The notes beneath the pieces are model-generated. The model was given only the letters and a program-made list of their open reading frames with translations. It was not told the DNA's origin and did not search any database. Positions 1-64,000 of a DNA stretch of 64,000 nucleotides are shown here, piece by piece. Source of the DNA: Hysterangium stoloniferum (Eukaryota > Basidiomycota > Agaricomycetes > Hysterangiales > Hysterangiaceae). The position numbers were made by a program, and so were the translations under genes. Numbering within the stretch: the first letter of the stretch is position 1; every line of letters begins with the position of its first letter. Location of the stretch: assembly GCA_015178975.1 (NCBI GenBank), contig WHVD01000051.1, forward strand, positions 372,001-436,000, read 5' to 3'.

Positions 1-3000
1 CGGAACAGCGTACCCTAGAAATGAAGACCGATAAGAAGGAGAAGGAAGATCCCTACACCTTCCTTTTGGATGTTAGGGATGTAAGTTGTAGGGCTACTGC
101 CGTTGTCTAGTGCATAACACCAATGCCTGAGTTTAGAAAGATGGAAATCGAGCAGACGATCCAAACTATGATCCTAGGACACTCTTTATTCCTAAAAGTG
201 CATGGAATAGTTTCACGCCATTCGAAAAACAGGTAAGTTGATCTATTTATATACCACTTTGACCTACTATACTAAGACGAATGGATGTAGTTTTGGGAGG
301 CATGTATATAGCCTATACCGTGTTTTGCATTTGACTAACTACTACATATCCAGATCAAACAAAATCACTATGATACTGTGAGTATACATATATGCGCAGT
401 GCTCATTTATTTACTCCCTGCAGATCTTGTTTTTTCAAAAGGGGTGAGTGTCAGTCAATAGAAAGAGAACAGACTACATCTGACCGGCGATGGGAACAAA
501 GTAAATTCCTTGAAGTAAGTTTTTACAGCAGTGGACTTCTTCGTTTCTTACCTATGTTTTATAGTTGTATGAAGATGATGCGCGCATTGGCCATCGCGTC
601 TTCGACCTCAAGCTTACCCAGCGAGTCAAGATGTCTATGGTACACCTAATTCGTGGCTAGAAAGACACTACCTCACAAAAACTTCTGCTATTTAGGTGGG
701 CGTGCCTGAAATGTCGTTCAATTTTTGGGCTGCGTAAGTCCTCGCATTTCAGTGAACGATATATCATCTGCCTAACCAGCCATTATAGCAAATTTCTTGC
801 GAAAGGTATTCTTACGGCTGGCTTCATTGGGCAATACTCACTATTCATAAAGGGTATAAAGTTGGTCGTGTAGATCAGTCTGAAACTGCACTCGGCGCCG
901 AGATGCGTCGTACGGCAGATAAAGGAAAGGCAAACGTCGATAAGATTGTTAGGCGGTGAGTGAGTTATGGTCAGGAAACTCTTACGGTATCTGATGAGCC
1001 TCTCAGCGAACTTAATAAGGTTTATACGAACGGTACCATTGTGGATGGCGAACTTCTCCTCGATGAAGAAGCAGGTCATTGTGTCTCCATAAAAGAAGAT
1101 GCAGACAGCAACACTTTTGGAATTTGTGTCCTCGATAGCGCAACGTCCCAATTCGACCTGAGCTCTTTCACTGATGATGTCTGCAGAACAAAGCTGGAGA
1201 CCATCATGCGGCAACTACGTCCAAAAGAGATTCTTTTCACAAAGGTTTGTGGGAATCCTCCATCTTCGTAAGACATCTCGCTAAGTTTTGAGTAGGGCAA
1301 TTTATCAGTTACCACTACTCGCCTCTTTAAGAACGTTCTGGACGGATCTTGCCTCTGGACTGGACTTCGCCTTTCGGAAGGTTTTGCATTTGAGAAGACC
1401 ATTTCTGAGCTCAAGACAATGTTCCCAGATGATCCCGATGAGATGGAGGAAGGGAATGGTATTCCGGATGCCATAAAGGATATGATGGGGAATAGAGACG
1501 CCATTGAAGCACTCGGAGCGATGATATGGTATGAAGTACTTTCGGCGTGGTTACTGTCCGAAGTATAATTTACATTACGTTACAGGTATTTGCGGCAATT
1601 AAACATCGATAAAGATCTGTTAAGCATGAAAAACTTCAATATATACGACCCAATGAAGGAGGGCAAGGGCCTTGTCCTTGATGGTCAGACTCTGGCGCAT
1701 ATTGAAGTAGATCTTCCTCGAAGCGCAACGTTTACAGTACTGACCGGATGATTATATGAAGGTACTTGTCAATAGCGAAGGTGGTACGGAAGGCTCGTTA
1801 CTCAAATTACTGGGAAGATGTGCTACACCCTTTGGTATGTCATTCCAGGTATTCGGGACGACTATTGATATGCGTCTTTCAGGGAAAAGACTGTTCAGAT
1901 TGTGGCTGTGCATGCCTTTACGAGACATCAAACAGATTAGAGAACGGTATGTGTACATTCACCTTATGCGTGCAGGCACTGATGTTTGTATCATGCAGAC
2001 AAGATGCCGTTCAAGATTTGATCGATCATCCGACGTTCGAGGCTGAGTTCACCAAAATAGTCAAAAGCCTCCCCGATCTGGAGCGAATTGTGTCCAGAAT
2101 CCATGCGAAAAATTGCAAAGTCAAAGTGTTCTTGAAAGTCCTAGAGGTTTTTTTTTTCTCATCCTGATTAGGTTCTTTTGATAATAATGATATACAGTGC
2201 TTCACAAAATTGAACAAAGGGATTGCGGTGTTAACTGAAAATGCTGACTCTCTCGCCTCGTTAAGCATTCCGGGTTTGTTGCGAAGTGCACCGGATCTGT
2301 CCTCTCACATTGAGAACATTAAGAGTAGATTCCAGTGGCCGGAGAATGGTAAAATCTTATTTCTCTCCTGATGGGCATGTTGACCCAGGACAACCCCAGC
2401 AAATGTCGACGAACTTCTCCCGGTAGAAGGCAAAGATAAAGTATATGACGATATTCAGAACAAGACCTATGAATTGGAGGAAGAGTTGGCCGAGGGGCTC
2501 AAGACCCTTCAAAAGAAGCATGGGTAAAATTCTCTCGAGACATACAAACATAATCTGAACCTTGGCCCAGAATGAAGCTAAAGTACTGGCACAGTGCACA
2601 GGGCACTAAGGTGTGCCCATACTGCCCTCAATGTATCTGGAACCCTTACTCATTTTTCACTCAGGAAATATACCAAGTCGAAACCTCGGTCAATCAGAAA
2701 GATATACCCAAGGATTGGACAAAGACTGGGGCTACGAAAAGCGTCAAACGTTGGTCCGTGCCAAGTTTGGCGAAGCCTATCCGCCTGCTTAAGGAAACCC
2801 GCGAACAACGGAATACAGCTATCAAGGAATTCAAATATCGCCTCTATGCTGAATTTGATGCTGATCGCTCTGTGTGGTTGCGTGCTGTGAGGGTCATTGC
2901 TGAGCTTGATTGTCTGTTTAGCTTGGCCAAATCCTCCATAGCCATTGGCGAACCAGTATGCAAGCCAGTGTTTGTAGAATCGGAGTCTGCTTTTATCGAC

Positions 3001-4269
3001 TTCCAGGATCTGAGGCATCCGGCTCTAAATATTAAGGGCGATTTCATTCCTAACAATGTTCGCCTTGGTGGAAAAGTAGGACGTATTGCTCTGCTAACGG
3101 GGCCCAATATGGCGTATGTACATGTTTTCTGCTCGGATATTATGATATTAATTTTAAACCCTTAGCGGAAAATCAACTGTAACGCATTCCTGTTTACTAA
3201 TCGTCCATGTCTAGGCTTATAATTGTCTTTTTAGATGATGCGCATGACAGCAGCAGGTGTGATCATGGCGCAATTGGGAATGCTTGTTCCCGCAGAGAGT
3301 GCGAGGTTCGCCTTATCTTGGCTATGTAAAGAATCTTACTTAGGCAGGCTGTAGGCTCGCGCCTGTCGATTCTATATTAACTCGTATGGGCGCATACGAC
3401 AATATGTTTTCTAATTCAAGCACCTTCAAGGTAGAACTCGATGAATGGTTGGTGCAGTCTACCAGATTTGGGCTTCGTCAAGACGTTAATTTTTTTCTTC
3501 CTTCAGCTGTAAAATCCTTAGAGACGCAACACCGAAGTCCTTGGTCATATTGGATGGTGGGTTCATTGATTCTATCCGCTAACTAATCCTGATGTAAATT
3601 GATAAATTGTAGAACTTGGCCGAGGAACATCCACCTTCGTGAGTCCGTCCATTTCTTTAGAAAGTTGTTATTCACGCCTTGTTGTAGGATGGAATGGCAA
3701 TCGCAGGGGTACGTTCATCGAATACATTCATCCATTTGAGCTAATCTGAACTGGAAAATAGGCTGTCCTGCATCATTTAGCTACTCATACCCTCGCTTTA
3801 TCGTGCTTTGCTACTCACTATTCCTCACTTACCGATGATTTTGCTGATCACCCTAATATTCGAAACATGCATATGCAAACAATGGTCGATGAGGAAAAAC
3901 GAGAGGTCTGTCATATGTCATCTACTTCAGACACTCTTTTCTCAAAGCTGTATCCAGCTTCTCTTCCTTTACAAACTCGTCGAGGGCGTCGCGACAGGAT
4001 CATTCGGCACACATGTCGCTAATTTGGCAGGGGTGCCTCTAGACGTTGTCACTCGTGCCGAGGCAATCTCTAAAGATTTCGCTCAGAAATTCAAGGAAAA
4101 GCAGGCTAGCAAGAAGAATACAAGCTTGCCTATCACGACACAAGCTGACTTCGCCTATCTTTTCAAATTGGCGTCCAACACGATGGCCATTGAAGTCAAT
4201 GGTGGCAGGATAAAGGAAACGCTTAGAATATTAAAACTTGCTGTCACGAATCCGACATTGTATCATTAA
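1..4269 (+). CDS. MSH6: DNA mismatch repair protein MSH6 (MutS homologue), 5' partial
   Basis: MutS-family ATPase; with MSH2 it forms MutSalpha, which recognises base-base mismatches and small loops in the nucleus. The gene enters from the left edge, so its N-terminus is missing. Many exons separated by short introns can be followed. The mismatch-binding domain reads KGKFLELYEDDARIG around 430-590, which keeps the F-x-E wedge motif of MSH6 (F-L-E here). The ATPase domain near 3090-3200 has TGPNMA then GKST, with an intron (about 3114-3165) splitting the Walker A loop. ELGRGTSTF and DGMAIAG near 3610-3715 are the MutS signature, again split by an intron. The last exon (to 4269) holds VEGVATGSFGTHVANLAG. 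F-x-E together with this C-terminus favours MSH6 over MSH2 or MSH3. No clear break was seen. It ends about 55 bp from the convergent formyltransferase gene. Confidence 0.93.
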
Positions 4270-4324
4270 CGTCCATTACTGCATATTGAGCTAATGCTAC
4301 CATCCTTTTATTTTGTCTCGTCCT

Positions 4325-5762
4325 TCACAACACCTCAGGAGGAAACGGTTGTAGTTTCAGTATCCCGTTTTGTAGCCCGCTCGGTCGAATGCCATTCCAA
4401 AAGTCACCAGCGTTGACTTCACGTTTACCGGCTTGCTGTAGCCGTGTCACACTGATCTCGGTCTGTTTCGCACAGCGGATGATAATAGATTTTGTAGGAA
4501 TGTTGTAGATAGCATCACCTGGTCCTGTTAGCTTTGGATGTAAACTTGCCGGAGGTGAATGAACGTTGAACTCCTTGAGTTGCAGTGTAGGTGAATAAGG
4601 AAGTACAGTTACACAATTATGCTAAGAGGGCTTAGACGATTTAACAATACCTAAGATAATGGAAAGACGAACCAAATAGCCAGCGCCTTGATCGACTCTC
4701 TTAATTCGATGAGCATCCCAAGTATTCCAATCAATTTGGGTGGTTGATCGCAAAATCCCTGGCGCAAAAGTGACGCCCTCATTCGACTGTGGAGTAGATT
4801 TTGCCTATCTATAATGTAAGAGCGATGCTATGAAAGCACGAGAGGAAAAGGGGCTGACTGTTCCGGTGGACATGGCGCGGAGTGTTGACACCAATAACTT
4901 CCCGCCTGCTTCTGCCAGAGTATCCCGCAGCGATAAAAACGTGTTATCTGGGGGTAAATCCTAAAAATGATAGAAGTTCGTTAATAAACAAGGGATATAA
5001 CAAGCCCGAATACGCACGACAATTTGTGATGCCCAAATATCTCCTGTGTCGAAGCCGCTTCCCTTCACTTTGTTCAAGCCAATGACTGACACGCCGGTTG
5101 TACGCTGCCCGTCCATGATGGCATGCTGAATGGGGGCAGGTCCGCGATATAATGGTAACATAGAAGGGTGCACGTTCAGCCTGCGTGTTTCATGAAACGT
5201 TTTGAGGATTCGGGTGGGTATAATACGTCCAAAGGAAGCAGTGATTATAACGTTCCGAGGGCTGTTCAGTTCGTCGAGAAAGATTTGGGGAGTCTATGTC
5301 CTAGAGCTGTAAGTTTAAAGACCCAGTGCTAGCTGACGGCGTGGTCTTACTTCCCATCCTGCCAATCCGAGCTCCTTCTGTGGTACTGGGCGGGTCTTTA
5401 GGTTGAGAGATTGCGCTAGGTGCCGTAGTGGTGCTAGGATCGTTACTCAGACACGCGTGGAAGCTGTGGACGGTGAAGCTACTCACCGACATGCGAATCC
5501 CTACACCTGCGAGATGCCATTACATTCGGATTGGTAGCAACCCATATGTCCTCCCAAAGATCTAGTTGTGAACCCCATCTCTATGAATGCCAGCGAATGA
5601 CGGTGAGACAACGCACTGACCTGCAGCATCGTATACGTGCTTTAAGACAATACATGAAAAGTCATCCTGGCCCATGAAAAGGACTCTGAACTTATAGGCA
5701 GAGCTTGCCGGCGCCGTAGAAATATACCGAGAACATGCTCTAAGCATTAAGTCACCGCACAC
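4325..5762 (-). CDS. FMT1: Methionyl-tRNA formyltransferase (mitochondrial)
   Basis: Transfers a formyl group from 10-formyl-tetrahydrofolate to Met-tRNA for mitochondrial initiation. The first exon (5762 down to about 5625) has an R-rich start followed by FRVLFMGQDDFS, matching the family's N-terminal Rossmann strand; the leader could target mitochondria. A later exon contains NVHPSMLPLYRGPAPIQ and GFDTGDIW, which carry the catalytic Asn, His and Asp of the family. The C-terminal tail reads NAGDFWNGIRPSGLQNG before a stop at 4325-4327. At least four introns interrupt the gene, so the middle is less certain. The start is the first ATG of the leader exon. The next gene on the same strand is another folate one-carbon enzyme. 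Confidence 0.9.
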
Positions 5763-5991
5763 AAGTGGTAGTTGGGACGCACGACTGATTAATCACGTTT
5801 GTTTCCGATCTGCCTTTCATTTCTACAGCATTTTCATGTTTTAACATATAATTAATTGGTACATAAATACTAGTGCATTAAAGATAGGATACGGTAGGAT
5901 ACGCGGTTGTTGGTGAAGCTGCACATACATGAATATTATGCCCCATCGGCTATGTAAGGTTCCAATATAGATTTCTTTTTCATACGAATTC

Positions 5992-6952
5992 CTACTTGCG
6001 TCGTTTGGATATTAAACCTCTCGGGAAAACAACTTCATTAAGTCTCCAATCATGATCTTCCATTGGTATGGCCGCAGTTCCTTCCATGATCTGCTGTGTC
6101 AAAGATAAACCACCTTGACCCCAAAGATGAGTGCCAGATATCAAGAGAAAAAATATGTAATGGATGGTAGGACGCACAGAGAAAGGGCATCGGTACTGAT
6201 CGCGCTGCGGCAGTGGACTGATACGAAGTCAGGAAACGGTCATAATACCCTTTGCCGTGTCCCAATCTCGAAAGCGAGAGGTCGAATGCCACGCCTGCAG
6301 TGGAAGATCAGTACTTTGTCGGACTGCTATTACGTTCGCAAATGACTCGGAAACCTACCAGGAAGTAAGATAAGATCCAGTGTGGGACAGTCAGGATCCA
6401 TAACTACTCGGACACATGAAGACAGCTTGCATATAAGAATCCGCCAACAGCACACTTACCATTCATTCGACGCTTTCCATTTATTTCCAAAGATGGTTCT
6501 CTAATCCCCCACTTTCCACTGACCAAATTGTCCAAGTCCTGCTCGTCGTATATTCGCAGCATATCTATTTTGCCGCGAGCTTTGTCGATTCTGGGGATGA
6601 ATAAGATCTTGCCTGATTTAAGATTGTAATGATAAGTATGGCTATAATGGCATGATTTAGTGAAGGCCTTACCCTCGTTCAAAATGGTTCTGGCTATGAT
6701 ATTAGTATCGAGTTCACCAGAAGGCATGCTCAGATAGCAACTGATGGCTCTGGCAGCCTTGAATCTGGGATGGGATGTTATATGAGCTGAGACGAGTCCA
6801 GCTATAAATATATATGCCATCAATTCAGTCAAAATTGGTGAATTGCACGACTTACACTGAAAGGCGATCTCGGTATACGATAAACGGTCCAACGTCGCTC
6901 CCAACGTAGCTCGCAAAGCTTTCTTTCCGGCGACAACTGGGCTAATGGTCAT
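5992..6952 (-). CDS. FAU1: 5-formyltetrahydrofolate cyclo-ligase
   Basis: Converts 5-formyl-THF plus ATP to 5,10-methenyl-THF, returning stored folate to the one-carbon pool. The N-terminal exon begins at an ATG at 6952 and reads VAGKKALRATLGATLDRL, typical of the family; a non-ATG reading frame extends further upstream. The middle exons include SYLSMPSGELDTN and IPRIDKARGKIDMLR. The exon near 6230-6290 has LSRLGHGKGYYDRFL, the glycine-rich ATP/substrate loop. The last exon ends with MEDHDWRLNEVVFP and a stop at 5992. Introns lie near 6830, 6450, 6310 and 6120-6200. It sits directly upstream of the formyltransferase gene on the same strand, so the pair links folate recycling to a formyl-folate consumer. 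Confidence 0.9.
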
Positions 6953-7156
6953 TGTGGTAAGTATGAGCTGGCACAATTCGTGGGATGTAGGCAGGTGAGC
7001 GTGACTAAAATAAAATTTTACCCTTTACATACATTAAAACTTATTAAAGTACGTTCAGTAAACAAAAACTCCGAACACGTTGCCCAAATCTGAGATCTCT
7101 TAGAGTCACGCGGCGATTCCTGACCTGTTCAACAACACAATTTTCTGCCTAAGATT

Positions 7157-7740
7157 ATGGTTTGGGGCAAATTCACTCCTGCCAAGTTGAAACACAACCC
7201 TGGACCAGTAGCCAAAAACAAGAGCCGATGTGGTTGCGATTTACAAGCACGAAATCACAGTTTTCAAACGACAAGTCGACGGATCTCACTGTTCCGGCAT
7301 TAAACGCACTCTTACCACACTCTGGGAGCCGCCTCGGTCGGGTGTTGCCTTGTGCCACGGAATACAATAGAACAGCCACGTCGTTCTATGTAAGGCACAT
7401 CAGGGTACAACAAGAATTGCATACCCAAGTCTTGCCTGTACAGGGCGACTGTGAAAAAAAGTAGTGTGGGGGTAGAAGATATGCTCTATTACTAGGCCAA
7501 TCGCCTTATCTCGCTCGCCGTACAACTCGGGATAACAACCGCGGTGAGGGGGCACCGGTCAAGGAACTCGTGCCAATGATGGTGGCAAGACCTTGAGCAA
7601 GAATTGAAAAAAGCGCAGGCTGCAATGAATGATGGTGTTGATGTCAGCATATTTAGCTATCCGCCAAACTTAATGAAAAGATTAAGAGGGACGGCTTTGA
7701 AAGTTAAAACCATGTGTCAGTATGTATAGCTTTCGCTTAT
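7157..7740 (+). other. Possible small gene, not recognised
   Basis: An ATG at 7157 opens a frame reading MVWGKFTPAKLKHNPGPVAK and closing after roughly 50 codons. A second open stretch around 7600-7720 reads QELKKAQAAMNDGVDVS. Both look more protein-like than random sequence and could be exons of one small spliced gene, but I could not join them convincingly and recognise no family. It may equally be the divergent promoter region between the cyclo-ligase and PIG-P genes. Confidence 0.2.
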
Positions 7741-7803
7741 ATAGGAGTAAGTCATTCACTATATTGATGACCGGAAATACGAGGCGAACCATAGATTGTA
7801 TAA

Positions 7804-8359
7804 CTATCTGTCAGGACGAAAAAGGACCCGGTTGACAAGCCCAATGGGTATATCGTAAAGCTCCGGTAACGCGTCGGGGTCAGCCTGCCGCAAGTATGGA
7901 TTTGGCTGTCCTTGGGCGGGAACATGTGCGTATGAATCTGAGAACCGCATCAGCTACAGACATGGAATGCATTCCGCTAACAAACCTGTGATTGTGCGGA
8001 GATCACTGAACGACGGCGTGGCTGACAATGCTAATGCCCAATAAGAGAAATACGTGAGGAGAATTAATACCACCGAGTACGCTGGAATCAATAAAGCCCA
8101 TTCGCTTTGACATGATCAGTTAGGAGCTATTCCTTGCGCATTCTCCGAACTATTACCGAGAAGGGTACCACTCTACTCCGAGATTTCGGATGACCGAATC
8201 AGGCAATAATGCCCAAAAATGATATAGAATGAACGCTATTGAGGTGCCCGTGAGGGCGACAAAGCCGTAAAATTCCGCTGCGCGGCTGCGATGAGGACGC
8301 AAGTAAGGTGTGATGGGCGAGCGAGGGGAAGTCGGCAAGTCAGGATCTGGGACATCCAT
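7804..8359 (-). CDS. GPI19: PIG-P subunit of GPI-GlcNAc transferase
   Basis: Small membrane subunit of the ER complex that makes GlcNAc-phosphatidylinositol, the first step of GPI anchor synthesis. The chosen ATG at 8359 gives a short acidic, proline-rich leader, then the family signature AAEFYGFVALTG leading into a first membrane helix with FILYHFWALLPDS and a loop LGVEWYPSR. After an intron (about 8100-8150) comes WALLIPAYSVVLILLTYFSY, a second membrane helix. The tail reads TPSFSDLRTIT and, after another short intron, QADPDALPELYDIP with a stop at 7804-7806. Two helices with a conserved cytosolic tail is the normal PIG-P layout. The open frame extends about 23 codons upstream of the chosen ATG from a non-ATG codon. 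Confidence 0.88.
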
Positions 8360-8568
8360 ATTCGAGAATAGCAAGTAACAACGCTCTCCGTTGTACGGAA
8401 AGCTCCAAGTGTGACAGCGCCGTGACAATACGCGTTCACACTCCGACTCAAGCTTTCAGGCTGATCCTCTATCTTCACTTGCTTGCATATACCTGCTCCG
8501 GCGCCTTGCCATGCATTCCCATTCTCAGGAAAATAAATCACAAGAGTGGGCTGTTAGAGTCGACTGTG

Positions 8569-10332
8569 ATGGTATTGCTCCCAAACAGTGTGAGTTTCAT
8601 CGGCTTTTTTTGATATTTTAAGGCTTTTTCGCCGTTTAAAGGCTACCTTTCCTCTGTCCCTTTATTCGCATTACAGTTAACCCCCAAGATATATGCAAAT
8701 TTCTCCAGGCACGTGTGGGTGAGTATCTGGGTCTTAGACCCCAATTCCTTCTCGTTGCAGCATTGGTGTGTTGCAGGCCCTGTAAGTCGAGTATTTGAAA
8801 GCTTGGAGGGCGGCAAGAAGTGGATCAAAGTAGTGTTTGCAACTGAAGATGAACAGAAGTATGTTTTTGTAATCTTATGATCCAAGTGGATCTGTGCTGA
8901 CACCATCTGCTCAAATTAGGAAAGCATTGTCCATGACTCGATATTCCATCGGAGGAACAAACATGTGAGTGCTTTGGTCTACCTTGACACACACTCTCGC
9001 CTCCTTGTGCAATGAATGACTATATTGGCGCGCATATACCCTTGTTTTCATTCGGCTGGACGCGTACTGACGTTGTGGTAGCCAAGTTTCACTGTTGTCA
9101 ACAAAGCCGCCAACCCCATTTGTCAAACCTAAAAATAAGAATCGCCTTAAACCGAATCGCACCTCGGACACACGCCGAAATCTTTATGTCCTTAATCTGC
9201 CTCATGACCTGTCTGCGTGCGTGATAATCTTTCAGATGTCCTGTGTCGATTTTTAAGACTGGCGACATAGTCAAGCTTATTACGACCTGTTTGCGGCTCA
9301 TGGCACGCCGACCCATACTGTATTGCTCAAGACCCATGATTCATGTTCAAGACGGCGAGGCTTTGTCGTTATGTCTACTCATGACGAAGCTCAGGCGGTG
9401 ATCAACTGGCTCGATGGCGTCTGCATAAGGTCGCCATTTATTTATTCTTTACGATCGTACTAAGCATATACCGCCTTCTTGCAGAGGTTTTCAGTTGCGG
9501 ATTACGTGGGCTAATATCGATCGTTCGAACGGTTATTCTGATGCTTTGCTCTGCTCTCTTAGCTACATCTAATCCCTTTTCTCCTTCGCGTGTAGGGTTC
9601 CTCTCGGGATACGATCGTAGTACTTTTAGTCAAAATGAGAACTCTTCCATGCAGCCAGTTACGCCTTTAGACCCGACGCCGAATTCTAAATGCACTGGAC
9701 TTGACATGGACACCAGCACGATCGTTGCATCCAATATCCCCAGCTCGCTTTTTCTAACAAATGAAATGGATATTCTATTCAAACCTTTTGGAGCTATCAA
9801 AAATATTAAAATTGTGCCTGTTACACCCTCGCTCGGTAATTCTCCTACTGCAAATCCCCTGTCCAAGAGTCCTCCCCTTGCTCAGACTGCGATTATTACT
9901 TATGAGAAGGCTGCTGATGCGATCACTGCAAAAAATACGCTCCACGGACAGATTTATGATGGTCTCACTGTTGCTGTTGGCTTTGTATCAAATGTTGAGA
10001 AAGACGCGTCCGAAACCTCCCACTCTATTTGCTCGACACCGTTTATGCCATCAACTAATGCGCCTGCTTATCAAACCTATCATCGCGGAACTTTTCCTAG
10101 CTTGTCACCCACCGAAAACACCTTCCGTGGACTGCCAAGCGCCCCCCAGGAATTTGCCTCCTTTCGTTACGGTACAAACCAGGTGCCTGTTCGCTCTAGT
10201 AACTGGACGTCCTATACCCCGCTGCTGCCCCATAATTTCGGTCTTCAGTTTCAGCCTGCTGGTAATTCGCTTGCTTTTTCTGGCCCTAACAATCCCATGT
10301 ATGTAGGGGATTTCTTCTACGAGATTCGTTAA
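8569..10332 (+). CDS. RNA-binding protein with about three RRM domains
   Basis: Likely an mRNA-binding regulator. The proposed start ATG at 8569 gives short first exons. Spliced pieces near 8780-8965 read GPVSRVFESLEGGKKWIKVV and look like a partial or degenerate RRM. A second RRM follows across two exons: RRNLYVLNLPHDLS (about 9175-9215; RNP2-like) and SRRRGFVVMSTHDEA (about 9345-9395; RNP1-like), ending in QLRITWANIDRSNG after an intron at about 9430-9485. A third RRM in the last large exon (9541-10332) runs from STIVASNIP to GLTVAVGF. The C-terminus is rich in Ser, Pro, Thr and aromatic residues. The layout resembles fungal Nrd1/Msa1-type proteins, but that assignment is inference. The exon structure before 9300 is uncertain. 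Confidence 0.8.
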
Positions 10333-11385
10333 TACTTCGGGTCATTCAGGCCTTTCTTCCCATTCAATCGTCAAGGTCACGATAATCGTTGGCATGCAAA
10401 TTATTCTCCACAATTCTAAACGTCTAAATTGGAGCCCTTGTGGGTTGTACGTTCGTGAGTTGTACGGGTTGCTTTGTATGTTTCTAATGAGTATAAATAT
10501 AGTCTCGTTTTTTTTAGCTATGTTTTAGTATCAGTGGACATGACGAGCTTCCTGTCAAATCCTTTTTTTGTATTGAAACACGACATGATATGAAGGACAC
10601 AGGAAGGACAACGGAATAATGTACTTATTTTTTTTTCTTCTCATTTCGTATCATGGTTCAGTTGTTGTAATTCATTGTGACTGGGTCAATGCAGCTTTTG
10701 CATTACTCATAAGTAATTAATACATTGAAAACTTCTATACCCCAGCCACCGTTTTAAAATTAGAGAACAAACTGCGGGAATGACGACAAGGAACTCTTGT
10801 CACGAGGGACTGCGTGGCGCGAGAAAAGCAAATTTTCTTTTAGGAGAACCGTGGACAGGATTAGTACATGTATGCCCGAGAGTAGAGTTAATATTATTCT
10901 TAAACATATCGATAAATTTTCACTTAGATCAGGCAATGTGATTACTCAAAATGCGCCATGCTTGAAGGAGACATGTGCACAAAAAACTATATGATTAAGG
11001 AAGACTGGCTCCACCAGGAAGCGATAGTCATACAGGTCAGTCAAGATCATTGCAATGTTTACAAATTTCTTGGAAAGAGTCAGAGGACTGCACCACAACA
11101 CCAGTCATATTTTCATTTTGGGAGCTGAGAACAGTAACAATGGACGGACGGCTGTTGAGTTTCTTCTTTTGGTCACTTTGAAAGGATGGGCTTGCCAGCT
11201 ACATTGAAGGATAGTAGGTGCCCGATAAAGCAGATGCCCGTCGGCTATAATTAGGGTAAGGGTCAATAATCATGGGATAGCGAAAAAATATGTTACTGAT
11301 GTATGTCTTGCCTTACATAGGGTCAAACGCCAATAGATGCAAATGGGAAAAAAAGATCATCGGCCAAAATCCTGAGGTTGGTACA
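10333..11385. other. Intergenic region without a gene
   Basis: About 1 kb of AT-rich sequence with poly-T runs after the RRM gene (probable 3' UTR to roughly 10700). No convincing coding exon or repeat boundary was seen. Confidence 0.5.
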
Positions 11386-11612
11386 TGTTGGAACATGTAC
11401 ATCATGAACAACAGATCCTGAAGATCAGATCTATTTTCAGGACAACAAAGGAGTTGTGTCACTCACCCTTTCCTTTGTTCTGCTGCTTACTGTTCTCAGT
11501 GTTTTATTGTTCTACCAAAGATATATAAACAGTAGATATTACTTGACTGTACTTTAGTCCATTATACACTAATACAAGATTGACATACACAATTAAGTCT
11601 TGATTTTCAACA
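11386..11612 (+). mobile_element. Copia-like LTR, 227 bp
   Basis: Starts TGTTGGAACATG and ends GATTTTCAACA, so its tips form the short inverted repeat TGTTG/CAACA expected of an LTR. An ATATATAAAC box sits near 11528-11540, and a likely initiator region follows. Immediately after the LTR comes GGTTATGGGCCCCAG, which looks like a fungal copia primer-binding or leader segment. A related segment, ATTATGGGCCCCA, occurs at about 47290. A matching second LTR was not found in the window. Confidence 0.5.
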
Positions 11613-13468
11613 GGTTATGGGCCCCAGTTGTGCTGCATAACATGAATGATGAAACACCATCCAATCATGTTTTCAGGTCTCAAGACCTCATCATACACAT
11701 ACTCATACCTAATCAAAACAACTTCTGCACAGGTTGCATATTCATCTTCAAAATTCTCTTTGCCCCAACATTCTCTTTAGGGCTCATTGTTCTTACACAT
11801 AGTGTTGATCACCCATTCCTGCCATGGCACCATGACAATTATTATTTAAAAACAAGTTCTTCACATTTACTCAAGACTATTCAATTGACAGTATTGCCCA
11901 ATCCACACCTCTCAATTGTCACTACAATTACTCAACTACTTTGAGGATATCTCATGCATGATGACTCATTGACTCAAGGACTGGATAACCAATATGCCAT
12001 TCCACAATCAACAACTCATATAATGTCACTTGTGGCCATGAATTTGACAGGCTGCTAGGAGCTTTTCTTTGTTTTACCTAGAGCACTATTTTGCAATTAC
12101 TTTTGCATGTGTTCCCATTCTATGGTGGCCATCACTCCCATCTCATCCATCCCTCTGCTTTTCCATAACCAATGAACTGATCATATCCTGTCTCCCATCA
12201 ACTCAATTTATTCAGTTGCATTTTTTTTAGGTCTCCAGTAGGAAACCACATGACAGTAGGAGTAGAATGGTGAGGAGGAGTGTTGAGAAGAGAACATCAC
12301 ACCATGGAAGGAAGTGGCACCCCTTTGTTTAGGTTCAAAATCATGTCTGTCCATCCTTCACCACACTCATTGCATGTGGATCATTTCCACCATCCTTCAA
12401 CATCTCTTTGACTTACTTTGGGGCATAATCATGGCCACTTCATTGTCTCATCACCATCACATCTGTTGCATCTGCACTCAACATCCTCACTGTGGCACTT
12501 GTGTTTGCACTTGGTTGAGCCAATGTGCTGTCCCCCCCCACCTGTCAATTTTGCACATCTCACAGAGCTGACATGCACCTATGATCCAGTAGAAGGATTG
12601 AAACTGCTTCCAGAGGTCACAGAAGATGCTTCAGAGTGAATAAGACTGCTGGAGAATCAGATACTGGACCTGAAATATAAGTTACAAGAAGCACAATCCC
12701 AACAACCTCAACATTGTGTCCAGCAGCCAGCTCAACATCAGATCTACTTTCCTTATAGTGATGCATCAAGCAGCAACCTGTTGTGTCCCTGTCTCCCCTT
12801 GAGCAACTCCCATCCTCTTCCCTTTACCATAGTCCATCACCTCTACAAACCCATTTGAGTATTGTTTTACCTCAAGCATCTCTTAGCATTTCCCCTGACT
12901 CTTGTGGCCAATCTTGTGAGAACATTGCTAATGACCTTACAGTTACAATGCTCGGCAACCATCTATTCAGCATACCATGGAGCCTGACCCATTCATGGAC
13001 TTACATACTATTTTTAGGTTGGAATCCTGATCTTCCCAAGCCAGTTATTCTAACATGCTTAGTCAGTATTTTCTTCCACTGCAACTCATGTGGCTCACAC
13101 ACTCTTCATTGGCCCTCTCTAATGACATCTCTTACACTTCCCCCTATTCATGCCAACTTCCCTCATCCAGCTTTATTATCTGCAACTTGTGCATCTTATT
13201 TGGCCTATCCAATTGGCAATGCAATTGTTTCTGCTATCAATTTCTGACAGTGTTGATTTCAAATACTGCCCACAACTTTGAGATGCATAAATGTTGTTTT
13301 ATTATTGCCTCTGCATTTTCACCTCACCACTAAAATGAGGAATTTTTTGGGGTGCTACTCTACACCACCATCCTGTTATTGCCTCTGAGTGAGACTTTTT
13401 TGTGTGCCAATCTGCATACCATCACGTTTGAGCAAACTTTTAGTATGCCATGTTACACCATCATCTAC
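11613..13468 (+). mobile_element. Degraded internal sequence behind the copia-like LTR
   Basis: The segment begins with the primer-binding-like sequence and continues about 1.8 kb as AT-rich sequence with scattered short open frames on the plus strand. None keeps a recognisable gag, protease, integrase or reverse transcriptase motif. Its composition (TCA/CAT rich) differs from the host genes. It is best read as decayed retroelement internal sequence, joined to the next LTR by insertion or deletion. Confidence 0.35.
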
Positions 13469-14348
13469 TGTTATGACCAGAAAACCTGCCAGACTCCAGG
13501 ACCTACCCTATAGGCACCAGCACCCATTACACACCAGTTGTCAGTTTACCAGAATACCTGCCAGACTCTGGACATCAGACCTGTCCATGCTTGACCTCCA
13601 TTACTTCATGTATCAGCCACCAGAATACCCACCAGGACCCATGCACATCATACCTGTCTATCTCTGATCCTGTTCCCACATACAGTACCAGTCACCAGAC
13701 TCTACCTGGCAAATCTGTCCACACTTTAACTGAGCCCCGTTCCTGTTATGGTCAAATGACCTGCCATGTTTTGGACTCTGCTCCTGCCCCATTCCTGTTA
13801 TAGTCTAATGACCTGTCACATTTTGGACTCTGCTCCGCTCCGTTCCATTCTGTTCCATTCCTAACACCAAATTTGGTGTTTATTTATCTCATTTCATGAT
13901 TACTAGTTTGGATTTCATTATTACTGGATTTGGTATGACATACATTCCACAGTCTATATAGTCTGGCAGATGTTGTACATACAATCCAGTCAGAAAATCA
14001 GCTTATATTTCCCCCAGTATTCTCAGTACATTTTCTGCTCTAATCTCCTCTTTGAAACACTGCTATTTACCTTGTTGGGGCCCACAGGCTCTGACCTATC
14101 TATCACTTGACCTCCGACTCATCACTGCCTGACCCCTCAACCTCCCTGGGATTCCTGCAGTCGACCCTCTGACCCCTCAACCCACCAACTACTCCCGGAC
14201 TCCCCAGGATTCCTATTCCACCCATCTGAAATTGGAAAACATGATCTTGTGAGGGTGCAGCCTATAAGCTGAAGCCAAGTCCTACTGGCTTTCCTGTGGG
14301 TTTCTCTGGAAACCCTCTGATAAGCTCTATGCGCACTTGTCACGAACA
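13469..14348 (+). mobile_element. Solo LTR of a third Gypsy-like family (LTR3), plus orientation
   Basis: Starts TGTTATGACCAGAAAACC and ends near CACGAACA; the right end is approximate. It carries the shared structured block at 14234-14282. Segments such as CTGACCAGATTGTATGTAC and the stretch around 13920-14000 reappear inverted at about 19830-19930, which marks a second copy there. No coding sequence. Confidence 0.55.
14234..14282 (+). other. Shared LTR structured block, LTR3 copy
   Basis: Contains GGGTGCAGCCTATAAGC followed by TGAAGCCAAGTCC. The 5' partner of the closing stem is GGAA here instead of GGAC, so the outer stem is weakened in this copy. Confidence 0.55.
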
Positions 14349-14561
14349 TACAAGCTCAAATTCCAATAATATTCAATTTAACTTTCTTTGACATTCCTTT
14401 GACATTCCTTTGACATTCCTTCAACTTTCCAACTCAATTTCCAACTCAACTTCCAACTCAACTTCTGATTCAACTATTCTTTGACAATATCTTTGACAAT
14501 CTTGAATATCTTTGAGTTTGATGTCATTGATGATTTCACTTTGATATTATATTATCATCAT

Positions 14562-15164
14562 TGTGAAGAGTGGTGGAAGTTCTAACTGTTCTATATATGA
14601 AGAATATCGACTGTTTAGGTACAACATGAAGATGTATTGACTGTTTAGTTCAATACGGTTGAGTGAAATAGCTATCTAAAGTAGAATAGAGAGCTAAAAT
14701 GAGTAAGGAGAATTGACTATAAAGTACAATTCTGAATGACTGCTCGAGTGTAGAAGAGAATAATGAGAGAGTCAAATAACAGAGTAGCATGGATGTAGTC
14801 TGCGCAAATTGAGATAAAGGTTGAGTTTCAACTAATATAGTTTGAAACTCTGATAGTGCAGATAGTTAAAGCCCGTCTATGACGGTCAAGACAATTCCCC
14901 AATCACAACTTACAGGACACTAACTGGTGTCTGGGTAAGTCGTGGTTGTGGGGTAAAAGCGTCTGAGTTCTAACTACCAGTGCTAGAATACATAAGTCTG
15001 GCATTTATGTGCCCACAAGAGTCAATGTACCGAATACATATGTAGGTCATCGAACTAATTATATTTATATAATAAAATAGAGAGAAAGTAGAAATAATAA
15101 TGGAAATATAGTATGAGCTCATCCAGACTATATTTCCTGAGTATATTTCGCTGTACCTCTCACA
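14562..15164. mobile_element. Solo LTR with 5-bp target duplication (LTR2 family)
   Basis: Starts TGTGAAGAGTGG and ends CCTCTCACA. The 5-bp sequence ATCAT lies directly before (14557-14561) and directly after (15165-15169), a clean target-site duplication that proves the two ends of this LTR family. Highly similar to the LTR at 61226-61855. Element sense is probably the minus strand, judging from the purine tract beside other family members. Confidence 0.85.
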
Positions 15165-15169
15165 ATCAT

Positions 15170-16880
15170 AGGTAAATGATATATAGTATAAAAGGGCAAT
15201 GATAGGAACAAAGGAAGTCAGTCAGAAAACCTGTACAATAATTATATTATTACTGTATTATATAATTGTTGAACTTTTTCTGAGCCTTTCTTCAACTTAA
15301 TTATTCATGAGCCTCTGTGTCCTATCTTTGCCTCATGCTTTATCAACAGGACAAATTAATACTTCATCAAATGAGGCATCTGTATTTGATATTGTTGAAT
15401 ATTCTTTGATTGTTTATTTGACTTTATTGAGTAAAATTTGATTCATGACAGCACTCCTTAACATCTACTATCACCTCTGAGCACATTTATTTGCTGTCAT
15501 TTCTCTATCAGCCACATTTTTTTTTGGATCACCTTTTCCACAGTCTACCACAACCACTCTAAAGGGAATTGGACCAAACCACCCCTAAATGGTCATTTTG
15601 GAGACAAAATTAATGGCACATTATAGGGTACAACTCCTTTTTTTTTTCTCAAAATACTGTATGACTCCTTGTGACACAAATCAAATTTCTTTCAATAAAG
15701 TTGAATAATAATTGTAATATATTCTACTAAACCAAATACAGAAGCCTTGTTCAATGAAGTATAGATTTGCCCTGTCAATGAAGTGAGAGGCTAATACCAG
15801 ATGCAAAGGCTCACTGAGGTAATGTTGGCTCTTCTCGAACTTCTTTGGATTCTCAAATTGGTAATTTGGCTTGAATAGTAGTTGACATTGTAGCTCTTCA
15901 GGTTTTAGTTAATGGAGATAGTGGAATTCTTGATGGTCAAATAGCTCTTGGCAAGGGGATGTGTAAAGACAACCCCTGCTGCCTGTGGTACTCACACTAG
16001 ACTAGCAGGAGGGAATCCAAAGATATATTAGAACTAATATATGTAAGGAGTAACCACATGTTGAAGTTGTCCAAAACAGCTGAGATGATTTCCAAACCTC
16101 AACTTGCACTATGTTGCACATTGGGGTTTCAGGGTAAAAAGTCTCTGTTTTTAGCGCCTAGTGGCCCACAAGTATACAGGTCACTTTGAACTAACTATAG
16201 GATAAGATATTCAGAGAATATCTTCATTAAAATATATAAAAAAGGGTAGGATAAATTAAGAAGAGATATTCAAATAAATTTATTAAATGTCCCAGGGAAA
16301 GGAAATGTGGAGACAGGAAAGATTACACTCGCTCCCTTATAAAAAGCCTATAAAGCCTATAGTCACTGGACCATTGCTATGCATAAGCTCATGCATTTAC
16401 CTTATGACCAATGTGACTTGAAGCATGAAGACATAGCCAATTCACTCCACAATAAATGTGAGCACTGGGCATAGATAATCCTTCAGCTCAGAGGTTCAGC
16501 ACAAGAGGCTTGGAAAGGAGTTCCAGAAATTCTTCAAGAGTTTTATAGCATACCTCTTGGTCTAATCTTTCCTTCTCTTCACACATCTTTTCCCTGGGAC
16601 ATTTAATACATTTATTTGAATATTTCTCCTTATTTTTTTCTATATTTGATGTACAGTGAGGGACAATGCTGTTCTTATGTTTTGTTATTTCAGATTGTTT
16701 TGTTTATACATAGCTTATGGATATAAAATTCAAAAAATATGAAAACATTCAACCAGATACTCTGACATCATAACATCATATCTGCATAATAAAACAATTA
16801 TGTAATACCTGTACATGGTAAGTATACAAATATTTCTTTGAGGACTATTATGAGAAAGGTTTTGTCCCTTACAGTTTAAA
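15170..16880. repeat. AT-rich repeat-derived sequence with an inverted repeat
   Basis: No coding region was seen. A segment at about 16263-16310 (ATTCAAATAAAT, TTAAATGTCCCAGGGAAA) is repeated in inverted form at about 16582-16632, giving arms of about 50 bp separated by about 270 bp. This looks like the ends of a small foldback element or MITE. The rest is AT-rich with poly-T runs. Confidence 0.5.
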
Positions 16881-16893
16881 TAGGGAAAGTCAC

Positions 16894-17627
16894 ATGATTG
16901 GTGAACTAAATCACATGACTGGAGAGAGTTTCACTATAAATCCCAGGTCTGGTGGACCAGTTTCTCCTTGTCATTCCAATATCCTACCTACTATGCAGTC
17001 ATTAACAGCAGCTCAGACTAACTACCTCCTCTCTCTCCCTGATTCCGGTCACTCTGTCAACCAGATATCATCTTCCACTGGTCACAGTACCAGTACTATC
17101 TCCAAAATTTGCTCAAAGCACTGTTCATCCCTCTCAAAGTCTTTGGGAGGTCATCCTCCCAAGCTCACACTAGCCAATACATGCCATGCTATCATCTCCT
17201 TTGCACTGGAAAGGCTGAAAATACAGTACAAGTCACTAAACCACTACAGGAGATAATCAATCAATCAATCTCTACCAAAACTGTGGGGTGACACTTGAAG
17301 AAAGCTGGTTTCAAACCAGCAGTAAAGTGCAAATGACCCACTTCTCAGTCAACCCCATAGGAAGGAAAGGCTAGATTGGGCAATTGGTCATCAAGACTGG
17401 ACTGTAGAGGATTGGAAGATATGTAGTTGTCTGGTCAGATGAGACCAGAATTAACTGTTTAGGATCAGATGGCAGAAAATGGGTGTGGAAATCACCAGGA
17501 GAAGCATTGAATGATAGGCTGGTGGAAGGAACACTCAAATTTGGAGGTGGTTCTCTGATGATGTGGGGCTGCATGGCATGGGATGGTGTTAGATGTGCAT
17601 GCAATATTGATGTGTTAAAAGATGCAT
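16894..17627 (+). pseudogene. Tc1/mariner transposase pseudogene, C-terminus missing
   Basis: The first exon-like part has a helix-turn-helix DNA-binding region (GHSVNQISSSTGHSTSTISK, then GGHPPKLT). After several frame changes and stops (about 17250-17350), the catalytic core resumes with SDETRINCLGSDGRKW and FGGGSLMMWGCM near 17440-17570. The copy ends near 17627 where LTR3 sequence begins, so the second and third acidic catalytic residues are lost. Several shifts and stops make it non-functional. It is related to, but clearly diverged from, the transposase at 18111-19090. Confidence 0.75.
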
Positions 17628-17672
17628 GAGCTTAGTGGAGGATTTCCAGAGAAACCCATGGATAATCCAGTA

Positions 17673-17721
17673 GGACTTGGCTTCAGCTTATAGGCTATGC
17701 CCTTGCAAGATCATGGTGTCC
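17673..17721 (-). other. Shared LTR structured block, LTR3 minus copy
   Basis: Plus strand reads GGACTTGGCTTCAGCTTATA and ends GGTGTCC, so the GGAC/GTCC closing pair is kept. The inner hairpin is weaker because one arm reads GGCATAGCC in sense. Confidence 0.55.
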
Positions 17722-18110
17722 AATTTCAGACAGGTGGACAGGAAACCTGGGGAGTCTGGGTATAGTCGATAGGTTGATAGGTGATAGGAAATATGTCAGG
17801 AGGTTGGTCAGATGGGCTCTGATGAGGTCGATAGCGTTGTGCTTCAGAGATGAGAGATAGAGTGGGATATACAGTGACTCACAAAACCTTTCCAGCGTTT
17901 GGAGTTTGCATATTGGCAAACTGCTACCAGGGGAGAGAAAATAGTAAAAAATATCAAAAATTCACACTAGATAGCTAAACATATATAGAATTGTGGCCTA
18001 GAATATTATTACATAATATGTATTTTTGGGCATGCTAAAAATAGTTTAGTCAGGCCTGCTCATTGGAAAGATTTTGTGGCTGATGATTATGATGCAATAT
18101 ATGCTATATT

Positions 18111-19090
18111 TTAATACTTGGTATACCCTCCCTTGGCCTTTATGACTGCCTCAACCCTCCTTGGCATGCTTTCAATTAACTTCTGACACTCAGAAGCTGG
18201 TATATCTTCCCACTCCTTCTCTATCCTCTCCCACCTCCAGAATCCCACTTGGTGCAGTGGCATACTGTCCCAGCTTTCTCTTCAAGTAATCCCATAGATG
18301 CTCAATTGGATTGAGGTCTGGGGATTGGGCAGGCCATGGTAGGACAGTCATTCCATTATTTTCAAACCATTCCTTTGCCTTTTTGCAGGTATGTTTTGGA
18401 TCATTATCCTGCTGAAAGATGATTTTAGCAGGGTCCAACTGGTAATACCTGATGCTGTTTTGGAGGTCTTCATCCAAGATGCTCCTGTAAAGTTCCCCAT
18501 CCATTCTACCCTCAATCCTGGTGGCATATCCCACACCCTCCCACATAAAGCACCCCCAAACCATGACTGATCCTCCACCAAACTTCACTGTCCCTTGAAC
18601 AAGCCTCTCATTCAGGCCTTCCCCAGTCTTTTTCCATGCCCATTTTCTCCCATCTGAGCCAAGGCGATTTATTTTAGTCTCATCAGACCACACAACCCTC
18701 CACCAGTCATCTAAAGTCCAGTGCTGGTGGGCCAAAGCAAAGTCAAGCCTCTCCTTCATATGTCTCTTGGACAAAAGTGGCTTCTTCTTCTTCACAACTG
18801 CTTTCATCCCTGCTTTCTTCAAGCTCCTCCGAACTGTCTCAGCCAAAATAGGGTTGTTGGTGATGGTCTGAAGTTTCTGGGCTATATCCACTGCAGTTTC
18901 AGCCTTTCCAGATGTGATTAGATAGACTGCATGATGGATGTTGATAGCAGAGAGCTTCTTGGGACGACCTCCAGTTGATTTGGGAAGGGTAGGAAGGTGC
19001 TTAGAGTGAAGTCTGGAGATAGTACCAATGCCAAAACCAGTGATTGATGCAATGGATGGAGTGGAATGGCCAGCTTCAAGTAGAGAGATA
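18111..19090 (-). pseudogene. Tc1-type DD34E transposase, N-terminally truncated and frameshifted
   Basis: Cut-and-paste transposase. From the 5' side: helix-turn-helix (EAGHSTPSIASITGFGIG, GGRPKKLS), linker RRSLKKAGMKAV, then the DDE core: WSDETKINRLGSDG (first Asp), FGGGSVMVWGCF, FQQDNDPKHT (second Asp), and SPDLNPIEHLWDYLK (Glu). The second Asp to Glu spacing counts to 34 residues, the Tc1 pattern. A one-base loss near 18240 shifts the frame, and a relative at 19405-19550 shows the expected tail. The start is missing: at 19091 the sequence turns into terminal-repeat sequence. All three catalytic acids remain. Confidence 0.88.
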
Positions 19091-19792
19091 GTGACTCACA
19101 AAACCTTTCCAATGTTTGGAGTTTGCATATTGGCAGACTGCTACCAGAAGAGAGAAAATAGCAAAAGATTTCAAAAATTCACACTGGATAGCTAAACATG
19201 TATAGAATCATGGTCTAGAGTATTATTACATAATATGCATTTTTGGGTATGCTATAAATAGTTTAGTCAGGCCTGCTCATTGGAAAGGTTTTGTGGCTGA
19301 TGATTTTGATACAATATATACTATATAAACTGGCCAAATCACATGTCTTTGTTGATTCTATTCAATATGGTCACATGACCTGTTGATCTATAGTCAGTAT
19401 GCCACTGCACCAAGTGGGATTCTGGAGTTGTGGGAGAGGATAGAGAAGGAGTGGGAAGATATACCAGCTTCTGAGTGTCAGTAGTTAATTGAAAGCATGC
19501 CAAGGAGGGTTGAGGCAGTCATAAAGGCCAAGGGAGGGTATACCAAGTATTAAAATATAGCATATATTGCATCATAATCATCAGCCACAAAATCTTTCCA
19601 ATGAGCAGGCCTGACTAAACTATTTTTAGCATGCCCAAAAATACATATTATGTAATAATATTCTAGGCCACGATTCTATACATGTTTAGCTATCTAGTGT
19701 GAATTTTTGATATTTTTTACTATTTTTTCTCCCCTGGTAGCAGTTTGCCAATATACAAACTCTAAACATTGGAAAGGTTTTGTGAGTCACTG
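19091..19792 (+). mobile_element. Internally deleted Tc1 derivative (non-autonomous)
   Basis: Begins with a terminal-repeat copy (19091-19327), has a short middle, then the last about 50 transposase codons in plus orientation (GILELWERIEKEWEDIPASE at about 19425-19485), and ends with the right inverted repeat. It therefore has both ends but no transposase core. It joins the transposase copy exactly where that copy loses its N-terminus. Confidence 0.65.
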
Positions 19793-20266
19793 TACATATG
19801 TTAAATAACTGGGGAAGAACTTTAGTTGATTTTCTGACCAGATTGTATGTACAAATATTGCTTAGACTATATAGACTGTGGAATGTATGCAATGCCAAAT
19901 CTGGTAATCATAAAACCAAAACAAGTAATCATGAAACAGGATGGGTAAATACCAAACTAAGTATTAGGGATGGAATGGAATGGAGGCAGAGTCCAAAACA
20001 TGACAGGTCATTTGACCATAATGGGAGTGGGGCTCAGTTAGAGAGCTGATGGGTTATCTGGGAAGAGTCCAGTGACTGGTGCATGAAACAGAGTCAGACA
20101 TAGACAGGTTCAATGTGTGCAGGTCCTGGCAGAGTCTGATGACTGATGTGTGAGACACAGAGGGTTGGGCATAGACAGGCTTGACATGTGTGGGTCCCAG
20201 CAGAGTCCAGTCGTGACTGTGCTTTGGGTATCATATAGAGTCTGCATATAAGGCAAGGTCCGGAGC

Positions 20267-20988
20267 TGTTACGACCGTGTCGCAACCCTATCGGTCCCGA
20301 GGTTATCGCCACTTGTCAACGTTTCAAGTCATCCTCTCGGAAACCATCGGCCCCGAAGCTGACGAATGTTTTCGCGAAGATCAAACTCCGTTTACGCCCA
20401 CATCAAAATAACTCATATTGTCTGGTCAAACTTTGATACGTCCCCTTTATTATGTTGATCCGTCCAATCTTATGTTTCGCATATGTCTATCTATATTTGT
20501 AGTCCTTGAACTATTTCCTTTTATCGTAATCCCGCTCTCGGTTATCATCGGCCTCCGAACTAATCATAAACTTCCCGTTCCTAGTCAAGCTTATTGTTAA
20601 TACCGTGTTCCGCCCTTCTCCCCATTAGTATTTTCCAGACGCCTGTTACTTGTATATGAACCCGCTGTAGTTGTAGTCACTAGGCAATCAGAATATCGAC
20701 TCAGAATACCCTCATACGCCTGTATCAGTCTCATACTAAGAATCCCCCCATCCACCTTCGCGTGCGCTCGCCCACTCCCGGCCCCGACCCCTTGGCCCGA
20801 CGCTCGACTTGTCCTTCGATTCCGATCAGTATCACGCCGAAAGGTACTCATTAGGATTAGTCTTCGCCTGCCCGAAATTTAAGGACATCCTACGGATATT
20901 TGCGAGGGCGCAGCACATAAGCTGAAGCCAAGTCCTTCCGATCGGTCCCTGTCGGCCACCGACATTAGTCAGTTTTCAGTTCTTAACA
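20267..20988 (+). mobile_element. Gypsy LTR, LTR1 family, plus orientation, 722 bp
   Basis: Starts TGTTACGACCGTGTCGCAACC and ends TTCTTAACA. Closely related to 48082-48825. No 5-bp duplication flanks it. It lies in opposite orientation to the pol remnant that follows, so it is not that remnant's own 3' LTR in a simple layout. It contains AATCAGAATAT at 20686-20696. Confidence 0.8.
20883..20935 (+). other. Shared LTR structured block, LTR1 copy
   Basis: GGAC at the left end and GTCC at the right end can pair. ATCCTACGGAT inside is a small hairpin, followed by the conserved GGGCGCAGCACATAAGC and TGAAGCC. Confidence 0.65.
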
Positions 20989-20999
20989 TACGTCAGTGA

Positions 21000-22510
21000 T
21001 TATCCATCTTTGAATCTAGGATTTCCAATATCTCGAATTTGGGTTCCCCGTCAATAATCACAGGTGGAGGTGGAGGTTGTACGCATTCAGGTGTACTGCA
21101 TGCATATTCTCGGGGAGCTGAAGCATCCAAGAGAGCGTGCCTGCTTGTGCTATAATTTCAAAAGGTCCTAAGTACTTATTGGTGAGCTTTTTGGATGGCC
21201 TAGTCATTCGGAAGAACTTGGCTTTGACAAATACTCAGTCACCGATCTTGAGTTCAGGGGGCGGCAGCCGATTTTTGTCTGTAAAGTGTTGGTAATGTTC
21301 CTGGGCTGATGTGATGTTCTTTCAAAGTTCTTGGTGTAGCTTGTTGAGGTTTGTGACAAAGTCCTGAGCACAAGTTGAAGTGAGATCACGTTCCAGATGG
21401 ATAGCAATGTTTGGGTTGTAGCCTTTATTTGCAAAGAAAGGTGAAATGCCGGTAGTAGCATTTGGGGTGTTATTATATGCGAATTCGGCAAGCGGTAGAA
21501 GTGATTTCCAATTGTCTTGTTGATAGTTGCAATAGACTTGGATGTACTGTTCCAATGTTTGATTAGTGCGTTCAGTTTGGTCGTCACTTTTCCGGGTGGT
21601 AGCCGGAAATGAAATGGAGTTTCATGTCAAGTGCTTTTCCGAATGACCTAAAATTGAGAGATGAATTCGGATCTGCGATTGGAAGTGACATGCAATGGAA
21701 TGCCATGCTTGGAGAATACATGAGTGTCAAACAATTTGGCCAACTGTATGGATGTTACTGTATCATAAGTTGGAATGAAAATACTTTGCTTGGTAAGCCG
21801 ATCCAGAACAAGAGCATTGCGGTATGGCCGTTGGATGCCGGTAGGTGTTCGATGAAATCCATTGATATTGAATTCCAGGGTTTTTCCAGTATTGGGAGTT
21901 GTTTGAGTAGGCCATGTGGTTTGTGACATCTTGATTTGGAATGTGCACAGTTGGTGCATGATTTACAATAATGCTTGACAAAATCTCAGAGACCGGGCCA
22001 TGTATATTCTCTTTGGATAAGTCCGATGGTAAATTGATACTGAAATGTCCCGAGATCTGGTGGTCATGTTTATGCTGTAAAACTCGAAGTCAGAGAGTGT
22101 CGGAGTCCAGAACATATATGCAATTGTCAAGTTTAATGAAATCTTGCGGGTCGAGTGACCATTGGGAATGATCGGGGTTGGATGGGTTATCGAGGTGTGC
22201 TTTGGTGCTGGGTCTAATGGAAATGCCAATAATATATCTTGATGTAATTTTTCAGTGTCCATAAGGATAACACTGTGCATGACTGGATGTATAAGGTAAG
22301 TAGCTCGGATTAACTCGGACAGTTGTTCTGATGAAAACATAGGCTTGAAATTATGCAGATTAACTGTGGCATAGTTGCTACTCCCCTCTTTAGGATAGAC
22401 GTCCCATCGTCTAGTCATAGCATCAGGTTTTCCACCAAGGTGGCGGGGACAGAAGCGGATGACCATATTGAAGGCAGAAAGGTATTTGGAGAAGGGCCGG
22501 GTGACGACAT
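21000..22510 (-). pseudogene. Gypsy pol remnant: RNase H end, integrase and C-terminal domain
   Basis: Matches the pol of the intact element at 27702-31400 over its second half. Recognisable pieces: PDAMTRRWDVYPKE (about 22400), the integrase zinc region (about 21950-22060), integrase core ISMDFIEHLP-like sequence near 21850, SEFISQF and a site resembling the second catalytic Asp region (about 21650), and YCNYQQDNWKSLLPLAEFAY (about 21480-21540). The chromodomain lead-in survives near 21010-21060. Multiple frame changes and stops make it dead. The reverse transcriptase part is missing and replaced at about 22520 by tandem repeats. Confidence 0.8.
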
Positions 22511-22519
22511 TTTTGGAAT

Positions 22520-23640
22520 CCGAAGTTTCTGAAAGTTCGGAGAGGTCAGAAAATCTGGAAATCTGAAATTGAGCTGAAACATTGGTGCCAAAGACCAAGT
22601 ATACTAAAAAGGGTTGGAATGGCACAAAAGGCCATATATGCTAAAAAGCCGAGATAAAAACAATCATGGCAAGAAGGAAAACTCAACAAAGAGTTAAAAT
22701 TCGGAGAGTCTGAGGTTTCTGGAAAATTTGAGGATTTCAGAAAGTCCAAGAAATTCCGAAAATCCAAAGGTTCTGGAAGGTCTGAAAATTCACAAAATTT
22801 GAAGTTGGACAAAAGGGCTGAAAAGGCCGAGAGAAAGGCCAGGGATCCAAAAGGCTAGGATTGCCCGAAGGCCAAAGTTTGCCTGAAAGGCTGGATTAAA
22901 CTGATTTTTGGCAAGTAAACACTCAACAGATAATTGGGCATGGAAAGGTCCGAGGATTCCAGAAAGTCCGGAAATCTGAGGAATCCGAAGTTAAGTGCAA
23001 GTGTTGAACATGCCAAAAACAGCCATAAATGCCTAAAGGGCCAAATATGCCAAAAGGCTTGAGGTGCCCAAAAGGGCCGAGGGTTGCCCGAAGGCCAAGA
23101 GTGCCAAAAGAGGCCAGGGGTGCCCGAGAAAAGGGCTGAGGGTTTCCCGAAGGCCAAAAGTGCCTGAAAGGCTAGATTAACTGATCTCAGCAAACAATCA
23201 CTCAACAAATAGGTAGGATCCAAAGGGTCTGGAAATTCCGGAAAGTCCAGAAGTCCGAAGAATCCAAAGGTTCCAAGGGTTCCAGAAAGTTCGGAAGAAA
23301 CCATGGAATCCGAGTTTAAGTGAGAGAGTGGGAAGCCAAAAGACCAGAGATGCCGAAAAGGCCAGGCCTAGAAGGGCCATGGGTGCCCAAAGGCCAGAGA
23401 TGCCTGAAAAGCCAGATTAAACTGATCTTCACGAGCATATACTCAACAGGTAATTGAAATCCGAAGGGTCCGAAGATTCCAGAAAGTCCGGAAATCCAAG
23501 GAATCCGAAGAATCCAAAGTTGACTGAAAGAGTAGAATATGCCAAAAGGGACCAGAGGTACCAAAAGGCCAGAAAATGCCCAGAAAGGCAAAGGGTTGCC
23601 CGAAGGCCAGAGATGTCTGAAAATATTCAGAGCAGACCAA
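22520..23640. repeat. Tandem repeat array inside a broken Gypsy element
   Basis: Units of about 235-280 bp can be aligned on a recurring ACTCAACA segment (near 22680, 22919, 23201 and 23440). Each unit is built from short subrepeats such as TCCGGAAAGTCC, GAATCCAAAGG and AAAAGGGCCGAGGGTGCCC. Long open frames on the minus strand here (repeated FPDFLESSD, LWPFGTSGP and similar) are by-products of the repeat rather than a protein family. The array sits exactly where the reverse transcriptase of the flanking pol remnants is absent. Confidence 0.7.
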
Positions 23641-24615
23641 TACAGTCAAATGAGAGGCATCAGAAGTTTCGGAAAATTTACTGCTCAATACCTGGAAATC
23701 AACGGATTATAGTGGGTGAGACAGTGGTATCCTAGAAATAATCAAGCAACTCATACTGCTAGTCAAAGGGGTGACATCCAGATTTGTTCCACAAGGGAAA
23801 CAAATAAATGCTCCTCAAAGAAACTCAAAAGAGCCAGAAAATGTTCCAGAAGGGAACTGGAAAGCGTATTGCAGTTTGGAATGTATCCAGGTTGCAAAAG
23901 CCGATAAGAGATGGGTACTGCATAAAATCTTCCTGACTCAGAGTCCAACCTGCTGAAAAAAACCGGAAAGTCTGGAGAGTCATTCAATGCAGAGGTTGAG
24001 AGGAATCCAAATAGTCGGAAAATAGTTGGAGAATGGGTCGGAAGGTGGTGACAAGACAAGGAACATGCATGGGACAGCATGGACCAAAGGGTAGGTCGGA
24101 AAAGGGTCCAAAAAAAAGTTCAGAAAAGGGGTCAGGACCCGGAAAAGGTCCAAAGGTGAGGCAAAGAACAAGGGTAAGCAAGGTGATGTCGATTTGGAGT
24201 TATGAGCAATGGTTTAGGAAGGTATATCTGTAAAGAAAACCAAGCACTAGGTGGCCAACACATTGCAAACTTGAATCCATAATTTACCATTAAGGTATAT
24301 AACAGGCAAAGCATATTTCCGGAGGCCGATGGATTCCAATAGTACAGTGACTAGTAGGAAATTAGTCTGTCCAGAATATGCAGAAATAATTGGGAGCCGA
24401 GTAAACCAGGGGCAGGACAAAACAAGGATTGGAGCAGGGCAAAATGAGTGGAATCTGAGTAAAACAGGATCAGCTTCAGCCATTAACTTATCTTTGCATC
24501 TGGAAATCAGAGTGATGTCTGAAAACACAAAAGGGTTCTGTAAAAGATAAGTAATGCGATGCCGATGTGGAGTGATGAACAAATGAATAGACAAAAGGAC
24601 GGGTTTGCGAGTAGA
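23640..24615 (-). pseudogene. Gypsy protease-region remnant and decayed gag/leader
   Basis: 23660-23800 aligns with 30930-31090 of the intact element: both share TACTGCYCAATACC, CAACGGATTATA and GTTCCACAAGGGAA. This is the region just downstream of the retroviral-type protease active site. From about 24000 to 24600 the sequence is AG-rich and keeps no readable gag. The segment ends at the primer-binding-like site next to the LTR at 24629. Confidence 0.65.
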
Positions 24616-24626
24616 AATCAGAATAT
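24616..24626 (-). promoter_or_regulatory. Putative self-primer binding site, LTR1 element
   Basis: Sense (minus strand) reads ATATTCTGATT, two bases after the LTR end. It is the exact reverse complement of AATCAGAATAT, found in sense inside the same LTR at 25055-25065. Confidence 0.6.
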
Positions 24627-24628
24627 AC

Positions 24629-25517
24629 TGTTAAGAGCAGAAACTGATGGATGTCGGCAGACTGATGGGGACCAAATGGAAGGACTTGGCTTCAGCTTAT
24701 GTGCTGCGCCCTCGCAAGTTACCATCGGGTGTCCTTAAATTTCGGGCAGGTGGAAACTAGTCCTGTCAAGTAAACCTCTCAGTAAACTACCGATTGGAAA
24801 CCGAAGGATAAGTCAAGGGTTGGGCTGAGGGGTCGGAGACCAAGAGTCGGAAACTGAGGGTCGGAGACTGAGAGTTGGAGACTGAGAGTTGGAGACTGAG
24901 AGTGTTGGAGACTGAGAGAGTCGGAGATTAGAGGTTGCAGTCGTAAATCTAGGCTGAATCGTAAATCAGATGGAGTTAGAATGTGGTGGTCGTGAATAGA
25001 TAATGGAGTCGGAAATTAGAGGGTATCTAAGTTGATCTAAGTTGATCTAAGTCGATATTCTGATTGTCTAATAACTACATTTACAGCAGGTTTATATACA
25101 AGTTGTCGGCATCTAGAAACTACTAACTAAGGGAAGAGTGGAAACACTATTTGACAAATAGACTTGACTAGAAACCGGAAGGTTACAATAAGATCAGAAG
25201 CTGAGATTTAGCCGAGAGCGGGATTACGAGAAAAGGGAATAGTCCATGGGCTACAAGTATATATGGGCATACATATGTGAAACATAGAGTAAAACGGATC
25301 ATCATAATGAAAGGGGACATATCAAAGCATAACCAGATGGTACGAGTATATTTTGACAGGGGTGTAAATGGGGTTTGATTGCTGTGAAAATATATGTCAG
25401 TGTCGGTGTTCCAAAGGTTGCCGAAATGATGACTTGATCAATAACTTGGAACATCGATAGACTGTAGTATTCTCGGGGACTGTCGGATTGCGACATGGTT
25501 ACGACACGGTTGTAACA
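24629..25517 (-). mobile_element. Gypsy 5' LTR, LTR1 family, minus orientation, 889 bp
   Basis: Plus strand reads TGTTAAGAGC at 24629 and ends GGTTGTAACA at 25517. It is longer than other LTR1 copies because of internal tandem repetition at about 24830-24930 (units of TCGGAGACTGAGAG) and a triplicated GATCTAAGTT at 25030-25050. It is followed on its inner side by the self-primer binding site and belongs to the minus-strand element whose remnants lie at 21000-24615. Confidence 0.8.
24682..24734 (-). other. Shared LTR structured block, LTR1 minus copy
   Basis: GGACTTGGCTTCAGC at one end and GGTGTCC at the other. The variable loop contains ACCCGATGGT in sense, a hairpin different in sequence from the 20883 copy. 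Confidence 0.65.
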
Positions 25518-25714
25518 TCTAGGTTGAGTTTCAAATTAAAGAACTGTAGCATACATGGTAGGAACTTTATACAAAGGTATAACAGAGAGTCAGAGGTCTG
25601 ATTAAGGAAATGGAAATAGTGATGGGTCAAAAAGAAGTAGGAGAAGGAAGGGGGATCCAAATGAGACAAAATACAACATAGGAAAGTATTCTGAAAAGGT
25701 GTGAGGTGGCAAAT

Positions 25715-26297
25715 TGTTAAGTGCCGTGTCGGGAACTTATTCCGGAACTATCGGGAAGTCACCGGGAAGTCGGAAACTCGTGGATAGGGTCAGGACGTCG
25801 GCTTCAGCTTATGTGCTGCGCCTCTACGCAAACGCTCAATGTCCTTAATTTCGGAAGTGAACTAACGACGGAAGATATGGATATTCAGAGTTCTGAAGAG
25901 TTCCGAATATCGAGCGTACAGAAAGACGGGAGGAGGAATAAGAAACTAAGTCGATATCAGATCTAAAGTAAAGTACAAATTTGCGGAAACTAATATAAGT
26001 CTACTCGTTATTGTACTACAAACTGAGACCATAATAAGACGGAAATGGAAGTATTCTTAAAACGGAAATACAATAAGACATATTAGGAAGACAATATTCC
26101 GAGACGGGAATACAACAACAAACGAGTGAATACTTGTCAATGGACAAATTACCAAATGCGGAACAAACAAAGAACGCGGATGATACGGTAACTATGATGT
26201 TCCGTAGTCAGAGGTCAAAGTCGGAAGTCGGGGATCGGAAGTTGGGAGTGGGAGACCGGAAGTCGGATATTGAAACATCCGGGAACGGGTCGTAACA
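25715..26297 (-). repeat. 3' LTR of the chromovirus
   Basis: Plus strand runs from TGTTAAGTGCCG to GGGTCGTAACA. It pairs with 32649-33232 and carries the structured block at 25793-25844. Confidence 0.93.
25793..25844 (-). other. Shared LTR structured block, chromovirus 3' LTR
   Basis: Conserves the inner hairpin with CAGC/GCTG arms and a GGAC/GTCC closing stem. Flanking bases differ from LTR1 (GTCGGCTTC in place of TTGGCTTC). Confidence 0.65.
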
Positions 26298-26308
26298 GTA
26301 CCCCCCTG
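26298..26308 (-). promoter_or_regulatory. Polypurine tract of the chromovirus
   Basis: In sense the bases just before the 3' LTR read AGGGGGGTAC, a G-rich tract at the expected plus-strand primer position. The LTR2 family has the similar CTGGGGGGCAC at the same position. Confidence 0.65.
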
Positions 26309-26481
26309 TTAGGCCGAAATCCCATAGAGGCGATTAGGTACTGAGTGTTTGAAGCGACGGCTGACTGTTATGTGTCGTGAAATTTACGCAATTATGGAGG
26401 TGAGAGTTTCGGTTATTATTCTGAGTATAAAAACCTCCAAATATTCGAATTAACGTTTTTGTTTCTTTATCCACGACTTGT

Positions 26482-27624
26482 ATGTCGATTCGTCGGCCGT
26501 TATTCATCACTACCCCGGAAAACTCAGATACCGAAATATCCATCCTGCAAAGAATGTCGAAGGTCGCAGAACTTCAACAAAAACGCCAGAAAATGGAGGA
26601 GTTGAAGCGACGACAGGAGGAGGAGGAAAAAGCGTTGATAAAAGAGTTGAGGGATGCGGAAGAGGCGGAAAAACGGGAATTGGAGCGGGCGAAGGCGGAA
26701 AAAGAAAAAGAGTTGGCGAGGTTGCGGAAAGTGATGGAGGATCGGAGGTTGAAGGAAGAAGAAGTGAAGAAACAACAAGAAGCTGAGGCGGCGGAAAAAC
26801 GTAAGGAGGTAAGGGAAGGAAAGGTGAGTCCGATTCCATAGATTTCCGTGGTTACAACCGATAACTGTTGCGTACAGCGAAAAGCCGTGGAGGTGGAAGT
26901 AGAGGGAGAAGCTGGGCCTTCGAGTCCTAAAGTAAGTGCATCTACAAAAGGTCGGTAATTGACTAATCTTCCGCAACAGAAACAAAAGGTCAAGGCTCCG
27001 GAACGGATGGAAATTGCCCATGACACTCCATGTGTTCGATGTTCCGTACGGGATACAACTTGTTGGAAACAGAAGGTAAAATGGGGTGGAACTTGTTATC
27101 CTTGCGCAGTCCTCAAACTTCCGTGCACTCTTGCTGCGAAAAGGGTTCCGAAAAGCGAAAAGGCTCAAAAACCTACCATCGCGGAAGGTTCAGGAGCGAC
27201 CAAAACTGCGGAAACTAAGGTGCCGAGTACAGATGGTATGGGCGTTGAGCTCCTTAAGGAATTGGTCGATACAATGGTCTTCATCGGGGTTGAGATGCGG
27301 GAAATGTGGGAAACACTGGATCGCCATAATGAGATCCAGGAGAAGGGTTTCCGTTTGTTGGTCCGGAATTTCTGGAGGCAAAACGATTTCCTGGAGAAGA
27401 TGATGGTTAGTATCGGTGTAATCGCGGTATCCGAACGATTTGCCGATAAGGCGAAAAACCAGCCGAATGATCCATTGGCGGAGTGTGTGGAGCGGAGATG
27501 GGGGTCGGGAAAAGAGGAGAGTGAAGATGAGGAGGTACAGGATATGGTGGAAAGTGCGGAAATTGCTGAAGAGCCGGAGGTTGGGACGGAAGGTGGATTT
27601 GGGGTGTCAGAGACTTTAAGATAG
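26482..27624 (+). CDS. Antisense accessory gene in the chromovirus: coiled coil plus six-cysteine zinc-cluster-like protein
   Basis: Three exons, 26482-26823, 26878-26931 and 26980-27624, join in frame through GT-AG introns (GTGAGT...ACAG and GTAAGT...ACAG) into about 346 residues. Residues about 25-115 are a strongly charged K/E/R coiled coil. Residues 150-181 have Cys spacing C-x2-C-x6-C-x10-C-x2-C-x6-C (starts CVRCSVRDTTC, ends CYPCAVLKLPC), which fits the spacing rule of fungal Zn(II)2Cys6 DNA-binding domains but lacks their usual basic run between Cys 2 and 3. A helical segment follows (about 200-270) and then an acidic tail (ESEDEEVQDM). It is transcribed opposite to gag-pol and converges with pol, 77 bp apart. 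No family is recognised with certainty, and a role in DNA binding or in controlling the element is inference. Confidence 0.72.
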
Positions 27625-27701
27625 ATTTAATAATATTTTTTTGACTTGCAAAACCTAAAACGAGTGTGAAAACGGAAGTGTCGGAAACTTGAACAGAAAG
27701 A

Positions 27702-30700
27702 TTAGAGTGATGATAAAGGTCCGGGTTTGCCTGGATAAGCTGTGTGGAAGTCAGTAACAATTTCCATAGCATGTCCAAGTTCCGTGGCCAATATCCATGA
27801 AGTTTCCTCGTCGGTACCTTCATAACCTGCCCATTTGACTAAATAGAGCAATTTACAAGTACGTCGGCGATTGTCGATTTTAGAATCCAAAATTTCGGAA
27901 ACTTTGAATTCAGGTTCTCCATCAATGATGACCGGAGGGGACGGAGGTTGAATACGTTCCGGGAATGAGTTAGGAACACAAGGTTCTAGCATGGAAACGT
28001 GGAAAACGGGGTGGACTGCTCGCATACTGTCGGGAAGACGGAGAGTCCATGAAAGTGAACCGGCTTGTGCTATAATTTCGAAAGGTCCTAAGAATTTCTC
28101 GGCGAGTTTTTTAGAAGGTCGGGTAGTACGGAAGAATTGAGCTTTTACAAAAACCTGATCACCAACTTTAAAATTAGGAGGCGGGATCCTGTTTTTGTCC
28201 GTGGAACGTTGATAATGTTCCTGTGCGGAAGAAATAGCTTTCCGAAGTTCTTGATGTAATTCATCGAGGTCGGTAATAAATTCTTGAGCACGGACAGAAG
28301 CCAAATCTCGTTCGGAATGTACTGTGAGATTCGGATTATAGCCTTTATTGGCGAAGAAGGGAGATATGCCGGTGGTTGCATTCGGAGAGTTATTGTAGGC
28401 GAATTCCGCGATCAGAAGAAGGGATTTCCAGTTGTCCTGTTGATAATTACAATAGATGCGGAGATATTGTTCCAGTGTTTGATTAACGCGTTCCGTTTGT
28501 CCATCACCTTCTGGGTGATATCCCGAGGTGAAGTGTAGTTTCATGTCGAGGGCTTTTCCGAGGGCCTGGAAGAAATGGGAGACGAACTTGGAGCCTCGAT
28601 CGGAAGTTACATGAGATGGAACTCCGTGTTTGGAAAATACGTGAATAATGAAAAGTTCCGCTAATTGTAAGGACGTGATTGTATCATGAGTGGGTATGAA
28701 AATGCCTTGTTTCGAGATTCGGTCCACAACGACTAGAATGGATGTAAAGCCTTCGGAAGTCGGGAGTTGTTCGATAAAATCCATGGAAATTGAATTCCAA
28801 GGTTTCTCTGGTATCGGGAGTTGCTTGAGAAGGCCGTACGGCTTATGCCTCTGGGTTTTAGAGCGTAAGCAGGTGGTGCATGACTTACAGAACTGAGTTA
28901 CGAAATCTCGGAGGTTGGGCCAAGTGTATTCTCTACGGATTAAACCAAGAGTGTTGTTGATGCCGTAATGTCCAGAGATTGGATGATCATGTTTATACTG
29001 AAGTACGTGGAGTCGGAGATTGTTGGAATCTGGAACGTAGATACGTCCATCGAGACGGATAAAACCTTGAGAGTCTTGTGACCATCGGGGTTGGTCGGGA
29101 TTGTCAGGAACTTCTAAATGTGGCTTGAGGGCCAGATCGGAAGTGAGTGCGGAAAGGATATCTTGATGTAATTGCTCAATGTCCATAATCATGACGCTAC
29201 GCATAATTGGATAGTAAAGGGAAGTTGCTCGGATAGATGCGGAAAGTTGTTGCGTTGTAAAAACCGGTTTCAGGTTATGTGGATTAACAACAGCGTAGTT
29301 ACTTTCCCCCTCTTTAGGATAGATGTCCCATCGTCGAGTCATGGCATCTGGTTTTCCACCAAGACGTCCGGGTCGGAAACGGATAATCATGTTGAAAGCG
29401 GAAAGAAATTCAGACCAACGGGCCTGCCGGCGGGTTAAAAGTTTAGTGGTAGAAAAATATTCGAGATTTTTGTGATCGGTAACGACGTCAACGGGAGTTG
29501 CGGAACCTTCGAGATAATGGCGCCAATGTTTGAAAGCTTCAAAAATTGCCAAAAGTTCCTTATCATGAACGTCGTAATTGAGTTCGGATACTGAAAGTGT
29601 TCGAGAAAGGAATGCGACCGGATGAATTTCACCGTTGGAATCTTGAATGGAAAGGATCGCGGCAATTGCATAATCGGAAGCATCGGTTTCCACAATAATC
29701 GGAACATCAGGTTTCCAATGGGAAAGAATCGGGGCAGAAGTGAAAGCATTTTTTAAAGTCTGGAAGGCGGAGCGGCATTTGTCATCAAAAACCCATGGTT
29801 GAGTTTTACGGGTAAGACGAGTGAGTGGTACTGTAATATCCGAGTAGTTCCGAATAAAACGACGGTAAAAGTTGGCAAAACCTAAAAATGATTGAATGTC
29901 CTTGACCTTCCGTGGTTCGGGCCAGTCACGGACAACTTGAACCTTGGTTTCATCCATACGGAGACCATCAGGGCCGATGATGAAACCTAAGTATTCAATA
30001 GAATCCATGTCGAAATAACATTTTTTACCGTTGGCAAAAAGACCGTTTTTACGGAGTCTTCGGAAGACTTCACGGACCTGTTCATCGTGAAGAGCGGGAT
30101 CCTCGGAAAATACCAAAATGTCGTCCAAATAGACTATAACACATACGTCAAGCATGTCGGAAAATATATCATTAACAAAACGTTGAAAAGCGGAAGGGGC
30201 GTTGGTAAGGCCGAACGGCATAACCAACCATTCAAAGGATCCATAGCGAGTCCGAAATGCAGTTTTCCATTCATCGCCCTCGGCAATTCGGACCAAATGA
30301 TAGGCGTGTTTGAGGTCTATTTTGGTGTAGATCCGAGCTTTCCATGGGGCGTCGAGTAAATCGGTAACGAGTGGAAGTGGATACTTGTCTTTCCGTGTAA
30401 TGGAATTTAACCCTCTGAAATCGACACAGAGTCGAAGAGAGCCGTCCTTCTTTCAGACAAAAAGGACGGGTGCTCCATACGGAGACTTTGAGGGACGGAT
30501 AAAACCTATCGACAGATGTTCATCCAGGAACTCCCGAATAGACGAAAGTTCCGATTGGGATAATGGGTAAATAGGTCCTAATGGAGGGTTTGAACCGGGC
30601 TCAATATCGATTTTTAAGTCGTAGGGCCTATGTGGTGCAAGCCTGTCAGCTTTTTGCTTACTGAAAATGTCCGCGAAATCATGGTATTTTTTGGGAACTC

Positions 30701-31400
30701 CTTCCAGATCGGCTTTTAGCTCGGATAATTCTGGAGTCGCAAAACGTCCAGATGCTTCATCAACTTTTAAGCTGATCGAAAAACATTGCGAGCCATCCAG
30801 TTTACTCGCCCTAACAAATGCCGAAGCGTTGATGAGAGAGATTTTTGGGGGCTCGGAAGTTTCGATAGAAGCCGGAGATGCCGTTGATGCCGAAAAGGCG
30901 TTGGCCGGAAAAGACGCTGCAGGAGGAACGGAAGTGTCGGGAGTCCGGAAAGTAATACTGCCCAATACCCAGTCAATCAACGGATTATATCGGGTGAGCC
31001 AGTTGTATCCAAGAACTGCCGAACAGCTAGAGTCCAACTGTGTTACGAAAAATGTAACCGTCTGGGATGTTCCACAAGGGAACCGGATAGACATGTCGCA
31101 GGCTTGAGTAATTGCCGTATTGCTAGTGCCGTCAAACAAACGCAAGGAAATTGCAGGAACAGAATGGAGTTTCAGATTATGTTTCGTGGCAAAGGTGGTA
31201 TCTACAAAACAGTGTGTGGAGCCGGAATCTATTAGAGCTCGGAACACTAAATTTCCAAGAAAGTCAGAGACGAGTTTTACGAATAATGAATCGGGATTAG
31301 AGAGAGCGGACGCGTTGAGACGGACAACCTCGGAAACACGGAGAGAGTCAACACAACCCTCTTTCCGTGCAGATTCCGGAGGGTTGCTTACTCTTTTTTT
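27702..31400 (-). pseudogene. pol: Chromovirus pol polyprotein with a single in-frame TGA
   Basis: One frame runs from the frameshift site at 31400 to the stop at 27702. In order: aspartic protease LIDSGSTHCF (about 31230), reverse transcriptase with APVLFV then KKDGS (about 30470), FGLTNAPSAFQ and YLDDILVF (about 30130), RNase H with ETDASDYAIAAIL (about 29680), integrase zinc finger (HDHPISGHYG, CKSCTTC, about 28900-29000), integrase core (SMDFIEQLP, TSDRGSKF, GQTERVNQ), a GPY/F-like module (KFLGPFEI) and a C-terminal chromodomain (KLLYLVKWAGYE, about 27830). The TGA at 30453-30455 splits the reverse transcriptase between FV and KKDGS; both sides remain in the same frame. It could be a CGA-to-TGA change. 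Everything else looks intact. Confidence 0.92.
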
Positions 31401-32614
31401 GACTCCATGGCGGGTTTTTCCTTAGACGTCGTAGTCGTAGTGGAAGTTGCTGCGTGAGCCTTGGAAGAGCTGGATTTAACGGTACAGTCGGAAACCTTGT
31501 GTCCGCCTTTCCCGCAGAAAAGGCAGAGGTCGTTGTCCATACGTCGTTGTTTCTCCTTCAGGGTGAGTTTACCGTCGGTACCCAACAAATGGGAAATGTC
31601 GGGTTTGTCGGAAGTTGACTGTTTTTCCTTGTTGGATTTCTTGTCTTTCTTCCGGTCGGAATTTGATTTGCCAGTATTAGTGCCAGAGCCGGTATTATTG
31701 CCTGAGTTGTTGCCGGAAGACTTGCTAGTCGACGCCTTGTTGTTCTGAGAACATTCCGTCGGGTTGTCTCGAGAAACCTCGGCTTTTCGTTCCCAATAAC
31801 GGGCATCGGATGTTTGAGCTTTCATCCGCATGAGTTGGAGAGTTTTTGGCTTCCCATCTTTGCAGATTTCGTCTTTAAGGCGTGACGGAAGTCCCATATA
31901 GAAATGGTGCCTGAGGGCGGAATCGTCCCATCCACATCGTGCGGCGAGGGTATTGAACTTGACGAGATAATCGGAAACTCGTTGATTGTCCTTCATCTTG
32001 AGCGTCATTAGTTCGTTTTCTGCTTCACCAGATTGATCATAAGGTCCGAAATTAGTTTCCAGTTCTTCCACGAAAGCATCCCAGTCGTCGAGCCATACGG
32101 GTGTCTCGTCGGATATTCCGGATAGTCCGGGTTCGAACCAATCCTGAGCGGTATCCTTGAGATATGAGAGCGCAAAATTGACTTTTCGACTGTCAGATTT
32201 AAAAGCATTGGGTCGATCACGGAAACTGAAACGGCATTGGAGAAGGAAATTCTTCAATTTTTTCGGATCCTTGCCGGTAAATGGTTCGGGTTCTTTGACT
32301 CCGGTGCGGGATGATTCTTTGCTATCCTCAGCGGATTTCAAATAGTCAGTGAATTTCACAATGGAGTTGATAAACAACATTTCAGTCGGTTCGTCGGGAG
32401 ATTTCTTTTTCGATGTCTCCGGCTGATCTTCTGCTTCGTTGTCGGAAGTATGGGGATCATTGGAATCCTTCGTTACCTCGGTAACCTCCTCGGTAACTTC
32501 TTCGATTGAAGCTGATGTTGTCGGCTGAATTGGGGTTTCTGGTTGGGTGGTGTAAAGTTGCAACGGGGATTGAAGTTGGGATGGTCCTTCGGCAGCTTTG
32601 CGTTTGGGACCCAT
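31388..32614 (-). CDS. gag: Chromovirus Gag (capsid-nucleocapsid) protein
   Basis: 408 residues from an ATG at 32614, about 35 bases past the 5' LTR. The N-terminal third is acidic and low-complexity (EEVTEEVTEVTKD). The capsid-like middle has PEPFTGKDPKKLKNFLLQC, SYLKDTAQDWFEP and GLPSRLKDEICKDGK, typical of Ty3/Gypsy Gag. A CCHC zinc knuckle, CLFCGKGGHKVSDC, is near residue 360. The basic Ser/Thr-rich tail ends in MESKKE at the stop at 31388, overlapping the frameshift site. It packages element RNA into virus-like particles. No defect was seen. Confidence 0.92.
   Translation of the reverse strand: MGPKRKAAEGPSQLQSPLQLYTTQPETPIQPTTSASIEEVTEEVTEVTKDSNDPHTSDNEAEDQPETSKKKSPDEPTEMLFINSIVKFTDYLKSAEDSKESSRTGVKEPEPFTGKDPKKLKNFLLQCRFSFRDRPNAFKSDSRKVNFALSYLKDTAQDWFEPGLSGISDETPVWLDDWDAFVEELETNFGPYDQSGEAENELMTLKMKDNQRVSDYLVKFNTLAARCGWDDSALRHHFYMGLPSRLKDEICKDGKPKTLQLMRMKAQTSDARYWERKAEVSRDNPTECSQNNKASTSKSSGNNSGNNTGSGTNTGKSNSDRKKDKKSNKEKQSTSDKPDISHLLGTDGKLTLKEKQRRMDNDLCLFCGKGGHKVSDCTVKSSSSKAHAATSTTTTTSKEKPAMESKKE
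31394..31400 (-). promoter_or_regulatory. -1 ribosomal frameshift heptamer between gag and pol
   Basis: In sense the heptamer A AAA AAA sits in the gag frame four codons before the gag stop. Slipping back one base enters the pol frame, which is open from here to the protease. Coordinates of the two frames fit a -1 shift exactly. Confidence 0.7.
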
Positions 32615-32635
32615 GATGAGCGAGTCTCAGAGTTG

Positions 32636-32646
32636 AGATCTGATAT
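32636..32646 (-). promoter_or_regulatory. Putative self-primer binding site of the chromovirus
   Basis: In sense, GT then ATATCAGATCT follows the 5' LTR. The 11 bases are the exact complement of AGATCTGATAT inside the LTR (32888-32898). No match to a usual tRNA 3' end (TGG...) was seen. Confidence 0.65.
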
Positions 32647-32726
32647 ACTGTTAAGTGCCGTGTCGGGAACTTATTCCGGAACTATTGGGAAGTCACCGGG
32701 AAGTCGGAAACTCGTGGATAGGGTCA

Positions 32727-32778
32727 GGACGTCGGCTTCAGCTTATGTGCTGCGCCTCTACGCAAACGCTCAATGTCC
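32727..32778 (-). other. Shared LTR structured block, chromovirus 5' LTR
   Basis: Identical to the block in the 3' LTR over its full length, although the two LTRs differ elsewhere. It lies about 110-170 nt downstream of the proposed transcript start. Confidence 0.65.
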
Positions 32779-32887
32779 TTAATTTTGGAAGTGAACTAAC
32801 GACGGAAGATATGGATATTCAGAGTTCCGAAGAGTTCCGAATATCGAGCGTACAGAAAGACGGGAGGAGGAATAAGAAACTAAGTCG

Positions 32888-32898
32888 ATATCAGATCT
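32888..32898 (-). promoter_or_regulatory. Predicted self-primer segment / transcript 5' end
   Basis: Sense AGATCTGATAT. By analogy to Tf1, the first 11 nt of the transcript would fold onto the primer-binding site. The position of the transcript start is inferred only from this complementarity. Confidence 0.5.
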
Positions 32899-33237
32899 AA
32901 AGTAAAGTACAAATTCGCGGAAACTAATATAAGTCTACTCGTTATTGTACTACAAACTGAGACCATAATAAGACGGAAACGGAAGTATTCTTAAAAACGG
33001 AAATACAATAAGACATATTAGGAAGACAATATTCCGAGACGGGAATACAACAACAAACGAGTGAATACTTGTCAACGGACAAATTACCAAATGTGGAACA
33101 AACAAAGAACGCGGATGATATGGTAACTATGATGTTCCGTAGTCGGAGGTCAAAGTCGGAAGTCGGGGATCGGAAGTCGGGAGTGGGAGACCGGAAGTCG
33201 GATATTGAAACATCTGGGAACGGGTCGTAACACAAAT

Positions 33238-34342
33238 AACCTTTACACATAGAACAGATGAAGGGAGAGCATTGGAATAGAGATGGAATGGGATGTCTAA
33301 AGGGGTATTCTACAATGAAACAGGTTTCAGGATGCTGAGGTGGTGGTACCATGGGCTCCAATGTTGAGGTGCTGGAGGGTTACAATGGCACAAACAAGTT
33401 GCAGGGGCTGAAAACAGGGATAACAACATAAACCAAGTGCTGGGGTCCCAAGGCGGTGGCTCCATAGTCCAAGGCACTGATGTCAGGGTCCCAGAAAGGT
33501 TATAAAGGTAAGACCAAGTTGTGGGGGCCCAAAAGGGTGAGGATCCTATCCTAGCAGTTAGTTTGCTTTACATGTATGTATGTGTTTTTTGAGATCTTGA
33601 AGATCTTTGGTAACATACATCAGGGATTTGGGAATGTCTACACCCATTATCTAGACTCCCTAGATCTATAGTAAACTTTTATACCGACTAATAAATAGGG
33701 ATCTCGCAAAAGTAGTGTGTCTAGCCATGTCTAGCCGAGCTAGCTCTCCTAGATGACTCTAGACAATATAGACGGCATACTTACTGATCTTCCCACTTTT
33801 TTGATGTAGGTTTTTCTCAGTGTTATATTAGGAGGACAGCTTTGTGACCATGCTGGTTGCCCTGTTTTAAACCTTATCCTTAGAGCTCTTAAATTGGCTC
33901 TTGACCGCAATGAGGTACTTGATGTGACTCCAAAGGGAGATTTAATCATTTTAAAATCAGTTTCTCTGAATTAGATCACATGCCCTGATAAATACTTAGA
34001 ATATTGACACGCTGCGCAAATCGACCCTTCGAAGATCTAGCTTTTTAACTATGAACAACAAACAGCCTAGTATTTAAAGTTGTGAGGTAGGGACCTGCCC
34101 GGCCTTGTTCATTGTTTATTTATCAGTCTCAGGATTATTTATATCTAGCTAATTGATTCAGTGCCTTGTACTTCACACTGGACTAGATTTCAATTTTAAT
34201 GACATGAATAGAATGATATATCTTAGCTAAAATGAGATAGATATTCACAAACAAGTGTGACCAGCTCCGTGCGCTAATATGATGATCTACTAATGTTTCC
34301 TCCAGCGTCGATTGCCCTATACCTTGAAGATAAGGGCACACA
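33238..34342. other. Intergenic, degenerate repeats and one unassigned coding-like piece
   Basis: 33340-33545 contains imperfect repeats around GGGGTCCCAAGGCGGTGG-like units. 33811-33974 on the plus strand is open and reads LGGQLCDHAGCPVLNLILRA and on to DVTPKGDLIIL; it looks like an exon remnant but is not recognised. The remainder holds the upstream region of the large gene starting at 34343. Confidence 0.4.
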
Positions 34343-37300
34343 ATGTCGTCAAACGGGGAGAAACAGTCTAAATTGTCGAGAAGGCCGGATACCAAGAAGT
34401 TTGGCAGACGGCAAGGCTCAGAATCTAGCCAGGCTTCGTTTGCTACAGCATCTGAAACTGTCCTTTCAACAAAGGAATCTCTCACAATTCATTCCAATGC
34501 GGGCTCAAGTTCATCGAATCCCTTTCACGGGGAAGACGTCGGGGCTTATGCTACACAAGCACCTGTTCGCCTCATAAACACTCGTCGACCTATTGGATAT
34601 TCTATCAGTTCTCTGGACCCGAGTACCTCACCCTTAAATGCCTTGTACCCTCTTCCAGAGGCAATGACGACATCTCCTGAACCTACGTCGCCCGAGCCAT
34701 TTTTCAACAGGCCTCCCACGCCTTCGAAGTCGTCGTATGATCGGGACGTCATGTCCTCATCGCCTTCCAAGAGCCATTGGAACCAGCTTCGTAACGCTAT
34801 TATTCCAAGTACCACAACCTCAACTTCTCGCATCAATGCTGCTACCCTGCCTTCCAGTAACAATCTACCACAAGCTGCTACACCATTACCGCGCTCACAG
34901 ACCCCGAAACCATCGAGGTTAGCAAGGCTAGGGTTTCGACAGGTGGTTGATCAAACGCGTGAAGTCGTTCAGGATGAGACTGGAAGGTTCGAGGCAGATA
35001 TCTACCAAGCTTGCAATAGCGCACGATTTGGCCAAGTCAGGTCAAAGGCAGGCTCACAGTCCAGCTATCGTCCATTCATGTCGTCTGCGTCACTTCCACT
35101 TTCCGTGAACGCTAGCACGACTCAACTCAACAAACCCGTTCAAATGAACGAGACTTCCGTGCAAGCGTCGCCGTCTCTTAGACTGCTCCACCAGACGCTT
35201 GTGCGCTACACCCCAAGCTCTGGTCTTGGCCCATCAATTTCACGACTGCCATTTGAATCTGAAGTCTTGTCAGTGCTTCTTTTACCCTTCTTAAACAATG
35301 CAGGATATGAGGCCGAAGAACAGTGGTTGGCAATCGAGTCGTTTGAAATAGCTGTTACAACATGGACCGCTTCTTCTAAACAGGTAACCTACATCTCATT
35401 CTATGCTGCCACATTTACAGACTTATTTCCAGCGAGAAGTGGACCGAGTTTTATGGTGTTGCAAAGCAGGACTTACACCGCCATCACCTGTGCGTTCACG
35501 TGTACTCGCAACCTTGTCCACGCTATTGTTCTCTTCTACACCAGTTCAACTCGCAAGCACCCTAGCATTTCAGAACATAATGCAGGGTTTATATCAGTTG
35601 TTGCATGCGTTTGACAAGTTCGATCATAGTCCCTCCGCAGATGTCAAAGTCGTCGGCGAGCTTTGTGTACATGTGTCCACCGGAGGATGTGGCCAACCGG
35701 AAGTGAAAGACATAGAAAGTGAATATGAGGCACAGTGGATCTCAGATGACACTGAGGCATCAGTACGGTCGCAGATTATTGCAGAAGGGATGGTGCGCTG
35801 TATGCACATTGGGTCGGAGGGGGTGAGGCGCTGGATGTTAAATGCCATCGAGGTACGTTTCTTACAAATACACATTCATAGATTCGATGCTTAGTTTGGA
35901 CTTAGGTGCGATGGCCCATGTTACCCTCCCATTTGACACCTCTTTGTGTGAAAATTGTTAATAGGCGCTTGGTCGCATTTTTTCGATCCTCTATATCACT
36001 GCTACGCTCAGACAAAGCACCAAATCAAAGGAATGCTCTTCTGGAGTCGGATGCTAATACAATCCTCCTGATCCTCGAGCGACATGCTCTTAGTGAAATT
36101 GACCAACTACCGCTCGAAAGAGAGACAACTAATGCCCGTATTCTTGTGGTCGAATTAGTACTGCAATTATTAAGAGTCGGGTCGCCTTTCCAGAGGCAGC
36201 AGGTTGCTGAACTGCTCTGTAACTGGTATCATCATGCCGATGGACAAAGAACACAACTCCTATCAGCTTTGAGTCACATTGTTAGTTATAACATATCCAA
36301 TATTCCCCGAATGCTAATAATCGATGTAGGTGGAGAAGGTAGATTGGTCGCATCTTGTGCCCATGCTCCAGTCTGTTGTAGACAATATACCTGAAGAGGA
36401 ACGGAAGGAACTTATATCTATCATTTTATCTTCAATTCATAAGGTACCTCAATACTTTGTTACTCCTAGGCTAATATTTATATCAGCTTTGTAGCGGCTT
36501 GTTGTAGACCCAATCTCTACTATATCCAAAAATGTTACCGCTCTATTTCAATCCTTAGCGGACTTGTATCCTCAACAATTTTATAAGCCGCTCTTTAGCT
36601 TAGCTACTGCTGTCAAAGATCCAACACTTGTTGCACACTTCAGCGTCGTAACAGCGGTAGCGCGTCATCTTCCGGATTTTTGGATTCGCGATTCTGAAAT
36701 GATGGCCATCGCTCTTATGAGTGGTGTAGGCAAGACGGGTCCAAGTCAGGCCTCAGGCGACCAGCCTATATCATGGGCGAAACTGAGAGTGGGACAATCA
36801 TTGATAGCTCTCGAGCTAATACGTCGTATTAGGCAATTGACAAAGGAGAAGAAGGATACACTTTCGGTGGGGGAACTAAACACTATTCATCCGTCACTGA
36901 CGAACTGAATGAGTTATAGCCTCCAGATAGTTCGCAGGTAGAAGCTTTATTGTTTGCCACAGGTCTCGATTCGAGACTGGCGGTTTTATTGGAGGCCAAG
37001 GTAGGCCTTTCGTTTCCTAACGGTGACGATAAATGTCCAACTTTATGCATAAGGAAAAGACTGGGTTAGTGCCTTTATCTCAGCGCATTTTGCTGAGTGT
37101 GCTGCTGCTGGAGATTCGTCTATTCACTCGCTCCTTGAAACCGTTAGTATTTGTACCCAACGAGACTCAGTTGTTCTTACTGACCCCATTTTTCATATAG
37201 CGCACTATGGTTGCCAACGGTGATTGCATGGGCCACCCAGGGCTATGTCGGCGCAGAATTACAGACGGAATCCAGTCCCTTCTCTGACGAACCTGAGATA

Positions 37301-40300
37301 TCCTCGCAAGGCGTTGTCACAGAGGAAGATTTTAAAGAAGTTCTATCGACCATGAGGAGATTGCAATCCATTCACATCGCGAGTTGGCAGATGCCTACTT
37401 CACATTCTCGAGTGAGTTTATTTTGCGTTCTTTGCTGACAATGCTAAGTAGACTTCAGCAACGCAGCACCATGGCCCTTTCAATAATCACCGATCCCGTT
37501 CTGTCTGCCGGCATTGTGGACTTTACCGAAGTCCACAGTGAATCCATTAAAGAACGTAGCCAACTTATGGCTTTGTTACCAACGACCGTATCTAGCGCTG
37601 CTTTGCGATTGTTAGTGGCGGTTTGTGGCCTTCTTGGTATCGACGAGCATCGGAAACTTGCCCCTGTCTTGTGGTCGAATTACCTGGACAGCGAAGATCC
37701 CAACATAGTCGAACCTGTAAGTTGATACCCTTAGCCTATCTGTGCTACGCTGATGCATCGACCCAGGCTTGTTTCCTTTTCATGCACTGTTTGGAGAAAT
37801 CAGCACGGGAGGTGACCCCTTTTGTTGATGATGAACGGCAAAGGTGAGTTGAACTTGCTAATCCATATCCGTAGAATTTGATTTCGTTTTGTCGTAGCGC
37901 CGACAATATGGCCAAGCGGAACATCATCAGACGCTTAATGACACTTTTCTCTTGGAGATTTCAGATATCAACGCAAACATACATCTCTGATAAAGTGCGA
38001 CGAAGGCCGTTTAAGTTGGCGCGACTCCCACTCGCATTCGTGGCCATCGATGCTGGTTCATCTACCTATGTTCATGAACAAACTGAAGAGGATCGCAAGA
38101 ATCTTCCAGGTGGATCTTTACCCTTCGAATTACGTAGACGACTGGCGGAATTTGGCTGGGAACAAGATGATGAACCTACTGATACTAAAATGGAGAAAAT
38201 CCGAGCTCCCATGTCTCTCTTTTCTCCTTCGCAACTAGACCAAATCAATGGTCCACGAGACCAGGGAACGACTTCTGCCTCGAAGAGTACAGAAAAGTTG
38301 CTTCGCCGCAAGTCGAGTGGCGCATCGAGTCACCATGGTCGTGGCGGTAAACGCCGTCCGGTCTTCGTTCCCGCATTAGTCACATTATTTTGTTCCATGG
38401 CGTTGATGACGACTGATGCGGACCCCTTCGTAGCTGCTGCAGCTCGAGAGGCTCTTCTAGTGATGCTCCGCGATGATCCAGCCATGATATGTAGACCGAT
38501 CATGGAGATTTTGTCGACGGATTTACGACGTGTCGGAGAGGTTGTGACAATACTTAGAGCATTCTTACATGTTCACCACCGTCTTCCACCTTCTGCGAGC
38601 CATCATATTTTTGGTAATCTAGGCGGATTCCTAAAGCACATATCTCGTGATTCTGATGATTCGAATGTATTTGGAGCATTTGCGTCAACAGCGCCTATTT
38701 TGGCGAAGTTGATTACTCAAGTGAGCAACCTCAATATCCGAGACTTACGCCGATCCAAGTTCGAAATATATGTTTTTCCGTCGGGTTCTCTCTGGTTTCC
38801 ACCTACAGCTCCCGCGTCCCCTATGTTTCCTCGGTCGCTTGATCACGGTTCTTATCGTAGAGATGAAATTCCGGATCAACTAGTCAATATATGCATGATT
38901 CGTACTGCCCAGAATATGCTGTTCCTTGATATGCTGAAGCACAAGCCACAGGAAGTTCTCGCGATAAGGAAAAGTATGATCGGTCTCGTTCTTCCTGGAG
39001 AAAACACTGGAAAAAACTTGGACGCAAACAGTTTTCTGCCCAGGCGAAACGACCGGAAAGGACGAAGGACCAGTTATCAGCAAGTTTCATTGGCGTTGAG
39101 CAGAAGTCATCTACTCCTTTTAGGACAAGTATTCCGTTCTATGCCAAGGAATTTTAGTGGAAAGGCAGAGCTTACAAGTCTCTTTGACGGTCTGAATAGA
39201 ATATTGATAGCGCATGGCGATGATGTAGGGATTGTTGCGCATGCCTTGATTGGTATGTGTATCCTGTTGGACGGGTATTATACCAGCCCTTACTTCTTGA
39301 TCGAACAGCTTGCATGATCGGTATAACTCGGTTTAAACGGTTTTTGGCATCTAATCGCGGTTTCGCTTTCTTCATGCCTAGTCTGCTGAAGGTGTATGCT
39401 GAGGCGGAAGGTCGCACGAGTATTTGTCAAGCAATTCAATATGCGTCCAGCCGCTTCTACGCCATCCACGAAGAAGGTTACGTCTTTCAAAGTTTAGATC
39501 TTGCCTCCAAGATTCTTGTGCGAATCAAGAAGTCGGAAGATAAAGATTGGTTCGCCCAGAAAATCTGGCTTCTCTTCTCTGCTTTAAAAAGTCCCATTCA
39601 TTCTTCAACCCCCGATGCAGCCGGCATTCGCGGCTGCAATAGAGCAGAGGAGTGTGAGGCTCTTATTGCCACCACCGTCATGGATGATATGTCCTTGTCG
39701 GCAGTACAGGAGTCTCCGCAGGGAGAGCAACTGAAGAAGATATTGGCCATCGGAGAATACGAGAGCAAGGTACTCCAATTGGACGATTTCGTGAAACTGT
39801 TCCTTACAGTGATCGCGCACGATACAACCATCATTCGTGCACAGAATTTTCTAAGTCTGTTCAGACGCATGGTGCCAAACTTTTATCGTGAGTTGAAGTC
39901 GGATGTCTTGCGAGAGGGCATTGGTGCGATCGGTCCTGCCTTGTTCCCTAAGACATCTCGCCAGAAGGGGCCAGAATCTGCGCCAGGGCGACCAGTGCAG
40001 TTGAATGGTCCTGAACGGCCTAGCATGGAGACGCAGAGGCAAACCGAACATTTCGAAGATGAGTCTTCAGCCTGTGACCCTCTAATCATGCGGCGCGAGT
40101 ATCTGAGTATGATTGTCTCCTTTGTCCAAATGGGTGGAGATCTTCGTCAAAGCACAATACGTCGCGCTCTGGAAACAGTTAAAGGCTTATTAAAGGAGTC
40201 CACTCGTCCAGAACCGGAAGTCGAGGGGACATTTCTCGATGAATTTACCAAAGCCGGTTTATATCCTTTGAGTGCTACTCCGAAGCATGCCTTATCCCTT

Positions 40301-41899
40301 TTGCAGGAAATTGTCCCTGTCATTCGGGCCTTTGCGCTGACAATAGACTGGAGCGGCGTTCTTGACACCATCACTAACTTCATGAGGCGTACAGAAGTGT
40401 CTCGGAATGACACTTTCGTACGCTTTGTTGTGGAGGAAGTTGCTAGTCCTCTCTTGCAGACGTGCCAAGATGCCGCATCGGAGAATATGCTCATGTCACT
40501 CCCCATGCGAAGATCTCTTTTATCCCTTATAAGTCATACTGCGACTTTTGGAAATGCCGACGTCGCTGGGATTATTGAGAAACAAACCCCGTCCCCCGCT
40601 TTTTTATCTGGAATCGTTCTGCCGCTTTGTATGAAGATCAAAACCTCAGCGGAAATTGCTATAGAGAACCAGATGCAAAGTAAAACACAAGCCGCCAGGC
40701 ATGGTTTTGTTTTCCTTCGTATTTTGGGTTATGTTATAGATGCTTGTAGGTTGAAAACTGATCCAGAAAGTGGCCGAGCCTCCCCATCTCCTGGACTAAC
40801 CCGTAGGGAGTCGGAGCGGAGTAAAGCGTCGACAACCACAAATCGTACACTTCTGGCCACAATGTCGATAGCCATACAGATCATAAAAGTCATTGTTTAC
40901 AGAGCTGCAGACGACATCTCCATCGGGTTGGTAGGGATATGGGCTCGGCTGGCACAGTTTTTGAAACACTTGCTGGCTGATGGCAATGCACAGTTTGCTC
41001 TGGCTTCCATTGTATCACCTTCGCCATCTCCTTGGCAGTCTCCGACACTTGGCCCAGCTCTTGCTCATTGGTCGGAACGACAATCTTTATCATCTGATCA
41101 TGCTAGACCGTCCTCTTCACAGTCTTGCAGTCCCCGAGTTGTTGACTATCTGACATGGTCTTTGTTGGAATTTCTTTGCTGTGCGCCGTCGGCTTTGAAT
41201 CTGCAGATGCGTCTCTGGATGCAGGAGAGGATGCATAACTTGGACGTCGAACTCAAAGCACGTGAAGTTCGGACCTCTTCTCTAGTACGAGGATCTCGCC
41301 GTCTTTCGACTTCTGTATTTGCCAGGCCTCGAGGATCTTCTGCTTCGCCTGATGCCCTCCGTGCTTCAAATACGTTTTCCAGGATACCGAGTGATTTGAA
41401 TCTATCTGCCTCTTTACCTTCGGACTATAGTATCCATCCTCGCTTTCCACCGTCCCCAGCGTCTTTACAGCCTTCGCGACCTGGCCCTCGAATCATTCAC
41501 CTTGGGCCCACCAAGGACCACCCTGCATTCAATGTGCCTTTAGAACGGTCCTCGTCCATGGATAGCCACTTGAAGAGCCTTGCACGCAAGACCTACATTG
41601 CGTTACCGATCTTGGCCCGTATGACTGAAGACCGTATCCGGGTAGTACAGGTATGCATGGGTTATGACCGACTTCTACCTTTAGAGGGTCAGGGTAATGA
41701 TCCTGCCGATATCAACCTCAAAGCCTGGACGAAGGCATCAACGTTAGTCATGCTGGCGGAGGAAACCAAACTTCTTATGGATGAATTCCCCGAGAATTTC
41801 CATGACATTGTTGGTGGCGGCTTCGTCGATGTTCCTGCGAATGTTGGCGCTGCAGATACACCTTTTGATAGTCCCATGAAGAAGCCCGTTTTGTTTTAA
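34343..41899 (+). CDS. Very large helical-repeat-like protein, candidate UNC80 family
   Basis: The first exon starts at ATG 34343 with a Ser/Pro-rich disordered N-terminus (about 210 residues), then a folded region (FESEVLSVLLLPFLNNAGYE). At least ten short introns follow: for example 35383-35417, about 35854-35907, about 36282-36330, and one near 39254-39309 joining into ACMIGITRFKRF. The last exon is very long (to 41899). The protein is about 2,200-2,300 residues, mostly amphipathic helices as in HEAT/ARM scaffolds (for example DPFVAAAAREALLVMLRDDP), with low-complexity Ser/Arg linkers near 41270-41560. Size, single-copy context and C-terminal region suggest the fungal UNC80-like family; the Furry/Tao3 morphogenesis family is the main alternative. 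I recognise no catalytic motif. The gene seems intact, but the function is not certain. Confidence 0.85.
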
Positions 41900-42736
41900 A
41901 TTACAGTTGTTATTTATTCAGTTATCATTGTTATTTTTCCACTTCAAAACAACGCTGTATTATCTCATTGTGCCTCGTCCACAATCTTTCAAAAAATGAA
42001 AAATAGAAGAAACGTCTAAATATGATTCAATAGGACGCCTCCGGCCATTTGGTTTCGCCCCATCCCGGGACGTTGGGAGACGACCGAGTCAATGGATTAT
42101 GTTAATCTTTAGGATAATGCAGACATAATAAAACCTGCAAGTACGTCGCTCACTGAACCATTATAAGACCGAAACTTTGCCAAGTGATATTGGGAAGTGG
42201 TGGATGCGATGTTTCCTAATGTGACTTCAAATCGTATTATTGATTTAGAGGGTAATAGAACGCTTTGAGTTAATCATTTTCGATACTACTCTCTCCTAGG
42301 GCTGATGGCTATGTAAGACCTAACGACCTAAAACATCTGAAGCCAACTGAAGGTTTGCTAACAGTATCCTCGTGCGCATTCTGACATTTATAATTTTGAA
42401 CAATATTCATATTTTTAATATGGGACAATAAACTAGGGGGTTTCTGGCGTGAAATGGCCCAATGTATCTCTAACAATGTAGAGACAGTCGTAGTTCCCAA
42501 ATCATGTCTGTATCCCTCCCTCTCTTGTGTGAATTGCGTTCTGGTTCGGGTCTCAGGAAAAAGCCCATCAAATTTTCACATTGTTTTACGTTGTAAGTCT
42601 TTGCAGACAGCATAGTCCCACTAGGTCACAGCAAGTAGAATCGTTTAAACCAAGGAAATACATGCCATCTCAGATATAGACATAACGCGAAAGAACTAGT
42701 CCGCTACATCGGACAAGGTCAGAACGATGTTTATAC
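41900..42736. other. Intergenic region between convergent genes
   Basis: 3' ends of the large plus-strand gene and the minus-strand transglycosidase gene face each other. No further gene, repeat or RNA was seen. Confidence 0.5.
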
Positions 42737-44394
42737 TTAGAAGAGAAGCGATGTTCCGCCCATTAGCAATGTCGCCCAGAATGGCCAGGCACTCACGCCT
42801 GTCATCATGCTTGATGCGCCATTAATGATGGTAGATTGATTGGTTACGAGCACGGCGGGAACCGGGACGGCGCCAGTCGTTACGTTAGAACCATATACAT
42901 ACGAAACCGCGTCCGCTGCAACGGAACCCGCTAGGTCGGAGCACTTGATGGAGATGGATTGGACAAGAGCGTAATAATGGCCAGCACTTGTATAATCGGG
43001 ATCTTGCCAGTTGATCATGCTTAAAAGAGGATGTATTATAAGTGTAAACCAAAATTGGCTGTGATGAAGTTGGATTTACCCTCCTGCCCAGCCGACTGTA
43101 CCAGGTGCAGACGTGTTGATACCAGCAGGCCAAAGACTGAATTGAACTCATGAGTCTTAACCATAGTCATCCCGTAAACAAAGCAGACCTCAATTGCACA
43201 CGAGCCGGTGTGCTGGGATACTTGCCCCCAAAGTCAGTCTTCTTTATGGTTCGTTCAGCATTGCCATCGATCAAGAAGGTCAAAGCATCGGGTTGCCAAT
43301 CGATCTGTGAGAATGAACTAGTTAGCACATCGTCCTTTTCAGCGGTCACAGGAGTGCTAGAATCACAGTGTAATCGTGGTAGTTCGCAAACGTATCGGTC
43401 AAACCGTTGACCGTGAATCCATGGGTATCTTGTAAATCGATTGAGTTCCTGGATAACAGACCTATGGATAAATGCTCACAATCTGGAATGGCCATAACGT
43501 AGTAATTTGTCTGCGCTTCGGTAGTGTTACCTCCTGTTGCGAACGCAAATCAGTATGCTGGACTGAATCCTTGTCTGTGTCCGCACCAGGGAACTCCCAA
43601 TCGATTTCATCCTTAATATCAGACATGGTGATAAAGGCGGTGACGACTCCTCGCCAGCGACCTGTCTTCACTAAAGGATTTGCATTAGCTGCTGTTTAGA
43701 CGAACAATGCTGACGTGGGTATTTACTGCGTGTGGTAACGGTTCCGTAATGAAGATAATGGGTGGATGAGATCCTTGTTCCGCCATTAGTTTGGGTAAGA
43801 ATTAAAGCCAACTCTCCACCATTCGCGTTAGTATTGAGGACGGAGCCTTTATCGACAACCCAGTCTGCGATCGCAGTCCAGTTTAGTGACAAGGCCTGAC
43901 TACATGTTGTAAATTTTAAAAAAATTACCCCATTTCGTAGCGTTACCATCATATAGTGACCCGTTGGTGAGAATACGAGAGTTATCCGTGAATTTATGCT
44001 AGAACGGGATATAGTTTGTGGAGTGATGAGTTCCTGAAACAACACTGACCACGGCACTCTGGCACAATGGGGATGGCTCGCAAGACGCTGGGGTATGGGA
44101 CCATAGGGCATTACAGCCACCGAGACAAAATTCCTGATGTCATTTAAATTAATCTCTTCTGAAAGCTCACATAACACTAACGCACCCCAGTGCCGCAGAA
44201 ACCGAATTCTGAACAACAAGGTGCGCTTGTAGGGCACAATGCAGTGCTATTGCTATAGATTTGAATCTTAATAAAGACCCGAACAGGCTGCAAATAGTAC
44301 AGACAAACCATGTTGCGCCTCCCTGTGCGAGAACAAGGGGTAGTTGACTTAACAGCGGAATTGCCGCAAGTATAAAGAAGCTTGTAGGAAGCAT
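42737..44394 (-). CDS. CRH-type cell-wall transglycosidase: CBM18 + GH16 + GPI signal
   Basis: Secreted enzyme that links chitin to beta-glucan in the fungal wall. Signal peptide FFILAAIPLLSQLPLVLA at the ATG at 44394. After an intron, a chitin-binding CBM18 module reads CPTSAPCCSEFGFCGTG and continues FCLGGCNALWSHTPASCEP. The GH16 fold follows, with VKTGRWRGVVTAFITMSD and the catalytic DEIDWEFPG (E-x-D-x-x-E pattern) near 43590-43630. Later exons hold IDWQPDALTFLIDGNAERT and MINWQDPDYTSAGHYYAL. The C-terminus is Ser/Thr-rich and ends in a hydrophobic tail (WPFWATLLMGGTSLLF) preceded by small residues, a likely GPI attachment signal. About eight introns. No defect seen. Confidence 0.88.
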
Positions 44395-45370
44395 TATTAG
44401 GGGTATTTGGGTAGTTAACGAATGTGGGGGTCAAAAACAGCCTGTGTTCACTGACGGTCGTTGGTTAGGACAGAGCCTGAGATAGTGGGTCTCAACGTAG
44501 TACATAAGTAATCAGATCGGTTACATCCGGTCCACGTGCTTCAGTACTTGCAGCGTCGCACTCGCGAGTCTCTCCACCTATAAAAATGACATCTCTCTTT
44601 TGTAATATTCATGAGTAATTGCCTACTCGGAAAGAGAATCCGTCGTAGTGAAGACGTCATTGGCACCTCTTGTTGCTCTGTCACGTCATGTCACCTGTTC
44701 GAAAATAGGGTGTGACACAAGGTTACACGGGTAATTTGGTGTCACATTTTTAGACTTTAGCTTAAAGTAGCGTATGTATGCTATCTGTTTATCTCCTACG
44801 AGGCACAGAAGTCGAATGGGAATTATGTTCACCTTTGCTGGTGGTTTTTGTGGGCTTCAGGAAGTGATTTCAACACGGGATACGTATCCACGATTCATTT
44901 GAGAATTTACTGATTATAGATCTGTAGAATATGATCAAACCATCCTTTCAGTCCAGTCCAGTAGGTACGATATGGATCATGCCTCCTCCAGGTCGTTGAA
45001 CTAATTATTGAGTACTATCTGGGCTAATGTTGCGAGAACCGCCACATGAAAAGGCGTGTCGAGTAATATGAGGCATTGTTTTCATTTTCCTAGTGTCCTC
45101 TGTGAGCCATATTATTAATAAATACAGCAGGGGTTTAAGTTAAATCTCCAATCTCATAGCAAAAAAATGGAAAACGAGAATATACTAATGCCCTTTTAAT
45201 CTCTATTGACTCATAGAACTCGGAGGAAAACGAATAATATAAGAAAAACAAGGCTACTTATATACTCGGAATAAACTATCAGTAGGAGCTACAAAAAGAA
45301 CAAAAGGGCAGTAGGTTATCAGTGTATAGAACATTGTACATGCTCACAGCATTCTAACAAGTAGCACGAC
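44395..45370. other. Divergent intergenic region, likely promoters
   Basis: About 1 kb between the divergently transcribed transglycosidase and FAR-17a/AIG1-like genes. GTGTGACACAAGGTTACACGG-like short repeats of GTGACA/TGTCAC occur near 44685-44750 (TGTCACGTCATGTCACC, GGTGTCACA). They could be regulator sites, but this is not established. No gene seen. Confidence 0.4.
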
Positions 45371-46539
45371 ATGTTCCGAGCTCTCAAGACATTTCACAAT
45401 CATGGCTTAATGGCAGCTAAAGCATTATTTTACGTTTGGCTTTCCCACAGGTGGCCAATCTCCTGGAACATGACCACACCCGCTTCTAGTCACATTACTC
45501 CTTCCAAATCCAACTCAGAATTTAAAAATTTGACCGCAGGTGAATGAGGCTGTACAACTGTTACATGTGCAAATATCATCATTCTAACTTCGAATGAAAG
45601 GTATAATTATGACAAGGACTTCCGGCTCCCTAATTCTTCATACCTTGTCTTGTGGTATTATGTTCTGGGCATTCAAGCAGCTTGACACTGTCCCAATGGA
45701 TGAAAGGATAAAGGTGGGGAGAGGTGGTCATTGGCAGTTCCTTACTATTCAATGGTGAATCGGCGTCCAATTTTGTTTTTGATGTGATTTCTTGCTAATA
45801 GTATTTCCAACTGCTCAGCTTAGCGATAGCAGGCCTCACCATGGTCCTCGGTGCTTTGGCAGACCTATTTCCATCCGTGTCAGGTAATCACATATCTCTT
45901 TTAATTAAAGAGACTTCCCTTGGTGCTGAATGTATTGTTATGATCTGATCAGGGATCCGCAAACATCAGCGCAAACTACTCATGGTGTCACTTCCAGTTC
46001 GTATTTACGTGTCCTTGGTGCAAACTATGCTTTGGGCTGATGGCCACTTCGCAGCTGGCTGTTATTGTCTCCATGATTTATTGGAGTTTGATATTATTTG
46101 CCCCAAGTCTTATCCTACCCCCCGCACCAGATTTTGACTCTGTTCTTTCATCATCTTCTGCGGCATCCCCTCTAGCACGTGTCCCGCTTCCCCTCGATAT
46201 AGCATTGCATGCATCTCCTTTGATTACACTCCTCTTAGAATTTATATTATACCAAGAACCCTATTCATCATACGATGTGTCATACACTGCCCCTGTCCTC
46301 ATCATCGTCGCTGGTATCTGGTATGGCAGTTTTGTGGAATATTGCGCTTCCTACAATAAATCTTGTACGTTCTCGCTATGTTTTCACTGTCCATCATTGA
46401 GCCATCCATTGACCCGAGACTTTTAGTCCCTTATCCTTTCTTGACAAATAACATTCTTGGAGTTAGGATAATTATTTATTCATGCGCCACCCTCCTAGCA
46501 CTTTTAACCTCTCGGGCAGTCAATGCTCTCCATCCATAG
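45371..46539 (+). CDS. FAR-17a/AIG1-like integral membrane protein
   Basis: Multi-pass membrane protein of the AIG1/ADTRP family, whose animal members hydrolyse fatty-acid esters of hydroxy fatty acids; the fungal role is not known to me. ATG at 45371. Exons in order: a first soluble/TM part (FRALKTFHNHGLMAAKALFY), GRGGHWQFLTIQ (the conserved G-x-W-x-F-L-T motif, about 45715-45755), LAIAGLTMVLGALADLFPS (about 45824-45880), a long exon with several membrane helices (IVSMIYWSLILFAPSLI; HASPLITLLLEFILY, with a conserved His), and the last exon LTNNILGVRIIIYSCATLL ending at a TAG at 46537-46539. The Thr and His positions that act as the nucleophile pair in animal homologues are plausible but not proven here. 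Confidence 0.85.
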
Positions 46540-47559
46540 AAATGATAGATCATTGCTGTATCATCAGTGATTCCGTAGATATAATATTGTCCTATAGCCT
46601 GACAACTTCCCCACCTCGCCCACGATCAACTGTACATCCTCCGTTTTAAGTTAATCGCACTCAATTATTTTTGGATGCAAAGCACTCAGGTTTCGCCTGC
46701 AATTTTGGGATGTTGGCCGTCTCCATAAATATCTAGTATTGTTTTGATCGAAACACAAGTAGGGTAATACTGTTGGTCGTGGAGCTGAATAAGAGGACAG
46801 CGAAATCAATAATTCGACACAGTCGCAATGTCAAAATCTTTTATTTTAAATATATATATATAGCATATTTGATTTTGACCACCACGACCTGCTTTTGAGA
46901 GTATTTTCTGGTGACAAAAGAGTGAATTAAATGTCATAATTCACCAAATTTTGTCAACATGAGAAAATTATAAATTTGGTCACGATTTCCTTACCCTATT
47001 GTAATGAAGGCTATCGCATGCTCCCGATCACAAGGTCTTTTTAGCCCGAGGATTTTTTTTCGATCATGTCTACAACTAGTCTGGTTACTATGTCTTATTG
47101 TGATCATTCTCTGTTTCTCCGTCTATTGTCCGATTCCCCTCAACAATTTTATATAAGTATGACCAAAGTCGAAACACTATACCTCAGTCAATTCTCACTC
47201 CATGTCGACTGAGGTACATTACCCTTTTTGTTTGTCCTTAGCATGACTGCACTAATCTTGCCTCTTCCGGTTGATAGAATTCTTGTTATAGATTATGGGC
47301 CCCAACACATGTTGCTGAACTACACCGAAGTTTGACTTGAACTAAATTCATTGACCCCCGAACTGAAATCATTGACCCCGAACCGAAATTTCGATAGACT
47401 TCCTGACCCTCAAATTGAAACTATTATTGACTACTGAACATGTCTACACAACTGGTCCTTTTCCAGCTCCCACCTGATGAATGTTTTGATGGGAGCTGTT
47501 AAGCTTTGGGCATACAAGTGGGGATCTGGGGAAAGCCTGCAGACATTCCAGGACAGGTA
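46540..47559. other. Intergenic region
   Basis: 3' flank of the membrane protein gene, then AT-rich sequence with a short (TA)n run near 46850. ATTATGGGCCCCA at about 47290 recalls the copia-like leader at 11613, so decayed retroelement sequence probably starts here. Confidence 0.4.
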
Positions 47560-47607
47560 GGACTTGGCTTCAGTTTAGGTGCTGCACCCTTGCACAATTG
47601 TTGAGTC
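47560..47607 (-). other. Shared LTR structured block, LTR3-like remnant
   Basis: GGACTTGGCTTCAG ... GAGTCC is preserved, with ACAATTGT as a palindrome in the variable loop. Surrounding LTR sequence (47500-47880) is a chimera of LTR3-like and LTR2-like fragments with no clean ends. Confidence 0.55.
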
Positions 47608-48034
47608 CAATTTCAGATGGGAGAACATGGGAGACCAATAGGGTCAAGGATTACACAAAGAGGTAGGGATGGGTAACCCAGGGCTCTGAGAGTATGTTAT
47701 GTCTTCCTGTGGGTCCCAGGAATATGTTGGTGTAAAGTTTACTAGGTCAAATAGATAGAATACTAGATGGGTGCTAAGTTGATTTTCTGATCAGATTGCA
47801 AGTGTTAGGACCAGAAAACCCACCAGGTCCTGGATTCTACTTGTGAAGACTTGTTGCAATTCCAACCATTCAATATATGAAGAGTATTGACCTGCTAGGT
47901 ACAATATGGGTGTATTGACTATCAAAGTACAATATGAATGTAAGGACTGTTAGTCACCATAAGCAACTGTACAGTAGCTGGAGGTGACTAAAATAAAGAC
48001 TTAAATAAAGATAATGGAATTGACCTTAATGGTT

Positions 48035-48076
48035 GTTGGAAACCACTAAGCCGATGTTGGCTTAGTGGTTTCCAAC
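48035..48076. repeat. Perfect 18-bp inverted repeat (hairpin)
   Basis: GTTGGAAACCACTAAGCC at 48035-48052 is followed, after a 6-base loop, by its exact reverse complement at 48059-48076. It ends five bases before the LTR at 48082. Confidence 0.85.
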
Positions 48077-48081
48077 ATAAT

Positions 48082-48825
48082 TGTTACGACCGTGTTGCAA
48101 CCCTATCGGTCCCCGAGGTTATTGCCACCTATCGACGATTTCAAGTTACTGTTCAAGTTACCACATCGGAAACCATCGGCTTCCCGAAGCTGACATATGC
48201 TTTCACAGTGATCAAACCCCATTTACGCCCACATTAAAACATACTCGAACTATCTGGTTAAACTCTGATACATCCCCTTTATTATGATGATCCACTCTAT
48301 CCTATGTTTCACATATGTCTATATATATTTGTAACCCTTGAACTATTTCCTTTTACCGTAATTCCGCTCTCAGTTATCATCGGCCTCCGAACTAATCATA
48401 AACTTCCTGTTCCTAGTCAAGTTTATTTGTCAATACTGTGTTCTGCTCTTCTCTTAGTTAGTATTTCCTAGACGCCTGTTACTTGTATATGAACCCACTG
48501 TAGTTGTAGTTACCAGGCAATCAGAATATCGACTCAGAATACCCTCTTACGCCTCCAGAAGTCTCATACTAAGGATCCCGTCTTCTGCCTTTGTGTGCGC
48601 TTGCCCCTCTTCAGTCCCTGACCCCTTGGCCTGACACTCGACTCATCCCTTGGTTCCAATCGGTAGTTTTCACTGAGAGGCATTCGTTGGGACTAGTCTT
48701 CGTCTGCCCGAAATTTAAGGACACCTGACAGACAACTGCGAGGGTGCAGCACATAAGTTGAAGCCAAGTCCTTCTGATCGGTCCCCGTCGGTCCACTGAC
48801 ATTAGTCAGTTTCCAGTTCTTAACA
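48082..48825 (+). mobile_element. Gypsy 5' LTR, LTR1 family, 744 bp
   Basis: TGTTACGACC...TTCTTAACA in plus orientation, directly followed by the primer-binding site and gag. AATCAGAATAT at 48519-48529 is the predicted self-primer segment. Confidence 0.88.
48719..48771 (+). other. Shared LTR structured block, LTR1 copy upstream of gag
   Basis: Here the sense strand is fixed by the gag that follows. Reads GGAC, then variable bases, then GAGGGTGCAGCACATAAG, TTGAAGCC and AAGTCC. A G-to-A type change weakens one inner base pair. Confidence 0.65.
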
Positions 48826-48827
48826 GT

Positions 48828-48838
48828 ATATTCTGATT
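48828..48838 (+). promoter_or_regulatory. Putative self-primer binding site, LTR1 element
   Basis: ATATTCTGATT, two bases (GT) after the LTR, is the exact complement of AATCAGAATAT at 48519-48529. Same geometry as in the chromovirus at 25715-33232. Confidence 0.65.
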
Positions 48839-48863
48839 TCACACTCGCATTTTCCGTTTAATC

Positions 48864-49768
48864 ATGCCTCCAAGAAAGAAAGATGCCAAGCCAAGTGGCG
48901 AAGCAGAATCTTCCACTCTCAAGTCTCCTTTCCTGTATACAGCCCAAGCTACTCAGAGAACCCCGCAACCAGGAACCTCCGAAGAATCTCGCTTTGTGGA
49001 AATTACCGGCAATGCTGAAGAAGTTACTGAAGCAACCGAACCCGAAGCACCTGAGGAGGATAACAATCAATCAGCTCCAGAACCTGAACCCGAGGATGGC
49101 AACCAACCTGTACCTCAGGCCAGTGGTTCTAAAAAATCTGCAAAACAAAAACCAGCTCTCGATCCCGATGAGACATGGGAATTGTTCTCAGGTACCCTAG
49201 GATCCCTTAATGAATTCCTTAAAAACAATACTAAGGAAAAAGAACCTGGGCAAACCCGAGTCAACAAACCCAAACCATTTACTGGCTCAAACCCGAAGAA
49301 ATTGCCAACATTTCTTATGCAATGTCGATTCAACTTTCGGGATCACCCAGCTGCGTTCGCAACGGATGACTGAAAGGTAAATTTTGCACTCTCGTACCTT
49401 AAGGACTCTGCAGCAGCCTGGTTTGAACCCGCATTCTCTGGCCTCACCTCCGAAGACCCCAATTGGCTTCATGATTGGGATGCCTTTGTTGAGGAACTCA
49501 AAACAAACTTCAATCCCTACGACCAAACCGGCGATGCCAAAACTGCGCTTTCTAATCTCAAAATGAAAGACACCCAGCGCATCACCGATTACATCGTCCA
49601 GTTCAACAACCTCGCCACGTGTTGTGACTGGGGCGATTCGGCCCTCTGTTACCAGTTTTACTCAGGCCTCCCGTCTCGCCTCAAAGATGAAGTTTCTAAA
49701 GGAGAGACCGGCAAACTGAAGACTCTCCCCCTCATGCGTCAAAAAGCCCAAAACGTGGACACCCAATA
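48864..49768 (+). pseudogene. gag: Gypsy Gag, interrupted by a stop and truncated by an LTR
   Basis: Begins MPPRKKDAKPSGEAESS and is acidic like the Gag at 31388-32614. The capsid core is readable: KPFTGSNPKKLPTFLMQCRF, a TGA at about 49372-49374 where the relative has Arg (DSRKVNFA), then SYLKDSAAAWFEP, MKDTQRITDYIVQFNNLA and SGLPSRLKDEVSKG. A frame change also lies between the first and second half. At 49769 the sequence switches to a foreign LTR, so the zinc knuckle and all of pol are absent. Confidence 0.85.
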
Positions 49769-50283
49769 TGTTACGACCCGTTCCTGGATGTTTCAATATC
49801 CGACTTCCGATCTCTGACTACGGAACATCATAGTTACCGTATCATCCGCGTTCTTCCCTTGTTCTGCATTTGGTAATTTGTCCATTGACAAGTATTCACT
49901 CGTTTGTTTGCTGTATTCCCGTTTCAGAATATTGTCTCCCTAATGTGTCTTATTGTATTTCCGTTTTAAGAACATTTCCGTTTCCGTCTTATTATGGTCT
50001 TAGTTTGTAGTACAATAACGAGTAGACTTATATTAGTTTCCGCGAATTTGTACTTTACCTTAGATCTGATATCGACTTAGTTTCTTATTCCTTCTCCCGT
50101 CTTTCTGTACGCTTGATATTCGGAACTCTTCAGAACTCTGAATATCCGTATCTTCCATTGTAAGTCTCACCTCTGAAATTAAGGACTTTGAGTGTTTGCA
50201 TAGAGGCGCAGCACATAAGCTGAAGCCGACATCCTGACCCTATCCGATAGTTCCGGAATAAGTTCCTGACATGGCACTTAACA
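49769..50283 (+). mobile_element. Solo LTR of the chromovirus family inside gag
   Basis: TGTTACGACCCGTTCCTGG...GGCACTTAACA matches the LTRs of the 25715-33232 element in inverse orientation, but is shorter (515 bp). The flanking pentamers CAATA and ATCGT do not match and gag does not resume on the right, so the insertion was followed by rearrangement or loss of the right flank. Confidence 0.85.
50183..50234 (+). other. Shared LTR structured block, solo chromovirus LTR
   Basis: Same block as in the intact element with GAGGCGCAGCACATAAGC; the right closing base set is ATCC instead of GTCC, weakening the outer stem. Confidence 0.55.
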
Positions 50284-51150
50284 ATCGTCACCTATGGCCA
50301 GCAAGAGCATGCAAACGTCTACGTCACCAGTCTCACCAATGGAACAGTCGAGAGCTGGGTGCAGTGTGTGCACATGTGTGCGGGAGTATGGGTGTGGCAC
50401 ATGGATGTGGGTGTGCACTGCATGAGTGTGCAAGTGCAGTGCATAGGCATGTGAGCACAGGGTACCCTGCATGAGTGCACAAGTGTGCTGCATGGATGTG
50501 GTTTGAAGGCATGCTGCATGGTTGCACAACTGCGGGCATGTGGGTGCGCTGCATAGGTGTGGGCATATACATAGGTATGGCGTATGGATGTGGGCATGCT
50601 GCATGGGTGCGCAAGTGCACAAGTGCACTGTGTGGATGTGCAAACATGCTGCACGGATACGCAAGTGCACAAGTGCACTGTGTGGATGTGCAAACATGCT
50701 GCACGGATACGCAAGTGCACAAGTGTGCTGCACAGGGGTGTGAGTGCAGCACAAGTGCACTGCATGGATGTGTGAGTGTGCCGTGTAGATACACAAGTGC
50801 AGTGCGTGAGCGTGGTTTGAAGGATATGGGGTGCAGTGCATGGATGCAGGTATGGCAGGTGGATGTGGGGGTGAAAGTGCATGGATGTGGGTGTTCGGTG
50901 CATGGATGTGGGTGTTCGGTGCATGGATGTGGGTGTTTGGTGCATGGATGTGGGTGTTCGGTGCATGGATGTGGGTGTTCAGTGCATGGATGTGGGTGTG
51001 GCAGTGTGCAAATGACTATGCCACAACTCTTGCCAATGAAACGGTCGAGAGTGGGTGCAGTACATGAGCACATAGCTGCACAGGTGTGCAAGCACACTGT
51101 GTGGGTGTGCGAACATGTTGCACAGTGTGCAAGCATGCTTGTTATGTATT
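50284..51150 (+). repeat. TG-rich minisatellite element
   Basis: Starts after the solo LTR with a unique lead (GCCAGCAAGAGCATGCAAAC; CACCAGTCTCACCAATGGAA). Two stretches of about 52 bp (CAAGTGCACAAGTGCACTG...) repeat at 50608-50720. A 21-bp unit containing GCATGGATGTGGGTGTTCGG repeats about six times at 50878-51000. A second lead-like segment appears near 51030 (CCAATGAAACGGTCGAGAG). The same lead and TG-rich body recur inverted at 59455-60390. Open frames on both strands are repeat by-products. Confidence 0.8.
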
Positions 51151-51159
51151 TTTAGGTTT

Positions 51160-52070
51160 TTCTGATTTTTAACCAATCTCCCCTAACAAATTGATAAAAA
51201 CAAGTTTAAATGTACTTATCTTGTGACAGAATTATTGTACAATAGTGTCCTGAAATTAACCTGATTTTTACAATTTATTTCATATTTTTATCATTTATTT
51301 TGGGAGAGCTATCAAATTTCTACTGTTTATTCTTTTTTATCTAAATATCTTCTAAGTCAGCCATCTGGCGCTTATTGCACAATGCACGGGAATATTTGTC
51401 ACAACAGGTGACATTCATCACAACAAGTGACTGTCATCACAAAATGCAACGACTTGTCACAAATGCAAAGAGTAGTGTGACACGCATGGGAAAATTAAGT
51501 AATCAGTGCGCACGCACAAAAATCAGCAACTTCGTGACATGCGAGAACATTACATCAGCATATATGCTACAATGGAAAGTAGTAGAAACTCCTGGAATAT
51601 TCCAGCAGATTCCAGGTAAAATAGCTAAAAATAGGTAAAACAAGTAGCTAGAACATTCTCCCATGTCTCAGATTTTACTGTATATAAGGAGTTCTGCTCC
51701 ACCACTGAAATATAACTCAATTTAACCATCTTAACCAGCCACATCAGTGTGCCACTGCATCAGCAGTTATATTCCACCCCTAGTTGGGCTGTTGGACAAA
51801 TATATACATACACTTAGTCACCTCTAGTTGAGCTGCTGACCTAAGCTAACCCAGAATCCCTTGTCACCTCTAGTTGAGCTTCTGACATAATAATCCTACC
51901 CCCTTGTCACCTCTAGTTATATGGAGATTAGGAATACATATATACTAATTTCTACCTGGTTTTTGGCATAAATAAATACTGCGAATATTCTTGCAAGATC
52001 CTTAAGACTACATTAAGATCCTGATAAGTTAATATCACAGTAGACCCTGTAGGTTAGTGTAAATAAAGTG
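51160..52070. other. AT-rich region with short direct repeats
   Basis: No gene seen. CACCTCTAGTTGAGCT-like units recur near 51820, 51865 and 51905 together with CTTGTCACCTCTAGTT, and GTCACAACAGGTGACATTC-type repeats lie near 51400-51460. These resemble decayed LTR or satellite pieces. Confidence 0.45.
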
Positions 52071-53121
52071 TTAAGTTCCCGAACAAAGCTCCACGGATAG
52101 TCCCACGGAGGTTTCCGGTAACTATTCCGAACACACACTTGCTTCTGGGAAATAGTCCCACGGAGTCCCCAGGCAATAGGTCCCGGGAAAGTTCCGGGGA
52201 TTATTAGTACAAGGAACGGTGATATCAGAATAATTACCAGAAAGTCTGGTGATACGACTGAGATGGACTTGGCTTCAGCTTATAGGCTGCGCCCTCGTAC
52301 ACTCATTCGGGTGTCCATATTTCGAGCTGACAGAATGCATACAGAAAGATATAGATTCCGGAGTTCCCGTGGGAGTTCCGGGAATCGAGTGTGCAGACAG
52401 ACAAGAGGACTAGAGACTGTTCAAGGATCAAACTTGTTCGGGGGAAAACTAGTTCGAGATTGAAACTGAATTCTAAGTACATGAATATAGCAGACTTATA
52501 TAGACTGTGAAATGTAATAATACCAAATCCGGTATTAATGAGAGGCAGAACTATTAAACATAAAACGAAACAAGTAAATACTAAACTGGGAATTAGGGAC
52601 GGAACGGAACGGGAGCGGAGAACGAATCATGACAGATCATTTAACCATAACTGGAGTGGGGCTCAGTTAGAGGGGTTCCGGAAGTCCGGTCGGAGTCCGG
52701 TGACTTGGTGCACAAGATAGTGTCGGGTATAGACAGGCTTGATGTGCAGGAGGTCCGGTGGAGTCCGGTGGGTTTTCCAATGACTGGTGTGTGAGGCGCA
52801 GAGACAGATAACAGGAGCGGGGTTCTATGCTCTGTTAGAGGGGTTCCAGGAGTCCGGTCGGAGTCCGGTGACTGGTACATATGACACAGAGTGTCGGGTG
52901 TACATAGAGTGGAGTCCGGAGTCCGGGGAGTCCGAGGACTGGTGTATGAGACATAGAGGGTTAGGTGCAGACAGGTGGGGTGCGTACAGAGAGTCAGGCA
53001 TAAACAAGTTGATGTACAGGGTCCCGTGGGAACTCCGGTTGTTACTATACAATATAGAGGGTCGGGAGCATGTAGGATGGGGTCCGGGGGCCCGGAGGCC
53101 GGCGGGTTTTCCGGTTCCTGA
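52071..53121 (-). mobile_element. LTR3-family solo LTR, minus orientation, expanded
   Basis: Plus strand starts TGTTAAGTTCCCG and ends near GGGTTTTCCGGTTCCTGACA. Matches the LTR3 pieces at 13469-14348 and 19795-20260 (TGACAGATCATTTAACCATAA-type segment). Length is inflated by repeats of GGAGTCCGGTGACTGGT at 52675-52940. The right end is degenerate. Confidence 0.6.
52265..52316 (-). other. Shared LTR structured block, LTR3 copy
   Basis: GGACTTGGCTTCAGC at the left, GTGTCC at the right; the variable loop in sense is ACAC...GTGT, another non-homologous hairpin. Confidence 0.6.
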
Positions 53122-53530
53122 CATAAAGCATATATTAGCCAAATAGTGTTTTATTCTATATCTAATCTTTTGACCTGTTTATAAATATTTTTACTGTTTG
53201 ATAAATAGTATAAAATATATATAAACTAGCTAGAATGGAAGTCAAATCTAGTTTCAGGATCAGTGAATTGTTATTCATATTTTAGTAGTTGTTTTCACAG
53301 AAAAAGAACAGCTTACAAAAGCAGCTCTCAAAACCTTCTTTGTGAAGTAGGGTGCATATATTCAAGTAAACTCTTGACTTCAGGGGTTCTAAGTCTATTC
53401 AGGCTGCCACTGATTAATATCAAATACTTAAATTATTTTACCTTGCAGTGATTTGAGTATTTTCACATTTTGATAGAGCACTGGACTCCTTTTTTGGAAA
53501 ATAGTATTAAAATAAGGCTAATACATCACA
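53122..53530. other. AT-rich spacer
   Basis: About 400 bp without a recognisable gene or repeat boundary. Confidence 0.4.
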
Positions 53531-53930
53531 ATGCTGCGCAGGCATGCGAACACGTCGCACAGGTGTGCAAGCACACTGCGTGAGTGTGTCAACACATCAT
53601 GCAGGTGCACAAGTATGCTGTGCGAGTGCACCAACATGTCACATGGGTGCATGAGTGTGCAGTCCATGGGTACAGTTCAAGGGCATGCTGTGCGAGTGTA
53701 CAAGTGTGGTGCATGGGTGCAGTTTGAAGGTGCATGGGTGTGGCTTGAAGATGTGCTGCATGGGTGTGGTTCAAGGGTACACTATGTGGCAGTTGGAGGG
53801 TGCACTATATGGCAGTTCAAGGGTGCACTGTGTGGCAGTTTGAGGGCATGCTGTGTGGCAGTTGGAGGGTGTGCTGTGCAGGTGTGCAAGTCAGTGTGTG
53901 GATGGCATCACCAAGCAAGTGATGCCAGAG
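53531..53930 (+). repeat. Second TG-rich minisatellite
   Basis: Imperfect units such as CATGCGAACACGTCGCACAG and GGTGCACTATATGGCAGTT repeated. Similar in composition and phrase order to 50284-51150 and to the inverse of 59660-60330. No protein sense is likely. Confidence 0.7.
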
Positions 53931-54479
53931 AGGTGGACATACCTTACCCAGTCTTTCCAAACGATGAGGATATGAGCACGAAACAGACTAAAGGACTGAC
54001 CTCCAAAACATGTGGACACATGTGGGTGTAGGGCTGTGTCACCCCACAATGAAGCAATCACACCGTCTTGACTTTCAATGTCACCTACTTTTAGCCTTCC
54101 CCTCTGCTAAAGCTTTGCACTGAAATAGTCAAAGCTTTCCTCTTCTAACCTTTGCAACTTACAGGTTCAGCACACACTGTTCAACAAGGTCCTTACTCAT
54201 GGTTAAAGCCTCATACTGAAATAGTCAGAGCTTTGCCTTTCTTGACCTTCATGACTTTCAGGCTTGGCGTGCGACACTTTCTGATGAGGCATTCACAGAT
54301 TCGGGTTCGGTGTGCAATGCCTTGCAACACTGTGCCTTGACAACTTCTCATCAACACACATGGACCCTTCCCCCTCCACCCCTCCACTTTACCTTTGTCA
54401 GTGGTCGACTAGCTGCAAAAGGTTCAATAACTTGCAGGGCAACACCTAGATCAGATATGTCTGGACAGAACTTTGTGAC

Positions 54480-55286
54480 CCAACCTTGGTGCCGTATTTG
54501 GGTCCATTATCACAATTGTACTGAACTCAGTCAATTTCATGATTTTTTCTTTTTTTTCCGGACTTGCCCACCTACTTGAAGCATTACTGGACACTTTCTA
54601 GACCTGCCATGGGCTATAACATTCGGGAACACAGACTGCAACCTAACTTGCATGACAATGGTTAATTTGTGAGATTGCTGAGGAACAACAATATCGCAAA
54701 TGGGGGGAGGGGGGGTATAGGGGGTATAGAGTATAGATCCTGGCCAGGAAGGCTCACAGCAACATGTATGCTGCTAGGTCCCATAGACTAGCAGCATGGG
54801 AAGATCCTAATCCCAAGTCTTACACTATCTGGCCATAGCGAAGCATCATAAACCTCCTCCGGTACTCATTTAAGGAGGAGGTGATTCTGATGGACTCTAA
54901 TGATAGCTTACCTTCCTAACCCTAAGATGCACTGCCCAATGAGTTACATGACAGCCTGTCCACCTACAGGACATCTAATATGAGGAATGCCTCGCATCGT
55001 GGAAGGAGACAATGTGGCAGTGTCTAGAAGGCTATCAAGTAGTCCATTTGCTATTCGAGGACTGGAGGAGTGCTCGACTAGGGACTGGAAGGAAAAGAAT
55101 GGATCCATTTTTTCCCCCCTTTCCACATCAATATCTTCCCTCACCACCTCTAAACCTACCAATCTCTCTTCGAATGCTGGGGTCTTGGCACCTTGCAGTT
55201 TGGGGGGCTCCACACAAGACACCTGGGGGGCATCCCTAAAACTTTCCAGAACTTCATATAGCACATCCCTTTGAACTGGGGGGCAC
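54480..55286 (+). mobile_element. 3' body of an LTR2 retroelement (left arm of a large inverted repeat)
   Basis: Ends in the G-rich tract CTGGGGGGCAC directly before an LTR. Plus-strand frame 54987-55274 ends with SLGGSTQDTWGASLKL, related to the C-terminus LGGSSQDAWGGVPS of the long ORF at 61881-64000, so it is the last part of the same protein. A G-run segment (G6, G7, G5 with short spacers) lies at 54703-54732. The entire segment reappears inverted at 58190-58985. Confidence 0.7.
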
Positions 55287-55677
55287 TGTGAGGAGTATGC
55301 TTTTACCACAGTTTCATTGTAGTAAAACACTCCTTTTATTTCATTTATATTTTACATATTTTACTCACATTTTCCTATCCTTTGCATTCTTCGACTATTG
55401 CACCATTTCATTAGTTCGAAGCTCTGTGTATACTTGTGGGTGCTCTCAGTGCCAAATAAAGACAGACAAACCTTTACCCAAGCACTCGTAAGACACAAAC
55501 TAGAGCAAGTGGTCATCAGGGTAACGTGTCAGCTACCATATAAATAGCATCATCTGAGCTAGCGAACACTTCTGGCCTTGAACTATAACAGTCGAGGCCT
55601 CCACTTGAATCATCCTTCCTCCCATTCTACTCTTTTCTTCGTATATAGAACAGTTAGAACTTCCACCACTCTTCACA
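55287..55677 (+). mobile_element. LTR2-family 3' LTR, plus orientation
   Basis: TGTGAGGAGTATGC...CACTCTTCACA, 391 bp. On its right it cuts the reverse transcriptase pseudogene, which is the target DNA. Confidence 0.75.
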
Positions 55678-56880
55678 TGGTGACACCATTCCAGGCATGG
55701 GAGAAGGTATGCCACCATTGAAGATCTGTACGAGCATAGGCAGGAATATGGCGATGTGAAAAGGGGGAAGTAAATGTCATGGAGAAGTCAATAAGATGCT
55801 GAATGAAAGCCCAAGCATGGGGAATAACGTGAGCCAAGAATTGGAGAAATCCAATAATCTCCTGGATTTGCCTTAAGGTAAAAGTTGGTGTGTGAAGTGC
55901 AGTATTGAGTAGTTGGCACAGAAAGGTCAGCTTATCTACTGGCAAACGAGCCTCCATGGCAATGGAATCAATTTTTAAACCAAGATACTTGAGCCGTGTA
56001 CATGGCTGAATGGTTTTTTCGTGTTGGAATGAGAGGCCAAGCTGGTGACCAAGAGCTTGGCACCAATCAATGGCAGCATTAGCAAGATGCAGTGATGTTC
56101 CTGGCCTGAAGATGGGCAGGAAATAATCCAGGTAATGGCGGAGAGCAGCTGGAATGTGGTTCACAATAATCCAGTGTAGTACTTCTGCAAAAAGGTTAAA
56201 GATATAGGGGGCTGAATGCAGGCCAAAAACAAGCACTATTGCATGATTGAAGTTAGATGCCCAGTGAAAGCCAAGGAGAGGCCACTGGGATGGAGCCACT
56301 GGAATGTGATGAAATACTTCTTTCAGATCAAGTTTGGCCATTAAGGTGCCAGGGCCAAACTGCCAAACAATTTGAAGTGCAGTTTCAAATGACTCGTAAG
56401 TTATGGATGCTTCGGAATCAGGAATGCCATTGTTCACAAACAATGAGGCTGGCCAAGATAAATGATTGATATGCCATAATTTGGAGCGTCATTTATGCAT
56501 AGCAATGCCTAGCTGGAGATGGTGGTTGTGGGAGCAGCTAGTATACTTCCATCATCATTCTGCAAAACAATTCCCTCGACTATCCATTGGTCACCAGTGA
56601 GGTCTCTGATGTAGATTGGCACTAATCAAGCTGATTCTGGTTCTATAGTACAATCCTGTAGGGCTTGTGTGACTCTTTCAGTTGCACCCCTTTATCCAGT
56701 TTGGAAGTCAATTCAGGTGAGTCACCAACTCATTCCTCAAGGGAAGCCTTGCTAATCAAGAAAGTTAATGGCTGTGGGTCTTTAGAGGAACTAGCTGGGA
56801 TAGACCCCACTCTTCCTGGGAGAATCAATCTGGACCCCAATGGCTGGTCTCATAGCATCCTGATCTCGTAGTTTATGTGG
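55673..56880 (-). pseudogene. DIRS/Ngaro-like reverse transcriptase, broken
   Basis: Open from 56443 to 55673 and traceable upstream, with stops, to about 56880. Motifs: WHINHLSWPASLFVNNGIPD (a typical entry motif for this clade), GPGTLMAKLDLKEVFHHIPV (with the catalytic Asp), PLLGFHW, FGLHSAPYIFNLFAEVLHWI, and ALRHYLDYFLPIF where YLDD is expected (the second Asp is Tyr). The following connection region has RLKYLGLKIDSIAMEARLP. This pattern suits tyrosine-recombinase retrotransposons rather than Gypsy or LINEs. The C-terminus is cut by the LTR at 55677 and the RNase H and recombinase are absent. Confidence 0.75.
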
Positions 56881-56959
56881 AAATCCTCCCCAAGAAGAAT
56901 CGGTACAGTCATACCTCAGATGATGTATGTTTCAGCTATAAATCTAAGGAGAGTACTGG

Positions 56960-57599
56960 TGTGAAGAGTCGATAGATTCTGACCACTCGATATATGAAGA
57001 ATAGTGTTTATTCAACTACTATTAGTAAGTATTGACCGTTCAGTACAATACAGTTGGTTACTATACTGATAGTACTAGTAGAGAGATGCACTACATGCCA
57101 CAAGAGCAACTGTACAGTTGCTCGTGATGACTAGAACAAGAGAATAGAAGAGTTGACCTTTACGGTACAACTTGTAGCTAGAAGTAAGAGAGATAATCAG
57201 CGAAAGACTGAATATCTAGGGTAGAGAGATAGCAGCACAAGTTGACTACAGTGTCGACGAGTGCAAAGACTTGAGAGTGGGACTCGACCTTCGCAGTTCG
57301 AGTCCAAAGACTATTAGTATGCGAGAAAACACTACCTTTATAGGTAGCTGAGATGTTACCCTTGACACCTCTCACTATTCGACATCTGGGTCATTACGAG
57401 GTGGTGTCTGCTGGGTAAAAAGTGTCTTGTCTTCTGGTGCCGAGTGCACCCACAGGTATACACAAAGCTTCGAACTAAGAAATAAAGGTACACTCGAAAG
57501 GTATAAGGAATTAAAGAAAGGAAACAATACTAGATAATAATGTACTATAATATGTCTAATATTTAACAGCCTGATCATGATATATGCATACCCTTCACA
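56960..57599 (-). mobile_element. LTR2-family LTR, minus orientation, 640 bp
   Basis: Plus strand TGTGAAGAGTCG...CCCTTCACA, followed by GTGCCCCCCAG (purine tract in the minus sense). Only about 116 bp of element body (57600-57715) follows before the next LTR. Confidence 0.7.
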
Positions 57600-57715
57600 G
57601 TGCCCCCCAGTTCGAAGGGATGTGCTATACAAGGTGCTGAAGAGCATTTGGGACACCACCCCAAGCTTCCTGTGAGGATCCCCCAAGGTCCAAAATGAAG
57701 TTTCCCCACCGTTCC

Positions 57716-58189
57716 TGTGAAGAGTGGCGGAAGTTCTGACCATTCTATATACGAAGAAATGAGTAGAAAGGAAGGATATTGACCTATTCAGTGCAATATA
57801 AGAGGAAGTGAGAGAAAGAGCACGAGATGACAAAGGAGTCAACGAGTGCGATGGTTCGAGTGGAGGCCTCGACTGTTATAGTTCGAGGCCCGAAGTATTC
57901 AGTAGTTCAGATAATGCTACCTATGTGGTAGCTGACATGTTACCCTGATCACCGCTCGTAGTAGACCTAGTTTGTGTCTTACGAGTGGTGGTTCTTGGGT
58001 TAAAGTGTGTCTGAGTTCTAATTGGTGCTGAGTGCACCCACAAGTATACACAATGCTTCAAACTAATGAAATATGCAATATTCGAAGAATATGAAAGATA
58101 GAAAAATATGAATAGAATATGTAAAATATAAATGAAATAAAAGGAGTGTTTTACCACAATGATACTGTGGTAAAAGCATACTCCTCACA
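57716..58189 (-). mobile_element. LTR2-family LTR, minus orientation, 474 bp (right arm)
   Basis: TGTGAAGAGTGGCGG...CTCCTCACA. It belongs to the same subfamily as 55287-55677 and, with its body at right, forms the right arm of the large inverted repeat. Confidence 0.75.
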
Positions 58190-58990
58190 GTGCCCCCCAG
58201 TTCAAAGGGATGTGCTATACGAAGTTCTGGAAAGCTTCGGGGATGCCCCCCAGGTGTCTTGTGTGAAGCCCCCCAAAATGCAAGGTGCCAAGACCCCAGT
58301 ATTTGAAGAGAGGTTGGTGAGTTTAGGGGCGGTAGGGATGATATGTCGATGTGGAAAAAGGGAGGGAAGGGAAGGGAAAAAAAAATAGATCCATTCTTTT
58401 CCTTCAGTCCCTAGTCGAGCACTCCTTCAGTCCTTGAACAGCAAATGGACTACTTGATAGCCTTCTAGACACTGCCACATTGTCTCCTTCCAGGACACGA
58501 GGCATTCCTCATAGTAGATGTCCTGTAGGCAGACAGACTGTCATGTAACTCATTGGGCAGTGCATCTTGGGGTTAGGAGGGTAAGCTATCATTAGAGTCC
58601 ATCGGAATCTCCTCCTCCTTAAATGAGTACCGGAGGAGGTTTATGATGCTTTGCTGTGGCGAGATAGTGTAAGACTCGGGATTAGGATCTTTCCATGCTG
58701 CTAGTCTATGGGACCTAGCAGCATGCCAGGATGTATACCCTATATCCCCTATACCGCCCCCCACTTTGCGATATTGTGATTCCACCACGATCTCGCAAAT
58801 TAACCATTATTGTGCACAGTTAGGTTGCAGTCTGTGTTCCTGAAAGGTCTAGCCCATGGCAGGTCTAGAAAGTGTCCAGAAATGTTGCAAGTAGGTGGGC
58901 AAGTCCGGAGGAAAAAGAAAAAATCACGAAATCGACTGAGTTCAGTACGATTGTAATAATGAACCCGAATACAGCACTTGAGTTGGGTGT
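58190..58990 (-). mobile_element. 3' body of an LTR2 retroelement (right arm)
   Basis: Reverse-complement match to 54480-55286, including the CTGGGGGGCAC tract and the segments around CCTGCCATGGGCTA and CCGGACTTGCCCACCTACTTG. Small deletions separate the arms. No intact frame. Confidence 0.7.
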
Positions 58991-59430
58991 GTACGCATTC
59001 CTCGCTCCAAAATCCCAACACTGGCACATAACCGCTTCTCCTGCCCCCATCGCAGCCGAATTTGACATCACAAGTCACGCCTATCGAAAATGCATGTCGT
59101 CGCTATGCCTAACGAAAGCACATGAACTGAAATCGAAAGTGAAAGGGGTGAAGGGGAAAGAGTCCCTGTCTGTTGGTGAGACGTTGTCAGGGCATGGTGT
59201 TGCACAACCAGAGGGCTACAGGCACGTCGACATGTGTGAGAAGCACACTCGTGAATTTGACCATGAGCGATGAGCGCATCAACGCAACTCACAAATTCAA
59301 CCACAAACGACGAGCGTGTTGACATGGCTTGTGAATTCCATTAGAAGTCAGCATCCGTCGGTGAGGTCATTGAGGCATGGGTAAGCCTTAGCACTGACAT
59401 GTAGCAGTAACCCATCTCTATGAAGCTACA
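58991..59430. other. Spacer without a recognised feature
   Basis: Short open frames only; nothing recognisable. Slight GAGCGATGAGCGCATCAACGC-like repetition near 59262-59320. Confidence 0.35.
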
Positions 59431-60425
59431 CGCTCATGTACTGCATGCAGCTCTCGACCGTTCCATCAGCGAGACTGGTGACACAGAGGTGACAATCCAT
59501 ATGCACCTTCCCCTATACAGCCCACCCCTATGCACCCACGCACCATGCGCCGTACACCCACATCCATGTGCAGGACCTTCATTATCGCGGAGTACTTGAA
59601 TGACTGATGTTAATGTCTTCGCTGCGCTGCATAGCACTTTGCCATGGTAAGCCTCAATCTTCTCCACGTCCATGCGCCGCACCCTTACACCCGCACCTAC
59701 GCAGCGCACCCACACGGCGCACCTGCATATCTGCGTGGTGTGCTTGCATGGTATGTTTGCATACCCATGTGGTGCTCTCGTGCACTCATGCGACGTGCTT
59801 GCAGACCCGCACAGCGCACTTGTGCACTTGTGCACTTGTGCACTTGTGCACTCGTGCGGCGCACGCACATCACATCCACGTGCCACGCGCCATGCGCGCG
59901 CACCACATCTACGCACCACACGTGTGCACCACATCTACATGCCATGCATGCGCACCACGTCCATGTGCCTCACGCACTCACCACATCCACATCCACATGC
60001 CACGCACACACACCACCTCCACGCGCCGCGTGCATGCACCACATCTACGTGCCATGCGCACTCACCACATCTATGCCCCACACGCACACTCATGTCCACG
60101 CCCCATGTGTGTGCACCACATCTACGCCCCACACGCACGCCCCACGTCCACGCCCCACGCACGTGCACCACAGTCTACGCCCCATGCACGTGCACCACGT
60201 CCACACGCCGCGCGCACCATGTCCACATGCACCGTGTTGGCGCGTTCATGCAGCGTACTTTTGCACCTGCCTGACGTGTTTTCATGTTTGTGCACCTGTG
60301 CAGCTACGTGCTTACACACTGCACCAGCTCTCGACCGTTTCATCGGCGAGACTGGTGACATAGTTGTTTGCATGCTCTTGCTGGCTGTAGGTGATGATCC
60401 ATGTGCCTTCTCCTATACCCCCTAT
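59430..60425 (-). repeat. Inverted TG-rich minisatellite element
   Basis: Two copies of the lead segment (CAGCTCTCGACCGTTCCATC at about 59449 and CAGCTCTCGACCGTTTCATC at about 60327) flank CA-rich units with phrases such as CACCACATCTACGCCCCACA (about 27-bp spacing) at 59860-60230. It is the inverse of the elements at 50284-51150. It ends at a C-rich tract CTATACTGCCCCCCTG near 60425, like those near 58750 and 54700. Confidence 0.75.
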
Positions 60426-60464
60426 ACTGCCCCCCTGTTGCGACATTGTTGTTCCAGAACAATC

Positions 60465-61225
60465 TCACAACATCACGATTGTCCTCCATACGACATAAAT
60501 TTTGAGGGAGTGTCCTGGGTCAAATGGAAATATATCTGTCCTCGGCTTGGTCTGTTGAGGGGTATCCAGTGCGGTGTGTCCGTGGTCATCTTCCATTTGC
60601 AGAAACTTCATCAGCACCTGCCATTCTGGGATCAGGGATTTATGTTGATGAATTTCCAGTGGTATCTTCATGGGAAAGCTTTTGTTGAGTCCTGCAAGAT
60701 GGGATGGCTTTACCGTTGGTGAGTTCTGTCCTGTGCCTTTTATATCATTAAAACCATCGTCTGATTTCTGCCCCCCAGTTTCCAAGCCTTTACTGCAGTT
60801 CCAATTGTTCGAGCTATTGGACGACTTGTTGGAGGGTCCACTCGGCAGAGTAAATGGGGTAGGATGGATAAGTGATGGATGGCGAGATTCGTCAGGACAC
60901 TGTGAATCTCGACCTGAGGATGATGGGGAACTGGAGACGACTTTGGCTGTGATCTTTTCTGCAGACACATTTGAGAAAGATGACTGTCCATTTTTGGCAG
61001 TTGATCTGGCATAGATTCCAGGACATTCTTCGTGAAAGGGACCAGAGGGTGTTCGTGTTGGCTCATCAAACCCATTGAGCAATTCTGCCATCATCTTGTT
61101 ACACCTCTCCAGGTTGCGCATCAATCTTGACCTGATAGTAAAGTAGGTAAAACACACATTCGAGGGTTTACCGTATATGGATTCCTTCAATGTTTGAATG
61201 TAAATGAAATCTGTATCAACCCTTG
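60465..61225 (-). CDS. Unrecognised ORF adjoining an LTR, about 250 codons
   Basis: Open on the minus strand through the LTR boundary at 61226 to a stop at 60465. The start is unclear. It has a helical first part (SRLMRNLERCNKMMAELLNG), then a Ser/Pro/Asn-rich middle (PSNKSSNSSNNWNCSKG) and a more folded end (FPMKIPLEIHQHKSLIPEWQ). It lies where a Gag would be if the LTR at 61226-61855 is the 5' LTR of a minus-sense element. No zinc knuckle or enzyme motif was seen. It could also be a decayed fragment that is open by chance. Confidence 0.35.
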
Positions 61226-61855
61226 TGTGAAGAGTGGTAGAAGTTCTAACCGTTCTATATACGAAGAATATCGACCGTTGAAGTACGATACCACAATGTA
61301 TTGACTGTCTAAGTCTAATACGGACCAAATGTGTATTGACTACTTAGTTCAATACGGTAGAGAGAAGTAGCTATCTAAAGTAAGGTAGATAGCTAGAACA
61401 AATAAGCAGAATCGACTGGTTAAGTGCGATTCTGGACAACTGCTCGAGTGCAAGTAGAGTAGTTAGAGAGTTGAATAATAGAGTAGCGTGGATGTAGTCC
61501 ACGCGAGTTGAGATAGGGATTGAGTTTCGACTGATACAGTTCGAAACTCAGTTTGAATGAGTAGCTAAAGCCCGTCTGTGACGGTCGAGATGATACACCA
61601 ATCACAACTTACAGGACACTAATGGGTGTCTGGGTAAGTCGTGGTTGCGGTGTAAAAAGTGTCTTGTTCTAAACTATGGGCGCTAGAATACATAAGTCTG
61701 GCGTGTGTGTGCCCACAAGAGTCGATGTACCGCATACATAGGTTGTCGAACTAATTATAGATATAATGAAAGAGAGAAAATAGAAATAATAAAGGAAATA
61801 TAGTAAGAGCACATCCGACTATATTTCCTGAGTGTATTTCGCCATACCTCTCACA
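61226..61855 (-). mobile_element. LTR2-family LTR, minus orientation, 630 bp
   Basis: TGTGAAGAGTGG...CCTCTCACA, followed by GTGCCCCCCAGG, the inverse purine tract. Nearly collinear with the solo LTR at 14562-15164. Confidence 0.85.
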
Positions 61856-61880
61856 GTGCCCCCCAGGTCGAGGAGCTATG

Positions 61881-64000
61881 TCAAAGAAGATGTCGAAGGA
61901 TGCTTGGAACTCCTCCCCATGCGTCCTGCGATGAACCCCCAAGGTGTAGGATAGCGTTGCCCCAGGCGAGATGCTTGGCATGAAAGGAAAGAGCGATGTC
62001 CTCCCGCCTCGAAGCGTCATTGGCGGATGTCAACCCATCCAGTTTTTGGATCGACGAGACCCAACGACCGTAGGCCTTCTGGCGCGTTCGAATTATGGCG
62101 CGAACGCGATCAGCGGAAGCGTCAGCTATACGGGCAAGGAGAGGGGGTCGAGGGTGTAGTGATGGCGGGGTAGGAGTGATGAGCGGTGTGGAGCTCATGT
62201 CTCCCTCAGAGGGGATTCCTCTTGAAGTGTCCGAATCCGGCAACAGTTGCTCCAACAAGTCAATGAGGTCCACTGTAGAGTGGGTTGGTGTGTGGTCAGG
62301 AAGAACACAAGAGGAGTTGACAAGCAAGGACCGAAACATGGAAGTTCCACCCGTTCTATATCCTCCGCTAAACGCAGCTGTTCCTTAGGGTCGTTGATGC
62401 ATAAATAAAATGCGCTCATGCGGTCCGACAAAGTGAGAGACCCACTATACCCCTGGATATGCCCTTTAAGAAGGGGGTGCCGCAGGGTTGGTCCCAGTCG
62501 CATTAATGTGTGTCCCACAGTGAAGATGTCAGAGGGGTAATTAATAGACACGCGCATCCAACTTGACTGGAAGGGACAGGAGGGGCCAGCCATATCCTCA
62601 GAATGGAGGGGAGAGGACGGCTGTGGCAGGGGGCTGCGAATGGGGTGGGTCGAGGGGGGGTCCATGACAAGGGGCTCGTCAGCCTGAGTTCTTCGTTTCC
62701 CTTTTGCTTTTTCACTTAAGGGGGGAGGCTCCTCGAAGGCTTCCATTGCCGGGGGTGGTTCCTTGGAGACGTCTATGGCTGAGAGAGGCGCTTCGAGGAC
62801 TTCCTCCATAGGCGTTGCGAGAACTTCCGGGATAGGGTGATCAACATCCATTAATGTATTGTTAGGATGCTGAATGGGACTTCCCAGAGAAACGCAAGGG
62901 GAGTAGGGAGAGGCGGGCGGTGGACTCCGCGGTGTCAAGGAAGTGAGGGGAATGTTAGACACCGCAGGGACCAAAGGCATTGAAATAAAGTGGGAGGCGA
63001 CGAGAGGGTCAGGTGATGTGCAGAGGGGTGAGATCGGCTGCGGTGCTGGAGGAGGCTTGGGTATGGATGAGGACGGTGATATAAGACAATGTCCTACAAA
63101 GGGGAGGGGTAGTGGTATAGGGGGAAGAGAAGGCAGCTCGGAGGATGGTACAAGACTTCCCGGTAGCTCCGAAAAGGGTGTAAAGTGCTGTAATGTGGGT
63201 ACGGAAGAAACCGGCGGAGGTGGAGGGAGATGAGAGGAAGTGGATGGGATTGCAGAGTCTGCTGGATGATACCCTCTCCAAACTCTGATGGAAGTTGGTA
63301 GCTTTCGTCGTTGGTTAGGATCACTCGTGAAGAAGTGAATGTTGTCAGGGAGTAGGAAACCTTCATGGCAGTCAGCACCGAGGTACTTGCTGTCGTAGGC
63401 GGGGTAGCGAGATTGGTCGTCCTCCGAGTCAGATGAAAGATCACCGGGCCCCATCCGGTAGGTCCATTCCTGAGGTCCACGGTGTGAAGGGGGTCTGGGA
63501 GGTAATGCAACTCCATCTCCACGTCGCAATGCAATGCTTTGCAATTTGATCCTTCGTACTTTGTCCCATTCGTAGAAGGTGACTCCATCTTTTCCTTTCC
63601 TACTTTTTTGGCCTACACTCCGAACACATGGCATGCCCCCGTCGCTGCAATCCGTTTCAGCGAAATCTGTCCATTTATGACCCGAAGGGGGAGCGATGAT
63701 TGAAGGATTATCGTGCCCTTCCATTTTCCTCCATTCCTGCCGTGTCCGCCTTGAAGGGACATTATCCCTAGCCCCCATCCTCCGCTGTCCTTCCAAGTAC
63801 TCCTCTCTCCTCTTCCGTTTAAGCATTTTCAATTCCTCCTGAACCTGTGTGGAGAAGGCCTCAGACTGCTGTTTCTTTCTGATCTCCTCTTCGGTAGAAG
63901 GGAAAATACTACGAGAAGGTGGTGGGGTTTCGCTCCATGTTCCCGAGGGAGCCCCCCAAGTATTAGATGACCATGGTGCAGCTTTTGAAATGGAGTCTGT
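61881..64000 (-). pseudogene. Long proline-rich retroelement ORF of unknown function, frameshifted, runs off the edge
   Basis: The frame is open from the window edge at 64000 to 62195, then continues in another frame (62339-61881) to a stop just before the LTR; one shift near 62195-62340 separates them. Order from the N-terminal side: charged coiled-coil-like part (EEEIRKKQQSEAF, ELKMLKRKRREEYLEGQ), a conserved-looking block (YPAYDSKYLGADCHEGFLLP, RRKLPTSIRVWRGYHPADS), a long Pro/Ser-rich linker, an acidic Pro/Glu region, and a helical C-terminal domain (FTVGHTLMRLGPTLRHPLLK ... IIRTRQKAYGRWVSSIQKLD ... LGGSSQDAWGGVPS). C-terminal relatives occur at 54987-55274, at 57600-57700 and at 58190-58330. 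No known motif. Its place beside the purine tract means it is the last, or only, gene of the element. Confidence 0.55.

Follow-up and report, generated by a model that had tools for sequence, protein, structure and literature searches.

Antisense extra genes of LTR retrotransposons are already known from plants and from the Boty element of Botrytis, and the gene described here is another variant of them rather than a new kind. The functions of these genes are not known, and nuclear location or DNA binding has been reported or proposed for their products (PMC7264820, PMC11963269, PMC8365987). Maize Grande (gene23), rice RIRE2, and Silene Retand each carry an antisense open reading frame between pol and the 3' LTR (PMC7264820, PMC11963269), which is the arrangement found here. 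Antisense frames of plant Ty3/Gypsy elements, for which nuclear location or DNA binding is likewise reported or proposed, are present in most copies (PMC7264820, PMC11963269), as is the present gene, and the Grande frame has its own promoter (PMC7264820, PMC11963269), where we find a candidate TATA box at a fixed distance. The plant systems differ in their hosts, in the non-chromovirus lineage of Retand, and in their TRP28 (Retand) and SMC domains – neither of which was seen in a Pfam search of the antisense protein.

Among fungi, the LTR retrotransposon Boty/BcGypsy1 of Botrytis cinerea carries the antisense gene brtn (Zhao et al. 2011; PMC8365987, PMC7264820). The host of Boty is an ascomycete, and brtn is likened to the present gene by description only. 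The word 'antisense' is absent from the main text of a survey of fungal LTR elements (PMC3248453), and the titles and abstracts shown for the open-licence literature yielded no zinc-cluster antisense gene in a basidiomycete retrotransposon. New here are a probable basidiomycete chromovirus lineage, conserved intron borders, a zinc-cluster-like motif, and a candidate self-target.

Two more distant systems offer points of comparison. HTLV makes its antisense proteins from spliced antisense transcripts, and they act on its own LTR (PMC3185765); HTLV-1 HBZ combines a spliced antisense transcript from the 3' side with regulation of its own LTR (PMC3185765), as we propose here by analogy. HBZ belongs to the bZIP proteins, and its transcript begins within the 3' LTR, whereas the protein here has a six-cysteine motif and its candidate TATA box lies outside the LTR. 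The two are not homologous, and Pfam gave no bZIP match in the antisense protein. Arabidopsis VANDAL elements are DNA transposons. Their VANC is a fast-diverging, element-encoded protein, with short motifs arrayed in tandem repeats in non-coding element DNA (PMC5735166). VANC is a different protein, and DNA binding was shown there (PMC5735166), whereas here it is proposed; the likeness is hypothetical.

We drew a final comparison with a family of fungal proteins. Fungal Zn(II)2Cys6 factors (PF00172) have a cluster, a linker, and a long helix and recognize CGG-rich sites. The antisense protein resembles them in its cysteine spacing, in the order of cluster, linker, and long helix, and in its CGG-rich candidate sites. 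It differs from them in scoring below the Pfam cut-off and, in one of its two families (family A), in lacking a basic loop; the fungal regulatory middle domain was not seen in it either (Pfam).

The host element and the antisense gene

The window analyzed here is a stretch of 64,000 nucleotides from the genome of Hysterangium stoloniferum, which was searched as 111 Mb in 554 contigs. It contains a Ty3/Gypsy chromovirus on the minus strand, bounded by a 3' LTR (25715–26297) and a 5' LTR (32649–33232) that agree at 572 of 584 aligned positions (98% identity) and are flanked by a CAAAT duplication (25710–25714 and 33233–33237). Consistent with this classification, Pfam recognized gag, protease, RT, RNase H, integrase, and a C-terminal chromodomain between the LTRs – the set of domains that characterizes a chromovirus – with the chromodomain (PF00385) scoring 25.1 bits, exactly at its cut-off. 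All on the minus strand, gag (Retrotrans_gag, with a weakly matched zinc knuckle) occupies 31388–32614, protease and the start of pol form a separate open stretch at 30453–31247, and the part of pol with RT, RNase H, integrase, and the C-terminal chromodomain lies at 27702–30296. The pol of this copy is broken between 30296 and 30453. In a set of 5.8 billion proteins pol has 5938 matches at E ≤ 1e-100; among the 120 listed, the fungus-named relatives belong to Trametes, Lentinula, Leucocoprinus, and Coprinellus, and one other bears the name of a Chlamydiales MAG.

The surroundings of the element hold other repeats and genes. To its left, 20990–22493 (minus strand) contains degenerate kin of the same element lineage, with pol pieces 48–74% identical, near which no match to the antisense gene was found at E ≤ 1e-3. 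Three imperfect 77-nt repeats, 70–82% alike and rich in TCCGGAAA/TCCGAAG, lie at 22914–23510 within a strongly AT-skewed stretch. Over 273 residues, an open frame at 48864–49769 (plus strand) shares about 50% identity with the element's gag; it probably represents a second Gypsy family. Another open frame, at 18190–18891 (minus strand), resembles by eye a Tc1/mariner-like DDE transposase. Pieces of a host gene at 37878–41899 (plus strand) match Pfam UNC80_C (PF20262; E 1.2e-6 and 3.6e-10). Rfam and tRNA searches of the window gave no match.

The first-pass annotation had proposed a spliced gene opposite gag-pol, between pol and the 3' LTR. This placement – the aORF-3R position – is seen from the layout of the element, and the proposed model of three exons and 346 codons on the plus strand was confirmed in its coordinates. 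Exon 1 (26482–26823, 114 codons) encodes an N-terminal segment and an E/R/K-rich helix; exon 2 (26878–26931, 18 codons) encodes an acidic linker ending in SSPK; and exon 3 (26980–27624, 214 codons plus stop) encodes a six-cysteine motif, a linker, a long helix, and an acidic tail. The two introns (intron 1, 26824–26877, 54 nt, GTGAGT..ACAG; intron 2, 26932–26979, 48 nt, GTAAGT..ACAG) are canonical, lie in phase 0, and join the frame exactly. Alternative in-frame GT/AG pairings are present in the region, and the chosen model has the best borders. Across the exon 2/3 junction (26926–26994, with intron 2 inside the span) the protein reads PKKQKVK, which we take, together with PKKQKQ in a second family (locus L042), to resemble a nuclear localization signal.

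Upstream of the gene we identified a candidate antisense promoter. A TATAAAAA box (26426–26433, plus strand) lies 56 bp 5' of the ATG within the 14-nt block CTGAGTATAAAAAC (26421–26434), and this block is present in all 40 family A copies that were scored. The offset of TATAAA from the ATG is −56 in 36 of these copies, −57 in three, and −55 in one. At 20 further loci, TATAA is found at −56 to −58 in 17; L049, L057, and L059 show none within 90 bp. The leader between the LTR and the gene also contains the block GGCCGAAATCCCA (26312–26324, plus strand), which is identical in family B (L042).

Conservation and selection in two families

A DNA search of the genome returned 361 candidates, of which we scored 40 copies – the window copy included – that cover the whole query at 83–100% identity. 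The frame is kept in these copies: the ATG and the GT..AG borders of both introns stand at the same places in all 40, the CDS length is divisible by three in 37, and the gene is open from start to stop in 26, the other 14 having stops or frameshifts. In one open copy, L036, a compensated frameshift puts part of exon 1 into a different frame. Retention of both introns in every copy would suit a gene whose transcripts come solely from the strand opposite the genomic RNA, as we infer here. A translated search with exon 3 extended the survey to more diverged copies; in the best 150 of 928 candidates, at 67–100% identity, a hand count gave 115 without a stop and 35 with one.

We also approached the gene from its neighbor, scoring 150 of 3517 candidates for the C-terminal end of pol (125 at ≥87% identity to the window and 25 at 83–84%). 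A listed antisense gene lies beside at least 96 of the 125, separated from pol by a median of 96.5 bp (range 84–785 in the 96 linked copies). None of the 25 lower-identity ends sits beside a listed family A gene, and the two that were opened (L041 and L042) have a diverged antisense gene built in the same way. The L042 gene has a first intron of 50 nt and a second of 47 nt. Its exon 1, of 100 codons, closes with REGK and its exon 2 with SSPK, and its exon 3 starts with KQK and has the spacing C-x2-C-x6-C-x10-C-x2-C-x6-C. An exon-3 search for this second family (family B; 150 scored of 486 candidates) placed its gene beside at least 21 of the 25 ends, at 103–159 bp, with the pairing computed on the first 41 rows of the list plus two more and the remainder matched by eye. 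The gene is therefore found in most copies of both sets.

Thirty-three pol ends lack a listed gene, comprising 29 of family A and the remaining four of the 25. We opened six of these (L043 and L044 from family A and the four family B ends, L062–L065), and in all six the antisense gene is broken by deletion or truncation. The lesions differ from one another and lie beside pol ends 83–99% identical to the window. The protein may be dispensable in cis, it may be supplied in trans, or the losses may have followed insertion.

Families A and B are 85% identical in RT (312 aa) and 83–84% identical at the pol C-terminus, and 52% identical in gag. Their antisense proteins share 43% identity over the 99 residues around the motif and 22–27% over exon 3, and their LTRs have little in common beyond one stretch of about 68 columns. 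That family B keeps the same two introns, cysteine spacing, and TATA distance at so low an exon-3 identity marks the antisense gene as old, and a promoter of its own is probable. The pair of families amounts to a natural experiment, in which pol has stayed about 84% identical while gag, LTR, and antisense protein have diverged. The lineage also offers 150 scored places per family, an unambiguous gene model, a motif whose proposed binding of zinc and CGG DNA is testable, and a candidate array in the same element.

Further evidence for splicing comes from the 20 additional loci (L041–L060), where a script snapped the junctions to a nearby GT or AG – a bias towards finding them. In 18 of the 20 the lengths of exons 1 and 2 divide by three, with 16 of the 20 informative; L044 (which has a deletion) and L058 (where junction placing failed) depart from this. 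The start of exon 1 is unrecognizable in L049 and L057, L052 has ATA in place of ATG, and several of the older copies bear stops in their exons. Intron 1 ranges from 50 to 56 nt (e.g., 50, 52, 53, 55, and 56), with 61 in L060 and 85 in the deleted L044. Because these lengths vary off multiples of three, reading through the intron would often break the frame, which is the best sequence evidence for splicing. We regard the gene as almost certainly real, and its splicing as modeled appears very probable.

Purifying selection was examined in the 40 family A copies, which form three clades; dN/dS was estimated in five comparisons (within clade 2 was left out), with stop codons excluded. Values in the real frame are not near 1: 0.38 within clade 1, 0.34 between clades 1 and 2, 0.24 between 1 and 3, 0.18 between 2 and 3, and 0.28 within clade 3 – the lowest of the six frames in all five comparisons. 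Control values are 0.70–1.91 for four frames, namely both remaining forward frames and antisense frames 0 and 2. Antisense frame 1 shares wobble positions; its 0.24–0.53 exceeds the real frame in every comparison. When the 26 open copies alone are considered, dN/dS is 0.78 for the 8 nearest pairs and falls to 0.27 for the 39 most distant. The pol C-terminus at the same loci gives 0.37–0.73, on an alignment uncleaned of frameshifts that makes it a poor yardstick. By these comparisons of sequence, the antisense gene is under purifying selection.

Constraint varies along the protein. Between clades, dN/dS is 0.07–0.22 in the zinc piece, 0.15–0.26 in the long helix, and 0.42–0.71 in the linker between them, reaching 0.69–0.71 in the linker where clade 1 is compared with the others. 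The zinc piece reaches 1.33 inside the youngest clade, where dS is just 0.025. We observed separately that clades 1 (L001–L023) and 2 (L024–L034) agree at the ends of the gene and differ in the middle, with a dN of 0.26 in the linker and 0.04 in the N-terminal helix and tail. The pattern resembles that of a gene shuffled by recombination among its copies.

These data bear on two readings that dispense with a working protein. Exon 1 is of low complexity (59% E/R/K), as might be expected of a chance open frame opposite a low-complexity stretch; the conservation of the frame, splice borders, cysteines, and TATA spacing, together with the low dN/dS, refutes this reading, and we give it virtually no credence. 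In the second, the antisense RNA would be the working product, pairing with the genomic RNA and so limiting the element, by dsRNA formation, RNAi, or transcription interference. Antisense transcripts that may be regulatory are discussed for other retrotransposons (PMC7264820), and the TATA block in 40 of 40 copies suits such a transcript. A dN/dS of 0.18–0.38, cysteines kept at 22–27% identity, and exons 1 and 2 kept in threes beside freely varying introns call instead for a protein, making this reading quite improbable, though the RNA and protein roles may both hold.

The six-cysteine protein and its candidate target

Zn(II)2Cys6 clusters follow the spacing rule C-x2-C-x6-C-x5-12-C-x2-C-x6-8-C. 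The spacing C-x2-C-x6-C-x10-C-x2-C-x6-C in exon 3 (27031–27126) is as first annotated, falls within this rule, and is aligned in both families. It occurs once in the six frames of the window and in none of 20 mononucleotide shuffles. Among 22 exon-3 sequences from families A and B, 14 columns are invariant, five of which are cysteines. The sixth cysteine is nearly invariant, being altered in L045 – a copy with exon-1 stops – and three further invariant columns are G36, K46, and L47 of the motif.

Profile searches upheld the annotated likeness to zinc clusters in part. Zn_clus (PF00172) was the commonest Pfam match of 15 motif pieces (hmmscan; found in 12 at E ≤ 10, best E 0.011, with the most members of any family listed), but its scores in the tables shown – 9.4, 13.7, and 14.4 bits – fall below the curated cut-off of 21. 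The motif fits the spacing rule and could, on paper, work like a zinc cluster, while formal assignment to PF00172 did not follow. The whole exon 3 of the window gave no Pfam match at E ≤ 1, the motif profile nothing in the PDB at E ≤ 10, and NCBIfam nothing relevant; a PDB search by sequence returned eight weak matches (E 0.38–3.9), with no zinc cluster protein among them. Gal4-type clusters usually carry a basic stretch between cysteines 2 and 3. Family B has a basic KRGR there, and family A is without a basic stretch at this place. AlphaFold left the cysteine region unfolded (pLDDT about 40–52 by blocks) and modeled with confidence only the long helix after the motif, whose core exceeds a pLDDT of 90.

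Gal4-type factors are ordered cluster, linker, coiled coil. The first-pass annotation had instead placed a coiled coil before the cysteines, and this did not survive: the helix there, 59% E/R/K in the window, shows no heptad preference, with its heptad value reached by 1780 (family A) and 1838 (family B) of 2000 shuffles. At 58–59% E/R/K in both families, it is more like a single charged helix. A candidate dimerization coiled coil lies after the motif, in a predicted 76-residue helix (exon-3 residues 85–160; 27232–27459) whose power, across the periods tested, peaks at 3.5 residues. Its heptad count is attained by 138 of 2000 shuffles in family A, a weak signal, and by 40 of 2000 in family B, where the period is clearer. 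The acidic tail was borne out, with 18 D/E and 6 K/R in the last 60 residues.

We looked to the LTR for a potential target. Near one edge of the 3' LTR is a CGG-rich repeat with a 21-bp period (26218–26267, plus strand, 2.4 copies), which recurs in the 5' LTR (33153–33202, plus strand). The window 3' LTR has three CGG pairs 7 bp apart, a number matched at this spacing by none of 300 shuffles, and some shuffle reaches four pairs at some other spacing. The array is larger in L036 (21-bp unit repeated 8.0 times, 23 CGG pairs 7 bp apart), there are 10 such pairs in L037 and seven in L038, and at least two are present in 30 of the 40 copies. VANC targets have the look of motif arrays grown by tandem repetition (PMC5735166). 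The case for the LTR CGG arrays as targets of the antisense protein is suggestive only. As a target common to both families the array was rejected: the single family B LTR examined has no 7-bp array (132 of 300 shuffles reach its value).

A second candidate signal, CGGAA, occurs 15 times in the 583-bp LTR, compared with 2.1 times in shuffles (none of 200 reach 15). Across the 40 copies, the matched stretch of LTR has 11–28 occurrences (with unusual spans in L008 and L011). Counted in 1-kb bins, eight of the nine bins with at least seven occurrences fall at 25 to 33 kb. We rejected CGGAA as an LTR-only signal – it is element-wide, coding parts included, with the LTR the densest of the stretches counted – and its enrichment along the whole element may be compositional.

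We consider it narrowly probable, from the features assembled above, that the antisense protein is a DNA-binding regulator of its own element, acting in the nucleus. Transcription of the gene, on the strand opposite gag-pol, would begin from a TATA promoter of its own that sits between it and the 3' LTR, and the transcript would be spliced twice in the nucleus. Its product – with an NLS-like motif, a Zn(II)2Cys6-like binuclear cluster that would bind zinc, a dimerization helix, and an acidic tail – would re-enter the nucleus and, as a dimer, bind the DNA of its own element, for which the LTR CGG arrays are candidate sites. Transcription of gag-pol would be regulated in consequence, by an activator, an anti-silencing factor, or a feedback repressor, as either sign is possible. 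The roles first suggested for the protein – regulator, silencer, or targeting factor – are ones that we too can only infer.

A more specific form of this proposal, in which the protein is a Zn(II)2Cys6-type transcription factor made from its own promoter and reading the CGG arrays of its own LTR, is tentative and somewhat doubtful. If it were true, protein and LTR array would diverge together while pol stayed constant, making the system a retrotransposon counterpart of HBZ and VANC and the protein possibly the first zinc-cluster factor of fungal type to belong to a mobile element.

The protein could alternatively act in integration or trafficking – in import of the pre-integration complex, in targeting together with the chromodomain integrase, or as a nucleic-acid chaperone. 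Import of the pre-integration complex has been raised for antisense extra ORFs in a review (PMC7264820), and an NLS-like motif, a cysteine motif, and a long charged helix suit any nuclear nucleic-acid protein. Such a protein does not require an antisense unit set apart from the rest, with introns and a TATA box of its own, however, and would leave the LTR CGG repeats unexplained; we consider this role unlikely.

Relatives outside the element

Intron-bearing zinc-cluster genes are typical of fungal hosts, and PF00172 matches occur at 52 places in the genome. These observations would suit a host gene captured in antisense orientation, with a host-type function useless to the element. Consistent with the gene instead belonging to the element, it is common to two families (150 scored places each), it is under selection, and no relative was found among 7547 + 3215 word-sharing candidates when the spliced protein and the exon-3 alignment were searched against the set of 5.8 billion proteins. 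The 5938 pol matches indicate that this set does contain related elements, and because the search requires shared 5-residue words a fast-evolving protein can escape it. Within the genome, none of the 52 PF00172 places listed lies within 2 kb of the 150 family A exon-3 places, and none lies within 3 kb of the family B places on the shared contigs entered; each search scored the best 150 genome matches, so a distant host relative could be missed. We judge host capture to be highly unlikely.

Searches of viral contigs with pol or the exon-3 alignment gave no match. Genome contigs yielded one pol, 42% identical, on a bacterial MAG contig (L061), where the extra long open frame is gag-like and, with open frames inspected by eye, no counterpart of the antisense gene was recognized. 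Multi-cluster zinc proteins would be unusual, and we observed clusters of Zn_clus matches on other contigs of the Hysterangium genome, at C115:74483–75050, C56:27459–28077 and 39173–45410, C309:4792–5007, and C209:14977–15583.
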